Source of the DNA: an uncultured Desulfobacteraceae bacterium
GTDB taxonomy: Bacteria > Desulfobacterota > Desulfobacteria > Desulfobacterales > Desulfatirhabdiaceae
Assembly (NCBI GenBank): GCA_903953895.1
Contig: CAJBLH010000250.1
Location: forward strand, 1 to 64,000
Reading direction: 5' to 3'
Length of the DNA stretch: 64,000 nucleotides
Shown: one piece after another, positions 1 to 64,000 of the stretch
Position numbering within the stretch: the first letter of the stretch is position 1
Layout of the letters: the number at the start of each line of letters is the position of its first letter
Notes under the pieces: generated by a model
What the model was told of the DNA's origin: nothing
Databases searched by the model: none
Seen by the model: the letters and a program-made list of their open reading frames with translations, nothing else
Program-made: the position numbers and the translations under genes

Positions 1-43
1 CAGCGACAATAAATGGTAGGCGCTCGGCACACGGAATTTTCAC
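1..43 (-). CDS. Possible start of a gene truncated by the left edge
   Basis: Only the first 14 codons are inside the window. A GTG start at 43-41 follows a strong ribosome-binding site (GGGAGG at 54-49, five bases upstream) and opens a frame reading MKIPCAERLPFIVA that stays open to the edge. It lies downstream of, and in the same direction as, the LysM gene. The product cannot be recognised from so little. The good Shine-Dalgarno spacing is the only real support, so this may be chance. Confidence 0.35.
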   Translation of the reverse strand, partial: MKIPCAERLPFIVA

Positions 44-291
44 AGGTTCCTCCCAATGTTTCAGGAAAAAGACGGTGTACCAAACTATTATTTCACAAAT
101 TTCCTAAAATGTCCTGAACTATTTTTCGAAAACTCAAGTATATTATTAACGGCTTTTCTGACGAAACCATTCCGTTGTACTCCGCATGAATAAAAAATAC
201 TATTTTTCAGACATTATTGCAAGGCAACTCTGTGTGATCACAACCGTCATTATCTTCCGAGAGGTACGCTATAGCGTCCGCCACGTTCCGA

Positions 292-1356
292 TTAAGGATT
301 TTGGAGAGCAGGCGGGCTGCGGAATCTTCCCGGCGGCCGAATACTTCTGTCCGATCGCATTATCAGCACCGTAGATGTCGTAGCCTCGGTGCGAAGGACC
401 AGCAGCGATCCGTAATCAAAGAAATCGCGCATGGATTCCGTAACGTATTCTTCATAGATGGCATAAGTCTGACCTGTTTGAATACCGTCTTCCACACCTT
501 TGTTGATAAAGGCAATCGCATCATCACCAAATATTTCTATGTCTTCTTCGGCCTTAAAAACCTTACCATCGATCTGGGCCGTTACGGGAGTCAGTTGAAT
601 CTTGGGCGACACCGGCTCATACGGCAGAAGAATGTCATTAACCATAATGGAACGAAAGGCTTTCTCGATTTTTGCAACCGCATAATCTTCGTGGCTTTCA
701 ACAATACGAATCAATCCCGTCTTATAATACTGAACACCGATAATGTTCTTCGGTTCACCGATAATGTTCTTGGTTTCAGTATCTTTTACCTGCGTCGGCG
801 GACGATATACCGCATACACATCCCCCACCTGCAACGATACGTTGCCGGAAGGGGCTACATAGATGATTTCATCCTGACCCAACATCGTTTTTTGAACTAC
901 CTTGTCCCCCCTGATCAGAGAAACATGTCCTGAAGTGGCTACGGGCTGATCCTTGATAAATCCGATTCGATGAATTGAGGAATACACATAATACCTGGTT
1001 TCAATAACGGGCAATCGATCCAAGGATGAACTTACGGGCTGATCCGACGATTCAGGCGGCAGCGAAGCTTCCCACACCTGGTGATAAAGCCTCAGTCTCT
1101 CCCCTGGAAAGATTCGATGAGGATTCATAATCTGCTGATTTTCACTCCAGATTTGAGGCCATCTCCAGTGGGTATTGAAATAACGGTTGGATATGTCCCA
1201 GAGTGTGTCTCCTTTTTTGACCGTGTAATAAATACCGGATTCCAGTTCGATTGTAGTAGGTGCTTCATCAGATGCGGCGACAGCGGCGCCCCAAGCAGTA
1301 GTTGCACCCACAACCCAAAAAAACCATACAATCAATCGCAAGTATCCGCTTATCAT
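292..1356 (-). CDS. Secreted LysM-domain protein
   Basis: A 354-residue protein with a signal-peptide-like N terminus: a short charged start, a hydrophobic stretch to about residue 25, then an Ala-rich cleavage region. A single LysM module follows at about residues 42-90 (YYTVKKGDTLWDISNRYF and a closing PGERLRLY), which would bind peptidoglycan glycan chains in the periplasm. The remainder is beta-rich and unrecognised, and contains a duplicated heptapeptide (NIIGEPK/NIIGVQY) from a 21-nt tandem repeat. The start at 1356 is preferred over an upstream in-frame ATG at 1473 because GGAG lies just ahead of it and the extra 39 residues would precede the signal peptide. Proteins of this shape are common in Desulfobacterota. 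Its exact role (envelope anchoring or wall remodelling) is inference. Confidence 0.8.
   Translation of the reverse strand: MISGYLRLIVWFFWVVGATTAWGAAVAASDEAPTTIELESGIYYTVKKGDTLWDISNRYFNTHWRWPQIWSENQQIMNPHRIFPGERLRLYHQVWEASLPPESSDQPVSSSLDRLPVIETRYYVYSSIHRIGFIKDQPVATSGHVSLIRGDKVVQKTMLGQDEIIYVAPSGNVSLQVGDVYAVYRPPTQVKDTETKNIIGEPKNIIGVQYYKTGLIRIVESHEDYAVAKIEKAFRSIMVNDILLPYEPVSPKIQLTPVTAQIDGKVFKAEEDIEIFGDDAIAFINKGVEDGIQTGQTYAIYEEYVTESMRDFFDYGSLLVLRTEATTSTVLIMRSDRSIRPPGRFRSPPALQNP
735..776. repeat. 21-nt tandem duplication inside the LysM gene
   Basis: Two copies of a 21-nt unit start at 735 and 756. The first 16 bases (CACCGATAATGTTCTT) are identical. The duplication adds seven codons in frame and leaves the gene open, consistent with replication slippage. 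Confidence 0.7.
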
Positions 1357-1695
1357 ATTATTCTCCACAAGACCGGTAAGGTTGACTGGTAAAATTCCAA
1401 AAATAATCTTATTTTTTTCGTAACGTGAATGAAATCCTTTTGTCAAGCGTTTCATGATAACAGTGGTGATCATGACATCGGCACGCCCCCTATTCTGTTG
1501 ATTCGGCTTTCATTATGAGTTATAGAAACTCCGATCGTGAAAAAATTTTTAGCCATGAAACAATAAGTTTTCCTGGCTTCGCGTCAGAAACCATTTTCAG
1601 TTATCGGATGCGATAGTTGTTGATGCGTATTTAGAAAGAAAGAATAAATCACGAAAATAACCCCGCTATACGATTTTTCTATGGAGAGATGCGTC
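1357..1695. promoter_or_regulatory. Divergent intergenic region
   Basis: This stretch separates the LysM gene (minus strand) from the aminotransferase (plus strand) and must hold promoters for both. It is AT-rich towards 1540-1680. No convincing -35/-10 pair, palindrome, RNA gene or short ORF with a good ribosome-binding site was identified. Confidence 0.4.
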
Positions 1696-3009
1696 ATGAA
1701 CCCGCTTGCAGAACAATTGAACCAGGATATTGAAAAAGGAAGTTCCTGCGTTCTCGAAATGCTTTCCACCATTGGAAAAAACCTTTATTTCCCCAAGGGA
1801 ATTCTCAGCCAAAGCGCCGAAGCAAAGGAAAAAGCCTACAAACTGAATGCAACCATCGGAATCGCTACGGAAAACGGCCGTACCATGCATTTTCCATCGG
1901 TCATGAACGCAATCCACGGCATTCAGCCTGAAGCAGCCCTGACATATGCCCCATCCTTCGGGCTGCCGGCATTACGAAAACTCTGGCAGGAATCGCTTTT
2001 TCAGAAAAACCCATCCCTGCTGGGAAAGACCATCAGCCTTCCGGTGGTCACCAACGGAATCACCCATGCCATCAGCGTGTTTGCGGACGTATGGGTAGAG
2101 CCGGAAGACGTGGTGATTTTTCCGGACATGATGTGGGGCAATTATCATTTGATTCTGGATGTTCGAAAAGGCGCCAGACTGAAAACCTATCCCCTGTTTT
2201 CCGAAGCCGGAGGATTCAACCTGAAGGCGTTCGAAGAAACCGTCACAGCAGAAACCGCCCTTCGCAACAAGCTGATCGTGATGCTCAATTTCCCCAACAA
2301 CCCGACAGGGTACACAATTACGGAATCCGAAGGCAACCGAATCGCTGAAATTTTAACGCAAGCCGCCCAAAACGGGGCTCAGGTTCTGGCGGTAATGGAT
2401 GATGCCTATTTTGGACTGTTTTATGAAGAAGATACGCTCAAGGAGTCTCTCTTCGCCCGTCTGTGCGGAAAACACCCCCGGCTGATGGCCATCAAGCTGG
2501 ATGGTGCAACCAAGGAAAGTTTTGCCTGGGGGCTACGGGTGGGTTTTATCACCTATGGTGCCGCCCTCGCAGGAGACAGCCGCCCGTTTTACGAAGCGCT
2601 TGAAAAAAAGACCGCAGGAGCTGTCCGGGGGTCCATATCCAACGCATCTCATTTAAGCGAAACCCTGGTGCTAAAATCCATGCAGGATCAGAACAATCCC
2701 AATGAAAAACGGGAAAAATTCGAAATCCTCAAACGTAGGGCAAACCGCGTCAAATCGGTGCTTCAAGATCCCAAATATCAGGATGCCTGGCAGGCCTATC
2801 CATTTAACTCAGGCTATTTCATGTGTATCCGCCTGAAAACGGTCCATGCCGAAACCCTTCGGGTACACCTGCTGAACAACTATGGGGTCGGGCTCATTTC
2901 CATCGGATCGGAAAATCTGCGGGTAGCGTTTTCCTGTCTGGAAGAAGCCGATATCCCGCTTCTCTTCGATACGGTGCTTCAAGGTGTGAATGATCTCAGA
3001 GCAGCATAG
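1696..3009 (+). CDS. PLP-dependent class I/II aminotransferase
   Basis: A 437-residue fold-type I aminotransferase. The internal-aldimine lysine sits in KLDGATKESFAWGLRVGF at about residue 278, followed by the phosphate-anchoring arginine. LNFPNNPTGY (about 200) and the DDAYFGLFY strand (about 240) are the PLP Asn and Asp/Tyr sites. It transfers an amino group between an amino acid and a 2-oxo acid in the cytoplasm. The substrate cannot be read from sequence; the N-terminal extension and the NPTGYT region suggest an aspartate/aromatic-type enzyme. The ATG at 1696 is preferred over an in-frame ATG at 1681 because GGAGAG at 1683-1688 is well spaced for it. It stands alone, divergent from the LysM gene. 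Confidence 0.85.
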   Translation: MNPLAEQLNQDIEKGSSCVLEMLSTIGKNLYFPKGILSQSAEAKEKAYKLNATIGIATENGRTMHFPSVMNAIHGIQPEAALTYAPSFGLPALRKLWQESLFQKNPSLLGKTISLPVVTNGITHAISVFADVWVEPEDVVIFPDMMWGNYHLILDVRKGARLKTYPLFSEAGGFNLKAFEETVTAETALRNKLIVMLNFPNNPTGYTITESEGNRIAEILTQAAQNGAQVLAVMDDAYFGLFYEEDTLKESLFARLCGKHPRLMAIKLDGATKESFAWGLRVGFITYGAALAGDSRPFYEALEKKTAGAVRGSISNASHLSETLVLKSMQDQNNPNEKREKFEILKRRANRVKSVLQDPKYQDAWQAYPFNSGYFMCIRLKTVHAETLRVHLLNNYGVGLISIGSENLRVAFSCLEEADIPLLFDTVLQGVNDLRAA

Positions 3010-3094
3010 CCCCATAATCGGCCAACACGGGTTCAAGCGATGAACATGGGCGCAACATGTTGAATATCCTGTTCATCCTGTATATCCATGTAGA

Positions 3095-3841
3095 TTATTC
3101 TTTATACTCAACTTCAACCAAAAAAAGCCCCTGAGCCGGCGCCGTCGCGCCGGCCAGATTCCTGTCTTTCGAAAGCAGAATGCACTCCATATCCGCTGGT
3201 GACCTTTTCCCCATTCCAATACGAACCAGGGTACCGACAATGTTTCGTACCATATACCGCAGAAACCCATCACCCTGGATGACAATCCGCAATCGGCTGT
3301 TTCCGTTTTTGATGATTTCTGCCTGATGGATCGTTCTAATCGTGTGCGTGCGGGGACTGCCGATACCCTCAAACGCTTTAAAGTCATGGGTTCCCACCAG
3401 GCAAAAAAGGGATTCACGCATGGCGTTGAGATCAAGCGTTTTCTGTATGTGCCATGAAAAATGCCGTTCCACGACAGAGGGAATCGGGTGATTCAGTATC
3501 TGGTAGTGGTAGGTTTTGGTCAGAACATCATATCGCGCATGAAATCCGCCCGGCATTTCGCAGCAATCCCGAATGACGATATCGGCGGGAAGAAGGCCGT
3601 TAAGAGCCCTTAGAAATGTTTTCGGTGAAATTCGGGTGTCACAGTGAAAATTGGCCGCCTGGCCCAAGGCATGTACCCCGGCATCCGTTCGGCCGGATCC
3701 TTTCAAGATGACGGGCTGTCGGGTAATCAGCGTAAGAACCCGCTCGATTTCCGCCTGAATGGTGGGCTTTCCTACCTGACGCTGCCAGCCGAAATACCGG
3801 GTACCGTCATATTCTATAATGAGCTTAAAATTTCTCGACAT
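3095..3841 (-). CDS. truA: tRNA pseudouridine(38-40) synthase TruA
   Basis: A 248-residue TruA. It isomerises uridines 38, 39 and 40 in the tRNA anticodon arm to pseudouridine. The N terminus FKLIIEYDGTRYFGWQRQ and the catalytic-aspartate motif GSGRTDAGVHALGQ are both present, as are the HPIPSVVERHFSWH and RYMVRNIVGTLVRIG blocks. Length is normal for the family. The ATG at 3841 is chosen because the EYDGT strand follows it closely. A longer frame from 3901 would only overlap the selenoprotein gene. That gene ends ten bases upstream, so the two are probably cotranscribed. Confidence 0.93.
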   Translation of the reverse strand: MSRNFKLIIEYDGTRYFGWQRQVGKPTIQAEIERVLTLITRQPVILKGSGRTDAGVHALGQAANFHCDTRISPKTFLRALNGLLPADIVIRDCCEMPGGFHARYDVLTKTYHYQILNHPIPSVVERHFSWHIQKTLDLNAMRESLFCLVGTHDFKAFEGIGSPRTHTIRTIHQAEIIKNGNSRLRIVIQGDGFLRYMVRNIVGTLVRIGMGKRSPADMECILLSKDRNLAGATAPAQGLFLVEVEYKE

Positions 3842-3851
3842 TCCGCCGGCA

Positions 3852-4058
3852 TCACAGCCGATCGCACCGGGTATTGCCCAGTGCTTGCTCAAAGGCGTCA
3901 TCCATATCCTGCATAAATTTATCGAGAAGATATTGTCTGCCGCAGACCCTGCAGCTCAGCACAACAGATCGTCAGGTTTTCTTCAGGTCAAGTTTTTCTC
4001 CGCAACCGGTACATCGCAGTTTATCTGTATTCATCCATTCTTCTTTCTGATGTTTCAT
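3852..4058 (-). CDS. Dual-CXXC small selenoprotein with in-frame UGA
   Basis: Two open segments join in one frame if TGA at 3974-3972 is read as selenocysteine. The result is a 68-residue protein with a first pair (RCTGCGEKL), then LKKT-U-RSVVL, a second pair (SCRVCGRQY), and an acidic helical tail ending CDRL. This matches what I recall as the dual CXXC motif small (seleno)protein family, in which homologues carry Cys or Sec just before Arg. Just 3' of the UGA, a GCUGC/GCGGC stem at 3955-3939 encloses the loop AGGGUCU, close to the AGGUCU loop of the E. coli fdhF SECIS, at a suitable distance (21 nt). The first ATG is at 4058; one at 4034 is also possible. It lies between the FmdB-like gene and truA. 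A redox or metal-binding role is inference. A normal stop-codon search would miss it. Confidence 0.82.
3939..3955 (-). promoter_or_regulatory. Putative bacterial SECIS hairpin
   Basis: A five-pair stem (GCUGC with GCGGC, one G-U pair) closes a seven-base loop AGGGUCU, 21 nt after the in-frame UGA. The loop has the GG/GU core recognised by SelB in E. coli fdhF mRNA. It would direct Sec insertion at codon 29 of the small selenoprotein. Confidence 0.7.
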
Positions 4059-4117
4059 GTACTCAAAGTGAAAATTGTTTATCAGCGCAGTTTTTTTGTG
4101 CGACCTGGCTTCACGTC

Positions 4118-4609
4118 TTATAGATCATACAACGTATCGTCCCGAATCGGTGCTGTTTGCTTACCTGCGGCCCTTCCTTTTTTTCCGGACAGCAGAAATG
4201 GCTCTTCCTCCCCCAGAATATCCCCCATTTCCGATTCAATCTGTTCGGGATCTTCACCGCTTTCCATCCGCCGAAGTGCTTCCTGCATTCCTGGCCCCAG
4301 TTCCATGCCGGTCATGTTCGTAAGTTTACGCATCAAGTCGGCCGCCTGGCGAGGATCGTTCTCATTGATATTTTCAGCTTCGCCTGCCAGCATCTGCATG
4401 GCCTGCTCCATTTTGCTCTCATCAAAAGGAAGATCATCCATGCCGCTGTCGTCCTTTGCCTTTCCCGTAACGGCAAATGCCGACATCTGCCGGGTTAAGG
4501 GGTGTATTTGACATTTCGGGCATGGTGGTGTTCTGGAAGTGTTGATCGTTTTGGAAAAAAAATTAAACAGTGTATTACATCTCTTGCAATAAAACTCATA
4601 AATCGGCAT
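4118..4609 (-). CDS. FmdB-type zinc-ribbon protein
   Basis: A 163-residue protein. Its first about 45 residues form the FmdB/CxxC zinc ribbon: MPIYEFYCKRCNTLF followed by PPCPKCQIHPLTRQMS. The rest is acidic, low-complexity and helical (MEQAMQMLAGEAENI, a Met-rich stretch), with no known domain. FmdB ribbons are often called putative regulatory proteins, but their function is not established. The protein is longer than the usual 70-110 residues because of this tail. The ATG at 4609 is chosen over one at 4624 because AGGTGG stands six bases upstream and MPIYEF is the canonical family start. It lies 59 bp upstream of the selenoprotein, in the same orientation. Confidence 0.75.
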   Translation of the reverse strand: MPIYEFYCKRCNTLFNFFSKTINTSRTPPCPKCQIHPLTRQMSAFAVTGKAKDDSGMDDLPFDESKMEQAMQMLAGEAENINENDPRQAADLMRKLTNMTGMELGPGMQEALRRMESGEDPEQIESEMGDILGEEEPFLLSGKKGRAAGKQTAPIRDDTLYDL

Positions 4610-4639
4610 ACGCAACCACCTCACCTGCTGTATTACGCT

Positions 4640-5413
4640 TTAAATACCAACCCCATTCATTCCCATACGGCAAAGGGTAAAATCGTACCGGAGCGGATCA
4701 TCAGGGATCATCCGGCTGAAAGAACGGGTAATTTCAAGGGCTGTACGCATATCCGCTTGTTTTCGTCGGGTAAACCCCATACGAATCCCAACCCGGTGCA
4801 TGTGAACATCCAAAGGAATGATCAATTTTGAAGCCGCTACCTGATCCCATCCTCCCGGATCCACATCATCTTTTCGAACCATCCATCTTAAAAAAAGATT
4901 CAACCGCTTACAGGCGCTGCCCCGTTCCGGCAGGGGAATCAAATGCCCCAGCCCCTGTGAATTTCCAGCGGTGAGTGCAGCGACAAACCGCGCCAACGCT
5001 GGCAGCACCGTGTCGGATTCCGTCGTCAACCCGTCAAGAAAACATCCATAAATCGATCCGTAATGATCCAGCACACCCTTTATCGCCTGCATCAAGTTGG
5101 CAAGATTTTCGGCAGTCGCAAAACGATGGGAAAATCCGTCCAATGCATTATTCAGTGACTGGCGGGTCGATTGTTTCAAAAAAAGATAAGGCGACACTCC
5201 CATCTTTTCCAGAACCCAGCTCAGGCTTTTATAAATCTGCGCAACGCGTCCATACGCCAGAGAAGATGCGACCAGACCCGCAATTTCCCGATCCCGGATA
5301 TCCGGATAGGCGTACAGAAACACCAAAGGGTCCGGGTAAACCAGTTCCCGCCGGTTATACTGCTGATACAGAACATCCAGCTCGCACAGGGTGATCGGAT
5401 GACAGGAACTCAT
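4640..5413 (-). CDS. TIGR02757 (DUF2400) family protein
   Basis: A 257-residue protein matching the TIGR02757/DUF2400 family. Characteristic blocks are YQQYNRRELVYPDPLVFLY, DREIAGLVASSLAYGRV, the KRLNLFLRWMVRKDDVDPG region, LIIPLDVHMHRVG, and the closing DFTLCRMGMNGVGI. The end resembles helix-hairpin-helix DNA glycosylases, with the D-x-H-x-x-R strand. The biochemical function of the family is unknown to me. Seven bases separate its start from the end of ssb upstream, so cotranscription with ssb is likely, which hints at nucleic-acid work. Confidence 0.85.
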   Translation of the reverse strand: MSSCHPITLCELDVLYQQYNRRELVYPDPLVFLYAYPDIRDREIAGLVASSLAYGRVAQIYKSLSWVLEKMGVSPYLFLKQSTRQSLNNALDGFSHRFATAENLANLMQAIKGVLDHYGSIYGCFLDGLTTESDTVLPALARFVAALTAGNSQGLGHLIPLPERGSACKRLNLFLRWMVRKDDVDPGGWDQVAASKLIIPLDVHMHRVGIRMGFTRRKQADMRTALEITRSFSRMIPDDPLRYDFTLCRMGMNGVGI

Positions 5414-5419
5414 AAGGAT

Positions 5420-5863
5420 TTAAAATGGAATATCATCTTCCCCGACCGGCCCTTCAGATCTGGCAAAATTCCCACCTCCTCCTCTGAGCCCAGGATCAAA
5501 TTCGGCGGGACTCTTTTTCACCCCTTCACCCTTGGTTCCCAGCATCTGCATGGTCAAGGCTATAATTTCAGTAGCATAGCGTTTATTTCCATCCTTATCA
5601 TCCCAAGAGCGAGTCTGGATACGGCCCTCGATATAGACCTGTCTTCCTTTTGAAAGATACTCGCCGCAAATTTCTCCTAGTTTATCATAGGCTATAATGC
5701 GGTGCCACTCTGTGCGCTCTTTTTTCTCTCCGGTCGCTTTGTCTTTCCATTCCTCTGAAGTGGCAATCGAAAAATTGGCCACAGCTCTGCCATCCGGCAT
5801 GTAGCGCATTTCGGGATCTTTTCCCAGATTGCCAACGATGATGGCCTTGTTGATTCCTGCCAT
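5420..5863 (-). CDS. ssb: Single-stranded DNA-binding protein
   Basis: A 147-residue SSB. The OB fold covers about residues 1-108 ([44 protein letters not shown]). A Gly-rich linker leads to the acidic tail DDIPF, which recruits repair and replication partners. It coats single-stranded DNA as a tetramer. The start at 5863 is fixed by GGAGG eight bases upstream; an upstream ATG at 5905 would add a non-homologous leader. A sigma70-like promoter is visible at 5907-5935. Confidence 0.96.
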
Positions 5864-5906
5864 AATTTCCTCCATTATTACATAGATAACATTAACAAAA
5901 CACATT

Positions 5907-5935
5907 ACTATAGTTTATCTGTTGAATTATAACAA
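5907..5935 (-). promoter_or_regulatory. Promoter for ssb
   Basis: On the minus strand, TTGTTA (5935-5930), a 17-nt spacer and TATAGT (5912-5907). It points at ssb with a leader of about 37 nt. The -10 is good (5 of 6) and the -35 moderate (4 of 6). Confidence 0.5.
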
Positions 5936-6004
5936 CATAACGATTATCAGAAATCGAACTCAGTCAGAAACACTCTCGATTTTTCAATCCACTATATCAT
6001 CATA

Positions 6005-7966
6005 TCAGCGCTTATCGCGATTCACCGCCCGCCGGACTTCCAGACGGGCCTTGATCTTGGGAAATTGGTTCATGTCCGTATGTGGCAGAAAGAGCGCCGC
6101 CACATAGTTGTCCATATAGGAATGGGTTTCCGACAGTTCAAAATTGGTCATTTTTTTGGTCACTTCCACCACATCCCGGCGGATCCGGTTCGTCAAGGCA
6201 CTCATCCGGGCGCCCATCAGAGATCCATTACCGATAAAAGTCACGCGGGTCGGATCCATTTCCGGCAGAAGGCCAATGGTCATGGCTTTTTCCAGATCGA
6301 CATAACTGCCGAATCCCCCTGCCAGAATGACGCGATCAAGGTTCTTCACCGTCAGTCCGACTTCTTCGAGAAGTGTTATGCACCCGCTGTAAATAGCGCC
6401 TTTGGCGCGAATCAGGTTGTCGATATCCGGTTCTGAAAGCACAACATCCCGGTCAATTTGCGTTTCCTTCGCCCACGCCACGACATATTCCCAAATACCA
6501 TCGGTTTGGCGAATGCGGGGGATTTGCAGATTTCGGTTGAATTTTCCCAGATTGTCGATCACCCCCAGTTCAAACAAGGTGGCGACCATGATAATGAGCC
6601 CCGATCCGCAGATCCCCTTGGGCCTGACACTGCCGATGGTAATATTCATGGGCTCAAGGGTCAGGGGATCCATGGAAAAATCTTCGATTGCCCCTTTGGT
6701 GGCCCGCATGCCGAAGGTGATACCTCCACCTTCAAATGCCGGACCCGCCGAACAAGCCGCGCAGGCCAGCCAGTCTTTGTTGCCGATAACGATCTCGGCA
6801 TTGGTTCCGATATCCATGTACAACGTAAGTTCCTCTGACAGATACATGCCGGAGCCCATGACACCGGCAACGATATCCCCACCGACATAGCTTGAAACCT
6901 GCGGATAAACCAGTGCGGTCACATGATCTCCCAGCGCCATCCCCAGGGTTACAGCTTTTATCGGCGGATAAATCGATGAAGTCGGCACATAGGGCGATCT
7001 GCGAATGTTGCGGGGGTTGACCTTCAGTAAAAGCTGCGTCATGGTGGTATTGCCGGCAAGGGTGATGGTGGAGATTTCATCCAATTCAATCCTGGCTTTC
7101 TTCACCATTTTTTGAATCAGCAAGTTAATAACCCCGATCACCACCTCTTGCAGCCTTTCAAGACCTCCAGGTTTTTCAGCATACATGATCCGGCTGATCA
7201 CATCTTCCCCATAGCTGATCTGAGCATTGAAATCACCGAACTGGGCCAGGACATCACCGGTAATGAGGTCGATCAACTGGCCATAGATGGTTGTGGTTCC
7301 GATATCCATGGCAATGGCGTAGTTGCGGTGGGTTGTATCACCCGGCTGAATGTTGATGATATGGGTTTTCCTGCCGGGATGAACCGGTCTCACCAAGGTT
7401 GCGGTAATCTTGAAATCAGCCTCCCTGAGGATATCCGGAATTTTCTGGATTACCGGAAGATCCACTGCCAATCGGTGTTCGCCATGTTCCAGCTTCAAAA
7501 AACCAACCAAACGAGACACATCCGGAAGATTGTCATGCGCTGACGGCACCGGCAGTACCAGGTATTTTTTCTCGACCGGCGGAACAAACAGACCCTTGTC
7601 TTTCAGGTCTTCGAGATTCATATCTTTGATTCTGGCGGTACAGCGCGGGGTACTCTGCATATTTAAAACACCGGCATCGATCGCCGATTCCACAGGTATC
7701 CGAACCATCAGATCACTCTTGACCCGAGCCAGACAGGCCTGCCGATACCCAGATTCCCGGTCCTTTTGGCTGAGCTTTTCGGTAATACCGCCTTCCACCA
7801 CACCGGATTCAATGATAACGCGACATTTTCCGCACACACCTTCGCCACCACAGGAAGCATTGATATGGACGCCGGCTTCCATGGCGGCCCGAATCAGGGA
7901 TTCTCCATCATTAACGGTGATTTCCTTGTTATGAGGAAAAAAATGGATTTTAAATGTATCCTTCAT
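6005..7966 (-). CDS. Ferredoxin-ASKHA corrinoid-protein reductive activator
   Basis: A 653-residue protein of the RACE/RACo type. An N-terminal plant-type [2Fe-2S] domain has ligands C39, C45, C48 (SCGGEGVCGKC) and C78. After a linker comes an ASKHA ATPase domain with phosphate loops at YAIAMDIGTTTIYG (about 221) and LYMDIGTNAEIVIGN (about 385), and adenosine-site residues near LAGGFGSYVDLEKA. Such proteins use ATP to drive low-potential electron transfer onto corrinoid cofactors, restoring Co(I) in methyl-transfer proteins. It lacks the extra C-terminal ferredoxin of RamA. Its ATG overlaps the stop of the CoA-transferase gene (ATGA), so the two are translationally coupled. The partner corrinoid protein is not in the window. 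Confidence 0.85.
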   Translation of the reverse strand: MKDTFKIHFFPHNKEITVNDGESLIRAAMEAGVHINASCGGEGVCGKCRVIIESGVVEGGITEKLSQKDRESGYRQACLARVKSDLMVRIPVESAIDAGVLNMQSTPRCTARIKDMNLEDLKDKGLFVPPVEKKYLVLPVPSAHDNLPDVSRLVGFLKLEHGEHRLAVDLPVIQKIPDILREADFKITATLVRPVHPGRKTHIINIQPGDTTHRNYAIAMDIGTTTIYGQLIDLITGDVLAQFGDFNAQISYGEDVISRIMYAEKPGGLERLQEVVIGVINLLIQKMVKKARIELDEISTITLAGNTTMTQLLLKVNPRNIRRSPYVPTSSIYPPIKAVTLGMALGDHVTALVYPQVSSYVGGDIVAGVMGSGMYLSEELTLYMDIGTNAEIVIGNKDWLACAACSAGPAFEGGGITFGMRATKGAIEDFSMDPLTLEPMNITIGSVRPKGICGSGLIIMVATLFELGVIDNLGKFNRNLQIPRIRQTDGIWEYVVAWAKETQIDRDVVLSEPDIDNLIRAKGAIYSGCITLLEEVGLTVKNLDRVILAGGFGSYVDLEKAMTIGLLPEMDPTRVTFIGNGSLMGARMSALTNRIRRDVVEVTKKMTNFELSETHSYMDNYVAALFLPHTDMNQFPKIKARLEVRRAVNRDKR

Positions 7967-9846
7967 TTACTTTCCTTTAGCTCTGAAAATTTGCAGCTTA
8001 AAATCAACACATCTTCATCGAAAGCGGATTTGACCTTGTATGGCAGGATCTTGAACAGATTGATCATGGCCATATTATCATGGGATGTGTAAGCGATCAG
8101 CCCGGAAATACCATTTTCCCTTGCCGCTTCCGCCAGCTTCAGGATCAGGATGCGGGCAAGCCCTTTTCCCTGCCATTCCTTGTTTACGGAAAAAGCCACT
8201 TCCGCCATGTTTTTATTTTCATCGATCAGATATTCGCCAAGAGCAACCACCTTTCCAAAACCAAACTCACCCACCACAGCCAGCATGCTCAAGTTTTTTA
8301 CATAATCGATCTGCGAGATGCCCTCTACCTGATTACGGACAAAACTGGTTTTTTCATGAAAAAATCGTGAGACGATATCGTTTTTATCCAGATTGTAATA
8401 GTGCTCCTGAATCCGCCTTTCATCCACCGGCTTGGCTGGGCGAATGGTGACTGATTCCCCGTCAATTTTCCGGACTTCCTCAAGCTTTACCGGATAAACG
8501 CCATGAATGGATTCCGATAGGGTTCTTTCAGCGCTGAAAAGGCCTATTTTTTTGGCTTCATAAAACAGTTCGTCCCGAAAATCCGGATGGGCAATGCTGA
8601 TCATCCCCAGCGCCCGCTCCTGAAAGCTCTTTCCGAATAAATTAAACACCCCGTATTCGGTGGCCACATAGTGGACATCTGCTCTGGGAACCACCACGGC
8701 CATGTCGTTAAGCATGGGAACGATCCGGCTTTTTTCACCGCGGGAATCTGTAGAAGGAAGCATTAAAATGGATTTTCCTCCTTCCGCCTGGGCAGCCCCA
8801 TGGATAAAATCCATCGTGCCGGTAATGCCGGAAAACTGGTTGTATGGCAGGGAATCGGCAGCCACCTGCCCGGTCAGGTCAATGGCCGTGGCCACATTCA
8901 GACACACCATCTTGCGATGACGCGCAATCACCCCCGGATCATTCACATATTCCGATGGATGGAACTCGATGGCCGGATTATCATTGATGAATTCATACAG
9001 GTTCTCATCTCCGATAGCACAACTGGCAACGATTTTGCCATCATTATATCCTTTGTAGCGGTTCGTAATGACCCCCATAGAATATAACTTCATGATATCG
9101 TTTGTTAAATATTGCGAATGAACCCCCAGGTCATTCTTTTCGGACAACGCCAGCATCGTGGCCTGAGGGGTAGTACCCGGACTGATCTGGATGGTCGAAC
9201 CATCGTCAATGAGTCTTACAAGCATTCTGCCGATATTATTGGCGGACTCGAGCTCGGGGGATGTGGCGACCGTAAGCAGCGGCTCTTCGTATTCTACGAT
9301 TACGTCCACATCATTGACATGAATGAAGCTTCGGCCCAGAACCCTGGGCATGCGGGGATTCACCTGGGCAATGACGATATCTGCGGATGAAGCAGCAGCC
9401 ATCGTGATATCCACAGAAATCCCCAGACTCATCCATCCAAAATCGTCCGGTGGACAAACCTGAATCAACGCCACATGGATGGGAAGCTTCCTGCTTTTAA
9501 AGAGCCTGGGAATAGCGGAAAGATTCATGGGCGTAATGAATCGCATATTTCTGGAAAGACTTTTGGGTTTGGCTGATCCCAGATAAAACGACCTGATATT
9601 CAATATCTGGTCCTGGGTTTTATTGGCAATCAATGTCAATGGCGTGCTTTCAAGCGACAGCAGCCTGACAATTTCAATGTCGGTAAAATAGCTCGAAGCT
9701 TCGGACAGCATGCGAACCAGGTGTTGGGGCTCGCCGCAGGAAGATCCTATAAACACCCGCTGCCCAGGCCGGATCAGGCGGATGGCTTGCTCGCCGGTTT
9801 TCTGTTTTTCGATATATCGATCGGCCCAGTAATTGTTTCTTTGCAT
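7963..9846 (-). CDS. Acetyl-CoA hydrolase/CoA-transferase fused to GNAT acetyltransferase
   Basis: A 627-residue fusion. Residues about 10-450 are an acetyl-CoA hydrolase/4-hydroxybutyrate CoA-transferase-like protein (IRPGQRVFIGSSCGEPQHL, VCPPDDFGWMSLGISVD, FSGITGTMDFIHGA, VATEYGVFNLFGKS). Residues about 465-620 are a GNAT domain with the acetyl-CoA loop EWQGKGLARILILKL. The first part moves or hydrolyses CoA from acyl-CoA; the second may acylate a lysine. NCBI names this architecture a GNAT/acetyl-CoA hydrolase-transferase. A strong AAAGGAG precedes the start. It is upstream of, and coupled to, the corrinoid activator. The acyl substrate is not known. Confidence 0.87.
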   Translation of the reverse strand: MQRNNYWADRYIEKQKTGEQAIRLIRPGQRVFIGSSCGEPQHLVRMLSEASSYFTDIEIVRLLSLESTPLTLIANKTQDQILNIRSFYLGSAKPKSLSRNMRFITPMNLSAIPRLFKSRKLPIHVALIQVCPPDDFGWMSLGISVDITMAAASSADIVIAQVNPRMPRVLGRSFIHVNDVDVIVEYEEPLLTVATSPELESANNIGRMLVRLIDDGSTIQISPGTTPQATMLALSEKNDLGVHSQYLTNDIMKLYSMGVITNRYKGYNDGKIVASCAIGDENLYEFINDNPAIEFHPSEYVNDPGVIARHRKMVCLNVATAIDLTGQVAADSLPYNQFSGITGTMDFIHGAAQAEGGKSILMLPSTDSRGEKSRIVPMLNDMAVVVPRADVHYVATEYGVFNLFGKSFQERALGMISIAHPDFRDELFYEAKKIGLFSAERTLSESIHGVYPVKLEEVRKIDGESVTIRPAKPVDERRIQEHYYNLDKNDIVSRFFHEKTSFVRNQVEGISQIDYVKNLSMLAVVGEFGFGKVVALGEYLIDENKNMAEVAFSVNKEWQGKGLARILILKLAEAARENGISGLIAYTSHDNMAMINLFKILPYKVKSAFDEDVLILSCKFSELKESK

Positions 9847-10154
9847 GAATTTTCTCCTTTGTAATAACCAAGCAAGTCGTCATCTGAAAGATTTCAACCC
9901 GGCTCAGATTTATCTCATTCGTTAACGATTATCAAGAAGAACATCTTTATTGTTTGCGCACATGTGATGCGTTTTACAATCTTAAAAATAATTCGACAAA
10001 TTGTTTTATATCTTTTATAACCGGATATCATTCCAATCAATAACCTATCTATTTCATATTGTTTATGTAAACAGAATCTTATATTTTGGTGATATTGTCG
10101 GCATGCACTTTGCTTTTTTTTATTTTATATCTCGGTATAGAAAGGAACAAAACC
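9847..10154. promoter_or_regulatory. Divergent intergenic region with USP promoter
   Basis: An AT-rich spacer between the CoA-transferase/GNAT gene (minus) and the universal stress gene (plus). One sigma70-like promoter is readable for the plus side (9993-10021). No convincing minus-strand promoter was picked out, and no ORF or RNA gene is evident. Confidence 0.5.
9993..10021 (+). promoter_or_regulatory. Promoter for the universal stress gene
   Basis: TCGACA (9993-9998), a 17-nt spacer and TATAAC (10016-10021): five of six consensus matches in each hexamer. It would give a leader of about 127 nt before the ATG at 10155. Confidence 0.5.
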
Positions 10155-10610
10155 ATGAAGCCGATCAACAGAATTCTGGTGGCCATTGATTTTTCCCAAT
10201 ATGCTAAATTTATTTTAGAATATGCCATAACCCTTGCAGTGCCTTTGAAAGCCGATCTTGTTCTCGCAAATGTCATCAACCAACGGGATATCGATATCGT
10301 CAGCAAATTATCTCTTGATATCAATACGATGAACGCTCATGCATATATTGACCAGACCCGAAACGACAGATTTCAGGCGATGGATGCCATGATGAGCGAT
10401 ATGCAGGCGACACAACTGAAGCACCAAAAAATCATTAAAATCGGAACGCCTTTTGTGGAACTGGTTCAGGCCATAACAGACACCCAGTCCGACCTCCTAG
10501 TGATGGGGTCCAAAGGCAGAGGCAATATCGCAGGCGTTCTGTTCGGCTCAACTGCTGAAAAGCTGTTCCGCAGAACGCCGGTCCCGCTTTTGAGTCTGAG
10601 AGTTGAATGA
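10155..10610 (+). CDS. Universal stress protein (UspA family)
   Basis: A 151-residue single-domain USP. It begins MKPINRILVAIDFSQYAK and ends with the nucleotide-binding loop LLVMGSKGRGNIAGVLFGST plus VPLLSLRV, the G-2x-G-9x-G(S/T) pattern of ATP-binding UspA proteins. An upstream in-frame ATG at 10086 is rejected: AAAGGA lies ahead of 10155 and the family begins there. It precedes the CBS-ACT gene by about 110 bp. Its role in stress adaptation or energy sensing is inferred from the family only. Confidence 0.9.
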   Translation: MKPINRILVAIDFSQYAKFILEYAITLAVPLKADLVLANVINQRDIDIVSKLSLDINTMNAHAYIDQTRNDRFQAMDAMMSDMQATQLKHQKIIKIGTPFVELVQAITDTQSDLLVMGSKGRGNIAGVLFGSTAEKLFRRTPVPLLSLRVE

Positions 10611-10723
10611 TTTATTAAACAAAAAGAGAGAATGTCCGTGATACCCGGCATCAACTTTTCTACAAATCTCTAAATCAAGACATCCGTGTTTCATACCATC
10701 ACTATTAACCGGAGGTTATTTCC

Positions 10724-11404
10724 ATGCTCGTAAAAAATTGGATGAACAAACCCGCTGTTGCAATTGATAAAAACAGCTCCATGCAGGAAGCCATGAACCT
10801 GATGAAATCACACCGGATTACGCTGCTTCCGGTTACGTACAAGAACCGTCTTGTCGGTGTGTTAACCGACAGAGATCTGAAAAAAGCCTCAGCATCCGAT
10901 GCCACAACCCTTGAAGTGCATGAGCTTCTCTATCTGCTTTCAACCATCAAGGTCAAGGATATCATGTCGTCGAACCCGATTTCGGTCCCCCCCGATTTCA
11001 CAATTGAAGAGACAGCAGAGCTGCTTTTGACCAAAAAGATATCCGGCGTGCCGGTCGTCGACGATGGTGGAACCATCGTTGGCGTCATTACCCATACCGA
11101 TCTCTTCAAGGTGATCATTTCCCTTACGGGCATCGGGAAAAGGGGCATCCAGTTTGCATTCTGCCTGGAGGATCGACCGGGCTCCATTTTCGAGGTCGCC
11201 CAGATCATCCGACAGTTCGGCGGAAGAATGTCGAGCATTTTGACATCCTATGAGAAAGCGCCCGAAGGATACCGCAATGTCTACATCCGTATGTATGGCA
11301 TCGATCGCCTCAAACTGGAAGCTTTGAAATCATCGCTTAAAGAAAAATCGACGCTTCTTTACATGGTGGATCATCGAAATAACAACCGTGAAATTTATCA
11401 ATAA
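10724..11404 (+). CDS. CBS-CBS-ACT domain protein
   Basis: A 226-residue protein with two CBS motifs: residues about 1-58 (MLVKNWMNKPAVAIDKNSSM, LLPVTYKNRLVGVLTDRDL) and about 77-135 (VKDIMSSNPISVPPDFTIEE, GVPVVDDGGTIVGVITHTDL). An ACT-like C-terminal domain begins at about 144 (FAFCLEDRPGSIFEVAQIIR). CBS pairs bind adenine nucleotides and ACT domains bind small ligands such as amino acids. A strong CGGAGG precedes the start. Proteins of this make-up sit near acetoin or acetate genes in several bacteria (AcuB-like); here it lies just before a Pat-like acyltransferase, which fits an energy- or acetyl-status sensor. That link is inference. Confidence 0.85.
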   Translation: MLVKNWMNKPAVAIDKNSSMQEAMNLMKSHRITLLPVTYKNRLVGVLTDRDLKKASASDATTLEVHELLYLLSTIKVKDIMSSNPISVPPDFTIEETAELLLTKKISGVPVVDDGGTIVGVITHTDLFKVIISLTGIGKRGIQFAFCLEDRPGSIFEVAQIIRQFGGRMSSILTSYEKAPEGYRNVYIRMYGIDRLKLEALKSSLKEKSTLLYMVDHRNNNREIYQ

Positions 11405-11434
11405 ACGCTCATGAACAAGGGCCTGTTCGCCCCC
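11402..11434 (+). repeat. 3'-end dispersed repeat, copy 1
   Basis: Starts at the TAA of the CBS-ACT gene and reads TAAACGCTCATGAACAAG followed by a GTTCGCCCC core. The same element, with a few changes, starts at the TAA of the kinase gene at 50752. The GAACA/TGTTC arms can form a small hairpin. Confidence 0.5.
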
Positions 11435-11546
11435 TCCATACATGAAAATGCTATCTACATTTTAAGCTGATTCCGGATCACTTTATTTTCACGGTAACCC
11501 TTCATGAACACACATGGCATTCACCCATCAAAAAGGCGATATCTTC

Positions 11547-14009
11547 ATGGGCATTCACAATCTAGACAGAATCTTTAACCCCAAATCCATTGCCGTTATC
11601 GGTGCGCGCCTGAAGCCCGACAGCGTTGGCGCCATCATGATGCGCAATTTGAAGGAAGGCGGTTTTGGCGGCGAAATATTTCCGGTGAATCCGCGTCGCA
11701 GCGAGATCATGGGCTATAAGTCGTTCAGCAGTGTCGAGGCGATTCCCTCTCCTGTAGATTTAGGCATTATCGCCACTGACATTGCAGATGCCCCCGGAAT
11801 CGTCGAAGCATGCGGCATTGCTGGAATGGGAGGGGTGGTCATCGTATCCGCCGGGGGAAAGGAGACCGGCGTCAAAGGCAGGCAAATCGAAGCGACCATC
11901 CTCCAGAAGGCGGAACCCTTCGGCCTGCGCGTGATCGGCCCCAATTGCATCGGCATTATCAATTCCCGAACCTTTTTAAACGCCAGCATGTCTCGCCGCA
12001 TGCCGATTCCCGGGAAAACAGCATTTATCTCTCAGAGCGGCGCCATCTGTTCATCCATTCTCGATCTATCCACTTCGGATCAAATCGGCTTCAGCCATGT
12101 TGTCAGTCTTGGCTCCATGCTCGATGTGGACTTCGGGGATGTGATCGATTATCTGGGCAGCGATCCCTACGTCAGCAGCATTGTCATGTATGTTGAATGC
12201 CTGGTTCGTTTCAGAAATTTTATGAGCGCTGCACGGGCCGTGTCCCGCGTCAAACCCATCATTGTGCTGAAGTCCGGCAGAACGCATTTCGGGTCGATCG
12301 CGGCTGCTGCACATTCCGGTGCTGTTTCAGGCGTTGACGCCATTTATGACGCCGCTTTCAAACGGGCCGGAATTGTCCGGGTAAAAACGTTTGAAGAACT
12401 CTTTGATTGTTCGGAACTCCTGGCCAAACAGTCGCCTCCTACCGGAACCGGCCTTGCCGTCATTACCAATGCGGGAGGACCGGGGGTTATGGCAGTGGAC
12501 ATGTTGCAGGATTATGGACAGGCTCCGGCTGCATTGTGCCCGGAAACTTTTCAAAAGTTGGACCAGGCGCTTCCAGCCTACTGGAGCCGTTCCAACCCCG
12601 TGGACATCATGGGAGACGCTAGCCCGGAGCGCTACCTGAAAGCTGTCGACATCTGCCTGAACGCTCCTGAAGTCAGCGGCGTGCTGGTTCTCTTTTCACC
12701 GCTTGCCATGAGCGAACCCAGTCAAATTGCCGAATCTCTCTGCACGTACCTTCAGGACAAACCCAAGGTTGTCATAACATCCTGGATGGGCGGAGAAAGT
12801 GTTGCACCCGCGCGTCTAGTTTTCAATCGCGCCGGCATACCCACTTTCGACACACCGGAACGGGCGGTACGCGCTTTCATGGATTTGTACCGTTATGCAC
12901 AAAATATCGCAGTACTGCAGGAAATCCCGCCCAAATTTCACCGCAGGCTGGAATTCGACCGGAACAAGGCCAGGGCTCTGGTTAACACGCACATTCAGGA
13001 ATGCCGATCAGAAATCACAGAAGCCGAATCGAAGGATCTGCTGGCTGCATATGGAATTCCCTTCGACCCACCACCCTCCCTGCCCTATCATGAACTGAAG
13101 ATCGGAGCAAAAAAAGATGCGGATTTCGGCCCGGTTTTGTTTTTTGGAACCGGCGGCAATCTTTCCGATGTTTTCGGGGATGTTGCTTTTGCTCTACCCC
13201 CCATCAACCGGCATTTGGCTAAATTATGTATCCAAGAGACACGGATATGCAAGATTCTCGGGGAAACCCGACATCTACCTTCGGCTTGTATGGAACTCCT
13301 GGAAGAAATCCTGATGCGATTATCACAGCTTGTCACTGATATCGAACACATCGCGGAAATAGAGATCAATCCCCTGTTACTGGGTGATACGTGGGCCGCT
13401 GCGGTAAATACCAGGGTTACGATAAAACCATCGCCCACGCCTTCCCCGCTGCATTTGGTCATCAGCCCTTATCCCAACGAATTTGAAAACAAAGTATTCC
13501 GTGAAGGTTTTGGAGAGCTTCTGGTACGGCCGATTCGACCGGAAGATGCACCGCTGCTGCGTTCACTTTATGAATCTCTTTCTCCCCGCAGCATATACAT
13601 GCGATTTTTTACACCGCTCAGAAGTTTTCAAAACAGTATGCTGGTGCGATTCACCCAAATCGATTATGATCGCGAAATCGCGCTGGTGGCCATTCAGGAA
13701 AACGACGGAGTGGAAAAAATGCTCGGAGTGTCCCGGGTAATTCTCGATGTCAGACAGAACCATGCGGAATTTGCTGTGCTTGTCAGCGATGCCTGTCAGG
13801 GAAAAGGGATTGGGGCGGAACTTCTCAGTCAGTGCCTGTCTATAGCCAACGGCCGCGGCATCGAAACCGTGGTGGGCGTTGTTCTGGCTGAAAACACGCA
13901 GATGCTGGCACTGGGCAGAAAGCTCGGATTTAAAGTTGCCAGAGTACCAGGCTGCAGTGAATATGAACTGACAATCAATTTTAAGGAAGCCGCCAAGATG
14001 GCAGTCTAA
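11547..14009 (+). CDS. Pat-like acyltransferase with truncated ADP-forming acyl-CoA synthetase module
   Basis: An 820-residue protein. Residues about 1-460 are the CoA-binding and CoA-ligase domains of ADP-forming acetyl-CoA synthetase (IFNPKSIAVIGARLKPDSVG, GPNCIGIIN, FISQSGAICSSI), including the phospho-His site (AAAHSGAVSGVDAIYDAAF). The ATP-grasp part at about 490-625 is cut short: YGIPFDPPPSLPY runs straight into ELKIGAKKDADFGPV. The usual approximately 85 residues with the ATP-site Lys and the second catalytic His are absent. A GNAT domain closes the protein (about 650-815, CQGKGIGAELLSQC). It is therefore probably not an acetate-CoA ligase but a Pat-type lysine acetyltransferase with an acyl-CoA-sensing domain. 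The ATG at 11547 is chosen because GIHNLDRIFNPKSI is the family N terminus; 11514 is an alternative. Confidence 0.82.
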   Translation: MGIHNLDRIFNPKSIAVIGARLKPDSVGAIMMRNLKEGGFGGEIFPVNPRRSEIMGYKSFSSVEAIPSPVDLGIIATDIADAPGIVEACGIAGMGGVVIVSAGGKETGVKGRQIEATILQKAEPFGLRVIGPNCIGIINSRTFLNASMSRRMPIPGKTAFISQSGAICSSILDLSTSDQIGFSHVVSLGSMLDVDFGDVIDYLGSDPYVSSIVMYVECLVRFRNFMSAARAVSRVKPIIVLKSGRTHFGSIAAAAHSGAVSGVDAIYDAAFKRAGIVRVKTFEELFDCSELLAKQSPPTGTGLAVITNAGGPGVMAVDMLQDYGQAPAALCPETFQKLDQALPAYWSRSNPVDIMGDASPERYLKAVDICLNAPEVSGVLVLFSPLAMSEPSQIAESLCTYLQDKPKVVITSWMGGESVAPARLVFNRAGIPTFDTPERAVRAFMDLYRYAQNIAVLQEIPPKFHRRLEFDRNKARALVNTHIQECRSEITEAESKDLLAAYGIPFDPPPSLPYHELKIGAKKDADFGPVLFFGTGGNLSDVFGDVAFALPPINRHLAKLCIQETRICKILGETRHLPSACMELLEEILMRLSQLVTDIEHIAEIEINPLLLGDTWAAAVNTRVTIKPSPTPSPLHLVISPYPNEFENKVFREGFGELLVRPIRPEDAPLLRSLYESLSPRSIYMRFFTPLRSFQNSMLVRFTQIDYDREIALVAIQENDGVEKMLGVSRVILDVRQNHAEFAVLVSDACQGKGIGAELLSQCLSIANGRGIETVVGVVLAENTQMLALGRKLGFKVARVPGCSEYELTINFKEAAKMAV

Positions 14010-14020
14010 AAATAGCACCG

Positions 14021-14665
14021 TCAGGGTGCAGCTTTCTTAGTTTTGATCCCTTGAGAGAATATTTCAAAGGCAATGGCCAATGTTTTCTTCAAATAATCCT
14101 TATCTTCATTCATGATTTTTTTACTGGCTTCCCACAGAACAACTCCGGAAAACATAGACCAGAAGATATCCGAAAGAGCGACCGGGTGTTTTTCGATAAA
14201 AATACCTTGTTCAACGCCTTCCCGGAAAACGCTCGAGATGGCGCCGATCGATTTTCGGGATAGATCCTCGATCTGCGTGATGAGCCGGGGAGAGAGATTT
14301 TTCAAAGTTTCACTGGATTGAAGGTGAAACATGTTGATGATAATGAGCGGATCGAAATCATAGACATCATACATGGCCTCAATCAGCTTTTCTAGTTTTT
14401 GTTCCGGTGATAGATCCGTTTCCTTGTTGACATGCTCAACCCGTATATTAAGATATTGCAGAATCCGCAATGAAAGGGATGCATACAACTCTTCCTTGTT
14501 TTTGAAATACAAGTATAAGGTTCCGGGACTGAGTTCGGCTTCGCTGGCGATATCTTCCATCGTTGACTTGTTGAAGCCTTTTTCCGAAAATACCCGTTTG
14601 GCTGCCACGATAATTTGCTGCCGGCGCCGTTCTTTTTCTCTTTCTTTTCTTTCCTGAATACCCAT
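14021..14665 (-). CDS. TetR/AcrR family transcriptional regulator
   Basis: A 214-residue TetR regulator. The N-terminal helix-turn-helix spans about residues 18-64 ([39 protein letters not shown]). The C-terminal ligand/dimer domain is variable. The N terminus is highly charged ([13 protein letters not shown]). It ends 11 bp from the convergent acyltransferase gene. An inverted repeat framing its own promoter (14697-14751) suggests autorepression. Ligand and other targets are unknown. Confidence 0.92.
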
Positions 14666-14696
14666 GTCGAAAATTCCTAAATATAATTTTTATTCT

Positions 14697-14751
14697 AATG
14701 TGAAATATTATTTTATATCATATATTTAGTCAAGAATAATATATTCACATT
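14697..14751 (-). promoter_or_regulatory. TetR promoter framed by an inverted repeat (putative operator)
   Basis: The left arm AATGTGAAATATTAT (14697-14711) and the reverse complement of 14736-14751, AATGTGAATATATTAT, match apart from one inserted base. Between and overlapping them on the minus strand lies TTGACT (14733-14728), a 17-nt spacer and TAATAT (14710-14705), which drives the TetR gene. A repressor bound to the arms would cover this promoter. The rest of the region to 14963 shows no gene. Confidence 0.55.
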
Positions 14752-14963
14752 GGTTTCTGAACGCTTGATATTAAGACGAAAAGGCCGAACTGTTAATATG
14801 CATCAATAGTAATTTGATGATAATTCATTCAGTATTTTCAGATCATCGTGCCGTATGCCATATTCGGTTTATTTCCTAAGCATACAGGCTATTATCTGTG
14901 TGTTTTGCTCAGACGAATCATTGAACAACCTGAAGCAGGATACCTGGAAATGTTGAGCAATTA

Positions 14964-17834
14964 TCACTTCAACATGTAATGATTCCATATCGTTGCGACG
15001 TCATCCCGAACGGACCGGAATCGGACATCAGAAACAACCGCCTGTTTTTCCTGAAGGCTTAATCGATGAACAACAGCCCGGTATGTCAAATAGGCTTCCT
15101 TAAGAAAGTGAGCCTGAAAATCCGCCAGAATTCCGGTTTCAATCAGGGTTTGAAGAAGTCGGACATTATCGGTCCACTGAGACAGGGCCGAATATTCATG
15201 AGACTTTGAAAGTACAAGGTATTGAACCAGGAATTCAATGTCGACAATTCCACCAACATCCTGCTTGATATCAAACTGCTGTGAGTGCTTGCCGGCATGT
15301 TCCTTACGCAGTCTCTCACGCATTTCCGCAACATCCCGGCGAAGGACTTCGGGCGCCCGAATTTTTGAGATCACCTTTCGCCGAATGGCCTGAAAACGCT
15401 CACAAACGCGGGTATCACCACCAATCGGCCTGGATCTTACCAACGCCTGATGTTCCCATGTCCAGGCTTTTTCGGTTTGATACTGTTCAAACGCATCCAC
15501 ATGGCTGACCAGAACACCAGAGCTGCCGCTGGGCCTCAGTCGCATATCCACTTCGTAGAGACTTCCGGCCGGTGTTTGTGCTGACAGCATATGAATGATC
15601 CGCTGTCCCAACCGGGAAAAAAACTGGGAATTGTCGATCGGGGTACAGCCATCGGTTTCGCCGGAATCTCCAGCATGGAGAAATACCAGATCCAGATCCG
15701 AGCCGTACCCCAGTTCGATTCCACCCAGTTTTCCATAAGCAATCATGGCAAATCCTCTACTGCAGGCAATACCTTCAAGCGAACTGGAAGGCGCTCCATG
15801 CTTAGAAACCAGGTGGTTCCAGCACAGCTCCAGTACATGATTCAATACCGTCTCGGCAATCTCTGTCAAATGATCACTGGTGCGCATGAGGGGAAGCATG
15901 CCGGTCACATCAGCCGCTGCCACACGCAGGACATTCACCTGTTTGAAGATACAAAGCTGCTCGATCTGGTATTCCTGATCCTGGGAAGGAACCAGCCGCA
16001 TTTTCTCTGCAAGTTCAGCCTCAAGTTCAGCCTTTCTAGGAGGAGTGTATAGAGTGCGCGTATCCAGAAGCTCATCCAGAATTGCCGGGTGCCGGGACAG
16101 CAGCGTGGTAATCATCGGACTGGCATGAACCAGCTTCACCAGGTGAATTCGGGCATGAGGGTTTTCCAGTAGCAGCGCCAGGTAGCTGGTTCGCCGCTCG
16201 ATAGCCTTCAGAATGTCCATGATCCGGCTTAAAGCCAGCTCCGGATGATCCAGGGAAAGAATTTCCTTCAAAAGATGGGGTATCAGGCGATCCAGTCGCT
16301 GCCGGCCTTCCCTGCTGAGCGCACGGGTGGCTGAATCCATACGATGACTGTTCAGTATCTCAAGCACCTTACCCGGATGCGGAAATCCGATTTTCTGAAG
16401 CGTTTTTTGATCCTGATCCCGGTCCGACGGGGTCAGCCAGACAGCGTTCAGAAGATTCTCAGTGGAGGCATCGGAAACAGCGGATTGATTTGGATGTGCG
16501 TTTTCCAGCAGGGTATTGAAATGCATATGCACCCGGGCCATGTGTTCAGACAATTCCTTAAGAAATACCTGACTGTCTGCAAAACCCATAGCCGCCCCAA
16601 GGCGGTCGCACCCTTTGGTATCGGCAGGAATCTGATGCGTCTGCTGATCAGAAAATTCCTGTAACCGGTGTTCCGTTCGACGTAAAAAAAAATATGCGTT
16701 ATGCAGATCATGATATACGTTCTGTGAAATAATCTGTTTTTGAACAAGCAGTCTCAGCACAGATAAAATGGATCGATCCTGAAGCTCTGGGTCAACTCCT
16801 CCCCGTATCAACTGGAATACCTGTCCGAAAAATTCTATTTCACGAATTCCGCCTGCACCCTGCTTGATATTGTTCTGCATCGATTTTCGGCTGATTTCAT
16901 GGATTATTTTCAATTTCATATCCCGCAGTGCATCAAAAACGCCGAAATCCAGATATCTGCGAAACACAAAGGGCTTAAGATTCAATAGCAGCCGGGAACC
17001 GGCTGCATAGTCACCCGCAGCCACCCTTGCCTTGATCCAGGCATATCGCTCCCATTCCCGACCCTGGCGAAGATAGTATTCCTCCATATTGTCAAAGCTC
17101 ATCACCAAAGGGCCATTTTCTCCAAATGGCCTTAAATTGCAGTCAACCCGAAATACAAACCCGACTGAAGTTGTCGTTGACAAAACAGCAATCATCCGCC
17201 GGCACAGACGGATAAAAAAATCCTCGTTGCTTACTTCAAGGGACCCTTTCACTGCAGATCCAGAAGCCGGATAAGCAAATATCAGATCGATATCCGATGA
17301 GAAATTCAGCTCTCCGGCGCCGAGCTTTCCCATTGCCAGCACCACCAGCCGCTGCGGCACTCCTGAAGCATCCACCGGTGTACCGTACTCCTGGCAAAGA
17401 TTTTGATGCAACACTGCCTCCACACAATTGAGACAGACATCCGCAAGAGAAGACAGTGCGTCCATGGTTTCCTGGAGATCCGCCCACCCAGCCAGATCCC
17501 GCCAGGCGATGCGCACCATTTCCCTTCGCCGGAAATGCCGCAGCGATTCGGCCAGAGCCGTTTCATTCAAATCATTCGGCAGATATTGTTGAAGTTTGGA
17601 CACATAGGCATCCTTCGAGTATGTTCCAAAAAGGTCTCCTCCCTGCACCAGGTTCTGAAGCATCTGTGGATAGCGGATACAGTTTTGGGCCACAAAGTCA
17701 CTAAACGCCAGAACCGGCCGAATGGAACCGGCAAAGCTGTCTTCAGTAAAGAAAAACCCCTGACGGCCGGCCGACTCTTGGAGCGTATCCCATTTGCGAC
17801 TGGCGTCAGCACTCATTATATCAGAAAGTTTCAT
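14964..17834 (-). CDS. glnE: Bifunctional glutamine synthetase adenylyltransferase/deadenylase
   Basis: GlnE of about 956 residues (975 in the longest frame). It adenylylates glutamine synthetase to switch it off in nitrogen excess and removes AMP when nitrogen is short, under PII control. Two nucleotidyltransferase domains are present: an N-terminal one with GKLGAGELNFSSDIDLIF (the de-adenylylating site) and a C-terminal one with GKLGGIELGYGSDLDLVF (adenylylating), each followed by a helical GlnD-like domain. The start is uncertain. A TTG at 17891 has an AAGGG ahead of it but lies inside the dsr terminator hairpin, and ATG 17879 is also possible. I prefer ATG 17834, beyond the hairpin. Confidence 0.9.
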   Translation of the reverse strand: MKLSDIMSADASRKWDTLQESAGRQGFFFTEDSFAGSIRPVLAFSDFVAQNCIRYPQMLQNLVQGGDLFGTYSKDAYVSKLQQYLPNDLNETALAESLRHFRRREMVRIAWRDLAGWADLQETMDALSSLADVCLNCVEAVLHQNLCQEYGTPVDASGVPQRLVVLAMGKLGAGELNFSSDIDLIFAYPASGSAVKGSLEVSNEDFFIRLCRRMIAVLSTTTSVGFVFRVDCNLRPFGENGPLVMSFDNMEEYYLRQGREWERYAWIKARVAAGDYAAGSRLLLNLKPFVFRRYLDFGVFDALRDMKLKIIHEISRKSMQNNIKQGAGGIREIEFFGQVFQLIRGGVDPELQDRSILSVLRLLVQKQIISQNVYHDLHNAYFFLRRTEHRLQEFSDQQTHQIPADTKGCDRLGAAMGFADSQVFLKELSEHMARVHMHFNTLLENAHPNQSAVSDASTENLLNAVWLTPSDRDQDQKTLQKIGFPHPGKVLEILNSHRMDSATRALSREGRQRLDRLIPHLLKEILSLDHPELALSRIMDILKAIERRTSYLALLLENPHARIHLVKLVHASPMITTLLSRHPAILDELLDTRTLYTPPRKAELEAELAEKMRLVPSQDQEYQIEQLCIFKQVNVLRVAAADVTGMLPLMRTSDHLTEIAETVLNHVLELCWNHLVSKHGAPSSSLEGIACSRGFAMIAYGKLGGIELGYGSDLDLVFLHAGDSGETDGCTPIDNSQFFSRLGQRIIHMLSAQTPAGSLYEVDMRLRPSGSSGVLVSHVDAFEQYQTEKAWTWEHQALVRSRPIGGDTRVCERFQAIRRKVISKIRAPEVLRRDVAEMRERLRKEHAGKHSQQFDIKQDVGGIVDIEFLVQYLVLSKSHEYSALSQWTDNVRLLQTLIETGILADFQAHFLKEAYLTYRAVVHRLSLQEKQAVVSDVRFRSVRDDVATIWNHYMLK

Positions 17835-17873
17835 ATACGATTCCAGTTGGTTGGTATAACTTTCATAAAAAAA

Positions 17874-17900
17874 GGGCATCTTTTTTATCAAAAGATGCCC
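17874..17900 (-). terminator. Intrinsic terminator of the dsr operon
   Basis: A perfect 11-bp stem (GGGCATCTTTT paired with AAAAGATGCCC) with a five-base loop, followed on the minus strand by seven T residues (17873-17867). It lies 27 bp after the dsrP stop. In the plus direction there is no T run, so it acts for minus-strand transcription. It overlaps the possible upstream starts of glnE. Confidence 0.88.
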
Positions 17901-17927
17901 TTCATTAAATGGTGATGCAGTCAGGAA

Positions 17928-19085
17928 TTAAGAGCGGACTTCTTCCTTAACACCAACCGCCATCTTGTATAATATGGTCAGCACCAAAAACCCGGCGCCA
18001 TAAACACCCAACGTAATCATAATCTCTGGAACCGTAGGTGCATACTCCGTAACGTGGTGAAGCGGAGACGGCACAAACCCTCCCGAGATCATTCCCAGCC
18101 CTTTGTCGATCCAGGTACCGGCAAAGACCGTCAGACAGGCAACCACCAGAACGTTTTCATTTTTTCGGGTGACGGGATTGACCAGGAGAATGATACCGAC
18201 AACCATCAGGGCCATGGACGTCCACATCCAGGGAACCAGCGAGCTTTTTCCCTGAAGACCGAAGAACAAATATTTCAAATGATCCATATGTTCGGGAATT
18301 TGACTATAGAACACGACAAACACTTCACAGAGAAAAAAGAAGACATTCAAACAGATGGCATAAGCGACTATTTTAGCCAGAGACTGAATCTGCTCTTTGC
18401 CGGGATCGAAATTGGTGACTTTTCGAATAATCATGCACAGCAAAATCAAAAGAGCCGGGCCCGCCGCAAATGCGGAGGCAAGAAATCGGGGCGCCAGAAT
18501 GGCCGTCAGCCAGAAGCCTCTTCCCGGAAGACCGCAGTACAGATAAGCTGTGACCGTATGAATACCCACTGCCCATGGAATAGATATATATATCAAGGGC
18601 TTGAGCCACATCGGGTAATGCACGTTGTTTCTTTCGGCTTCAAGAACATTCCAGCCGATCACGATATTCAGAAAAAGATATCCGTTCAAGACGATCATGT
18701 CCCAGAACAGGACGGAGTTGGGTGTTGGATAAAGCAGAACATTAAACATGCGCATCGGCTGCCCGAGATCAACGAGAATAAAGAGCAAGCACATGGTAAT
18801 GGCGGCAATGGCCAAGAATTCACCCAGGATGGTGACCTTGGCGAATGCCTTGTAATCATGTAGATAATACGGAAGTACCACCATCACGCCTCCGGCTGCA
18901 ACCCCGACCAGAAAGGTGAACTGGGCAATGTAAAATCCCCAGGATACATCCCGACTCATTCCGGTAATTCCCAAACCGAACCCAAGCTGCGTAAGGTAAG
19001 CTCCGAATCCGATGCCGACAAGAACCAGAAGGGCTGTTATCCAGCCGTAATATTTTTTATTTCCTTTTAAGGCTAATTCAAGCAT
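17928..19085 (-). CDS. dsrP: DsrP, NrfD-like quinone-reactive membrane subunit
   Basis: A 385-residue polytopic protein with about ten membrane segments, in the NrfD/PsrC family. Typical blocks are ITGMSRDVSWGFYIAQFTFL, the GGVMVVLPYYLHDY segment, LVDLGQPMRM and FWDMIVLNGYLFLN. In the DsrMKJOP complex it exchanges electrons with the menaquinone pool and pairs with the periplasmic ferredoxin DsrO. A GTG at 19091 is possible, but ATG 19085 with GAGGT four bases ahead is better. It is last in its operon, with a terminator 27 bp downstream. The 85-bp gap to dsrO carries repeats. Confidence 0.95.
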   Translation of the reverse strand: MLELALKGNKKYYGWITALLVLVGIGFGAYLTQLGFGLGITGMSRDVSWGFYIAQFTFLVGVAAGGVMVVLPYYLHDYKAFAKVTILGEFLAIAAITMCLLFILVDLGQPMRMFNVLLYPTPNSVLFWDMIVLNGYLFLNIVIGWNVLEAERNNVHYPMWLKPLIYISIPWAVGIHTVTAYLYCGLPGRGFWLTAILAPRFLASAFAAGPALLILLCMIIRKVTNFDPGKEQIQSLAKIVAYAICLNVFFFLCEVFVVFYSQIPEHMDHLKYLFFGLQGKSSLVPWMWTSMALMVVGIILLVNPVTRKNENVLVVACLTVFAGTWIDKGLGMISGGFVPSPLHHVTEYAPTVPEIMITLGVYGAGFLVLTILYKMAVGVKEEVRS

Positions 19086-19097
19086 AACCACCTCATA

Positions 19098-19170
19098 TGA
19101 ATTATGAATTGCGAATTATGAATTATGATGATTCCTTCTTTCATACGTGATACTTCATAATTCATAATTT
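19098..19170. repeat. AATTATGA-type repeats and hairpin between dsrO and dsrP
   Basis: The gap holds GAATTATGAATT units in direct repeat (about 19099-19128). Also, 19113-19128 can pair with 19155-19170 (15 of 16 bases complementary, 26-nt loop). The stem is almost entirely A-U pairs. It sits inside the operon, so it may be an mRNA processing site, a weak pause, or a dispersed genomic repeat. Confidence 0.6.
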
Positions 19171-19176
19171 GATTCA

Positions 19177-19965
19177 TTACACGATGTAGTAAACTGTGGG
19201 CTCTGTTCCCAGGCTCTGTTTCCGGCGAATGGTAAAATTGGATTTCAACAGTGCTCTGACCGCGGATTGGGGATCATAAAGGTCCCCGAATGTCAGGATG
19301 CCGTTGGACACCTCGACACAGGCAGGCATTTTTCCGATGGCGATCCGTTCAGCACAGTAATTGCATTTTTCAACGACCCCTTTCATCCGGGTGGGATATT
19401 CCTTGTTCGTCTCTTTGATAAAGGGGCGGGGATCACGGAAATTGAAACTTCTGGCGCCATAAGGGCAGGCGGCCATACAGAACCGGCACCCGATGCAGCG
19501 GTGAAAATCCATCATGACGATTCCATCGAGTTCCCGCTTGAACGTCGCCTTGGTAGGACACGCCCGCACACACGGCGGGTTTTCACAATGATTGCACAGC
19601 ACCGGAAACGGAACATGCTCCGCGTGTTCGCTCAGGAATTTGTTGATTTCCGTCGGGAATGCATAATGATATTCTTCTTCCCATATCCATTTGATTTCGT
19701 GATTTTTAGTCTCCATCTTGGGGACGTTGTGAATTTTGTGACAGGCGCTGATCATGGGCTCCAGGTCAGATGCTTTGTTAATCTTGCGCGTATCAACGAC
19801 CATGGCCCACTGCTTGGCCTTGAGCGCGCCATCCCCTTTTTTGAGTTCAACCGAGCCTGCACCCTCTGCCTGCCCGGCAGCCAGAACATCCAGTACCGGT
19901 TTGGCGCCGATGCCCAGAACAGCGACCCCGGTCATTGTCAAGAAGCGTCTTCTGCTGCTTTCCAT
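19177..19965 (-). CDS. dsrO: DsrO, Tat-exported periplasmic ferredoxin
   Basis: A 262-residue iron-sulfur protein with a twin-arginine leader (MESSRRRFLTMTGVAVLG). Mature-part ligands read CNHCENPPCVRACP, then CIGCRFCMAACPYGARSF, then CNYCAERI with CVEVSNG. This is the DmsB/NrfC pattern carrying up to four [4Fe-4S] clusters. In the periplasm it passes electrons between the cytochrome DsrJ and the membrane protein DsrP. The ATG at 19965 overlaps the dsrJ TGA by one base and has GGAG upstream; an in-frame GTG at 19968 is less likely. Confidence 0.95.
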   Translation of the reverse strand: MESSRRRFLTMTGVAVLGIGAKPVLDVLAAGQAEGAGSVELKKGDGALKAKQWAMVVDTRKINKASDLEPMISACHKIHNVPKMETKNHEIKWIWEEEYHYAFPTEINKFLSEHAEHVPFPVLCNHCENPPCVRACPTKATFKRELDGIVMMDFHRCIGCRFCMAACPYGARSFNFRDPRPFIKETNKEYPTRMKGVVEKCNYCAERIAIGKMPACVEVSNGILTFGDLYDPQSAVRALLKSNFTIRRKQSLGTEPTVYYIV

Positions 19966-20381
19966 CACTTTATCTCCTTCGGATTGTCAATATGGCAGTC
20001 AAAGCAGTAAGGTCTCACCGAAGCGTAGTCATGGCATTTGTCACAGAAGTCAGCCTTGTTAGAGTGACAATCCAGGCAAGTATTGGAAAGACTCATGGTA
20101 AATGCCTTACCACTGGGATTGACATAGGTATTGTCGGAATTTCTGACTACCGAATGCCGCCAGATATCCAGGAGCTGCATGTGTTCAGCCCTCATGTACG
20201 CTGTCGGCATCACGCATTCTTTTGCCGCCTTTGCTTTTTCGGTCAGCTTGATCTCAGGACCGGGCGCCGCCTTTCCCGAATTGTACCAGAAAGGGAATGT
20301 AAACAAGGCGATAAAAACGACCAATCCCGCAATGATATATTTCTTGTCTTTTATAAGAAATATTTTCTTGTCATTCATCAT
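19965..20381 (-). CDS. dsrJ: DsrJ, triheme cytochrome c
   Basis: A 138-residue protein with an N-terminal uncleaved-type membrane anchor (YIIAGLVVFIALFTFPFW). The periplasmic part has exactly three CxxCH sites: CLDCH, CDKCH and CFDCH near the C terminus. DsrJ homologues bind one haem with unusual His/Cys ligation; the cysteine at CVMPTAYMRAEH is a plausible candidate. It works with DsrO and DsrP on the outer face of the complex. Its start overlaps the end of dsrK (ATGA). Confidence 0.95.
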   Translation of the reverse strand: MMNDKKIFLIKDKKYIIAGLVVFIALFTFPFWYNSGKAAPGPEIKLTEKAKAAKECVMPTAYMRAEHMQLLDIWRHSVVRNSDNTYVNPSGKAFTMSLSNTCLDCHSNKADFCDKCHDYASVRPYCFDCHIDNPKEIK

Positions 20382-22000
20382 TCATCCTCCATTCCTGGCA
20401 GCGGCTCTCCGCGCAGGTTCGTGGTTCTTTCACCTTCTCCGGGAAGGATCAGCGCATTGGCCACCATTTCTGTCACCCCCGTAACGCCGACCCCTGGCAC
20501 CCAGTAATCCATGAGCGTCGGGAGCGCAGCCCGGTCTATGGCGCAGATCGTTGCCAGCATGTTAACGCCGTATTTCTCATGGACATATTTTACGGCATTG
20601 GCCCTGGGAAGACCACCGGTCAGCCGGAGTTCCATATTTTCACCGGCATTCAGCCCAGAGCCGCTTCCGCAGCAGAAAGTCTGCTCCCGAATGGTGTTGG
20701 GCGGCATGTCGTAGAAATTATTGGCTACATTTTGAATGACATACCTGGGCTCATCGAACATCCCCATGCCCCGTGCGGGATTACAGGAATCGTGATAGGT
20801 CAGGATGAGGTTGTCGTTGCGGCTCGGATCCAGATTCAACTTGCCATGTTTAATCAGGTCTGCCGTAAATTCCGAAAGATGAACCATTTTGGTGGATTTA
20901 GCGTTCTCGAATTTAGTTCCCGTGATGGGGGATACGGGTTCTTCCAGAAAATCCGCCGGCCCGTTCATGGTATCCATATACTGGTTGATGACGCGCCACA
21001 TATGGCCGCACTCCCCACCAAGAATCCATTTGACCCCAAGGCGCTTGGCCTCGGCATACATCTTGGAATTGAGCCGCTTCATCATTTCATGGGAGGTGAA
21101 GGAGCCGAAATTCCCACCTTCGGAAGCATAGGTACTCCAGGTGACGTCCAGACCATATTCTTCTTTAAGATAATGAAAAAGAAGCAGATAGCCCATGCAG
21201 GTATAAGTGCCCGGATCGGCGAATACATCTCCGGACGGGGTAATAAAAAGAATGTCCGCACCTTTTTTATTGAAGTTGGGCTCCACCCGAACGCCGGTAA
21301 TCTCCTCGAGATCATCCATAAAAAATTCGAGCATGTCCTTGAATGCATGGGGCTGAATTCCCAGATGGTTGCCAGTGCGATAGCAATTGGCAACCGGTGT
21401 TGCAATCCAGTCGATGTTCAAGCCGATCAGGTTGAAGAGTTCTCTGGCCATCATCGTGATTTCAGCCGTATCGATGCCATAGGGGCAGAAAATCGAACAC
21501 CGCCGGCATTCCGTACACTGGAAAAAATAATACCACAATTCCTTCAATACTTCCATGGTCAGTGGCCTGGCGCCGGCCAGTCTGCCCAGAATTTTGCCCG
21601 CTGCGGTAAAGTCGTTGCGATAAACGGAACGAAGCAGCTCGGCCCGAAGGACTGGCATGTTCTTGGGATCACCGGTGCCGATGAAAAAGTGACACTTGTC
21701 GGCACAGGCTCCGCAGCGAACACAGATATCCATAAACAGCTTGAATGAACGGAACCGCTCCAGCCTCACCTTGAACCCTTCATGCAGGATTTCCTGCCAG
21801 TTTTCCGGAAGTTTCCAGTCCTCATCCAACGGGTTCCATTGATGCGGGAAAGGAAGGTGGGTGTATTCGACACTTTTAGGATTTGCCGCATAACAGTACA
21901 TTCCCTTTCGAATAGTCACCGGAGTGTCCATCCAGTCCATCTGGGGCGGCTTTCGATCTATATCGGACAACAATTGATCTGGTTTTGGAAAGTCTGACAT
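20378..22000 (-). CDS. dsrK: DsrK, HdrD-like iron-sulfur subunit
   Basis: A 540-residue cytoplasm-facing subunit related to heterodisulfide reductase HdrD. Two [4Fe-4S] motifs (CVRCGACADKCHF and CTECRRCSIFCPYGID) are followed by CCG-type elements: GGECGHMW, TYHDSCNPARG and TFCCGSGSGLNAGEN. These form the noncubane catalytic cluster expected to act on the DsrC trisulfide or disulfide. It receives electrons through cytochrome b DsrM. A clear AAAAGGAG precedes the start, four bases after dsrM ends. Confidence 0.96.
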   Translation of the reverse strand: MSDFPKPDQLLSDIDRKPPQMDWMDTPVTIRKGMYCYAANPKSVEYTHLPFPHQWNPLDEDWKLPENWQEILHEGFKVRLERFRSFKLFMDICVRCGACADKCHFFIGTGDPKNMPVLRAELLRSVYRNDFTAAGKILGRLAGARPLTMEVLKELWYYFFQCTECRRCSIFCPYGIDTAEITMMARELFNLIGLNIDWIATPVANCYRTGNHLGIQPHAFKDMLEFFMDDLEEITGVRVEPNFNKKGADILFITPSGDVFADPGTYTCMGYLLLFHYLKEEYGLDVTWSTYASEGGNFGSFTSHEMMKRLNSKMYAEAKRLGVKWILGGECGHMWRVINQYMDTMNGPADFLEEPVSPITGTKFENAKSTKMVHLSEFTADLIKHGKLNLDPSRNDNLILTYHDSCNPARGMGMFDEPRYVIQNVANNFYDMPPNTIREQTFCCGSGSGLNAGENMELRLTGGLPRANAVKYVHEKYGVNMLATICAIDRAALPTLMDYWVPGVGVTGVTEMVANALILPGEGERTTNLRGEPLPGMEDE

Positions 22001-22004
22001 TTAC

Positions 22005-23027
22005 TTACTCCTTTTCCACTGGCAGTCCAGCCTCTATCATTTTTTCCCTGAATTCTTCTTCATACTCTTCGTAGGTATGAACTTCAACAGGGTAGTTCCA
22101 AGGGTTGACATGTCTGACTGCACGGCTGTTACCCGGAAGATTTCGAGTGGGGCTCAGGAAAACACCTCCCATGTGCATCAGCTTGCTGAAGGGAAAATAG
22201 GCCAACAGGATACATACGAAAAACAGATGGACGTAAAATACAACACCGATGCCCTGGGGAATGGTCGGATGAAAGGAAACCAGACCCAGCGTCAGCTCTT
22301 TTGCCGCCCGGATATTCACTTTTGAAAAATATCGCATCAGAATGCCGGTAAATGCGATTCCGAAAATGAGAAAGAGGGGAAAAAAATCGGCCGGAAGAGA
22401 AATGTATTTGACATGGGGAATCACAATCCGCCGGATAAATAGAAAGGCTACCGCAGCCAGAAGCACCAGCCCCGACATGTAGAGACCGGGCACCCCGACT
22501 CTAATGGTATCGGTCAGGATTTCAAACCTGAAGAAGCTGTCTACGGTTTCAACCAGTTTGATCAGGGCAGGAACCGGTTCCGTAAACAGGCGCATATGCC
22601 GGACAATTACCGTCAGAAACGCATAATGAAACGCCAGCGCCGCCACCCAGAGCCAGATCTCCAGCTGATAGGCGATTTTTCCTTCCTGGATGAAATTACG
22701 GGTATTGCGAAAAAGCGACCGGAAACAGCATACTTCCAGGATCATTCGCACCACCACCGCGCCCGGTGTAAAGGGGTTGTCGAACTTGTTGGGCTTGATC
22801 CAGGGCAGCGATTTTTGCTGGCCGCAGGTTGAAGGAATGCGAAACGGCACTGCGGATCGCGCCCATCCCATCACCCGGTAGACGACGCCGGCAACAAAAG
22901 CGGCCACCGCAACATAGGGTATGATGATCCCGAACAGAAGTTCGAGCCCTGCAGCCTCCACACCCAGATAGGCCAGCAGAAACAAAGCAATCACTGCCAA
23001 CAGGGAATACATATACTTTACATTCAT
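22005..23027 (-). CDS. dsrM: DsrM, membrane cytochrome b subunit
   Basis: A 340-residue NarI/HdrE-like membrane protein with two N-terminal helices and a five-helix cytochrome b core (LEIWLWVAALAFHYAFLTVI, GIGVVFYVHLFFVCILLAYF, FSKLMHMGG). Spaced histidines on these helices are plausible haem b ligands. It oxidises menaquinol and passes electrons to DsrK. It follows the RsbRD-N gene by 130 bp and precedes dsrK by four. Confidence 0.95.
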   Translation of the reverse strand: MNVKYMYSLLAVIALFLLAYLGVEAAGLELLFGIIIPYVAVAAFVAGVVYRVMGWARSAVPFRIPSTCGQQKSLPWIKPNKFDNPFTPGAVVVRMILEVCCFRSLFRNTRNFIQEGKIAYQLEIWLWVAALAFHYAFLTVIVRHMRLFTEPVPALIKLVETVDSFFRFEILTDTIRVGVPGLYMSGLVLLAAVAFLFIRRIVIPHVKYISLPADFFPLFLIFGIAFTGILMRYFSKVNIRAAKELTLGLVSFHPTIPQGIGVVFYVHLFFVCILLAYFPFSKLMHMGGVFLSPTRNLPGNSRAVRHVNPWNYPVEVHTYEEYEEEFREKMIEAGLPVEKE

Positions 23028-23055
23028 TGACCATCACCTCGCTCTTTGGCCCCGC

Positions 23056-23142
23056 TGATCAGGTTGAATTTCGCGGGGACTAAAAAATATTGAGAACGCT
23101 GTGGCTCAGAGGAACAAAGCCCCTTTTGCGCCATAGAGCCAC
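23056..23142 (-). promoter_or_regulatory. Two hairpins between the RsbRD-N gene and dsrM
   Basis: GTGGCTC/GAGCCAC arms at 23101-23107 and 23136-23142, and a CCCCGC/GCGGGG pair near 23056-23086. Neither is followed by a T run on the minus strand, so neither looks like a standard terminator. They could stabilise the dsrM message or mark a processing point. Confidence 0.35.
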
Positions 23143-23157
23143 TGACCCGAATACCCG

Positions 23158-23739
23158 TCATACATTACAGATTCCGTTTTTTGGCGGCGTCAATAGCCGC
23201 AGTCCCGGAACGTCCTCATCCGGAACATCTTTTACCAGCCCCGCCCGCTGAAAAGCGCTAAATGTCGTATTACGCATTTCATTGGCCTGAAGCTGATATA
23301 TCTTTTCGCGGCATTTCACATAAATGTCGAAAGCCATGAGGCAAAGGTCATCGATTCTGGATTCAAAATTCATGAAGGCTGTGATAACATCCGGATCATG
23401 AAACTCCTTGACGAGAGTTTCCCGAATGGCCTGCTTGAGGAACAAAATAAACGAAGTGGCATGAGAAGGGGTAAAATCCTGAAGCGCGCGAATGCGGATA
23501 ATGGGGTCGAGGAAAGAATTGACGGCTTCCCTGTCCATTCCGGTGATAAGCACATCGAACAATGCCTCAAGACCTTTGAGCGTGGTATTTCCCACGGGAT
23601 TGGCAAAAGGATCTTTCTGCTGCTTCAGAAAACTGGCCGTATCGACTGGATATGTTCTCACAACTTCATCAAACCAGCGTTTGATCAGCACGTTCTTGTG
23701 TTGGGACAACAATTTATCCAGTTTCATGAAAAAAGACAT
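23158..23739 (-). CDS. RsbRD N-terminal domain protein, first gene of dsr operon
   Basis: A 193-residue mostly helical protein with the RsbRD_N-type globin-like sensor fold: LDKLLSQHKNVLIKRWFDEV, LFDVLITGMDREAVNSFLDP, IIRIRALQDFTPSHATSFIL. In stressosome proteins this module is a sensory domain; here no STAS output follows. From memory, such genes often stand directly upstream of dsrM in Desulfobacterota, suggesting a dsr-linked sensory or regulatory role. The start is uncertain: ATGs at 23748, 23739 and 23727 are all in frame near AGGAG. It is the first gene after the minus-strand promoter at 23843-23871. Confidence 0.75.
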   Translation of the reverse strand: MSFFMKLDKLLSQHKNVLIKRWFDEVVRTYPVDTASFLKQQKDPFANPVGNTTLKGLEALFDVLITGMDREAVNSFLDPIIRIRALQDFTPSHATSFILFLKQAIRETLVKEFHDPDVITAFMNFESRIDDLCLMAFDIYVKCREKIYQLQANEMRNTTFSAFQRAGLVKDVPDEDVPGLRLLTPPKNGICNV

Positions 23740-23838
23740 ACTCCTCATTTGAATTAACGATACCGCTTAAACATTTCAAACGAAAAAGCGAAAAAAGAGT
23801 AAATCGCTCATCTGATCCGTCAGCGTCACATTTAAGCA

Positions 23839-23881
23839 TCTGCCTATAGTCAACTTGGGATTTTCTGTCAACAAGAAATAA
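23839..23881 (-). promoter_or_regulatory. 43-bp inverted-repeat arm with dsr-operon promoter
   Basis: The left arm of a perfect 43-bp inverted repeat. On the minus strand it contains TTGACA (23871-23866), a 17-nt spacer and TATAGG (23848-23843), directed at the RsbRD-N/dsr operon. The expected leader is about 100 nt. The -35 is a perfect consensus. Confidence 0.82.
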
Positions 23882-23900
23882 TAAATTACGATAAAGTCTG

Positions 23901-23934
23901 GAACCGTGTTTCATACATCGAGAAAATACGGTTC
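23901..23934. promoter_or_regulatory. Small palindrome between the divergent promoters
   Basis: GAACCGT (23901-23907) and ACGGTTC (23928-23934) form a perfect 7-bp inverted repeat with a 20-bp gap, just inside the left promoter. Its position would suit a regulator of either promoter. No known consensus is recognised. Confidence 0.35.
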
Positions 23935-24004
23935 AAAGCTAAAAAATGTTCAATGACTGAATATTCCCCAATTTATATCCATTTTAACAAATTTTCGAAA
24001 GCCG

Positions 24005-24047
24005 TTATTTCTTGTTGACAGAAAATCCCAAGTTGACTATAGGCAGA
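24005..24047 (+). promoter_or_regulatory. 43-bp inverted-repeat arm with hmc-operon promoter
   Basis: The right arm, an exact reverse complement of 23839-23881, 123 bp away. On the plus strand TTGACA (24015-24020), a 17-nt spacer and TATAGG (24038-24043) point at hmcA. Transcription would start near 24050, leaving a leader of about 275 nt before the ATG at 24327. No ORF with a good ribosome-binding site was noticed in that leader. Confidence 0.82.
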
Positions 24048-24326
24048 AAATCGAATCCGGACTCGTATTTAAATTCCTGTCCTCGTTTTTTGAAGCTTTC
24101 TGTCTTCAACAGATGTTGTTTCGTAAGCTCTCATGGCTTATCTTATGTCACTTTCACGAATGACAATTCTATTTCAAACAACAAAAAATATTTTTGTGCA
24201 TTTTGTTGACCAAAAATATCTTTTCAGTGATTGATTATTTTAAACTGTCAAACTCAAAATTTTAATCATTAATCGATTATCGGGTTTTATCATAGTTTCA
24301 TTCGAACTTCACTGAGGAAGCGCATT

Positions 24327-25907
24327 ATGGGGAAAGTCGGATCATTCATGACCAGGATTGTCCTGCCGGTTGTTCTTGCCGTTGTTTCCACTTTAGGGAC
24401 TGGCGCTTATGGCCAGGAAGGCCAGATGCAGCCGCCCGATACCAGAAGAGCGGATGTGATGATCATCGACGTACTCAGAAGCCACGGCAGGCTCGAGCGT
24501 CCCGGCGTTGAATTTCCTCATGATCTTCATACTCAGGCTCTCCAAAAACAGAAAAAAGACTGCACAATCTGCCATCTCTTGACGGATAAAAATCGCCTTT
24601 CTCTTAAATTTCAACGAATAGCGGACGGCGCCAAAACCGAAATTGCCGATACCTATCATGCCAGGTGTATCGAATGTCATAAAGCAATCGCATCAACCAA
24701 CGAAAAATCCGGTCCGGTCACATGCGGAGAATGCCACAGGGAAAAACCCGAGTACGACGCGATTCGGATTCCCATACAGTTCGATAAATCCCTGCACGCC
24801 CGGCATTCTAAAGCCGTAGAAAATAAGTGTGAAACGTGTCACCACGAGTATGACGCCCAGACAAAAAAACTGTTTTACGCCAAAGAGAAAGAAGGTTCCT
24901 GCCGGTATTGCCATCAGGATACGACACAGGATAACCGGATATCCAACCGGGAGGCGTCACACATCGCTTGTCTCGATTGCCACCGAAAAATTGTTGCGGC
25001 CGGGAAAAAGGCCGGCCCGATAAACTGCAGTGGCTGCCATGATCCGCTGCAGCAGGCAAAAATTGAAAAAATATCCGATATTCCTCGGGTGCTGCGCAAA
25101 CAGCCGGATACGGTTCTGATGAAAATCAATAAAGATGTTATTCAGCCTGAAGCCCGAATGGATTTTGTGCCTTTCGATCACGAGGCCCACGAAGGCTACT
25201 CGGACTCCTGCCGCGTATGCCACCATCAGTCAATAAGCGCCTGCAATACCTGTCATACCCAGATCGGAACCAAAGAAGGAAAGTGGGTAACCCTGGATAT
25301 GGCCATGCACCAAAGAAATGCCGGTGAAAGCTGCATGGGATGCCATAATCTGGCAAAGACGCAACCTAAATGCGCCGGATGTCATACCCGCATGAATCCG
25401 AACCGAAAAGACGAACAAACATGCCGGACATGCCACATCAAAACTGATCCACAGTTAAAATCCGTGCTGTTGCCTGCTGATCAAGAACCGATTGCAGCCA
25501 AATCGCTGCTGGACTTGCGAAATCCTGTCAAGGCACCTTTTACGGATACCCTGATAGTTGACATACCAGAGAAAATATCGATCAAAAGTCTTTCGAATCA
25601 ATATGAGGCGGTTGATTTCCCACACAGAAAAATTGTTCAGAGCCTGTTTAACCAGATCGGCGAAAACAAACTGGCAGAATATTTTCATACCAGTCAAACG
25701 ACGTTATGTCGGGGATGCCATCACAACAGTCCGGAGTCGGTCAAGCCGCCCAAGTGTCAGAGCTGCCACAACAAACCTTTCAATGAAGCCAAGGATGCTC
25801 CGGGTCTGCTGGGCGCTTATCATCAGCAGTGCATGGGATGTCATCAGGCCATGCACATTGAAAAACCCATGGGTTGTACCGAATGTCACAAGGAGAAAGT
25901 TCCATAA
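24327..25907 (+). CDS. hmcA: HmcA, 16-haem high-molecular-mass cytochrome c
   Basis: A 526-residue exported cytochrome: signal peptide (MTRIVLPVVLAVVSTLG, cleavage near AYGQ), then exactly sixteen CxxCH haem sites, from CTICH at about 79 to CTECH near the C terminus. The D. vulgaris HmcA is of similar length and also binds sixteen haems. The sites fall in class III cytochrome c-like modules, with CETCHHEYD, CRVCHHQS and CRGCHHNS as the characteristic CxxCHH types. It accepts electrons from periplasmic type I cytochrome c3 and hydrogenases and hands them to the membrane Hmc subunits. GAGGAAG precedes the start. It is the first gene of the hmc operon. Confidence 0.96.
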   Translation: MGKVGSFMTRIVLPVVLAVVSTLGTGAYGQEGQMQPPDTRRADVMIIDVLRSHGRLERPGVEFPHDLHTQALQKQKKDCTICHLLTDKNRLSLKFQRIADGAKTEIADTYHARCIECHKAIASTNEKSGPVTCGECHREKPEYDAIRIPIQFDKSLHARHSKAVENKCETCHHEYDAQTKKLFYAKEKEGSCRYCHQDTTQDNRISNREASHIACLDCHRKIVAAGKKAGPINCSGCHDPLQQAKIEKISDIPRVLRKQPDTVLMKINKDVIQPEARMDFVPFDHEAHEGYSDSCRVCHHQSISACNTCHTQIGTKEGKWVTLDMAMHQRNAGESCMGCHNLAKTQPKCAGCHTRMNPNRKDEQTCRTCHIKTDPQLKSVLLPADQEPIAAKSLLDLRNPVKAPFTDTLIVDIPEKISIKSLSNQYEAVDFPHRKIVQSLFNQIGENKLAEYFHTSQTTLCRGCHHNSPESVKPPKCQSCHNKPFNEAKDAPGLLGAYHQQCMGCHQAMHIEKPMGCTECHKEKVP

Positions 25908-26021
25908 TTTTCAATATGGGAGCAACCCCCATCTGAAGAGATTCGGCTGATTTTCATCAGAAAAAAAACCGACGAAATTACATTCGGTCATAATATTCCA
26001 ATTGTGTGTAGAGGTAACAAC

Positions 26022-27077
26022 ATGTCGTTGACGCGAAGACGATTTTTGGGATGGATGGGCGCTGCCGGGGCCGGCACGCTGGTGGGACGACAGGCTGAAG
26101 CTGCCGCCAATGTTCATTTTACAGGGTACCCGGATAGTTTTGCAGTGTTGCATGATATAACCCTCTGCGTCGGCTGTCGATCCTGTGAAGCAGCTTGCAA
26201 TACCGTCAACGAGCTGCCGCCGCCCAATCGTCCATTCAAGGATTTGACCGTGCTCGACCAGCACCGGCGTACCACATCCAAGACATATACTGTAGTAAAC
26301 CGCTTTCAACCAGCCTCCCAGGCGCCCAAATCCATATTTGTCAAAAAACAATGCAATCATTGCCTTGAACCTGCCTGTGCGTCTGCCTGTTTTGTCCGGG
26401 CTTTCAAAAAATCCCCGGAAGGGGCCGTCACTTACGACCCGACGGTGTGTGTGGGGTGTAGATACTGCATGGTTGCCTGCCCCTTTGAAATTCCCGCATA
26501 CGAATACGAGAAGGCTCTTGATCCCAAAGTCATGAAGTGTACGATGTGCCATCCGCGGGTAAAAAATGGTCAGCTCCCCGGCTGTGTGCAGGCCTGCCCA
26601 AAGGAAGCCCTGACATTTGGAAAACGTAAAGATATTCTGAACATCGCCAGAGAGCGGATTCACAAATACCCGCAACGCTATATCGATCATATTTACGGCG
26701 AATCCGAAATGGGCGGAACAAGCTGGCTGTATCTTTCCTCGGTTCCCTTCAGCCAGATAGGCATGCGGGAAGATTTGGGTACAACGCCGGCGCCTGAGCT
26801 AACATCCGGGGCGCTTGGAGCTGTTCCCATTGTCGTGGGACTGTGGCCGGTTCTTTTGACCGGGATTTATGCCATTACCCAGCGCAAAGAAAAAGTTTCC
26901 GCCGAAGAACAACGACTGGCAGTTTCTCAGGCCGTCGAACATGCCAGGCAGAGCGCCGAGCTGGACATGGTCCGCGCCATGGAAAAAGCGGAGAAAGACA
27001 AAGAAACCGCCATCAAACAAGCTGTAAAAAAAGCGATGGATGAAGCCGTTAAAGCTCAACAGGAGGTGAAAGCCTGA
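26022..27077 (+). CDS. hmcB: HmcB, Tat-exported ferredoxin with C-terminal anchor
   Basis: A 351-residue protein with a twin-arginine leader ([18 protein letters not shown]). Four cysteine clusters follow: [41 protein letters not shown] and [21 protein letters not shown]. After about residue 265 there is one hydrophobic segment ([18 protein letters not shown]) and an Ala/Glu/Lys-rich coiled tail. The protein should sit outside the membrane, anchored by this helix, linking HmcA to HmcC. The ATG at 26022, with GAGGT upstream, is preferred to one at 26004. Confidence 0.94.
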
Positions 27078-28246
27078 TGTCTGATGAAAAATCCCTTTCT
27101 GTCAACAAGGCACTGACACCATTCAACATGGTTGCCGGAATCATCCTTCTGATCGGCATGGTCATTACGATTCTTCGATTCACCGGCGGACTGGCGGCGG
27201 TAAGCAACCTGACCGACGACAATCCCTGGGGGATTTGGATAGGATTTGATCTGCTCTGCGGTGTGGCTCTGGCTGCCGGAGGCTATGTCACTTCTGCGGC
27301 GGTTTATATTTTTGGACTGAAGCGTTACCATTCCGCAGTACGGCCCGCTATTCTCACCGGATTCCTGGGTTATGCACTTGTAGTGTTCGCCCTCCACTAC
27401 GATGTCGGTCGTCCGTGGCGCCTGCCGTATCCTTTTATCGTTCAGCAGGGAACCACCTCCTTGCTTTTTGAGGTCGGCGCCTGCGTGGCATTGTATCTCA
27501 CCGTTTTGTTTATTGAATTCACGCCGGCAGTCATGGAGTGGCTGGGTTTGAAGCGGGCGCGGACGATTGTGGTGCGGCTGACCATGCTGCTGACCATATT
27601 CGGCGTGGTACTCTCCACCCTTCACCAGTCATCTCTGGGTGCGCTGTATCTGATTGCACCATCCAAACTGCACCCGCTCTGGTATTCAACCTATCTGCCT
27701 GTTTATTTTTTTGTGTCGAGCATCATCGCCGGGCTTTCCATGGTGCTTTTTGAAAGCACCCTTTCGCACCATTATTTTTCACATAAAATGGATAAGACCC
27801 ACCTTGCGGAAGCTGATAATGTGACGCTGGGATTCGGCAAAGCGGCATCTTTGGTTCTGGCGGGCTATTTTACGATCAAAATCATCGGTATTGCAATTGC
27901 CGACAACTGGCATTATCTGACCACGGGATACGGCGCCTGGTTTCTGCTGGAGCTGCTGGGGTTTGTGGCCCTGCCCTGCCTGATGTATGCGGTCGGTGTC
28001 CGGGACAGAAATGTCAAACTCATTCGATGGACTGCCGGCTGGACGATTCTGGGCATTGTGCTGAACCGGCTCAATATTTCCCTGATCGCCTTTAACTGGC
28101 AACTGCCATCCAGCCAGCGATACGTTCCACACTGGATGGAAATCATGGTTTCGGTTTTTATCGTCACGATCGGCATTCTGATCTTTCGGTTCATTGTCAC
28201 CCGAATGCCCATTATGTATGAACATCCGGATTATCACTCACACTGA
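27077..28246 (+). CDS. hmcC: HmcC, NrfD-like membrane subunit
   Basis: A 389-residue polytopic protein with about ten membrane helices, of the NrfD family (NPWGIWIGFDLLCGVALAAG, VALYLTVLFIEFTPAVMEWL, LMYAVGVRDRN). It is the quinone-site-type integral subunit of Hmc, matched with HmcB. Its ATG overlaps the hmcB stop (TGATG), and a strong AGGAGG lies inside the end of hmcB. Confidence 0.94.
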   Translation: MSDEKSLSVNKALTPFNMVAGIILLIGMVITILRFTGGLAAVSNLTDDNPWGIWIGFDLLCGVALAAGGYVTSAAVYIFGLKRYHSAVRPAILTGFLGYALVVFALHYDVGRPWRLPYPFIVQQGTTSLLFEVGACVALYLTVLFIEFTPAVMEWLGLKRARTIVVRLTMLLTIFGVVLSTLHQSSLGALYLIAPSKLHPLWYSTYLPVYFFVSSIIAGLSMVLFESTLSHHYFSHKMDKTHLAEADNVTLGFGKAASLVLAGYFTIKIIGIAIADNWHYLTTGYGAWFLLELLGFVALPCLMYAVGVRDRNVKLIRWTAGWTILGIVLNRLNISLIAFNWQLPSSQRYVPHWMEIMVSVFIVTIGILIFRFIVTRMPIMYEHPDYHSH

Positions 28247-28304
28247 TCTCCATTTGCCGGCAAGAATTTAACAACCATTGTTCAAATAAGCTAAGGACGT
28301 TGCG

Positions 28305-28457
28305 ATGCCTTGCGAATTCTTCACACTTCAGGATTTTATGACATATACGAAAGGTATCACCTATATTTTGATGCTGGTTTCCCTTTGCGCCATTACCGGA
28401 TTCTGGCTCTTTTTAACCGAACGCGACACGGATGAACCGCATCATCATAGCAAATAA
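28305..28457 (+). CDS. hmcD: HmcD, small single-helix membrane subunit
   Basis: A 50-residue protein with one central hydrophobic helix (ITYILMLVSLCAITGFWLFL) and a short charged, His-rich tail (DEPHHHSK). AAGGA lies nine bases before the ATG. Size, topology and place between hmcC and hmcE match D. vulgaris HmcD. It is easily missed because of its length. Confidence 0.85.
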   Translation: MPCEFFTLQDFMTYTKGITYILMLVSLCAITGFWLFLTERDTDEPHHHSK

Positions 28458-28717
28458 GTACGCGGTCAAGCCATTGACAAAATGCCGCCCACCTAAATGA
28501 AAATACACAAGTTTTTCATTCGTGCTTATTCGTGTTCATTTGTGGTTCAAAAAGTCTTTGGTTCATCGTGGATTAGCGTGACAATAACACAAGTCCGCTG
28601 GTTCCCAAGCTCCAGCTTCGTGTCATTTCCCATGATGATTCGAATGCATGAAAATGACATGCATCTGCTTTAAACTGATTACTGATAGCTGTATTTTCAC
28701 GGTAAAGGAGTGTCCAT
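28458..28717 (+). other. Unusually long gap inside the hmc operon
   Basis: Some 260 bp between hmcD and hmcE with no ORF preceded by a ribosome-binding site. It holds imperfect TTCGTG/TTCATTTGTG-type repeats (about 28516-28550) and an ATGCATGAAAATGACATGCAT palindromic patch near 28650. No terminator with a T run is seen. Confidence 0.4.
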
Positions 28718-29395
28718 ATGTATGATTTCGTAACCGGACCATTGGCGTGGCTGGCATTTTCCGTTTTCCTTGTCGGCGTGATTGCCCGGGTGGTTCTCTA
28801 CATTCGGGGCCTGGACTGGAAACTGGACCGTGTAACATATACGGTCAATGTATCGTATGGCGTCAAAGGTGCGATCCGATCCATTTTGCAGTGGATTTTT
28901 CCTTTTGGTACGCACAGCTGGCGCAGCTACCCTTTTATGACGGTACTGGTTTTCGCCTTTCATATCGGCATCCTCTTTACCCCGATTTTTCTGATTGCGC
29001 ATAATCTCATCATGTGGGAAAGATGGGGCATACGCCTGTGGACCCTTCCAGAACCGGCAGCCGATTTTCTCACCCTGACCATGATGACCTGTGCGGTGTT
29101 TCTGGTGTTGCGACGGATTGCGCTCTCCGAAGTTCGTATTCTAACCACGGGCTACGACTATCTGGTGCTAACGATTGCGGTTGCGCCGTTTTTCACAGGC
29201 TATATGGCCCATCTACAAGTGGCGGACTATCGGTTCTGGTTGATTCTGCACATTTTATCCGGGGAAGTCATGCTGGTGGCCATTCCCTTTACCAAGCTTT
29301 CTCATTTTGTCGGCTTTTTTCTGTCTCGGGCGCAGATCGGCATGGATTATGGCATCAAACGCGGTGGCATGAAAAACAAGGGGCTGGCCTGGTAG
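28718..29395 (+). CDS. hmcE: HmcE, NarI-like cytochrome b subunit
   Basis: A 225-residue membrane protein with five or six helices. Histidines in VLVFAFHIGILFTPIFLIAH and FWLILHILSGEVMLVAIPFT are likely haem b ligands, and TKLSHFVGFF closes the core. It corresponds to DsrM without the two extra N-terminal helices, and would pass electrons between the membrane and HmcF. AAAGGAG is correctly placed upstream. Confidence 0.93.
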   Translation: MYDFVTGPLAWLAFSVFLVGVIARVVLYIRGLDWKLDRVTYTVNVSYGVKGAIRSILQWIFPFGTHSWRSYPFMTVLVFAFHIGILFTPIFLIAHNLIMWERWGIRLWTLPEPAADFLTLTMMTCAVFLVLRRIALSEVRILTTGYDYLVLTIAVAPFFTGYMAHLQVADYRFWLILHILSGEVMLVAIPFTKLSHFVGFFLSRAQIGMDYGIKRGGMKNKGLAW

Positions 29396-29518
29396 CTTTT
29401 GCAAATTGTCATCAATACATTATTTTCATGTGAGAAATCATTCCCATTCATGGGAGCGATCAACCCGATCATGAATGTTATTTTAATTCAATACTGATAT
29501 TGCGGGTAGGGATTAATT

Positions 29519-30901
29519 ATGCCTGAAGGAATATTTTGTAACAGGACTCCGATCAATACCGTAGAAGCGCTTCATACGCTGCTGGCGGATAAGAGTGGAA
29601 AAACCTATTATGCAGAAATGAACGCCCTGGAAGTGGACCGGGCTGCATTGAAGGCAACGCTTGACAAAACCTGCAAATCGCGCATTCGCACCTGGCTGGA
29701 AATCTGTGCCCACTGCGGCATGTGCGCGGACAGTTGTTTTTTTTATCTGGCCAACAACAAAGACCCCAAACAGGTGCCTTCCTATAAGATTCAATCCACC
29801 CTCGGGCAGATTGTCAAGAAAAACGGCGATGTGGACAATGCGTTCATGCAGATGGTCATGGACACCGCCTGGGGGAAATGCACGTGCTGCAACCGATGTG
29901 GTATGTACTGTCCGTTTGGAATCGATATGGGGGTGATGTTCGGTTATCTGAGAGGATTGTGCTATTCTCAAGGATTTGTCCCCTGGGAGCTGAAAATCGG
30001 CGCGGGCATGCATCGCATTTACCGGGCTCAGATGGATGTGACATCAGAGGACTGGGTGGACACCTGCCAGTGGATGGCGGAAGAAAATGAAGAAGACTGG
30101 CCGGGACTTGAAATTCCCGTAGATAAAGAAGATGCGGATATCATCTACACGGTCAATGCCAGAGAACCCAAACATTACCCGGAAGATCTAGCCGAAGCCG
30201 CCATTCTCTTTCATATTGCCGGAGAAAATTGGACCGTTCCCAGTGTCGGATGGGAAGAAACCAGTCTGGCCATGTTCGCCGGAGACTGGGAAGCCTGCAA
30301 GCTTCAGGTTCAAGCCGTTTATGACGCCATGGAACGGTTGAAGCCCAAACGGATGGTCGTTACCGAATGCGGCCACGCTTACCGGGCAACAGTCATCGAA
30401 GGCCCCTACTGGGCCGGTCTGAAATCCGGAAAAACGCCAGTGCCCAGTTTTCACTATGTTGAATGGGTGGCGGAAGCCCTTCGCACCGGCAAACTCAAGA
30501 TCGATCCGTCCAAGCGAATCAAGGAACCGGTAACGTATCAGGACTCCTGCAACTACATCCGGAACGCCGGTCTGAAAGAATGCGCCCGAGAAATCATGAG
30601 TTATATCGCCGAAGATTTTCGGGAAATGTCACCGAACAAGGAGCACAACTTCTGCTGCGGCGGCGGCGGCGGCATGAATGGCCTCGGAAGATATCGGGAA
30701 CAGCGCAATATCGGGCTTAAAGTCAAACGCGATCAGATTCTGGCAACCGGCGCAAAACTCGTCGTTTCTCCCTGCCACAACTGCTGGGATGCCATCCGGG
30801 ATCTGGAAGAAGTCTACCACGTCGGTATCCGGTGGTCGTTTTTAAAGCCCCTGCTGCTCAAAATGGTGATCGTTCCCGACCATTTGAAATCCGAGGAGTA
30901 A
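29519..30901 (+). CDS. hmcF: HmcF, HdrD-like CCG-domain iron-sulfur subunit
   Basis: A 460-residue cytoplasmic subunit with two [4Fe-4S] motifs ([13 protein letters not shown] at about 63 and [16 protein letters not shown] at about 120). CCG-type sites follow: [34 protein letters not shown] and [10 protein letters not shown]. This resembles HdrD and DsrK, pointing to thiol/disulfide or ferredoxin chemistry on the cytoplasmic face. The physiological partner of HmcF is not established. Its stop overlaps the start of the next gene. Confidence 0.94.
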
Positions 30902-31437
30902 TGAATACCGTAACACTCCGCGACAGTGGCCTGCTTCTTGCCGACGGAAAGGCTGTTGACAGCAGGCCTCTCATGTTTCTGAGTGCTCAGGTCCAACTGG
31001 CGGCGGAGTGTACGCTGCGTAGTTATTTTCGGATGATCGCGCATTATCCGATATTCTCCGAGTTCAATGTTTTTTTTTCTACCTGTATGGAAACCTACCG
31101 GTCCTGCCCGGTCGGCGGCTGTCATGACCCGTCGCTGGATTTTCTGATACTGACAAAAACGATTGAAATGATAGGATTCCCCGGTAACCCGCGACTCGAG
31201 ATATACCATTCGCTGTATGGCGTTCAGGATAATGATCTGTCTGAAATTCGATTATTTACCTTGGAACTGCTTCTCGATGTTCCCTTGAAGCTGGGAAAAC
31301 TCAAACATGTCGTTTTCGGCGACAAAATAGACAAGTTTGAATTTGATACGGTGTTTACCCTGTTTGAATTCATTGATGCCATTGTGTGGGAACTCAGCTT
31401 TCACGGGTTACTGCTCGCCTGTGATATACGGAGGTAA
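30901..31437 (+). CDS. Conserved-looking unknown coupled to hmcF
   Basis: A 178-residue protein with no domain I recognise. It overlaps the hmcF stop (TAATG) and has GAGGAG ahead, so it is translated with the Hmc complex. There is no signal peptide and no clear membrane helix. Features are a CPVGGCHDP element at about 63 (CX4CH spacing, though a cytoplasmic location makes haem unlikely) and a Leu/Phe-rich C-terminal half (LFTLELLLDVPLKLG, FDTVFTLFEFIDAI). It takes the place that response regulator genes occupy in D. vulgaris. It could be an assembly or regulatory partner of HmcF; this is inference only. Confidence 0.7.
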   Translation: MNTVTLRDSGLLLADGKAVDSRPLMFLSAQVQLAAECTLRSYFRMIAHYPIFSEFNVFFSTCMETYRSCPVGGCHDPSLDFLILTKTIEMIGFPGNPRLEIYHSLYGVQDNDLSEIRLFTLELLLDVPLKLGKLKHVVFGDKIDKFEFDTVFTLFEFIDAIVWELSFHGLLLACDIRR

Positions 31438-31439
31438 CG

Positions 31440-32360
31440 ATGTTTGATAAAATTCTGTTTGCCACCACGGGTACGCCTATCTGTGATAATGCCGCGCATG
31501 TGGCTTTCGACATTGCCAAAAAATACAATTCCAACCTCTTGATGTTTCATGTGCTTGGCATGCCGTCACGGGGTTTCAGCACGGTTGTAAAGGACATCCG
31601 CACCGGTGAAGTCGAGCAATATGACACCGATTATATTTCCTGGGTTAAAGAAGAGCTGAAAAACACCTATGAAAAATATCTGAAAGACAGCAGCAGTTGT
31701 GATATTCAGGCTATCGCCGGTGTTCCCGCCACGGAAATCCTGAGAAAAGCCCGTCAACACAATGCTGATCTGATCGTAATGGGCGCCCATTCCCGTCAGG
31801 AAGAAACCGGCGCCGCCCGTTACCGGGGGGCTGTGGGAACCAATATGCAGCATGTAGCCCGCGGCGCCCGCTGCCCGGTGTTGATTGTCAGCAGACCCTG
31901 TACCACCTGCCTCTGGTATTTTTCCAATATCGTTTTCGGCACGGATTTCAGCAAAGCATCCTTTTCCGCATTTCTGTTTGCCAGTAAACTGGCCAAGGAA
32001 ATCGGCAGTAAACTCTATATTTTTCATGCACTGGATATGGGTGCGGTTCTGGCAGGAAAAGTGCTGTCTCAGGAAGACGTCGAAGCCCGCATTCAGGAAG
32101 CCCGTAAAAAAATCGAGAAAATTTATCTGCCGCATCTTCGTGACTACGATAATTTCCAGATCGATATCTGGGAAGGCATCCCGTATGTGGAAATCTTGAA
32201 ATATTCCCGGGCAAAGAATGCGGATCTGATCGTCATGGCTCACCACACCAAAGAAGTGGAACCCGACCAGGCGATTTTGGGCGGCACCGTGGAACAAGTG
32301 GTCCTGCGGGCCTCCTGTCCGGTTGCAAGTGTCAACCATCCGGATAAAGTCTCGGGCTGA
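31440..32360 (+). CDS. Tandem universal stress protein
   Basis: A 306-residue protein made of two USP domains: about 1-150 (MFDKILFATTGTPICDNAAH through LIVMGAHSRQEETGAARYRG) and about 155-303 (FSNIVFGTDFSKASFSAFLF through LIVMAHHTKEVEPDQAILGG). Both keep ATP-loop-like sequences. CGGAGG precedes the start, two bases after the previous stop, so it belongs to the hmc operon. USPs linked to respiratory genes may report energy charge; that is inference. Confidence 0.92.
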   Translation: MFDKILFATTGTPICDNAAHVAFDIAKKYNSNLLMFHVLGMPSRGFSTVVKDIRTGEVEQYDTDYISWVKEELKNTYEKYLKDSSSCDIQAIAGVPATEILRKARQHNADLIVMGAHSRQEETGAARYRGAVGTNMQHVARGARCPVLIVSRPCTTCLWYFSNIVFGTDFSKASFSAFLFASKLAKEIGSKLYIFHALDMGAVLAGKVLSQEDVEARIQEARKKIEKIYLPHLRDYDNFQIDIWEGIPYVEILKYSRAKNADLIVMAHHTKEVEPDQAILGGTVEQVVLRASCPVASVNHPDKVSG

Positions 32361-32371
32361 GCATCCGGTTT

Positions 32372-32803
32372 ATGGCTATCAAACAAATTCTGATCGTCGA
32401 TGATGAACTGGATATGCGGATTTTTTTATCCACAGTCCTGGAAACCAGCGGATATCGCCCGATTACCTGTCAGAATGGCCGAGATGGCATCACCAAAGCC
32501 CGATCCATAAAGCCGGATATCATTCTTCTGGATGTAATGATGCCCGGAGAGGGAGGCGTCAATATGTATCGGGCTTTAAAAACAGATCCCGAGCTGCGAT
32601 CCATTCCGGTCATCATGATCACCGCAGTGGGCCATGACAGTTTCAGCCATTATCTGAACATGCTGAATGCCGGTCTGCCTCATCCGATGGCGTCCCCTGC
32701 AAATTATTTGCAAAAACCTATCGATCCAAATACCCTGCTGGCAGCCCTGCAGCATGCTTTTTCCACTGTCCGATCGGATGGAGACAGCTCGCGTGAGGCT
32801 TGA
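32372..32803 (+). CDS. Single-domain response regulator
   Basis: A 143-residue receiver with no output domain. Acidic pocket IVDDEL, phosphoacceptor Asp in IILLDVMMPGEGG (about 51), and the conserved Lys in YLQKPIDP (about 113). A short insertion (LNMLNAGLPHPMASPAN) precedes the Lys. It probably works as a phosphate shuttle or by protein contact. Its stop overlaps the next start (TGATG). Confidence 0.92.
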   Translation: MAIKQILIVDDELDMRIFLSTVLETSGYRPITCQNGRDGITKARSIKPDIILLDVMMPGEGGVNMYRALKTDPELRSIPVIMITAVGHDSFSHYLNMLNAGLPHPMASPANYLQKPIDPNTLLAALQHAFSTVRSDGDSSREA

Positions 32804-34716
32804 TGGAAAAAAAGCTCCTGCTTGTTGATGATGAAGAAGGTATTCGAACGGTACTGGGTATTTCATTGATGGACATGGGGTATGCGGTACTGACCGCGGA
32901 AAACGGTCTGGATGCACTGACAATATTCAGGGCTGAAAAACCTTCGATTGTTCTGACCGATATCAAAATGCCGGCAATGGACGGCATCCAACTGCTTCAA
33001 ACTATCAAATCTGAAAATCCAGACACTGAAGTCATCATGATCACCGGCCATGGCGACATGGACCTGGCAATCAAAAGCCTGAAACTCAACGCCACAGATT
33101 TTGTCACCAAACCCATTCACGACGACATTCTTGAAATCGCACTCAATCGGGCCACTGAACGAATTTTCATGCGCGAGCAACTCAGACGCCATACCGAAAA
33201 TCTCGAAAAACTGGTGGAGGAGAAATCCGCCCGCCTGGTTCAACTGGAGAGACTGACCGCCATCGATCAGGCGGTTGAAGGTATGTCGCTGGCCAGACGA
33301 CTGATTGCCGACGACATCGGTCAGAACTTCGGCAATTTCAATGAAATGCCCTGTTTCGTATCGATTCATAATCGCGACTTGAAAATCGTTGCCGCCAACC
33401 ATCTCTATCGTACACGGCTGTCAAGCACAATCGGCGATTCCAGTTGGTCCATCTACACCGATGCCGATACCACACCCGACACTTGTCCGGTCGGGCTGAC
33501 TTTTTCTTCCGGCACAGGACAGCGTTTCAATAAGCAGATTCAATTCGCAGACGGCACGCAATCGCCGGTCATGGTGCATACCGCACCGATCCGAAACAGC
33601 ACCGGAACCATTGATCTCGTAATCGAGATTTCAGCCGATATTTCGGAAATCAAGCGGCTCCAGGATGAGTTGAATACCACTCAGCGGAAATATCAACAGC
33701 TCTTCGATGAATCACCATGCTATATTACGGTTCAGGATCGGCAATTTCAGATGATTGCCGCCAATCGCCGATTCAAAGATGATTTCGGTGATAACATCGC
33801 CCAGTGCTTCCGGGTGTATCGCCAGCGCACCGAGCCTTGTCTCAACTGTCCGGTTGCCAAAACCTTCGAGGATGGACAGCCCCACCAGAGCGAGATGGTC
33901 GTGACATCGAAAATCGGGGAACAGATGCATCTGCTGATCGGTACTGCGCCTTTATTCACTGCAGATGGCCACATCAACCAGGTCATGGAATTATCCACCA
34001 ACATTACCCAAATCCGTCAACTTCAGGAAAATCTATCGGCTCTGGGGCTGATGATGAGTTCCATGTCCCACGCGGTCAAAGGTATGCTGACCGCTCTGGA
34101 CGGCGGTATCTATCGAATACAGTCCGGTCTGAAAAAACAGGATTCAACGTTGATACAAGATGGACTGGATGATGTTCGAATTACGGCGGATCGCATCCGC
34201 CATGCCGTCTTGGATATCCTGTACTATGCCAAGGAGCGCGATATTCGGCCGGAACCAACGGAAGTCCAAAACATGGTGGATGATGTGATTCAGATCATCG
34301 AGCCTAAACTGGCCGGCAGATCCATTCAGTGGGCCTGCCGCGTGGAACCTTCTTTGGGCTGCTTCGTCGTGGATCGGGGGGCCATGAGAACAGCACTGAT
34401 CAATATTCTTGAAAATGCGGTCGAAGCATGTCTCGAAAATGTGCAAAGACCCTCTCATACCATTGACTTTCATGTTAAAAAAGTCAAAAATCATATCTCT
34501 TTTGAAATTCGAGATACAGGTATCGGCATGAGTTCAGAAATTCAAGATAAAGTTTTCACCCTCTTTTTTTCGTCCAAAGGCCAGAGAGGCACTGGCCTCG
34601 GCCTGTTCATCGCCAAAAAAGTGATCGATCAGCATCAAGGAACTATCCGATTTCAATCTGAAAAAGGCAAGGGCGCCACATTCTGGATCGATATCCCTAT
34701 CAATACAAAACCTTGA
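32803..34716 (+). CDS. REC-PAS-PAS histidine kinase
   Basis: A 637-residue cytoplasmic hybrid. The receiver is at 1-120 (LLLVDDEEG, Asp53 in IVLTDIKMP, Lys103 in TKPI). A coiled coil follows, then two PAS-like domains (about 170-285 and 300-410), an atypical dimerisation helix with MMSSMSHAVKGMLTALDGG (about 424), and an ATPase domain ending RGTGLGLFIAKKVIDQH. Both PAS domains carry a CPV signature (DTCPVGLTFSSG; CLNCPVAKTFEDG), which suggests a thiol, metal or redox site. No membrane helix is seen. TGATG coupling to the receiver gene makes that receiver a likely partner. Confidence 0.88.
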   Translation: MEKKLLLVDDEEGIRTVLGISLMDMGYAVLTAENGLDALTIFRAEKPSIVLTDIKMPAMDGIQLLQTIKSENPDTEVIMITGHGDMDLAIKSLKLNATDFVTKPIHDDILEIALNRATERIFMREQLRRHTENLEKLVEEKSARLVQLERLTAIDQAVEGMSLARRLIADDIGQNFGNFNEMPCFVSIHNRDLKIVAANHLYRTRLSSTIGDSSWSIYTDADTTPDTCPVGLTFSSGTGQRFNKQIQFADGTQSPVMVHTAPIRNSTGTIDLVIEISADISEIKRLQDELNTTQRKYQQLFDESPCYITVQDRQFQMIAANRRFKDDFGDNIAQCFRVYRQRTEPCLNCPVAKTFEDGQPHQSEMVVTSKIGEQMHLLIGTAPLFTADGHINQVMELSTNITQIRQLQENLSALGLMMSSMSHAVKGMLTALDGGIYRIQSGLKKQDSTLIQDGLDDVRITADRIRHAVLDILYYAKERDIRPEPTEVQNMVDDVIQIIEPKLAGRSIQWACRVEPSLGCFVVDRGAMRTALINILENAVEACLENVQRPSHTIDFHVKKVKNHISFEIRDTGIGMSSEIQDKVFTLFFSSKGQRGTGLGLFIAKKVIDQHQGTIRFQSEKGKGATFWIDIPINTKP

Positions 34717-34735
34717 CAGACGATAAGGATAAAAA

Positions 34736-37009
34736 ATGCCGAATGGGTTTCGAAACATTCGAAACAGCCTGAGTTACCGCCTGATTTTTTGTGTGGGGTT
34801 GACCCTGTTCATTATATTTTCTGTCTGGGCCTATATCAATATTCAATACCAGAAAGAAAAAATGATGAAGGACATCGTGATCTGGACTGACCGGTTGAGT
34901 CAGACCATTCAACTGAGCATGCATTATTCCATGATGTTGAATGCCAGAAACGAAATCAACCAGAGTATTCAGAACATCGGCAAACAGAAAGCGATCGAGC
35001 ATATCCGAATATACAACAAGGAAGGCGAGATCAAATTTTCAAGTACGCCATTGGAGGTCAACCAGAAAACCAATATCAAAGCGGAAGCCTGTTATATCTG
35101 CCATAAAACCGATCCCCCGATGGACTACCTCGACTTGCCGGAGCGTATCCGGATTTTCAACTCACCCAATGGACACCGGGTCATCGGGGTCATCACCCCA
35201 ATTCGAAATGAAAATGGCTGCTCAGCGGACACCTGCCATGTTCATCCGGAAAACAAAAAGATTCTGGGCGCCCTGGATGTTGTCGTATCGCTGAAAGAAA
35301 CCGATGATGACATTCTGTTTTTTGAAGAAGGCATTCTGATCCTGGCTGGTTTTATTTTTATCGCGACTTCCACAGGCATCGGCCTTTTTATTTTCCAGTT
35401 TATCAAGATGCCGATTCGAAAGCTTATTGAAGGCACGCGCAGAATTGGGGCAGGAGACTATCTGACCCCGATCGATGTCAACTCGAATGACGAACTCGGC
35501 GAACTGGCCGCCGCTTTTCAGAAAATGGGACAGAACATCGGAGAAAAGCAGGCCGAGCTGAACAATCAGCGTAACGAGTATCAGACTCTTTTTGAACAGG
35601 TCCCCTGTATTATTACAGTTCAGGATAGAAATTACCGCTTGATTCAATTTAACCGTGAATTTTCAGAACTGTTTGGTCAGCAGCTCGGTCAGCCCTGCTA
35701 CCTGGCTTACAAAGGGCGGGATAAAAAATGCGTGAACTGCCCGGTGGAACTGACATTTGCAGACGGCCTTCCGCACTTCAGCGAAGAAACCGGGATCAAT
35801 AAAGACGGATCCAGAGCCTATTGGATGGTACGAACATCGCCAATCAAGAATTCCGGTGGGGAAATCGTCGGGGCTATGGAGATCAGCATCGATATTTCCC
35901 GAAGCAAACAGCTCGAAGAAAAGCTTGCCGAATCCGAAAAAAAATATTACGCCATTTTCAACAACATCCCAAATCCTGTCTTTGTTCTGGATATTCAGAA
36001 TCTGACTGTACTGGACTGCAACAAGAGCGTTATCCAAGTCTATGGATATCATCCACATGAAATTGTTGGAAAATCATTTCTGGATCTTTTTTTGGAAGAA
36101 GAAAGAGAGCTTTATGCATTCAAGCTTCTGACAACTTCCATCATCAACAGGGCGCGACATACCCACCGAAACGGGGGAACGCTATTTGTCAATATCCGTT
36201 TTTCCTCCTATACATATTCCGGGGAGAAAGTGCTTCTGGTGACCACCAGCGACATCACGAAACGGCTAGAGGCTGAGCAGCAGCTTTTTCAGGCCAGCAA
36301 AATGGCCACACTCGGCGAAATGGCTACGGGGGTAGCGCATGAATTGAATCAGCCGCTGTCCGTGATCAAAACAGCCAGCAGTTTTTTCATGAAAAAAATC
36401 GTCCGCAATGAACCCATCAAAGAAGATATTCTCTACACCCTGGCCAAGGAAATCGACAGTCATGTGGACCGGGCCACAAAGATCATCACACACATGCGGC
36501 AGTTCGGACGAAAAACGGAAATGATGCTGGAAAAAGTTCATGTCTACGATATTCTGAAAAAAGCCTTCGAGATTTTCAGTCAGCAGTTGAAGGCGCGGGG
36601 CATTCAAGTGATATGGGATATTCAGACGAATATCCCCCTGATTCTGGCGGATCCGAGCAGGCTTGAACAGGTTTTTATCAACCTGATCCTGAATGCCAGA
36701 GACGCCATCGAGCAAAAACTGGAATCCGCTCATTCGGGAAAATGCCTCAGCCTCCTCACCATCAAGGCCGTCGCCAGTCCAAAAACCGTAACGGTTTCAA
36801 TCAGCGATACCGGAACCGGAATTCCGCTCAGCAATCTGGATAAGATTTTCGAGCCGTTTTATACGACCAAAAACGTCGGGAAAGGTACCGGCCTGGGGCT
36901 GTCGATCAGTTACGGCATTGTCCAGGAATGCAATGGCAATATCCACGCAGTCAACAACGATGACGGCGGCGCGACATTCATTCTGACCTTCCCGATTCCG
37001 GAACAATGA
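34736..37009 (+). CDS. Membrane histidine kinase with two predicted c-haem sites
   Basis: A 757-residue kinase. TM1 is at about 14-36. The periplasmic domain (37-196) has CYICH (C119, C122, H123) and CSADTCH (C162, C167, H168; CX4CH spacing). TM2 is at about 198-222, then HAMP (224-275), PAS (280-395, with KCVNCPVELTFADG), PAS (400-515), HisKA with His535 (GVAHELNQP) and HATPase (GKGTGLGLSI). Because the cysteine sites fall in the exported loop, covalent haem c is the natural reading, so this kinase should sense redox state or a gas outside the membrane. It follows the hmc genes and overlaps the next receiver-kinase gene. Confidence 0.88.
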   Translation: MPNGFRNIRNSLSYRLIFCVGLTLFIIFSVWAYINIQYQKEKMMKDIVIWTDRLSQTIQLSMHYSMMLNARNEINQSIQNIGKQKAIEHIRIYNKEGEIKFSSTPLEVNQKTNIKAEACYICHKTDPPMDYLDLPERIRIFNSPNGHRVIGVITPIRNENGCSADTCHVHPENKKILGALDVVVSLKETDDDILFFEEGILILAGFIFIATSTGIGLFIFQFIKMPIRKLIEGTRRIGAGDYLTPIDVNSNDELGELAAAFQKMGQNIGEKQAELNNQRNEYQTLFEQVPCIITVQDRNYRLIQFNREFSELFGQQLGQPCYLAYKGRDKKCVNCPVELTFADGLPHFSEETGINKDGSRAYWMVRTSPIKNSGGEIVGAMEISIDISRSKQLEEKLAESEKKYYAIFNNIPNPVFVLDIQNLTVLDCNKSVIQVYGYHPHEIVGKSFLDLFLEEERELYAFKLLTTSIINRARHTHRNGGTLFVNIRFSSYTYSGEKVLLVTTSDITKRLEAEQQLFQASKMATLGEMATGVAHELNQPLSVIKTASSFFMKKIVRNEPIKEDILYTLAKEIDSHVDRATKIITHMRQFGRKTEMMLEKVHVYDILKKAFEIFSQQLKARGIQVIWDIQTNIPLILADPSRLEQVFINLILNARDAIEQKLESAHSGKCLSLLTIKAVASPKTVTVSISDTGTGIPLSNLDKIFEPFYTTKNVGKGTGLGLSISYGIVQECNGNIHAVNNDDGGATFILTFPIPEQ

Positions 37010-38214
37010 AAATGGCGCCCCATACCCTTCTGATCGTGGATGATGAAGCGGGAATCCGAACGGTGCTTTCGATTTTACTGGCGGATATGGGTCATCGCGT
37101 GTGCTGCGCCGAAACCGGAGATCAGGCACTTGAAATACTGACAGATGCCCACCCCTCCATTGTTCTGACCGATATCAAAATGCCGGGGATGGACGGCGTC
37201 AGTCTGCTTCGGGAAATCAAACGCACCCACCCGGATGTTGAAGTGATCATGATGACCGGGCACGGCGACATGGATCTGGCGGTAAAAAGCCTGAAATACC
37301 TGGCAACCGACTTTATCACCAAGCCCATCAGCGCCGAAGCGCTTGAAGTTGCCATTGCGCGTGCAGATGAGCGGATTTCACTGCGCAATCAACTTCGGGC
37401 ATACACGGAAAACCTGGAACTGCTGGTCGCGGAAAAGTCCCGCAAGCTGGTCGAGGCAGAGCGCATGGCCGCATTCGGAGAAGCCGTTGCCGGCCTGGCG
37501 CACACCATCAAAAACATTTCCGGTGGGTTGACCGGCGGCGCCTTTGTTCTGGAAAAAGGCATCGAGCTGCATCATGACCAGTATCTTAAGCAGGGCTGGA
37601 CCATGATCAAGGGAAATGTGGAGAAACTGGTCACCCTGTCTCTGGACCTTCTGAATTATGGAAAATCTTCCGAAATTCATCCTGCTTGGTGTCACCCCAA
37701 TCAGCCGGCCCAGGAAATCTTCGACATGATGCTGCCTCAGGCGCAATCCCTCGGAATCTGGCTGGAATTATCCCTATCGGATGAGCTTCCCCAAGTCTAT
37801 CTGGATTCAGAAGCCATCAGCCGCTGCCTGCTTAATCTTATAGGCAATGCCATCGACGCCTGCCTGGATGGACCGGATTCACCCGGAGCAGCCCAAGTCA
37901 GAAAAGTAACCATCAGAACGCTGACTGCGCAGGGGTGGGCGGCTGTATACCAGATCGAAGATACCGGCGCCGGCATGGATAATGAAACCCGTCAGAAAAT
38001 TTTTCAGGGCTTTTTCTCCACCAAGGGCAGCCGGGGAACCGGTATCGGCCTGATGACGACGAAAAAAACAGTTGAAAAACATCATGGCAGAATTGATGTA
38101 ATCAGTGAAAAAGGAAAAGGAACGATATTCAACATTTTCCTGCCGGATATTTCAACACCCGGGCTTGATAAGCTACAAGAGCGGCCGACGACAACACAAC
38201 GGTTTTCAGCATGA
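37006..38214 (+). CDS. Receiver-histidine kinase hybrid
   Basis: A 402-residue protein with a receiver (about 1-122; LLIVDDEAGIRT, SIVLTDIKMPGMDG, FITKPISAE), a coiled coil, a dimerisation helix with AAFGEAVAGLAHTIKNISGG (His at about 168) and an ATPase domain (EDTGAGMDNETRQKIF, RGTGIGLMTTKKTVEKH). Its receiver is close in sequence to that of the 32803 gene. ATG 37006 overlaps the previous stop (ATGA); an ATG at 37012 is also possible. It could take phosphate from the haem kinase. It ends the hmc-linked operon. Confidence 0.88.
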   Translation: MKMAPHTLLIVDDEAGIRTVLSILLADMGHRVCCAETGDQALEILTDAHPSIVLTDIKMPGMDGVSLLREIKRTHPDVEVIMMTGHGDMDLAVKSLKYLATDFITKPISAEALEVAIARADERISLRNQLRAYTENLELLVAEKSRKLVEAERMAAFGEAVAGLAHTIKNISGGLTGGAFVLEKGIELHHDQYLKQGWTMIKGNVEKLVTLSLDLLNYGKSSEIHPAWCHPNQPAQEIFDMMLPQAQSLGIWLELSLSDELPQVYLDSEAISRCLLNLIGNAIDACLDGPDSPGAAQVRKVTIRTLTAQGWAAVYQIEDTGAGMDNETRQKIFQGFFSTKGSRGTGIGLMTTKKTVEKHHGRIDVISEKGKGTIFNIFLPDISTPGLDKLQERPTTTQRFSA

Positions 38215-38276
38215 TGTTCAATCAAAAAACCGACAAGGGAATCCAAACCAGACAATTTTAGGCCATGGCGACATCC

Positions 38277-38753
38277 TTAGATTTTCCGACAGCTTAAAAA
38301 ATTGAGGGCTTTCATGGTCATGACCACATCATGATGCTGATTCAACACCTGAATATCCGAGCGGACGATTCCCCGATCCGGCTTGGAACGGGACCGGGTG
38401 GCTTCGATAACCGTCACGCGGAGTGTCAGCTCATCACCGGGATATACCGGTTTGAGCCATCGTAATTCATCCACGCCTGGCGATCCCAGACTTGCTACAT
38501 GGGAAAGGTAGTGTTCGACAAAAATTCGCATCATCAAAGCTGCCGTGTGCCAGCCGCTGGCGATTATGCCTCCATAGATCGAGCGTTTTCCGGCTTCCGG
38601 ATCCGTATGAAAAGGCTGAGGATCGAACCGCTTTGCAAAAGAGATCACTTCCTCCGCTTCTACGGTGATCTTGCTGAATTCATGACTTTCTCCGGGAATA
38701 TAGTCCTCGAAATACCGTTGATCGATTGCGGTGATGAATCTGTCTGAGGTCAT
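38277..38753 (-). CDS. MaoC-like hotdog-fold dehydratase
   Basis: A 158-residue single-hotdog protein of the MaoC/(R)-specific enoyl-CoA hydratase family. The catalytic motif is recognisable as FAKRFDPQPFHTDPEAGKRS (Asp and His), then YGGIIASGWHTAALMMR, and a PVYPGDELTLRVTV strand. It probably hydrates an enoyl-CoA or acts on a similar CoA thioester. It is convergent with the signalling operon. Confidence 0.88.
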   Translation of the reverse strand: MTSDRFITAIDQRYFEDYIPGESHEFSKITVEAEEVISFAKRFDPQPFHTDPEAGKRSIYGGIIASGWHTAALMMRIFVEHYLSHVASLGSPGVDELRWLKPVYPGDELTLRVTVIEATRSRSKPDRGIVRSDIQVLNQHHDVVMTMKALNFLSCRKI

Positions 38754-38857
38754 TGGGTTCCTTGTTTCGGTTTTTTTATGAGAAGGTATCCAGCGGCAAT
38801 CAAGATGCAGTCCATCAAAATTGCCAAATTTTCAAATAGGTGTGGCATCCTTATCAT
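38750..38857 (-). CDS. Possible small membrane protein upstream of the MaoC-like gene
   Basis: A 35-residue frame (MIRMPHLFENLAILMDCILI, then AAGYLLIKKPKQGTQ) with one hydrophobic helix and a basic tail. Its TGA overlaps the ATG of the MaoC gene, a typical coupling arrangement. The ribosome-binding site is poor and the start unclear, so it may be chance. Confidence 0.25.
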   Translation of the reverse strand: MIRMPHLFENLAILMDCILIAAGYLLIKKPKQGTQ

Positions 38858-38947
38858 ATTGTTGATAATAAGGCAATTTGGAGTGGATGGCTCATCCATG
38901 ATTATTTTCATGAGAACCCTGTCCGGCATTAGACAGTTGGCACAAAG

Positions 38948-39976
38948 ATGAATCCAAACCGTTACGTTATATTTTATTTTGATCGACTGCAAACTGCGCT
39001 ATCCTTTCCCCCCCTATCGCAGAGGGCTGGGCCGAGAGTTGAAAAATTGCCGATTTTGCTCGCCCAAAGTATCCCATCCGGTCTTGTCTTTCTTTTTTTT
39101 CTCGTTCTTGTGGGATACACCCATGCCGGCAACCAGGTGGTTATAGATGCAGATATGCAGTTCGCATATGCGGAAACCTGTTTTGCCAGCAGGGATTATG
39201 AAACCGCAATAACCGAATACAAACGATTCATTCATTTTTTTCCGGCAGATATGCGGGTGGAAAAGGCCATGTTTGCCGTTGCTATGTCTGAATATCAGCG
39301 GGAAAGTTTTCAAGAAGCCATTGTGGCTTTCACAGAATCCGAAAATCGATTTCCGGATGCGCTCTTGTCCACCCGGGTCGCTTTTATGATTTCCAAATGC
39401 TACTTGAAGCTTATGGATACAGGCAACGCCATCATCACCCTGAACAATCTGCTGGCGCAGTCCGGTGATGACAACATTCGGGATGAAGCCTTTCATGCGT
39501 TGGGCTGGATTTATATTGAGCGCGGTGAGTTTGAAAAGGCAAGGTCTTTATTTCAGAAAATCAGTTTGAAGAACCAGTCTGCGTATGAAACGGAAATTCT
39601 TTCAAAAGCACTGGAAAAAAATGCGTTGATTCCCCAAAAGAGCCCCCGGATCGCCGGGTTGTTATCTATTCTGCCGGGCGGTGGCTATTTTTACTGCGAG
39701 CGGTATCAAGATGCGCTGGTGGCGTTTTTGCTGAACGGCGCCCTGATTGCGGCATCCTGGGAAGCCTTCGACCAAGGAAATCCAGCGCTTGGGGGCGTTA
39801 TCGCCGCAGTTGAATTCGGGTTTTACGCGGGAAACTTCTACGGCGGCATTGCCAGTGCCCACAAATACAACAATCAAAAGACACACGATTTTATTGAATC
39901 ATTGAAAGAAAACGCCCAGATCAGCATTTCAGGCGCCAAAGGCGGTATTCAACTTTCAGTACAGATTCCGTTTTGA
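38948..39976 (+). CDS. Exported TPR-repeat protein
   Basis: A 342-residue protein. A signal or anchor helix lies late, at about residues 45-60 (SGLVFLFFLVLVGYTHAG), so the true start may be downstream of the one given. TPR-like repeats cover about 70-205 (MQFAYAETCFASRDYETAIT, AIVAFTESENRFPDALLSTR, ALGWIYIERGEFEKARSLFQ). The C-terminal part (LSILPGGGYFYCERYQDALV, GGVIAAVEFGFYAGNFYGGI) has hydrophobic segments of the kind seen in outer-membrane-linked TPR proteins. Its function is not known, but envelope assembly or scaffolding is the usual role. Confidence 0.75.
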   Translation: MNPNRYVIFYFDRLQTALSFPPLSQRAGPRVEKLPILLAQSIPSGLVFLFFLVLVGYTHAGNQVVIDADMQFAYAETCFASRDYETAITEYKRFIHFFPADMRVEKAMFAVAMSEYQRESFQEAIVAFTESENRFPDALLSTRVAFMISKCYLKLMDTGNAIITLNNLLAQSGDDNIRDEAFHALGWIYIERGEFEKARSLFQKISLKNQSAYETEILSKALEKNALIPQKSPRIAGLLSILPGGGYFYCERYQDALVAFLLNGALIAASWEAFDQGNPALGGVIAAVEFGFYAGNFYGGIASAHKYNNQKTHDFIESLKENAQISISGAKGGIQLSVQIPF

Positions 39977-40013
39977 ATTCCATATATCGCCAAATGAAAC
40001 TGAAAAACATAGA

Positions 40014-41453
40014 CTAACCTTTAACGACTGCAATCGGGCGCAGCCTGGCCACTTTTCGGGAAATGCCAGCCCCGTGAACCACTTCCACCACCTGGGAAAC
40101 ATCTTTATAGGCATCGGGCATTTCCTCCGACAGTGTCGATCTGCCGGTCCATCGCACCAGAATGCCCTTATCTTCTAGCTCCCGGTGAATCGAGCGGCCC
40201 TTGCTGGCTTTCTGGGCTGCGGTCCGACTCAGCACCCGGCCAGCGCCGTGGCAGGTGGAGCCGAAGGTCTCGGCCATGGCTTTGTCGGTTCCCACCAGAA
40301 TGTAGGAGGCGGTTCCCATGTCTCCGGGAACGATGACAGGCTGACCAATGTGGCGATAATTCCCACGGAGGGAAGGATGCCCCGGCGGAAAAGATCGGGT
40401 GGCGCCTTTACGGTGGACGCAAAGGGTTTGAGATTTTCCGTTGATCTCATGGACTTCTTTTTTGGCGATATTGTGGCAGACATCATAGATCAGACGAAAG
40501 CCCAAGTTTTTCGGCCCGATTCCCAGAACAGTTTCCATGATTCTGCGGCTATGGTGCATCAGAATCTGACGGTTGGCCCAGGCATAATTGGCAGCACAGG
40601 CCATGGCCTTGAAATAACGCATGCCTTCCTCAGAGGCAATCATGGCGCAGGCCAGTTGCCGGTCCGCAAGATGAAAATCGAGCTTATGGGACAACTTGTT
40701 CATAATCGCCAGGAAATCGTCACAAACCTGGTATCCCAGACCGCGAGAGCCCGAATGCAGCATCAGCGTCACCTGGCCTTCGAAGATGCCAAAGCCCCTG
40801 GCGATATCCGGATCGAAAATGGTATCCACAACACCGACTTCAAGGAAATGATTGCCGGAGCCAAGAGTTCCCAGTTGTTTTTTGCCCCGCTCCATGGCCC
40901 GTTCGCTGACTTCGGACGGGTCTGCATCGGGCAGGCATCCGCCGTCTTCGGTGTGATCCAGATCGGCCTCTTCCCCCATGCCGTTTCGAACAGCCCACCG
41001 GCTGCCGGTTTTCAGCACCTGCTTTTCATCGGATGTGGACAGCTTGACCGAACCGGTGGACCCGACCCCGCAGGGAATGTTCTGATACAGCGCATTTACC
41101 AGCGATTCGAGCTTGGGACGGATCTCAGGCTCCGTAAGGGATGTAGCGGCCAGGCGAACACCGCAGTTGATGTCGTACCCGACCCCTCCCGGAGAGATGA
41201 CGCCGGTTTCCCAGTCGAAGGCCGCAACACCGCCAATGGGAAATCCATATCCCCAGTGCATGTCCGGCATGGCCAAGGAGGCGGTGACAATTCCCGGAAG
41301 GGTGGCCACATTGGATACCTGCGTAAAGGCTTCCTGGCTGTCTGCGGCTGTCAGCAGGGAGCTGCTGGCATATATCCTTCCCGGCACGCGCATATTGCCG
41401 GTTCGGGGGATTTCCCACCGGTAGTCGTCGATCTGTTTGAGTGCGATGGTCAT
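40014..41453 (-). CDS. rtcB: RNA-splicing ligase RtcB
   Basis: A 479-residue RtcB that joins 2',3'-cyclic phosphate and 5'-OH RNA ends using GTP and Mn2+. The conserved blocks are visible: GVGYDINCGVRL, GSGNHFLEVGVVD, LMLHSGSRGLGYQVC, and the guanylylated histidine in STCHGAGRVLSRTAA. AAAGGAC precedes the ATG. It is third in a minus-strand cluster after archease and a DNA methyltransferase; archease is the known multiple-turnover activator of RtcB. Confidence 0.96.
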   Translation of the reverse strand: MTIALKQIDDYRWEIPRTGNMRVPGRIYASSSLLTAADSQEAFTQVSNVATLPGIVTASLAMPDMHWGYGFPIGGVAAFDWETGVISPGGVGYDINCGVRLAATSLTEPEIRPKLESLVNALYQNIPCGVGSTGSVKLSTSDEKQVLKTGSRWAVRNGMGEEADLDHTEDGGCLPDADPSEVSERAMERGKKQLGTLGSGNHFLEVGVVDTIFDPDIARGFGIFEGQVTLMLHSGSRGLGYQVCDDFLAIMNKLSHKLDFHLADRQLACAMIASEEGMRYFKAMACAANYAWANRQILMHHSRRIMETVLGIGPKNLGFRLIYDVCHNIAKKEVHEINGKSQTLCVHRKGATRSFPPGHPSLRGNYRHIGQPVIVPGDMGTASYILVGTDKAMAETFGSTCHGAGRVLSRTAAQKASKGRSIHRELEDKGILVRWTGRSTLSEEMPDAYKDVSQVVEVVHGAGISRKVARLRPIAVVKG

Positions 41454-41469
41454 AGGCTGTGTCCTTTTG

Positions 41470-42597
41470 TTAAAACCCCAGCGACCGCTGTTTCAGCGTG
41501 GCTGAACGTTCCACTTTTATCGGTTTTTCGTCCGGAGGAGGTGAAACGGTTTCAGACACTTTCTGATACCATACCTGTATCGTGCTCTCTGGCTCTATCC
41601 GGATTTCCTTGATTTCATGAAGGATCATGTAGATTTCCTGCCGGGTCATGACCGGAAATCCATGATGGGCGCTGACATATTTCAGGGCTTTTTCCCGTGT
41701 GCGACATTCTTCGATGAAATCGCGGTGCGACGAGATGCGCTCGGATATCCGGGTGTTGAGAAATGAACGGGCATGCTGCGCCTGACTGAAAATTATGTCC
41801 TTGAATTCTTTATCCAGTTCGACCCCGATACAGTTTCGACAAGCTGCCATGGCGGCCAGAATGGTGGTTCCGGTTCCCAGAAACGGGTCCAGAACCATAT
41901 CTTCCTGAAGCGAGTACATGTGAATCATCCGATATGCCAGTTCCAGGGGGAATGCCGCACTTCGCAGTCGCACATTATCGTGTTTGAGTTTCTGGGTCGT
42001 TCCCTTGAAATCCCAGATATCCGAAAACCATTTGTTGCGCTCTTCCCAGAAATAGGCGCTTTCATGGCGGGCCATTTTTTCCTGTGCGGAATCAAAACGG
42101 CGTTTGCCTCCTTTTCGAAACACGAGAATGAATTCATGCTCCAGCGTGATATACGCACCTGCCGGAAGCATCCCTGAACCCATGAATTTATTCGGAGCAT
42201 TGGTCTGCTTGCGCCACAATATCACGGGCAGAGCATCAAAACCAATGCTGGTGCAAAAGGAAAGAATCCGCGAATGATTGGAATAAAGCTTAAACTTATC
42301 ATCAATGGTACGCACGGCATCCCCGATATTGATGCAGAGAAAGGCCCCATCCTTCAGAACACGGTACATCTCTGTCCAGACGGCATCCAGCTCTTCGTGC
42401 ATCAGGGAAAAGGCCATATTGCCCTTTCCATTTTCGAGCGCCTTTTTGATGGGATCGGAAAGAGACGCAAAAAGCTCGTCCCACATCTGGATCATCGGGT
42501 AAGGTGGGGATGTTACCACCAGGTCGATGGACGCATCTTTGATTTGGGAAATTTTTTTGGCATTGCAAAATATGACTTGGTGTTCCGTGGTGATCAC
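41470..42597 (-). CDS. Beta-class DNA methyltransferase, orphan
   Basis: A 375-residue S-adenosylmethionine-dependent DNA methyltransferase of permuted (beta) order. Catalytic motif IV (LVVTSPPYPMIQMWDELF) is near the N terminus and SAM motif I (MVLDPFLGTGTTILAAMAAC) is near residue 235. SPPY favours an N4-cytosine or N6-adenine enzyme. The start is GTG at 42597 without a clear ribosome-binding site. No restriction enzyme lies alongside. It is packed between archease (20 bp) and rtcB (16 bp), so it is probably cotranscribed with the RNA-repair genes. Recognition sequence unknown. Confidence 0.88.
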   Translation of the reverse strand: MITTEHQVIFCNAKKISQIKDASIDLVVTSPPYPMIQMWDELFASLSDPIKKALENGKGNMAFSLMHEELDAVWTEMYRVLKDGAFLCINIGDAVRTIDDKFKLYSNHSRILSFCTSIGFDALPVILWRKQTNAPNKFMGSGMLPAGAYITLEHEFILVFRKGGKRRFDSAQEKMARHESAYFWEERNKWFSDIWDFKGTTQKLKHDNVRLRSAAFPLELAYRMIHMYSLQEDMVLDPFLGTGTTILAAMAACRNCIGVELDKEFKDIIFSQAQHARSFLNTRISERISSHRDFIEECRTREKALKYVSAHHGFPVMTRQEIYMILHEIKEIRIEPESTIQVWYQKVSETVSPPPDEKPIKVERSATLKQRSLGF

Positions 42598-42617
42598 AAT
42601 GTTAGGCTTTCATGGGA

Positions 42618-43031
42618 TTAAACATCGAAAATAATGACGGCTTCCCAGCCATCGGAAGTTGGGGTGACCTGAATGCGATGATAGGTGACAGCCTTGATTT
42701 CATGATTCAGGCGATGTCGACCGATATTGAATATATCTGTGCGAATTCTTGCACTCAACCGGTGTTCAGAGATTCCCATAACCTCGATTTCTTTTATCAG
42801 CAATTCCTTCCCGGTCCAGAAATAGAGCAGTTCCCTCAGCCAGTTGACCATGAGATCCGCCCAGTCCGATCCGGTTACCTGAACGGCGTATTCGATGGCG
42901 GGTTCCACCCGGCTGATGTCGGCGATCAGATCGAAAAGGGCCAGTCCGGCGTTTTCAAAAAGGGATTTTAAATCTTCTCCAAATACCTGAACGCCGCAGT
43001 CCGCGGTTGGGTCGATGCGTCGGTAACTCAT
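42618..43031 (-). CDS. Archease, activator of RtcB
   Basis: A 137-residue archease. The N-terminal metal-binding strand is RRIDPTADCGVQVFGEDLKS. WLRELLYFWTGKELLIKEIE and HEIKAVTYHRIQV, with the final acidic VIIFDV, are family hallmarks. It speeds guanylylation of RtcB and allows multiple turnover. Being in the same cluster as rtcB supports both calls. Confidence 0.93.
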   Translation of the reverse strand: MSYRRIDPTADCGVQVFGEDLKSLFENAGLALFDLIADISRVEPAIEYAVQVTGSDWADLMVNWLRELLYFWTGKELLIKEIEVMGISEHRLSARIRTDIFNIGRHRLNHEIKAVTYHRIQVTPTSDGWEAVIIFDV

Positions 43032-43125
43032 TATAATTCACATGAATGGACAGGATAAAAGATAAATTCTGATCTTTCGGGCCAAAAGATAGGGCCAACC
43101 TTGGTGATTTTACTTGCTTATTGTA

Positions 43126-44976
43126 TCAGATCGAATCGATCTCGGCAAGCTGCTGGTCAAACAGCTTTTTTTCTGTCTCGTATGAAGCGGTGAGGGTTTC
43201 CAGTTCGGAGAACAGGCAGTCTATCCGCTCCTGGGAATGGTGGATGGCCTGGGATAGCTTGACGATCCTGGGCCCATCGTTTTCCTGGGTTGCGGCCATC
43301 ATGGCCTGGCTGGATTCCATGATCCGGACCTCATGGTACCCGATATCCTGTTCAATGGCGGAAAGACGGGTTTCCATGGGCTTGAGACTTTTGGATCGAC
43401 GGGTAATGATTTCAGATCGCAGTTTGCGGATTTGTTTGGAAGACAGCCGGTCTGTGGCAGGCGCTTCCGGAAGCCTGGCTGCTTCCGGAATTTCGTCTTC
43501 CCATCCATTTTTATCCAGAAACCGCTGATATCCGCCTTCGAACATGGATACGCCATTTGGACCGAAGACAATGAGGCGTTCGGCCAGGGCATGTAGAAAA
43601 AGTTCGTTGTGCGTGACCATGATAACGGTTCCGTCGAAACTGTCGATGGCCTCCAGCAGGGCATCGCAGGACTCCATGTCCAGGTGGTTGGTGGGTTCAT
43701 CCAGAAGCAGCAGGTTTACGGGGGTGACCAGAATTTTTCCCAGCATGACCCGGCTTTTCTCACCGCCGGAAAGTACCCCGATTTTCTTTAACGCTGTCTC
43801 GCCGCTGAACATCATGGCTCCGCAGATGTTTCGCGCCAGTTGCCGGTCTACATGCGGATGGGAGTAGAGAATTTCTTCCTCGACCGTTCGGTCGTCCACC
43901 AGCGACTGAATGTTGGTTTGTTCGAAAACACCTGCTGTAATGGCTGGATGAAACGTGATATCGCCTGTCTGGGGGGTCAGAGAGCCGGCCAGAAGTTTGA
44001 GCAGAGTGGTTTTGCCTTTGCCGTTTTTCCCGATCACACAAATCCGTTCTCCGGCTTGAATTGAAAAATCGAGATCCTGTATGAGAGGTGTCTGCGGGTC
44101 GAAGCCGAAGCCGAGATGGCGAGATGTCAACACATGCTTGGCGGAAAAAGGCTGGGTCTGAAATGAAAACTCCAGGTTTTTGGCCTTGTCGAGTTTTTCC
44201 TGCCGGGTCATTTTCGACAGTGTTTTGATGCGGGACTGCACCATATTGGCCAGCCTGGCCTTGGCCCTGAACCGCGAAATAAAGACCTCGATCTCTTTGC
44301 GGCGTTTTTCGTCGTTCTGCCGGGTTTTTTCGTACACTTCCTCATCCAGGGCAATCTGAGCATAGTATTTTCCGGTGTCTCCGGCGATTTTTCGGACTTT
44401 GCGACGGTGAATTCCCAGTGTATGGGTCACGATCTTGTCCATGAAACTGCGGTCATGGGTGATGAGCATCAGCTCATGGGGCCAGTTGAGCAGAAATCGC
44501 TCGATCCAGCGAATGGATGTGATGTCAAGATAATTGGTGGGTTCATCCAGCAGCAACAGATCCGGCTCGGATACCAACGCTTTGGTAAGATTCAGCCGCA
44601 CCTGAAACCCGCCGGAAAATGTTTCCGGCGGCTGCTGCATGTCGGTAAGGGAAAACCCCAATCCTGCCAGAATTTTTTCCGCTTTCCAGGAATGATCTTT
44701 TTCGCTCTCGGCCAGGCCGGTCATGGCTTCTGCCAGAACCGTCCGCTTTGAAAAATCGATATGCTGCTGAACATAGCCGATGCGGTAACCCTTTGGCGTC
44801 AGAATGTTCCCGGAATCCGCCTGATCCATGCCGGCAATCAGCCGGAGCAGTGTGGTTTTCCCGTGTCCGTTTCGGCCCACGAGGCCGATCCGCTCCCGTG
44901 AATTGAGTTTAAAACCGATGTTGTCAAAGACAATATATTTTCCAAAACTTTTAGTAAGATTTTCAACACTGATCAT
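43126..44976 (-). CDS. ABC-F family ATPase
   Basis: A 616-residue soluble protein with two ABC ATPase domains and no membrane segments. Walker A GLVGRNGHGKTTLLRL (about 33) and CVIGKNGKGKTTLLKL (about 325); signatures FSGGFQVRLNLTKAL and LSGGEKSRVMLGKIL; Walker B LLLLDEPTNYLD and LLLLDEPTNHLD. The long linker and a coiled-coil C-terminal tail (about 525-616) place it in the ABC-F group, ribosome-binding translation factors such as EttA and Uup. The C-terminal coil resembles Uup. Confidence 0.93.
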   Translation of the reverse strand: MISVENLTKSFGKYIVFDNIGFKLNSRERIGLVGRNGHGKTTLLRLIAGMDQADSGNILTPKGYRIGYVQQHIDFSKRTVLAEAMTGLAESEKDHSWKAEKILAGLGFSLTDMQQPPETFSGGFQVRLNLTKALVSEPDLLLLDEPTNYLDITSIRWIERFLLNWPHELMLITHDRSFMDKIVTHTLGIHRRKVRKIAGDTGKYYAQIALDEEVYEKTRQNDEKRRKEIEVFISRFRAKARLANMVQSRIKTLSKMTRQEKLDKAKNLEFSFQTQPFSAKHVLTSRHLGFGFDPQTPLIQDLDFSIQAGERICVIGKNGKGKTTLLKLLAGSLTPQTGDITFHPAITAGVFEQTNIQSLVDDRTVEEEILYSHPHVDRQLARNICGAMMFSGETALKKIGVLSGGEKSRVMLGKILVTPVNLLLLDEPTNHLDMESCDALLEAIDSFDGTVIMVTHNELFLHALAERLIVFGPNGVSMFEGGYQRFLDKNGWEDEIPEAARLPEAPATDRLSSKQIRKLRSEIITRRSKSLKPMETRLSAIEQDIGYHEVRIMESSQAMMAATQENDGPRIVKLSQAIHHSQERIDCLFSELETLTASYETEKKLFDQQLAEIDSI

Positions 44977-45054
44977 GGGTAACTTTCTTTATACATTCAG
45001 GTGATCAAACGGAGACTAAGAAGATCAGAGGAGAGGACGCCATAAATCACACGC

Positions 45055-45098
45055 CATGGCTTTCAGTCGATGGGCGCCGTCAATAGCCGAAAGCCATG
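45055..45098 (-). terminator. Hairpin after the aconitase gene
   Basis: CATGGCTTTC (45055-45064) and GAAAGCCATG (45089-45098) form a perfect 10-bp stem with a 24-base loop, 17 bp beyond the acnA stop on the minus strand. No T run follows, so it may protect the 3' end rather than terminate by itself. Confidence 0.45.
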
Positions 45099-45115
45099 TC
45101 CTTGATGAATCGGCA

Positions 45116-47890
45116 TCATGCCATACTGCGAAGCACATAATTGAGAATGCCGCCATGCTGATAGTAGGTGACTTCAACCGGAGAATCCAGCCGGGCAATG
45201 ACCGGGAACCGGGTCTGCCTGCCGTCCGGGTACTCTGCGTGGATCATCAGCTCTTTTCCAGGGGAAAGATCCGAGGCAATTCCAGTGATCTGGTAGGTTT
45301 CGGCTCCGATCAGGCCAAGGGATTCATGGCTGTCTCCGGATTTGAACTGCAACGGCAGTACCCCCATGCAGACCAGATTGCTGCGGTGAATCCGCTCGAA
45401 GCTTTCGGCGACAACGGCCCGGATTCCCAGAAGCAGCGTGCCCTTGGCGGCCCAGTCCCTGGAGCTGCCTGTGCCGTATTCCTTTCCGGCCAGAACGATC
45501 AGCGGGGTTTGCGTTTCTTTGTATTTCATGGCGGCATCGTAAATGGTCATTTTTTCACCACTCGACAGCCACAGGGTCCAGCCACCATCCACTCCTGGAA
45601 CCATCTTGTTTTTCAGGCGGATATTGGCGAATGTTCCCCGCATCATCACCTCGTGATTGCCGCGCCGGGCGCCATAGGAGTTGAAATCCGGCGGCAATAC
45701 GTTCTGCCGGATCAGGTATTGTCCCGCCGGGCTGGTTGCCGGAATAGCGCCTGCCGGAGAAATGTGATCGGTGGTCACGCTGTCTCCGAGCAAAGCCAGC
45801 ACTCGGGCGCCCTGAATGTTCCGGACGGGCGCAACCGTTGCTGTGGTATGGCGGAAAAACGGCGGTTCCTTGATGTAGGTGGACGTGGCGTCCCACGGGT
45901 AAAGGGAATATTCCGGGGTGGGCAGGGACTGCCATACAGCGTCCCCTTCAAATACCGTTGAATAGGCGCTCTGATAGCGATCCGGCGTATTGAATGCCGC
46001 AACTTTTTCCTGTATTTCTTCTGCAGAAGGCCAGATGTCCTTGAGATAGACAGGAACTCCGGAGTCTGTCCATCCGAGGGGCTCGGTTTCAAAATCGATA
46101 TCCACGGTGCCGGCAATGGCGTACGCAACAACCAGGGGAGGGGATGCCAGATAGTTGATCCGCGTCAGGGGATTGATCCGGCCCTCGAAATTGCGGTTTC
46201 CACTCAGAACTGAGGCTACAAGCAGATCATGTTCCTTGATGGCTTGTGAAATGGCATCGCCCAGTGGTCCGCTGTTGCCGATGCAGGTGGTGCATCCGAA
46301 GGCAACAGGATAAAAATTCAGGCGCTCCAGGTACGGCAGAAGCCCGGCGGATGCCAGATAATCGATGGCCACTTTGGAGCCGGGCGCAAGACTCGTTTTG
46401 ACCCATGGTTTGACGGTCAGATCCTGCTCAACAGCCCGTTTGGCCAGAAGCCCGGCAGCCATCAGGACGGACGGGTTGGAAGTGTTGGTGCAACTGGTGA
46501 TAGCGGCGATCACGACGGCCCCGTGATCGATAGTTGCCCGAACGCCATCCAGGGTGATATCGATTCCTTTTCTCTGGAGAGGCGTACCTGCGGCATCGGT
46601 TGTATCATTGAACACAGACGCACCGGCGCCTTCCTGATCGGAGAATGCCGTCATTCCCGAAAGGTTTGGTTTTGTACCGCGTGATTCCAGAAGAATGCTG
46701 TCGAAAACCGGTTTCATTTCTTTGAGCAATACCCGATCCTGAGGCCGTTTGGGACCAGCCAGGCAGGGATCGATGCTGCTTAAGTTCAGGCTGACGATAT
46801 CGCTGTAAACCGGTACCGGCGAGGCATCGGAGCGAAAAAGGCCCTGGATTTTGCAGTAGGCTTCAACCAGTCGGAGTGTCTTGTCGGGTCTTCCAGTCAG
46901 ATGCAGATAGCGAAGGGTTTTTTCATCCACCGGAAAAAAGCCCATGGTTGCGCCGTATTCAGGCGCCATGTTGGCGATGGTTGCCCGGTCTTCCAGACTG
47001 AGTTCCAAGACTCCGGGGCCGAAAAACTCGACAAATTTTCCCACCACGCCTTTTTTCCGCAACTGTTGCGTGATGGTCAGAACCAGATCGGTGGCTGTGG
47101 TGCCTTTGGCCGGTTTTCCTTCCAGATTGAAACCGATCACCTGAGGCGTCAGCAGATAATAAGGACGTCCGAGCATGACCGCCTCGGCTTCGATGCCGCC
47201 AACACCCCATCCCAGCACACCCAGTCCGTTGATCATGGTAGTGTGAGAGTCTAATCCGACAACCGTATCCGGGTAAGCCACCGGCCCCACGGAACTGTCT
47301 GCCGCACAGACGCCTCGGGCCAGGTATTCCAGATTGACCTGGTGGCAGATACCCGTGGCCGGAGGCACCACGCTGAAATTCCGGAAGCTATTTTGCCCCC
47401 AGCGCAGAAATGCGTAGCGTTCGGAATTCCGCAGATAATCGAATTCCGAGTTCCGGACAGCGGCATCGGAAGATCCGAAAACATCCACTTGGACCGAATG
47501 GTCGATCACGAGTTCGGCGGGGATCAGCGGATTGATTTTCGAAGAGTCGCCATAAAGCCGCTGGGCCGCATCCCGCATGGCCGCCAGATCCACAATGGCC
47601 GGTACCCCCGTAAAATCCTGAAGCAGAACCCGCGCCGGCATGAACGGCACTTCCCCGGGGGATTCGCCGGTCTGCCCCCACAATGCCATTTTTTCGATAT
47701 CCCGAGCAGTGACCAGAACACCGTCTTCATGCCGCAGCAGATTTTCCAGAAGGATGCGAATGCTGTAAGGCAGCCGGTCGATACCCGAAAACCCGGCCTT
47801 TTCGAGCAGGCTCAGACTGAAGCAGGTGAACAGGCATTCATCTGTTGTCAGTGTGGATCGGGCGCCGAAGCTGTTGGGATGTCCTGCCAT
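45116..47890 (-). CDS. acnA: Aconitate hydratase AcnA
   Basis: A 924-residue aconitase of the AcnA/IRP1 type, interconverting citrate and isocitrate. The [4Fe-4S] ligand cysteines are in AITSCTNTSNPSVLMAAGLL and FGCTTCIGNSGPLGDAI. The swivel domain has GKEYGTGSSRDWAAKGTLLL and SFERIHRSNLVCMGVLPLQF. Length is slightly above the usual 890 or so. AGGAG is seven bases before the ATG and a promoter is readable at 47956-47984. In a sulfate reducer it serves either an oxidative citric-acid cycle or glutamate synthesis. Confidence 0.96.
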   Translation of the reverse strand: MAGHPNSFGARSTLTTDECLFTCFSLSLLEKAGFSGIDRLPYSIRILLENLLRHEDGVLVTARDIEKMALWGQTGESPGEVPFMPARVLLQDFTGVPAIVDLAAMRDAAQRLYGDSSKINPLIPAELVIDHSVQVDVFGSSDAAVRNSEFDYLRNSERYAFLRWGQNSFRNFSVVPPATGICHQVNLEYLARGVCAADSSVGPVAYPDTVVGLDSHTTMINGLGVLGWGVGGIEAEAVMLGRPYYLLTPQVIGFNLEGKPAKGTTATDLVLTITQQLRKKGVVGKFVEFFGPGVLELSLEDRATIANMAPEYGATMGFFPVDEKTLRYLHLTGRPDKTLRLVEAYCKIQGLFRSDASPVPVYSDIVSLNLSSIDPCLAGPKRPQDRVLLKEMKPVFDSILLESRGTKPNLSGMTAFSDQEGAGASVFNDTTDAAGTPLQRKGIDITLDGVRATIDHGAVVIAAITSCTNTSNPSVLMAAGLLAKRAVEQDLTVKPWVKTSLAPGSKVAIDYLASAGLLPYLERLNFYPVAFGCTTCIGNSGPLGDAISQAIKEHDLLVASVLSGNRNFEGRINPLTRINYLASPPLVVAYAIAGTVDIDFETEPLGWTDSGVPVYLKDIWPSAEEIQEKVAAFNTPDRYQSAYSTVFEGDAVWQSLPTPEYSLYPWDATSTYIKEPPFFRHTTATVAPVRNIQGARVLALLGDSVTTDHISPAGAIPATSPAGQYLIRQNVLPPDFNSYGARRGNHEVMMRGTFANIRLKNKMVPGVDGGWTLWLSSGEKMTIYDAAMKYKETQTPLIVLAGKEYGTGSSRDWAAKGTLLLGIRAVVAESFERIHRSNLVCMGVLPLQFKSGDSHESLGLIGAETYQITGIASDLSPGKELMIHAEYPDGRQTRFPVIARLDSPVEVTYYQHGGILNYVLRSMA

Positions 47891-47955
47891 AAGAATTCTC
47901 CTGATTTCTTGATGATGGGGTGTAACGTGAAATAAAAACGTCGATTTAGCTTGTA

Positions 47956-47984
47956 ATCATATAAAATAATGTCAAAAACGACAA
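47956..47984 (-). promoter_or_regulatory. Promoter for acnA
   Basis: On the minus strand, TTGTCG (47984-47979), a 17-nt spacer and TATGAT (47961-47956), leaving a leader of about 58 nt. The -10 matches five of six and the -35 four of six. A nearby TTGACA has no good -10 at correct spacing. Confidence 0.45.
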
Positions 47985-47999
47985 CAGATTTCCGTCGGC

Positions 48000-48425
48000 G
48001 ATTATCGCCTGCTCTGGATTAGGAGATAGCATATTCAATCAGGATTTTTCAATTTGGTTTTCGTTTGTTAACTTTTTATATAATTGTTGGCGAAGCGGTT
48101 CCATCTCGCGAAGAGAATGGAATAAAAATCACCCCTGGTATTGTCGTCTATCGGGCTTGTCCATGTGGGAATTTCATAGGATTTGAGCTGGTCTATCTGG
48201 ACAGGGGAATAAATAACGGGGCTTGGTTCTATAGACATTCAGAAAAATAATTTCGCGGCGTTATCGGTCGGAGATATACTACAGTGTTATCTCCTGCCTG
48301 CTGCCTTGCGAAATGAATTTCCTAAAGTCTATAGCAATATGGATTTAATTGTAAAAAAATTGCGGAAGATAAAACGATGCTGGTATAAGTGGACCAAGTT
48401 AGAACCAAGCCCCAATTCTATTATA
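48000..48425. other. Gene-free AT-rich region with nested inverted repeats
   Basis: About 425 bp without a supported gene. It contains a perfect 14-bp inverted repeat, GGGGCTTGGTTCTA at 48218-48231 against TAGAACCAAGCCCC at 48400-48413. Inside that, CTATAGAC (about 48230) pairs with GTCTATAG (about 48328). The arrangement could fold into a structured RNA or be a relic of a small mobile element. No coding frame in it has a good start. Confidence 0.45.
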
Positions 48426-49241
48426 TTATTCACCCGAAGGTTGGTTTTGTCCCCAAATTGTCTTAAAGATAAATCCGGTTGGCAGATAAGAATCGCTTTT
48501 ATCACTAAATGTCATACTTAGATTCAGAGACTTGATTAAATTGTCAAAACCAGTGGCAGTGACTTTATTGAATACAAGTTCATCTTTGGATTGTTTCTTG
48601 TCGATCGATCCACCGAGCAACGCTTCGATTTGAAACAGCTCTTTGCAAGGCAGACCTTTAATCTTTTCAGTGTCGGAACAAGACAAGATTTCTAACCCCT
48701 TGTTATTCACATACTCGATTCGGCCATTTTCATTAATAATACAAATGCCTGCTGGATAGCTTTCCACGAAGTTCATTAAGAGATTGTGAAGATAATTTTT
48801 TTTGTCGGCATTTTTCCTGATAATCTCACTGTCTTTGACCATTTTTTCCAGAAAAATATCTGCTTTATAGAGCGATAAAAGGCTATTGACCGTCATAATA
48901 ATTTCTTCATCGTCCCAGGGTTTACTGAAATACCTATCCACATTTCCTTTGTTGATGGCATCGATGGATGCATTGATATCGGCATATCCGGTAAGGAGTA
49001 TTTTTTTGCAATTTGGTTTTATTTGATTCACCTTCGCCAACAGTTCCGTTCCGGTCATTACCGGCATCCGCTGGTCTGAAATCACGGCAAAGATATCCTC
49101 CTTGGCAAGTATTTTCAGCGCATCCTCTCCGGTCAGAGCGGTCTTAACCTGATATGTATCGATAAAAGTATCGAATAATGTATCCAGGATATCTTTTTCA
49201 TCATCTACACAAAGAATTGTATATGGTTTTTCAACTGTCAT
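48426..49241 (-). CDS. Response regulator with PAS domain
   Basis: A 271-residue protein: receiver at about 8-125 (TILCVDDEKDILDTLFDTFI, Asp in FAVISDQRMPVMTG, Lys in YFSKPWDDEE), short coiled coil, then one PAS domain (about 150-215, YPAGICIINENGRIEYVNNK). There is no kinase, cyclase, HD-GYP or DNA-binding output. The SDQRMP/SKPW sequence is of the type found in receivers linked to HD-GYP or kinase outputs. GGAGG fixes the start at 49241. It is divergent from the kinase at 49579. Confidence 0.85.
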   Translation of the reverse strand: MTVEKPYTILCVDDEKDILDTLFDTFIDTYQVKTALTGEDALKILAKEDIFAVISDQRMPVMTGTELLAKVNQIKPNCKKILLTGYADINASIDAINKGNVDRYFSKPWDDEEIIMTVNSLLSLYKADIFLEKMVKDSEIIRKNADKKNYLHNLLMNFVESYPAGICIINENGRIEYVNNKGLEILSCSDTEKIKGLPCKELFQIEALLGGSIDKKQSKDELVFNKVTATGFDNLIKSLNLSMTFSDKSDSYLPTGFIFKTIWGQNQPSGE

Positions 49242-49578
49242 GTTCGTATCCTCCAAACACATTCATTTTATTCAATACAAAGAGCAGGGGCGACTGGGAA
49301 GCAGCAATATCACAGAATTACACGGTCTCAATAATATTTCTATAAAAAACAAATTGTTATCGTTTTATTACAGGAATTCTCTTTTATTTAAATCTATACG
49401 ATGAATTCAGGTGTTGTGTCAACCCACGTTTCTCTGCATTGCTGCTGTAAAATATTCACCAGCACTTGATAAAGATGCAAAGCAGTGATACTTACCAGGA
49501 TATTACACGGATATCTTTCTTGAAAATGGTTGTTAATCGATATCTTTCTTGGAACTATAGCTTTTTATGGAGAGCTTG
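49242..49578. promoter_or_regulatory. Divergent intergenic region between REC-PAS and kinase genes
   Basis: An AT-rich 337-bp spacer expected to hold promoters for both genes. There is a near-repeat of TATCTTTCTTG (about 49510 and 49540) upstream of the kinase gene that could be a regulator site. No confident -35/-10 pair, ORF or RNA is assigned. Confidence 0.4.
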
Positions 49579-50754
49579 ATGCATCATATTTCCACGCTCT
49601 TGATTATTGAAAATGATCCGGAATTACTTGACTTGATTTCGAAAACATTGGAACAGCGGTACCACATTTTGAAAACGAACAAGCCCGACAATGTTTTGGA
49701 TATCTTGTCGGAAAACGCTGTTGATCTGATTCTATCAAATCAGCCCTTGGTCCGAATTATGTTACACGGAAGCAAGAACCCTTCGACAAAAGCCCCGCAG
49801 GTTCTGCTGACAACCCATACCGAAATACGGTCTTTTATCCGGATGTTTCAGGAAACAACTCCGGAAAAAAATATACTTTCGATACTAACTGAAAAGGAAG
49901 TTGCCGGTATTATGATGGATGTGTTGCATGGCCACCTGACATGCCAACTTAATAAAAACGAAAAATACAAGGCCATGCTTGAAAAAGCAGATCGGATGGC
50001 GGCTTTCGGGGAGCTATTACCGGGAATTGTCCATGAGATCGGCAATCCACTGAGTTTTATCAGTTCCAACTTGTTCAATTCTAAAAAAATGATCACAAAA
50101 CTACTTTCTTTTATTGATGATTTCGAAGCATTACCCATGAGCGACATAATCAAGACCACCATCGGCGACCACAAAAAGGCCATCAACTATGATTATCTCA
50201 AAAACCGGTTGCTGGAAATCGTTGAACGTTCCCAGTCCGGCGCTGCACGGGTCAGGTCCATCCTCGATGATGTTCGGAGGCTGTCGAAATCAACGAATTC
50301 CGAAGAATTTGTCAAATCCGACATCAACCGCGCCATTGAAACCACGTTGAATATCATGCAAAATGAATTCAATAAACGAATCACTGTAGAAAAAAATCTG
50401 GGTGAGCTGCCCGAAATCGAATGCCACATCGGCCAAATCAATCAGGTTCTGATGAATATATTGATCAATGCTGGTCATGCTATTGAAAAGAACGGACGCA
50501 TCGTGATTGTCACCCGCCTATTGCCAGCGAAGCGGATAAGCATTGAAATCAGCGACTCAGGCAAGGGAATTGCCGAAGCAGATATGGAACGGATTTTTGA
50601 GCCGTTTTTTACCACCAAACCCGAAAATATCGGCACGGGTCTTGGCCTGTCGATCAGCCACGATATCATCAAGAAACACCATGGGGAAATTCAAATTGTT
50701 TCCCAGCCCGGCACGGGAACCACTGTCACTGTCACCCTGCCCGTAACACACTAA
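49579..50754 (+). CDS. Histidine kinase with a pseudo-receiver domain
   Basis: A 391-residue soluble protein. The N-terminal about 110 residues have a receiver fold (TLLIIENDPELLDLISKTLE) but the phosphoacceptor region reads VDLILSNQPLVRI, with Asn where Asp is expected, and the first acidic pair is ENDPE. A dimerisation helix with GELLPGIVHEIGNPLSFISS (His at about 155) and a standard ATPase domain (SDSGKGIAEADMERIFEPFF, GTGLGLSISHD) follow. Phosphorylation of the N-terminal domain is therefore unlikely. ATG 49579 is chosen because GGAGAG lies just upstream; 49567 is an alternative. Confidence 0.85.
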   Translation: MHHISTLLIIENDPELLDLISKTLEQRYHILKTNKPDNVLDILSENAVDLILSNQPLVRIMLHGSKNPSTKAPQVLLTTHTEIRSFIRMFQETTPEKNILSILTEKEVAGIMMDVLHGHLTCQLNKNEKYKAMLEKADRMAAFGELLPGIVHEIGNPLSFISSNLFNSKKMITKLLSFIDDFEALPMSDIIKTTIGDHKKAINYDYLKNRLLEIVERSQSGAARVRSILDDVRRLSKSTNSEEFVKSDINRAIETTLNIMQNEFNKRITVEKNLGELPEIECHIGQINQVLMNILINAGHAIEKNGRIVIVTRLLPAKRISIEISDSGKGIAEADMERIFEPFFTTKPENIGTGLGLSISHDIIKKHHGEIQIVSQPGTGTTVTVTLPVTH

Positions 50755-50784
50755 ACACTCATGAACAAGAGTTCGTTCGCCCCA
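50752..50784 (+). repeat. 3'-end dispersed repeat, copy 2
   Basis: Starts at the TAA of the pseudo-receiver kinase and reads TAAACACTCATGAACAAG followed by GTTCGCCCC. It matches the element at 11402-11434 at about 27 of the first 32 positions. Confidence 0.5.
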
Positions 50785-50800
50785 TATATAAAATTGCCGT

Positions 50801-53800
50801 CTACCTGACCGCCAGCCGCCGGCTCACTGGTTTTGCACTCTGTTCAAGCCATTTTGACGCCATCGCAAGCAGATCTTCTCTGGTAAATGGTTTGGTCAGA
50901 AAGTCATCCATTCCGGCCCCAAGGCAAAGCTCTTTATTCTCACGCAAGGCATGAGCTGTCATCGCTATAATTGGAACTCTGGGTATCGCCTCCCCGATGT
51001 TCCGATTTTTACGCTCTGATTCGAGTTCCCTGATGGCTTTCGTCGCCTGATATCCATCCATGACAGGCATTTGCACATCCATAAAGATCAGTTCATACGG
51101 GTTGCGCTTGAATGCGTCAACAGCCTGCTTGCCATCTTCAGCCAGATCGACCTGATAGCCTGCTTGCCCAAGGTGTCTTCTGGCTATTGCCTGGTTCGTG
51201 GGATAGTCTTCTGCCAGAAGAACACGCATCTGCGTTTCTTCTGCAATCGAGTGCCTGGTCACCAGATCGATTTCTCCGCGCATCGAAGATCTGAAAGCCC
51301 GCTCGATGATTCTGCGGAGATCCGTTTCTCTGAAGGGTTTTGACAGGTATCCCTTTATTCCGATGTCTCGACAGATTTTTCCATCGCCGGCATTGCCATA
51401 AGCCGTAATGACGATAATCGGGACTACGCTGAAGAATTCCACGCTTCTGATCTCTCGCGCAAGATCAAATCCATTGATATCGGGCATGTTGAGATCACTC
51501 AGAACGAGGTTGACCTGTTCGCCCGAGGCAATGGATTTCTTGAGAATGGTAAGTGCTTCTTTTGCACTTGCCGCTTCGACAGGAATGAATCCCCATGAGC
51601 TTACATATTCGACGATCACTTGACGGCTGATTTCGATGTCAGCGACAACAAGCACCCTTACATTGAGGGGCAATTCTTCTCTTTTGCGGAAAATAATCTC
51701 ACTTTGTTTAGAAAAAACAACTGTAAACCAGAAAGTGGCGCCCTTTCCTTCCTTGCTGTCAACGCCTATACTTCCTCCCATCAGTTCAACCAGTTGCTTT
51801 GATATGGTGGTGCCAAGTCCTGTTCCCCCATATTTTCGAGTGGTCGAGCCATCCGCCTGTGTGAAGCTTTCAAAAACGATTGCCTGCTTTTCTTTAGAGA
51901 TTCCGATGCCTGTATCTTTTACGAGAAATCGCAACTCGATCTTGTTCCCCATATCTCGTAACAGCTCTGTCTTAACGTAAATACCGCCCTCATGCGTAAA
52001 TTTAAAGGCATTGTCTATCAGATTCTTCAGTATCTGCCTGAGGCGGCCGGGGTCTCCTACAAGCCGGGTCGGTATTTCCGGGGAGATAAAGAATATCAAT
52101 TCAAGCTCTTTGTTTATCGTCCGGTATGAAAAGCTCTCTGTCAGGTCTTCAAAAAGTGTTCTCAAGTCAAAGGGAATCTGCTCAACCTCAAGTTTTCCAG
52201 CCTCAATTTTGGAGAAATCAAGGATTTCATTGATGATCCTAAGCAGTGAGTTGGCCTCCTTGGTGATCGTTCCGACAAACAGTTTCTGATCCGCATCGAG
52301 TTCTGTTTTAAGGCAAACTTCCGCCATTCCCAGGATGCCGTTCAGCGGCGTCCGGATTTCGTGACTCATGTTGGCAAGAAACTGACTTTTAGCTTTGTTT
52401 GCAAATTCAGCTTTCCGCATGGATTCCACCAACTCACTTGTGCGCTCTGTTATCATCTCTTCCAGGAGTTCCCTGTGTTTCTCGATTTCAAGTTCTATTT
52501 TCTTTTTCTCTGAGACATCACGGGCAATACCACGGAAGCCGGCCGCCTTCCCCTCCGGGCTTGCAATAAGAGACACAGATACCTCGATATTCCTTCTGGC
52601 GCCATCCTTTCGAATAACGTCCAGTTCTAATCCCTGAGAAGGAGCCCTGGTTACATATACCTCGTTAAAAACCTGAAAAACTTTCTTTGGATTTTCAGGG
52701 TACATGTATGCCCTGTAGTTCATACCCAATAATTCTTCTCTGGGATAACCAAGGATATTGCAAATTGAACGATTGATGAATGTAAGGTTGCCTGCCAGAT
52801 CGACTTCAAAGTATCCATCTTCGATGCTCTCAAGGATGTTTCGATATTTTTCCTCTGATTCTCGAAGATTTTCCTCCACGCGCTTCCGGTCCGTGATATC
52901 ACGGGACACCGAGCTGATACCCACGGGCTTTTGTTCATTGTCACGTATAAATGACAGGTTATTCTCCAACCAAATGATGGAACCATCCTTTTTGTATTGC
53001 GCCAATTCCAGAATTTGATTTCTATCAGGATTCGCCGTACCGCTGGCCTCCAATTTCATCTCTTCTTCAAAGTACCTGACAGCTATCTCCAGGGATTCGG
53101 GCGTCAGGGTCTGTTCCAAGGTCTGCGCCATAACCTCTTCCGGAGTATATCCCCTCACGCGCGTGATGGAAGGGCTGACGTATGTAAAACGAAGATTCAT
53201 GTCCATGACCGATATGATATCCGCCATATTGTTTAACAGCCAACGGTACTTCTCTTCGCTCTGCCGCAACGCATCTTCCGCCTGCTTGCGTAAGGTAATG
53301 TCCCTGCCTACGCCCAGAATGGACAAGTGCTTACCGTTTTCGTCGCGGACTTGACTAAAGGTGTTTTCCGACCATAGCGTCGAACCGTCTTTATTGTAGA
53401 ACTCCAGTTCAAGTGGCGGTGCAAAATATGTTGGATCCGCCTGCGCCTTTGGCATTTCGATGGAGAAAAAAGCCATCGCCGACTGGAAAGATGCCGTCGT
53501 AAGCTGCTTATCCAGCGGAAGTTGCACAATCTCCTCAAATGTGTATCCCCGTATCTTCTCCACTGATGGACTGATGTATATCGGTTTTAAGTTCAGGTCC
53601 ATGAGCCATACCTGGTCCTGCACATTATTCGCCAGCAAACGATACAGCGCTTCGCTTTTATTGAGTGCCTGCTCCATCTTCTTGCGGTCTGTGATGTTTC
53701 GCGAACTTCCCTGCAGCCCTGTGATATTTCCATCGGTATCTCGGATAGCCCTCATCGACGACTCAGTCCAGATGGTGCCCCCGTCCTTCCGGTACATCTC

Positions 53801-55255
53801 AAGTTCCACGATGCGGTCGGCCCAGCGTTCGAGCATCGGCTTGGCGTTTTCCTCTTCAGCCATACTCAGGAGCAAGGACATGGAGGCAGGCGTGATCGTA
53901 TGTTCTATGGTAATGCGGTTGGCTTCCTCCGGGGAGTAACCACGAAGCTTCTTGACGGACGGACTGTGATAGGTCAGGACGCCATCCATGTTCCCCATCC
54001 AAATCGTGTCGGAAACATTTTCCGCAAGGAGCCGGTATTTCTCCTCGCTCTCATGAAGGGCTTTTTGTGAGAGTTCTTTCTCATGGAGAGTATTGTCCAA
54101 ATCAAGTTTGATGACGGCCAGAGCATCCAGTACCTGTTTCAATGGGTGTTCATCGTTCATACTGTCTAACGAGATTCCTGCCTGGTCCCAGTTAATGCCT
54201 CCGATCACCTGGAGCATCTCCTTGGCAAATCCTTTAAGCTGCTCCTCCGTGTAGGTTATGGCATCTGACTTCCTGATTTTCTTACCGGAATCTGATCTGG
54301 TTTCCTGAGTTCTTTCTCTTTCCGTGATCTCCAGGGCATCTTGAAAGTTCCTGGCAACCATTACTGGAATTGAAACAAACGGTCTGTTGATCGCAACCAA
54401 TGCTTTCATGAAATAGTTGAGCCCAAAAATCACCGACAACCGGCAGGGGGTTTTCTTGTTTAACTCCTTTAGCCCCTGCATATACATCAATCTGGCTTTC
54501 CAGGGGATACTTTCAAAATTTTCCCAGTTGATGATCCGATAATAGTAGCCTTTTTGCATCAAGCCGGACTCGCACAGAACCTTTTGGTGCAATTCAAAAT
54601 ACTTCTCAATATGAGATTCTCTTTGCTTTCCCCGCGCAATGGTGTAAAGGATGTCATCTCCGATCAGTTCAAAAGATATCCCATACTCTCCAATATCCAA
54701 CATCCACCCATCTTTTTTGAGCCTGGGATAGAACCTTGAACCCACATCGACGCCGCCCTGCAGTAACACACTCAAAGCATTTCGGACAGCCTCCCTGTAG
54801 TCTTTTGCTATACCGACAGGAAAAACAGATTTGTACAGTCTCAGACCTACCTGAAATATGCACCTTATCAGGAATGGAGCCCCAAACACCCAGAATCCCT
54901 GAATATTTCCCTTTGATTGTTCTTTCAATAAAAAATCTATCAAGACCATCCGCCCCCCTTTTGACGGGGTATCCGACAGCATCCGATAGTCTCTTAATTC
55001 GGCATATTTCCTGTCTGACAGGCCTGCCTCATTAATGATATCCTCTCTTTTTTCAAGAAGATATCTTGATCCTTTTTCGCTTAACCTGCCTTTCAGGGTT
55101 ATCAGAAGAATCGCCTTGCCAATGATGCTGTATGTTGCATAGTAATCATAATCTAATTGGATTTCCGTCCATGCAGGCTTGGTTATGATAGACAAACCTG
55201 AGACAGGGCAAACATGAGATTGGTCAGGGGGGAATGGCTGGCTGTCGTTTGGCAT
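50801..55255 (-). CDS. Large hybrid histidine kinase with duplicated novel N-terminal domain and four PAS domains
   Basis: A 1484-residue soluble hybrid kinase. Residues 32-165 and 185-310 are two divergent copies of an unrecognised domain (shared pattern: Asp-Tyr strand, a GK/GD-ILLxT-like strand, a charged helix, a Lys-rich helix-strand and a GxxxF helix). Four PAS domains start near 405, 535, 668 and 800 (each EKYRLL/LYRLLANN-like; SPSVKKLRGYSPEE). Then come HisKA ([20 protein letters not shown], His at about 966), HATPase (GGTGLGTTISKQLVELMGG), REC1 (about 1200-1320; acidic pocket VADIE lacks one Asp) and REC2 (about 1342-1468; VLLAEDYPTNQ, FMDVQMPVMDG). No membrane helix or Hpt is seen. 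AGAGGGA precedes the start. Confidence 0.9.
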   Translation of the reverse strand: MPNDSQPFPPDQSHVCPVSGLSIITKPAWTEIQLDYDYYATYSIIGKAILLITLKGRLSEKGSRYLLEKREDIINEAGLSDRKYAELRDYRMLSDTPSKGGRMVLIDFLLKEQSKGNIQGFWVFGAPFLIRCIFQVGLRLYKSVFPVGIAKDYREAVRNALSVLLQGGVDVGSRFYPRLKKDGWMLDIGEYGISFELIGDDILYTIARGKQRESHIEKYFELHQKVLCESGLMQKGYYYRIINWENFESIPWKARLMYMQGLKELNKKTPCRLSVIFGLNYFMKALVAINRPFVSIPVMVARNFQDALEITERERTQETRSDSGKKIRKSDAITYTEEQLKGFAKEMLQVIGGINWDQAGISLDSMNDEHPLKQVLDALAVIKLDLDNTLHEKELSQKALHESEEKYRLLAENVSDTIWMGNMDGVLTYHSPSVKKLRGYSPEEANRITIEHTITPASMSLLLSMAEEENAKPMLERWADRIVELEMYRKDGGTIWTESSMRAIRDTDGNITGLQGSSRNITDRKKMEQALNKSEALYRLLANNVQDQVWLMDLNLKPIYISPSVEKIRGYTFEEIVQLPLDKQLTTASFQSAMAFFSIEMPKAQADPTYFAPPLELEFYNKDGSTLWSENTFSQVRDENGKHLSILGVGRDITLRKQAEDALRQSEEKYRWLLNNMADIISVMDMNLRFTYVSPSITRVRGYTPEEVMAQTLEQTLTPESLEIAVRYFEEEMKLEASGTANPDRNQILELAQYKKDGSIIWLENNLSFIRDNEQKPVGISSVSRDITDRKRVEENLRESEEKYRNILESIEDGYFEVDLAGNLTFINRSICNILGYPREELLGMNYRAYMYPENPKKVFQVFNEVYVTRAPSQGLELDVIRKDGARRNIEVSVSLIASPEGKAAGFRGIARDVSEKKKIELEIEKHRELLEEMITERTSELVESMRKAEFANKAKSQFLANMSHEIRTPLNGILGMAEVCLKTELDADQKLFVGTITKEANSLLRIINEILDFSKIEAGKLEVEQIPFDLRTLFEDLTESFSYRTINKELELIFFISPEIPTRLVGDPGRLRQILKNLIDNAFKFTHEGGIYVKTELLRDMGNKIELRFLVKDTGIGISKEKQAIVFESFTQADGSTTRKYGGTGLGTTISKQLVELMGGSIGVDSKEGKGATFWFTVVFSKQSEIIFRKREELPLNVRVLVVADIEISRQVIVEYVSSWGFIPVEAASAKEALTILKKSIASGEQVNLVLSDLNMPDINGFDLAREIRSVEFFSVVPIIVITAYGNAGDGKICRDIGIKGYLSKPFRETDLRRIIERAFRSSMRGEIDLVTRHSIAEETQMRVLLAEDYPTNQAIARRHLGQAGYQVDLAEDGKQAVDAFKRNPYELIFMDVQMPVMDGYQATKAIRELESERKNRNIGEAIPRVPIIAMTAHALRENKELCLGAGMDDFLTKPFTREDLLAMASKWLEQSAKPVSRRLAVR

Positions 55256-55328
55256 GAAATCCCTCTTATAAAAGTCAGGGTACAGATATCAAGAGGCAGG
55301 TCTGCTACACCCACCTGCCCCTTTCTCC

Positions 55329-56573
55329 CTATTCTTGCGTAGGTACCGGCAGTTTTATGGTGGCCGTGGTGCCCAAGCCCGCTGTGCTTTCAAGCTGAAT
55401 CATGCCGCCGTAGCGTTTGATGATTCTTTCTGTCAGCGACAGCCCGACACCCGTTCCGGAGCCGACCGGTTTGGTGGTGAAAAACGGATTGAACGCCTGC
55501 CGCAGCACTTCCGACGACATCCCATGGCCGTTGTCAACTATCCGAATGACAATCAGATTATCTTTACAATGACATTCAGTGGTTATTGTTATCGTGCCGT
55601 CGTTATCCAGGGCGTCGAGGGCATTTTTCAGCAGTTGCAGCAGACACTGGTTAATCTCATACGGGGCACACTCGATCAAAGGAATTTTCTGGAACTGTGT
55701 AACGATTTCGATCTTTTTCTCCTTCTGTTTGACCACAAACTTCAGAAGCTCAGTGATGTTTTTATTGATGTCGATTTTAGTAAGCGGCTCCATGTCGATC
55801 CCGGAAAATCGCTTCAGACTGTTCACGATATCCATGATACGCATCATGCCCCTGCCGGCCCGATCGAATTTTTCATCCATGGAATCGACAACACGGTACA
55901 AGCCGGTCGACGCAACATGTTCCAGGTATCCCAGTACAAGTGGATCTTTTGCCGGCTTGTCCTCCCAGTACATCAGGGCCTCACGCATCTTACCTACGTT
56001 TTTATGCAATGCGCCAAGCGTACTTTTGAGAAAGCCCAGGGGATTGTTGATTTCATGGGCGATGCCGGCGGCCAGGGTGCCGATGCCGGCAACACGGTCC
56101 ATCTCTATGAGCTGAAGATCCTTTTCCCGCAACTGCTCGGTCTTTTCCTTGATTTCATCTACCTGCCGCTCCAGCGTGATATTCTTCTCCCGCAGATCCT
56201 CCTGCATTTTCTTGATGGATAGATGAGCCTGTACCCGCGCTTTCACCTCGGCCTTATGAAAGGGCTTGGTAATGTAGTCAACTGCACCCAGATTGATACC
56301 ACGGGTTTTGTCCTCGACTTCCGTATTGGCGGAAAGAAATATCACGGGGATATCTTTTGTCTGCGAAGCGGCTTTAAGCCGGGTGCATACCTCGAAACCG
56401 TCAATGCCCGGCATCAGGATATCGAGCAAAATCAGATCCGGAGGATTATCCGACAGTGCAGCCTTCAGCGCGTCTTCACCGTTTTCCACAGTCGTGCATT
56501 CATATAAACTTGCCAGAAGATTCTGCAGTGTCATTCGGCTGACAAACTCATCATCGACAATCAATATTTTCAC
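55329..56573 (-). CDS. Receiver-histidine kinase hybrid
   Basis: A 414-residue protein with a receiver (about 1-120; ILIVDDEFVSRMTLQ, DLILLDILMPGIDG, YITKPFHKAEV), a coiled coil, a kinase dimerisation helix (GIGTLAAGIAHEINNPLGFL, His at about 174) and an ATPase domain (VDNGHGMSSEVLRQAFNPFF, GTGVGLSLTERIIKRYGG). Its ATG overlaps the stop of the 1317-residue kinase (ATGA), so it should be made with it and may take phosphate from its Hpt domain. Confidence 0.9.
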   Translation of the reverse strand: MKILIVDDEFVSRMTLQNLLASLYECTTVENGEDALKAALSDNPPDLILLDILMPGIDGFEVCTRLKAASQTKDIPVIFLSANTEVEDKTRGINLGAVDYITKPFHKAEVKARVQAHLSIKKMQEDLREKNITLERQVDEIKEKTEQLREKDLQLIEMDRVAGIGTLAAGIAHEINNPLGFLKSTLGALHKNVGKMREALMYWEDKPAKDPLVLGYLEHVASTGLYRVVDSMDEKFDRAGRGMMRIMDIVNSLKRFSGIDMEPLTKIDINKNITELLKFVVKQKEKKIEIVTQFQKIPLIECAPYEINQCLLQLLKNALDALDNDGTITITTECHCKDNLIVIRIVDNGHGMSSEVLRQAFNPFFTTKPVGSGTGVGLSLTERIIKRYGGMIQLESTAGLGTTATIKLPVPTQE

Positions 56574-59500
56574 AATCTCTCCCCAATCACAAAACTGATA
56601 AATTCAGCCAGCCGCTGAAGTTCGTGTTCGAGCCTGGTCAGAACCTCGGCGCCTACAGACAGATTGCCGGACTTGCCGATCGTTTCGAGCTCCAGAGCAA
56701 CCCCTGAAACCGCAACAGCGGTCAGCAATCCTGCGCCTCCTTTCATGGCATGAGCCTCTTTCATCACGGTCTCAGTATTTCCGTTTGCCAAGGATTGCCG
56801 AATGGTTTCAACCTGTTGATTGGCTTTCTTCAAAAATCCACTGACAAGTTCCATCAAAAAATCCTGATTTCCATCATACTCATCGAGCGCCCGGTCGTAA
56901 TCCATCGGGGCGGCCCTTTCGGGTGGATGATCACCAATCGGCGATTGCGTCATGTCAGGCATCGGGTAGACGGGCCATTTCCCGGTCCATGTCTCCACCA
57001 TGGCAAGAACATCCATTTTATGGGCAGGCTTGGCGATATAATCGTCCATTCCCCTTGCCAGACAAAGCTCGCGATAGCCTTTCATGGCATGGGCGGTCAT
57101 GGCGATAATCGGCACATGGACGGTATTACCAGGGATCGATATTTTCATTTCATGCGCCCGGATATCCGCCGTTGCCTCAAAACCGTCCATTTCCGGCATT
57201 TGCACATCCATAAAAATAAGGTCATACTGTTTGAGCTTGGCCGCCACCAGCGCTTCCCGTCCGTCGGAAGCCACGTCAACACGGTAGCCTGCACTCTGCA
57301 GGTACTGCATGACCGCCTTCTGACTGGAGGGATAGTCTTCGGCCAAAAGAATCTGTACCTTTCTCCGGTTGTCCTCGGATAGGGTGTAGCGGGTAATTGT
57401 CTGCGGGACTGCCTGAGCCTCCGTACAGTTACCCAGAACGGTCACACAGACATCATACAGTTCATTGCGCCGCACCGGTTTGGTCAAGTACCCGCGAATC
57501 CCCAGCTTTTTACAGTCCAATCCGTCTCCGCGCCGGCCGCCTGCAGTGAGGATAACAATCGGAATATCCATTAATTCCGGTGTGCTTCTGATTTTATGGG
57601 ATGCCTTGAACCCATCCATATCCGGAATTTGCATATCCATCAACACCAGGTCGAAGGGCGCTGCCGATAGAACGGCTTCTTTGAGTTTGCCCAATGCCTC
57701 CCACCCGCCAACGGCTTCTGCCGTTCGGCACCCCCAACTCTTAAAATATTCTGTCAGATCATGCAAGCTGGTTCGGTTGTTATCCACCACCAGCACCCGC
57801 TTACCGTCCATGTCCGCCGCCTTACAAAGCGCCAGGGGGGCCTTGGGTGTAAGCTGTTTTTCAAAAACCGCCGTAAAATAAAATGTGCTGCCCTGCCCAG
57901 GCTGGCTCTTGAGGTCGATTTCACCGCCCATCATCTCCACCAGTTGTTTGGCGATGCTGGTGCCAAGGCCGGTCCCGCCGTATTTGCGGGTGGTTGAACT
58001 GTCGGCCTGGGTAAATGTCTCGAAAATGATCGACTGCTTGTCTTCCGGTATGCCGATGCCGGTATCCTTGACCGCAAAGCGAATCCGGACACTTTCACCA
58101 GTCTCTTCCGCCAGATCGGCCGAGATGGCGATCTCCCCCTTGTGGGTAAACTTCAGAGCATTTTCTGTCAGATTGCGCAGAATCTGCTTCAGACGCCCCG
58201 GGTCTCCGATCAGGTCAGGCTGGAGCTTGGGCGAGACAAAACAGCTTATATCCAGGCCCTTCTGATGCGCCCGTGCGGCAAGGCTGACTGCCACATCCTC
58301 AATCGTAACGCGCAGGTCGAAGGGGATTCTATCAAAGTCAAGCTTGCCCGCCTCGATTTTTGAAAAATCGAGAATATCGCTGATAATCCCATGCAGGGCC
58401 TTTACCTCTGCGGTAATGGTATGAAGAATGTCCCGCTGGTTATCATCGAGGGCCGTGTCGACGATCACCTCCGTCATGCCGATAATGCCATTCAGCGGCG
58501 TTCTGATTTCATGGCTCATGTTGGCCAGAAACTCGCTTTTGGCTCGGCTGGCCTGCTCGGCAGACTCTTTGGCTTTGGTCAGCTCGGCCTCTGCGTGCAG
58601 TTGCTCGGTGATATCCCGGATGATACCAAATGATGCCGTATAGACTCCCTGGTCATTGGCCAGAAAAACCAGGCTTTGAACAACCGGGATAACCTTTTCT
58701 TCCTTGTTACGGAAATAAGTCATCCAGTTGCTGCCACGGCCCTCGCTCATGAAGCGGTTGATGACCTCGGCCTGACCGGTTATGAATGTTTCATCGATGA
58801 CAACACCCTCACCGCCGGGCATTTCATAAGCTCCGGCTGTGTTGACGGAAAAAAAAGTGACATGTTTGCCAAGCACATCTTCGAGTTCATAGCCCAGCAT
58901 ACGGAGAAATGCCTGGTTTACTCGGGTAAGGTATCCGTTGCCATCAGACACGATGATGGGATCTATTGAGGTTTCAATAAGATTATCCAACTGGCGGTCG
59001 GTTTCAAGCAGCTCGGCTGCAAACCGTTCGCGTTCGCGTGTCTCGCTTTGCAGCGTACGGTGCGCAATCTCGAGTTCGGCATACTGCTGCCTGATTTTTT
59101 CCTCTGTGTGCTTGCGCTCCGTGATATCCCGGATACTTCCCTCTTCACCGTTAAAACGCCCCTGCGGATCTCTACAGACATGGCAACATATCGAAACGGG
59201 TAACAAACTGCCATTTTTGTCTATCAGCATTATCTCGAAATCATAAACCGACCCTTGATCAGCAAGCATGGCTACCAACCGCTCGTACTCGACAGTATCC
59301 CGATACATACGGGTCACATGCTTTCCGATCAACTCATCTGCAGCCCAGCCCAATAAATTTTGGATCGACGGCGACAGGTCGGTAATGATGCCGCCGGCAT
59401 CGATGCGGTAATAAACATCCATAAACGACTCAAAAATATTCCGATAGCGTTCTTCACTGATCTGCAGCGCCTGTTCTGCATGCGCGCTCCGGGCGACGTC

Positions 59501-60523
59501 GCGGGCGAGCTTTTCGAGCATGTCGTTGACGCCGGCGCCGATCGCCGCAATTTCATCCCTGCCGCCAAGCATAATACGGTCGGAGAGCTTTTCGGTCGAT
59601 TGAATTCCCCTGATAAAGACAAACAGCCGAGACAGCCGAGACAGGATGATCCGCTCGGTAAACAAAAACATGATCACACCGGTGAGCAGCGTCACCACAA
59701 AAAAAACTCCCATAAAATACTGCAGACTTTGCAGGTATTGCTTATACAGCACCCGTGGCAACCGAACGCTCAGCACCGCGCAGGGCTTTCCGGTAATATC
59801 TATGAGCAGCGTTCGGCCTGTGATTTGATGGGAACTGTCAACCTGCACAGAAATGTATTCGGGATACAACGTCCCCGGGCCGAGGGAGGACGCAGCGATA
59901 TAGTCGATTGTGATCGATAAATGGATCTCCTTGGCCATTGCCTCGATATGTGTTGGACTGAGATATTTGCCGACGATGAAAGCACCGGCCACAGGGCCCT
60001 TGTAATCACTGGCCAGAATGGGGCGTGACGTAATCAGAACAAGGCATTCGGGAACAGCGACAATACCATTTACCGCGCTATCGACGCCGGTGTGTCTGAC
60101 AAGCGCATCGGTTGAGGCAATGGTATTTAAAAGGCTTTCAAGAACCGGGGCTTCATCGTCATAACTGAACGTCAGTCCTTGCGAATAGAAGATGGCGCCG
60201 GAGATATCGGCAAACACGACGAAGCTTTTCCTTTGTTTGAGAAGTTCGCCGTGGGACATGTTCTGCTCTACAAACTCCAGGGAGTGTGTCTTGGCAAATG
60301 CATACGTTTCATCCCAGGCGGACCAGTCTACGGTAAACGTGTCGATCCTGGCGATTTCATCGAACAGCGCTTCTCGCGCACGGATGACATCATCGCGCAC
60401 CAATTGCTGTTCGATCATTTCAGAACGCTGCCTCAAGATGTGATCGGCCAGAAAAAAGAAGACTCCCACCAGAAAGCACATGGCCGCACTGAAGATAAAA
60501 ACCGTCTTAGCGCGAATCGTCAT
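56570..60523 (-). CDS. CHASE4-type membrane hybrid kinase with two receivers and Hpt
   Basis: A 1317-residue kinase. TM1 is at about 8-28, a CHASE4-like periplasmic domain at about 40-265 ([20 protein letters not shown] is the hallmark), TM2 at about 270-292, and HAMP to about 350. PAS domains follow near 359 and 508, then HisKA ([20 protein letters not shown], His at about 672), HATPase ([20 protein letters not shown]), REC1 (910-1028; pocket reads VVDNNR, one Asp replaced by Asn, phosphoacceptor [11 protein letters not shown] kept), REC2 (1053-1175; [21 protein letters not shown]) and Hpt (1214-1311; [13 protein letters not shown]). It is a paralogue of the 982-residue kinase upstream and feeds the coupled receiver-kinase gene downstream. 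Confidence 0.92.
57058..57193 (-). repeat. 136-bp segment identical to 61113-61248
   Basis: Within the REC2 coding part, 136 bases match the paralogous kinase gene without a difference, while flanking bases differ regularly. This suggests recent duplication or gene conversion. Confidence 0.8.
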
Positions 60524-60630
60524 GGTTTACCTGCCCTCCCGACTTGTTGCCTGTTGTCGATTGATGCCTGTCATATCCCGATGTGCCCCCCCCCTGTTCC
60601 ACACATACTGTCTGCAGGGTATCTGCGCCA

Positions 60631-63579
60631 TCAACCAGTTACAGCGTTCACAAAGTCAGTCAGTCGCTGAAGTTCATGCTCGAGCCTGGCCAGTACCTCG
60701 GCGCCTGCAGCCAGATTGCCGGACTTGCCGATCGTTTCGAGTTCCATGGCAACCCCTGAAATTGCAGCGGCGGTCAGCAGTCCTGCGCCCCCCTTCATGG
60801 CGTGAACCTCTTTCAATACGACTTCGGCATTTCCGTCGGCCAAAGACTGCCGTATAGTTTTAATTTGCAAGTGGGCTTTCTTCAGAAATCCGATTAAAAG
60901 CTCCACCAAAAATTCCCGGTTCCCATCGTACTCATCCAGAGCCCGGTCATAATCCATGGGTGCGGCCATTTCGGTTGGACGATCATCGACCGACGATTGC
61001 GACATGTCGCGCGTCGGGCAGACGGGCTCTTTTCCGGTGGTCCATGTCTCCACCATTGATAGGATGTCCATTTTGAGGGCTGGCTTTGCGATATAATCGT
61101 CCATTCCCCTCTCCAGACAAAGCTCGCGATAGCCTTTCATGGCATGGGCGGTCATGGCGATAATCGGCACATGGACGGTATTACCAGGGATCGATATTTT
61201 CATTTCATGCGCCCGGATATCCGCCGTTGCCTCAAAACCGTCCATTTCAGGCATTTGCACATCCATAAAGATCAGATCATACTGCTTGAGCTTGGCCGCC
61301 GCCACCGCTTCCCGTCCGTCGGTAGCCAAATCGGCCCGGTAGCCTGCGCTCTGCAGGTATTGCATGACCGCCTTCTGATTGGAGGGATAGTCTTCGGCCA
61401 AAAGTATCTGTATCTTTCTCCGGTTGTCCTCGGATAGGGTGCAGCGGGTAATGGTCTGCGGGACTGCCTGAGCTTCCGTACAGTCACCCATAATGGTCAC
61501 ACAGACATCATACAGTTCATTGCGCCGTACCGGTTTGGTCAAGTATCCGCGAATCCCCAATCTTTTACAGTCAGACCCATCTCCGCGCCGGCCGTCCGAG
61601 GTGAGAACCACAATCGGGATGCCCGATATCCCCTGGGTTGTCCTGATTTCATGGGCCGTATCAAACCCATCCATGTCCGGCATTTGCATATCCATCAATA
61701 TCAGATCAAAGGCATCCGCCTCCTGGCATGCTTGCATGAGTCTGACTAACGCCTCCGGCCCGCCGGCGGCTTCAGTTGTTCGGCAACCCCATGTCTTGAG
61801 ATATTTTTTCAGTACCTGCCGGTTGGTCCGGTTATCGTCCACCACCAGCACCCGCTTACCTTTCAGATCAGCCGCTTTACAAATCGCCAGGGCGGCTTTT
61901 GGTGCAGCCTGTTTTTCAAAAACCGCCGAAAAACAAAATGTGCTGCCCTGTCCAGGCTGGCTCTTCAAGTCGATTTCACCGCCCATCATCTCCGCCAGAT
62001 GTTTGGCGATGCTGGTACCCAGCCCTGTTCCGCCGTATTTGCGGGTGGTCGAACTGTCAACCTGGGTAAAGTTTTCGAAGATGATCGATTGTTTATCGCT
62101 GGGTATACCAATCCCCGTATCCTGGACCGCAAAGCGGACCCGTACCGATTCTCCGGTATCTTCAGCCAGATCCACCGAGATGCCGATTTCGCCTGCAGGG
62201 GTAAACTTCAGAGCATTATCGGCAAGGTTTCGCAGAATCTGCTTCAGCCGTCCGGGGTCTCCGATCAGGTAAGGCGGGATGCCGGGCGAAATAAAGCAGC
62301 TAAGCTCCAGTCCTTTTTGCGCTGCCCGCGCAGCAAGGCTGGCCGCCACATCCTCAACCGCGACGCGCAGGTCAAAAGGCATCAAATCAAAGGCGAGCTT
62401 GCCAGCCTCAATTTTTGAAAAATCGAGGATATCATTGATAATACCATGCAAGGCATTCACTTCGGTTTTGAGCGTACTCAGAATGTTCCATTGGTTATCG
62501 TCAAGGTGGGTGTCAAAAATCACCTCCGTCATGCCGATAATGCCGTTCAGCGGTGTTCTGATTTCATGGCTCATGTTGGCCAGAAACTCACTTTTGGCCA
62601 GGGTTGCCGCTTCGGCGCTTATCAGCGCGGCTTCCAAATCGGCGTTTTTCTGCTGCAGTTCGTTGGAGAAGTCCTGGAGTTTTTCTTTGGCGGACTTACG
62701 TTCGGTGACGTCTTCGATAAGGGTTGCGAAGGTATCTGGCATGGGTGCAAAAACAAAGACTTGATAATGCCTACCTTGGGCAGCATCCTTATTTTCGAAC
62801 TGGAAGGTCTGATTGTCATCCATCACAGAAGCGATATCGGCAAGATGCACCAGGAATGCTCCGCCCATGATGTGTTCCCCATCTGCGCCCAGCAATTCGT
62901 TCAAACCACAGCCATTTATCCGCAAGAAAACGGGGTTTGCGTCGATCAGGCGAAATGAGACCAGCCTCCCGTCTTTGTCGCGAATGGTTTCAAACAACCC
63001 GAGCCCCTCCCGCATGGCACTGAACAGTGTGCGGTACCGGAGTTCGCTGCGGATCATATTCTGGTAGGCACGGGCGACAGCCCGCATCGGAATCAGACGC
63101 AACACGATAAAAACGAGCGCCCCGATCAGGCTGAACAAAAAGGCAACCTGGATGGAGTGGACAACCAACGGCTGAATCGAACGACTGAGCTCGATCCAGG
63201 CCACCTGGACCCCTGCATCAAAGATTTGATCTCTCCGGACGATCACCGGCGGTGGCGTCTCAGCCACCACCTCGGACACAACCATACCCTGCATATCTAC
63301 GACGCGATATGTCTCAATCGTGCTGCGCTTGAGACGGTGGTGCAGGATCTCAGATAGCCGGGCCTCTTCAAATCGCCAGGTATTGGGGTTTCTGGCCACG
63401 ATTTCTGTAATGCTATCGGCTGTGAATTCATTGTCAACCGCCATGTTGTGTTCGATGTGTTGAAGGGAGACATGGTAATACCCAAATGGCGCCAGCAGAG
63501 TGATCGTGGCGGCAATGACGCCGGCAATCAGGGTGGTGACCCGGGAAACGGCAGAGAATTGATATTTCACTGAACTCAC
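60631..63579 (-). CDS. Membrane hybrid kinase with PAS, two receivers and Hpt
   Basis: A 982-residue kinase. TM1 at about 12-34 and TM2 at about 145-168 flank a small periplasmic domain (35-145). Then one PAS domain (about 184-295), a coiled coil, HisKA ([20 protein letters not shown], His at about 338), HATPase ([20 protein letters not shown]), REC1 (573-690; [29 protein letters not shown]), REC2 (718-840; [21 protein letters not shown]) and Hpt (878-973; [13 protein letters not shown]). Unlike its paralogue, REC1 keeps both pocket acids. The start is GTG at 63579, overlapping the stop of the upstream binding-protein gene (GTGA), so the sensor and the binding protein are coupled. Confidence 0.92.
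61113..61248 (-). repeat. 136-bp segment identical to 57058-57193
   Basis: The second copy of the identical REC2 segment shared by the two kinase paralogues. Confidence 0.8.
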
Positions 63580-64000
63580 CAGGGCGATTGTTCTCCGACC
63601 GTGATCCAGACACCAGCGGACTGGGCGATACGTCTGCCCTCCGAGGAATAGACAAATGCCAGGAATTTTCTAACAGGCTCCGACAGCGCGCCCAATGTTA
63701 CGATGTTCAGCTCCTTGCCAAGGGGGTACAAGCCCTTGGCAAGTGTTTCAGGGGTCGGCTCAACCCCGTTCAGACGCATCACGTTCAGCGGCAGTTTTTC
63801 GATAATGACACCGGTAAGACCTGATGCCCCCAAAGCACCGGGGGTCCTGGCTATGGTCTCCGATGACTCTGGATCAGTCACCGCCACCATCATCCCCGGC
63901 TGGTCATGAGCGATGGTCATGGCGGCATCCATCTCGGGCGATAGATTGCGGATAATCTTGGTATCGGAATCTTCCAGCGGCCGAAGAACCAGACGCACTT
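63576..64000 (-). CDS. PstS-like substrate-binding protein, C-terminal part
   Basis: The C-terminal 140 or so residues of a periplasmic binding protein; the 5' part lies beyond the right edge. The pattern is that of the phosphate-type (PstS/PBP-like) family: [60 protein letters not shown], and the closing [20 protein letters not shown]. It overlaps the start of the 982-residue kinase by four bases. The arrangement suggests the binding protein presents a ligand to that kinase rather than, or as well as, to a transporter. The ligand is unknown. Confidence 0.75.

Follow-up and report, generated by a model that had tools for sequence, protein, structure and literature searches.

A small dual-CXXC protein with a probable selenocysteine at an in-frame UGA: a Desulfobacteraceae member of the NF041197/OS_HP3 family

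An interrupted reading frame

Is the TGA that interrupts a short frame on the minus strand of this Desulfobacteraceae DNA a stop codon, or is it read as selenocysteine (Sec)? The frame, 4058-3852, lies in the window (the whole stretch of 64,000 nucleotides that was analysed) and, on translation of its open reading frame, holds exactly one internal TGA, at 3974-3972; its terminal codon is also TGA. The internal TGA is flanked by CTGC (C16, C19) and CRVC (C36, C39; numbering from a start at 4058), and the read-through translation from 4058 is MKHQKEEWMNTDKLRCTGCGEKLDLKKTURSVVLSCRVCGRQYLLDKFMQDMDDAFEQALGNTRCDRL. A single in-frame TGA between two CXXC pairs is what an earlier note on this DNA had described, and translation bears it out.

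The answer argued for below is that Sec is very probably inserted at the UGA and that the product belongs to the NF041197/OS_HP3 family (a probability of about 0.93, resting on sequence comparisons). The suggestion of Sec insertion made in the earlier note draws support from Sec- and Cys-containing homologues, a conserved SECIS-like hairpin, the sel genes of the host genome and the match to NF041197. A short, stop-interrupted frame of the kind that is lost by gene callers can thus be a real and widespread gene. Coordinates of the features are collected in Table 1.

Table 1. Features of the selenoprotein locus, in positions of the window
Feature	Position	Strand	Details and basis
Putative dual-CXXC selenoprotein CDS	3852..4034	-	60 aa, Sec21, stop TGA 3854-3852; NF041197 match and conserved start
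UGA probably read as selenocysteine	3972..3974	-	71 homologues have their UGA at this column; 20 others have Cys there
CXXC pair 1 (CTGC), first Cys codon	4011..4013	-	second Cys 4004-4002; translation, alignment
CXXC pair 2 (CRVC)	3942..3953	-	coded inside the hairpin; translation, TGC codon bias
Putative SECIS hairpin core	3939..3955	-	stem 3955-3951 with 3943-3939, loop 3950-3944 (AGGGUCU); fold, covariation, codon bias
truA, tRNA pseudouridine(38-40) synthase	3095..3841	-	TIGR00071, 182.5 bits; adjoins the selenoprotein gene

Family membership and the published record

The read-through product matches the NCBIfam model NF041197.2 over its entire length (profile positions 1-53 of 53) with 65.8 bits, the cut-off being 40, and both the translation and the alignment of homologues show the layout of that family, in which Sec or Cys lies between the two CXXC pairs. 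The earlier note had mentioned that a family of dual-CXXC small (seleno)proteins exists; NF041197 is that family, and the protein scores above its cut-off. NF041197.2 (CxxC_Se_CxxC, "dual CXXC motif small (seleno)protein") is the hypothetical protein OS_HP3 in the selenoprotein catalogue of a 2026 review (PMC13188914), and OS_HP3 is also counted among the selenoproteins in PMC9312934. It was described from the Olavius algarvensis endosymbiont, according to the places in PMC13188914 and PMC9312934 that cite Zhang and Gladyshev 2007. The gene is therefore a new, ordinary member of an already published selenoprotein family, and its existence is not news. It shares with NF041197/OS_HP3 a full-length match, the two CXXC pairs, the one Sec between them and a basic residue at -2; the one difference found is that this residue is K (KxU) where the family motif is RxU.

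A second form, which PMC13188914 takes from the deep-Sep paper (PMC12013277), is entered there as "hypothetical protein DW, NF041197, GxU". It has the same CXXC, Sec, CXXC layout but differs in its GxU motif and in its C-terminus, and is represented here by a paralogous sub-form, with Sec in four loci (L075, L077, L078 and L080) and Cys in two (L076 and L125), that frequently occurs as a second gene in genomes with an RxU copy. This GxU form scores near or under the NF041197 cut-off and might merit a model of its own. According to the deep-Sep paper (PMC12013277), its new families, DW among them, show Sec/Cys pairs; it also reports having missed the OS_HP3 gene of Desulfosarcina widdelii PP31.

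Selenocysteine and cysteine at the same column

Most genomes of the order possess the family (69 of 94), and in almost all of them the matched region contains a single TGA. For the phylum the count is 112 of 395 genomes. The position of the UGA is constant: in the window and in 71 homologues from the order it always lies seven codons 5' of the first Cys of the second CXXC. In an alignment of 62 sequences no column is invariant except the Sec column and those of the four CXXC cysteines, an invariance that is partly by construction, since the homologous genes of the order were located with a pattern requiring two CXXC pairs and a UGA; of the family matches fetched from the order, all but two contain that pattern. 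(A scan of named genomes with a narrower alignment returned eight loci, all of them in Desulfobacterales.)

Elsewhere in the phylum, 20 matches that contain no stop and score above the cut-off were fetched, and every one has Cys at the Sec column. A search for homologues with Cys or Sec at this position, which the earlier note had put forward as the way to check its reading, thus yields 71 Sec genes in the order and 20 Cys genes outside it. The family illustrates Sec/Cys exchange clearly: a single genus, g121, has both forms (Sec in genome G132, locus L113; Cys in G380, locus L104). Two weaker stop-free matches occur within the order: one (L076) is the Cys form of the GxU sub-form already mentioned, and the other (L081) lacks Cys at the Sec column and was set aside as probably an unrelated zinc ribbon. 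A C-terminal Cys (CDRL, CNRL) is common among the homologues; it is not universal, which makes a fixed Sec-Cys pair doubtful.

One locus, L126 in genome G451, holds at 2850-3160 a copy without the N-terminal half and the UGA; other copies in the same genus are intact and have the UGA, and this copy looks like gene decay.

Start codon and coding character downstream of the UGA

The start codon is probably ATG 4034, giving a protein of about 60 residues with Sec at position 21. This ATG (4034-4032) is common to all seven members of the genus, the genome of the window included, and two of the seven have an in-frame stop a few codons 5' of it; the ATG at 4058 is not common to the seven. It is the sharing of the one start, the upstream stops and the lack of sharing of the other that favour 4034. 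The earlier note had placed Sec at residue 29 of 68, having taken the first possible start, 4058: Sec insertion itself holds up, and the numbering should probably be changed to Sec21 of 60.

Within the genus, codon differences 3' of the UGA fall mostly in third positions (27 of 52 variable columns; pN/pS 0.25). By this measure the codons downstream of the UGA are under purifying selection and hence protein-coding.

The hairpin downstream of the UGA

Numbered from the U of the UGA as 1, the hairpin reads GCUGC (nt 20-24), AGGGUCU (nt 25-31), GCGGC (nt 32-36). Recounting confirms that the loop begins after 21 intervening nucleotides, as had been noted earlier. The fold has an energy of -10.6 kcal/mol in a 22-nt context, with A25-U31 and G26-C30 lengthening the stem to 7 bp. 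The SECIS of E. coli fdhF has a 6-nt loop, AGGUCU, that begins after 17 nt. The two hairpins are alike in being intragenic, 3' of the UGA and furnished with a loop of the AGG-UCU type; they differ in that the loop here has 7 nt (AGGGUCU) and begins after 21. A check of the hairpin as a bacterial SECIS, also proposed in the earlier note, was made against the bSECIS constraints summarised in PMC13188914, and the hairpin conforms to them.

Taken alone, the hairpin is weak evidence of Sec, because the window contains 347 comparable single-TGA frame pairs, 12 of which pass the same test, and the z-score of the 45-nt minimum free energy is only -1.45; the homologues move the case far past chance. 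(Two other single-TGA frames of the window, 33795-34283 on the plus strand and 16369-16545 on the minus strand, have Cys near the TGA and pass the crude hairpin test; they most likely do so by chance, at this background rate of 12/347.) Searched against Rfam, the 500 bases surrounding the gene gave nothing beyond chance snoRNA matches.

Comparison of 72 genes indicates that the hairpin is under selection as RNA and that its outer pairs covary. Pairs 20-36 and 21-35 are formed in 86%, as against 67% with shuffled partners, and none of 10,000 shuffles (which ignore kinship among the sequences) equals this value. Simple inheritance is an unlikely cause of the pairing, because several independent pair types are seen: pair 20-36 is found as G-C, T-A, C-G, A-T and G-T. 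Where position 36 is the mere third base of a Gly codon, pairing still reaches 95% against 64% (0 of 10,000 shuffles). Codon choice is biased as well: Arg at the loop is coded AGG in 46 of 53 cases, compared with 49 of 350 for the other Arg codons of the same genes (p = 2e-26), and TGC accounts for 140 of the 144 Cys codons at the two hairpin positions (p = 7e-20).

A hairpin at or below -7.5 kcal/mol is found in 50 of 80 Sec genes and in none of 22 Cys genes (the 20 fetched stop-free matches and two Cys genes of the GxU form). To go with the UGA and to be lost with the Cys codon is, on this comparison, the behaviour expected of a SECIS.

Selenocysteine machinery and the proposed decoding

The genome to which the window belongs has selA (596.8 bits), selB (382.4 bits), tRNA-Sec (selC; 75.5 bits, over the gathering score) and two selD genes, so that all four of the genes that the earlier note had named for a check are present. 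Each selD (L082 on contig C153, L083 on contig C184) has one internal TGA; the selenophosphate synthetase of this genome is probably itself a selenoprotein, in two copies. Whether a genome has the Sec or the Cys form cannot be told from selA, because all 75 genomes tested, of both kinds, possess it.

In the proposed decoding, SelB carrying Sec-tRNA-Sec would recognise the hairpin, whose stem starts with the 17th and whose loop starts with the 22nd base after the UGA; decoding of UGA 3974-3972 as selenocysteine would then yield MNTDKLRCTGCGEKLDLKKT-U-RSVVLSCRVCGRQYLLDKFMQDMDDAFEQALGNTRCDRL.

The alternative, that the UGA is an ordinary stop and the frame two short ORFs or a decaying gene whose downstream part is open by chance, is hardly credible. 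It can call on the rate at which the hairpin test is passed after other TGA codons of the window (12/347) and on the truncated relative in L126. It leaves unexplained that the UGA and the downstream frame are kept across the order, that the downstream codons are under purifying selection and that Cys replaces the UGA in homologues.

A possible zinc ribbon presenting a selenol

Most likely the two CXXC pairs form a zinc ribbon around a single zinc ion. Sec would then lie in the short stretch that links the knuckles, and this residue (Cys in other homologues) may supply the reactive selenol or thiol with which the protein carries out redox chemistry or handles metals. Judged from sequence, the likeliest function is that of a zinc-ribbon scaffold carrying a redox selenol; for the redox role of Sec, taken by itself, the odds are about even. 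The best match among solved structures is YfgJ (PDB 2jrp, deposited as a putative cytoplasmic protein), which is weak at E = 8e-6 and has Cys aligned to the Sec column; HypA and the zinc ribbons of RNA polymerases (RPA12) give still weaker profile matches. The likeness to the YfgJ zinc-ribbon proteins (PDB 2jrp, 2jne) lies in this profile match and in the Cys at the Sec column; their second knuckle differs (CQNGHG there, as against CRSCG), and membership in that group is not claimed. Tentatively, and with less than even confidence, we suggest that in the family as a whole a zinc ribbon displays a selenol or thiol between its two knuckles, possibly where its β-hairpin turns; the protein would be a zinc-ribbon-scaffolded selenoenzyme or a selenium/metal relay, unlike selenoproteins of the thioredoxin fold, with a partner not yet described.

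Another reading of the same layout keeps Sec insertion but makes Sec mainly a metal ligand, which would either add a fifth chalcogen to the coordination or contribute to a site that binds Ni, Cu, Hg or Se transiently; the protein would then be a metal or selenium carrier in place of a redox enzyme. The flanking of Sec by four invariant cysteines is consistent with this, as is the appearance among the weak structural matches of the metallochaperone HypA and of YfgJ with Cys at the aligned column. Against it, a tetrahedral site is already complete with the two CXXC pairs, and no conserved metal-handling neighbour was recognised in the loci inspected; we consider it unlikely, and less so than the next proposal, which concerns the adjoining gene. 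In the window truA begins 10 nt past the selenoprotein stop and is probably co-transcribed with the selenoprotein gene, and among 66 loci of the order truA is directly next in 32 and one gene further in 13. A protein acting with TruA in tRNA modification would account for such proximity, and yet in 38 loci from outside the order the gene has other neighbours, and no truA occurs within roughly 3 kb of it. Confinement of the linkage to the order makes TruA an improbable functional partner; slow change of gene order within one order would explain it, and is probably its cause.

Other neighbours of the gene

The gene that intervenes between the selenoprotein gene and truA in those 13 loci resembles a permease of the AEC family, and argJ-like and rluB-like genes are common on the opposite side in the order (all named by eye from sequence). 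Directly upstream in the window, at 4118-4624 on the minus strand, is a zinc-ribbon protein of the FmdB family (TIGR02605) with CXXC pairs of its own; it was considered as a fixed neighbour and rejected, adjoining the selenoprotein gene only within the genus and its family. In some Cys-form genomes (L100, L103) the gene follows a pyrE-like gene and precedes a PilZ-domain-like one, these too being named by eye.

Follow-up and report, generated by a model that had tools for sequence, protein, structure and literature searches.

Several routes by which a gene can come under a promoter from elsewhere are already known. Promoter propagation, with its putative mobile promoters, was reportedly described by Matus-Garcia et al. 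in 2012 and by van Passel et al. in 2014. In the long-term E. coli experiment, citT is said to have been activated through promoter capture by a rearrangement. The hmc operon of Desulfovibrio vulgaris, which is of the same type as the one analysed here, is regulated by Rrf1/Rrf2, and we know of no described promoter link between hmc and dsr in that organism. According to PMC8049555, where mobile promoters are cited, promoter propagation is a known process in which a short promoter sequence is copied within the genome to a site before an unrelated gene, so that non-homologous genes come to share nearly the same upstream sequence. Upstream-region switching, or horizontal regulatory transfer, is also a known process, in which the upstream region of an operon is unrelated to that of its orthologues and a change in expression is expected (PMC5890482). 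How Hmc and DsrMKJOP function in sulfate respiration is, according to PMC4215793, incompletely understood.

Here, we analysed a 64-kb stretch of DNA (the window) from an uncultured, sulfate-reducing Desulfobacteraceae bacterium, in which the dsr and hmc operons stand head to head with a copy of the same 43-bp promoter block before each. The case looks like natural promoter capture. We consider it quite probable, from the sequence comparisons described below, that a lineage-specific promoter duplication and capture has placed hmc under the dsr promoter. As is said of citT, a rearrangement would have put a resident promoter before a gene without it; unlike in the citT case, the donor operon has not lost its own promoter, and what was added is a minimal 43-bp copy in inverted orientation. 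The locus resembles promoter propagation, as outlined in PMC8049555, in the 43/43 upstream identity on the non-homologous RsbRD_N and HmcA genes. It differs in having one extra copy, 123 bp off, inverted and tied to a rearrangement that moved the recipient operon; rather than several dispersed copies there are two, with no sign of a multi-copy family. The hmc upstream region is non-homologous to that of orthologous operons, as in upstream-region switching (PMC5890482), whereas the source here is a neighbouring operon of the same genome and the comparison is made across species, not strains. The kind of event is thus already known; in the literature searched (on hmc and dsr promoters, RsbRD with dsrM, and promoter propagation) we found no described instance of the dsr–hmc arrangement, and in that on hmc and dsr promoters no promoter link between the two.

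Genes were identified with Pfam and NCBIfam models, and the Dsr and Hmc proteins exceeded the curated NCBIfam cut-offs. The features between and around the two operons are as follows.

17928–19091, minus strand: dsrP (NCBIfam model)
19177–19968, minus strand: dsrO (NCBIfam model)
19965–20381, minus strand: dsrJ (NCBIfam model)
20378–22000, minus strand: dsrK (NCBIfam model)
22005–23027, minus strand: dsrM (NCBIfam model)
17928–23027, minus strand: span of dsrMKJOP
23158–23748, minus strand: RsbRD_N-domain protein (PF14361, domain model), first gene of the dsr operon
23749–23838, minus strand: dsr leader, about 90 nt from the promoter block to the RsbRD_N start, with similar spacing in the closest relatives
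23839–23881, minus strand: left arm, the ancestral dsr promoter, orthologous to the single copy before RsbRD_N/dsrM in relatives
23871–23866, 23857–23851 and 23848–23843, minus strand: left-arm −35 TTGACA, CAAGTTG and −10 TATAGG
23882–24004, no strand assigned: spacer between the arms, 123 bp, with no detectable homologue in relatives
24005–24047, plus strand: right arm, a derived copy of the dsr promoter in inverted orientation before hmcA, absent from the hmc loci of 18 relatives
24015–24020, 24029–24035 and 24038–24043, plus strand: right-arm −35 TTGACA, CAAGTTG and −10 TATAGG
24048–24326, plus strand: hmc leader, about 275 nt
24327–25907, plus strand: hmcA (model match)
26004–27077, plus strand: hmcB (model match)
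27077–28246, plus strand: hmcC (model match)
28718–29395, plus strand: hmcE (model match)
29519–30901, plus strand: hmcF (model match)
24327–30901, plus strand: span of the hmc genes
30832–38214, plus strand: genes after hmcF (universal stress protein, response regulator, histidine kinases)

The preliminary description of this DNA had reported a perfect 43-bp inverted repeat with outward-facing promoter hexamers, set between RsbRD_N-dsrMKJOP and hmc. Each element was reproduced: the arms are exact reverse complements (43/43) separated by 123 bp, TTGACA, 17 nt and TATAGG were placed in outward orientation on both strands, and the flanking genes are those claimed (RsbRD_N and DsrM, K, J, O and P on the minus strand; HmcA, B, C, E and F on the plus strand). 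The pair is the sole perfect inverted repeat of at least 18 bp in the window. When the whole genome was searched (5.47 Mb, 315 contigs) with up to 3 mismatches allowed, the 43-mer had two copies, and there was no third copy of it or of its degenerate core, which excludes the objection that it might be a common dispersed repeat. TTGACA-N17-TATAGG matched twice genome-wide on both strands, at the two arms, against one match for the reversed-pattern control. Its cruciform potential is strong, with a DNA fold of −57.6 kcal/mol versus −15.3 for shuffles (z −14.6). An Rfam search returned no credible family, the hmc leader included; an RNA element was rejected, the only hits being to sub-threshold microRNA and sRNA models that accept any long hairpin.

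Both arms have sigma-70-type hexamers and spacing (TTGACA 6/6, 17 bp, TATAGG 4/6), with a −10 that deviates from the E. coli consensus. A simple sigma-70 scanner reported neither arm, because its −10 must end in T and these read TATAGG. No dsr-type promoter was found in the 123-bp spacer; the promoters sit in the arms and point outwards. No intrinsic terminator was detected in the hmc leader, between the right arm and hmcA.

A 601-bp query was compared with 28 genomes (this one and 27 relatives). Matches were confined to the arms and occurred in four other genomes, at one place each, and a pattern search added a fifth (G003), again with one copy per genome. These single copies directly precede RsbRD_N, the first gene of the dsr operon, and TTGACA-N9-AAnTTG-NN-TATAgg is present once, at the same position before RsbRD_N/dsrM, in every same-genus genome having the locus. 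When a genome collection covering 84,980 species was scanned, six such places emerged. Five are apparently those in the genomes of the genus, and one lies before RsbRD_N-dsrM in an additional MAG that bears the annotation uncultured Desulfobacteraceae bacterium. When the dsr orthologues were aligned on TTGACA, 35–39 of 43 positions matched inside the 43-mer, with the flanks near background. Conservation drops to near background at the edges of the 43-mer; the unit that is repeated thus coincides with the conserved part of dsr promoters.

Across the order, TTGACA-N7..11-AAnTTG-N1..3-TATA was present at 15/20 dsr loci versus 1/19 hmc loci (Fisher p = 1e-5, in a test that counts related loci as independent), the single hmc locus being that of this genome. 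The less specific TTGACA-N16..18-T[AT]TA is kept in 18/20 dsr loci. As an unbiased check, we ran nearly the same AAnTTG-containing pattern against 59 genomes from the order, and 14 of the 29 loci inspected in relatives lay directly before RsbRD_N-dsrM; the recognisable downstream frames at the other 15 were those of an acetyl-CoA synthetase, a Fur-like regulator, a formate dehydrogenase-like protein and others. This genome has three matches to the pattern, two of which are the arms and the third of which overlaps an apparent tRNA-Ser gene (recognised from its translated peptide). So low a count led us to reject a general genome-wide promoter consensus. With two mismatches allowed, there were 31 matches versus 16 for the control, many of which look like chance, and no clear regulon emerged.

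The block is common at dsr loci and found at hmc only here, and therefore the hmc arm is the derived copy, with the left arm as the ancestral dsr promoter and the hmc arm specific to this genome, a 315-contig assembly that is also the only carrier of the rearrangement described below. At the positions that set this genome apart from G001, G006 and the additional MAG, the two arms have the same bases, which dates the copying, or else the most recent homogenisation of the arms, to after the split from those species. The earlier suggestion of a duplication behind the identical promoter blocks is supported by this comparison with related genomes, which also gives it a direction, from dsr to hmc.

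The native promoter of hmc has a different appearance. In G001, G002 and G006, a common motif, TTTTGACATG[T/A]CAAA[A/T]G...TAA, precedes hmcA; in the hmc upstream region of this genome, nothing matched it with fewer than 5 mismatches in 17. Among the relatives, hmc promoters differ strongly in sequence and position. The spacer and hmc leader had no significant similarity to the hmc or dsr upstream regions of relatives beyond the start-codon region (17/18 local-alignment tests were null, and one gave p = 0.02, as chance predicts). G001, G006 and G002 (L035, L036 and L037) also have a palindrome before hmcA, TTTTGACATGTCAAAAG, which overlaps a TTGACA-like −35 and is imperfect in L036. It may be an operator of the native hmc promoter, and it was not found in the window. 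HmcA of G003 (L069, G003:C267 1336–3102) aligns in two overlapping pieces, which suggests an internal repeat or insertion.

None of the relatives examined has dsr adjacent to hmc: where both were found, the operons lie on different contigs (which, in fragmented assemblies, cannot by itself rule out adjacency) or, in the single-contig G017, megabases apart. Neither a dsr promoter nor an RsbRD_N gene is present upstream of hmc in those relatives whose hmc upstream region was read. Instead, the divergent neighbour of dsr is acnA (aconitase) in G003, G004 and G005, an arrangement shared by three genomes farther off in the order. In G001, a block consisting of w38277, w38948, an RtcB-like gene, w41470, w42618, an ABC-F gene and acnA lies upstream of dsr. 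This block is inverted in the window, where hmc and its linked signalling genes (24327–38214) separate it from dsr.

38277–47890, no strand assigned: w38277...ABC-F...acnA block, adjoining dsr in G001 and inverted here, with the hmc block between
47891–48425, no strand assigned: upstream side of acnA, on the other side of the breakpoint, which keeps the acnA promoter-proximal GACAACAGATTT element

In G003–G005, the GACAACAGATTT element lies about 25–40 bp from the dsr −35. The acnA side retains it here, so one breakpoint fell within or close to the short stretch separating the divergent dsr and acnA promoters. To judge from the gene order, an inversion-type rearrangement brought hmc beside dsr in this lineage. 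At least one earlier rearrangement step is unseen, because hmc is not beside the 38277–47890 block in G001; in the relatives compared, none of the genes located past 48426 turned up upstream of hmc. In G007, the sole other genus of the family that was compared, acnA is divergent to hmc rather than to dsr (L068, G007:C13 6462–11923), so acnA, dsr and hmc have swapped head-to-head partners more than once.

Other features of this region deserve mention. The GACAACAGATTT element is conserved in the acnA–dsr gaps of L012, L013 and L061 and at 47881–47994 in the window, and may belong to the acnA promoter. The genes that follow hmcF, up to 34716, also trail hmc in G004 and G006, and those at 31440–38214 have relatives beside hmc in G007; the universal stress protein, response regulator and histidine kinases at 31440–38214 are a candidate hmc-linked signalling module. 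The RtcB-family protein (40014–41453, 479 aa) has an intein-containing RtcB family as its best model, of which it covers only the last part, below the cut-off.

We propose that an inversion-type local rearrangement, with a breakpoint between the divergent dsr and aconitase promoters, set hmc head to head with dsr, and that, during or after this event, the 43-bp dsr block was duplicated in front of hmcA in the opposite orientation, probably via replication-fork strand switching at the junction. Strand switching fits the origin of the copy better than a staggered-break inversion, in which the breakpoint sequence becomes duplicated at either end of the inverted segment and which was rejected as a simple origin: the copy that it predicts at the acnA end (47891–48425) was not found. 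Homologous recombination between pre-existing copies was rejected by reasoning, since direct repeats in the reconstructed order would delete rather than invert. The copy would supplant the native hmc promoter as the evident promoter, and RNA polymerase would start at identical sequences, near 23836 on the minus strand toward dsr and near 24050 on the plus strand toward hmc. Both operons thus probably fire from identical promoters, and a factor acting inside the 43-bp block would affect both, coupling the expression of two transmembrane electron-transfer complexes. Transcription from each arm and co-regulation of dsr and hmc are what we infer from the promoter sequences. The leaders differ in length (about 90 versus about 275 nt), so post-transcriptional control may still differ between the operons. 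The length of the hmc leader counts against the proposal, as it leaves room for another transcription start. So do the non-consensus −10 that the scanner missed, the unseen step or intermediate that the rearrangement requires, and the presence of the arrangement in a single genome, assembled in 315 contigs.

If shared regulation simply means having identical promoters, it is likely; as a selected trait, it is plausible. A stronger form of the same explanation, which is compatible with it, treats AAnTTG between the −35 and −10 as the site of a dsr-specific regulator, the copy being fixed for bringing hmc into the dsr regulon. The retention of AAnTTG in the spacer of those 15/20 dsr loci, and the rarity in this genome of its combination with TTGACA and TATA (the 3 matches), speak for such a site, whereas the two-mismatch count is only about twice the control and includes many chance-like matches, and the non-dsr loci with the pattern precede assorted genes, as ordinary promoters would. 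We therefore regard this form as possible and tentative, and claim no specific regulator of AAnTTG, because the non-dsr loci are assorted and the two-mismatch scan yielded no regulon. The fuller version appears rather doubtful: here, the dsr promoter would be a conserved operon-specific type with AAnTTG as its regulatory element, the fixed inverted copy would make hmc a member of the dsr regulon, and the arms would be kept identical by selection or correction. Identity of the arms can equally come from recent copying or from arm-to-arm correction of close inverted repeats.

Such identity without selection also enters the reading in which the second copy is a transcriptionally irrelevant by-product of the rearrangement, its identity due to recency or correction, while an unrecognised promoter in the 275-nt leader drives hmc. 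The long leader and the variable sequence and position of hmc promoters among relatives agree with this reading, as do the flanks of the arms: the 15 bp upstream of the hmc arm match the dsr upstream region of relatives at 10/15 positions, versus 6/15 for the dsr arm (shuffle p ~0.003, in one of several comparisons made), which fits flank exchange. This likeness is only a hint of exchange or inversion between the arms, of which the cruciform potential could be the cause. Against a by-product, the copy stops almost exactly at the limit of dsr promoter conservation, has every conserved promoter base and is followed by no terminator before hmcA. On balance, we consider a by-product unlikely.

The perfect arms, the cruciform potential (z −14.6) and the hint of a flank swap would also suit an invertible element, the arms serving as recombination sites that flip the 123-bp spacer. 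However, flipping the spacer would leave everything downstream unchanged, since the promoters face outwards from the arms rather than lying inside the invertible segment, as phase variation by an invertible promoter would have it. Moreover, no recombinase was noticed among the neighbours identified (electron-transfer, signalling and housekeeping genes), and the dsr arm is an orthologous promoter, not a recombination site, all of which makes this reading very improbable. We give equally little credence to a misjoin of dsr and hmc during assembly. The assembly is fragmented, the arrangement is unique to this genome and a repeat sits at the junction, but a misjoin at a shared repeat would not yield an inverted repeat with a unique spacer, nor would a random one place beyond hmc exactly those genes that adjoin dsr in G001, in inverted order. 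Finally, a dispersed repeat or MITE-like small mobile element between the operons, suggested by inverted repeats flanking a short spacer, is refuted by the copy number (two, with no further genomic copies) and by the orthology of the left arm to the dsr promoter of relatives.

Promoter duplication and capture thus remains our preferred reading. The locus still reveals its donor, recipient, breakpoints and ancestral state, which would make it a clean example of promoter capture. A by-product of the analysis is a dsr promoter conserved across the order, usable for predicting dsr expression in uncultured sulfate reducers. That hmc could take over this promoter would mean that Hmc and DsrMKJOP are compatible with matched expression, and perhaps profit from it. 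If hmc has truly joined the dsr regulon, the locus would be a case of natural rewiring, through which two transmembrane electron-transfer complexes have become coupled.
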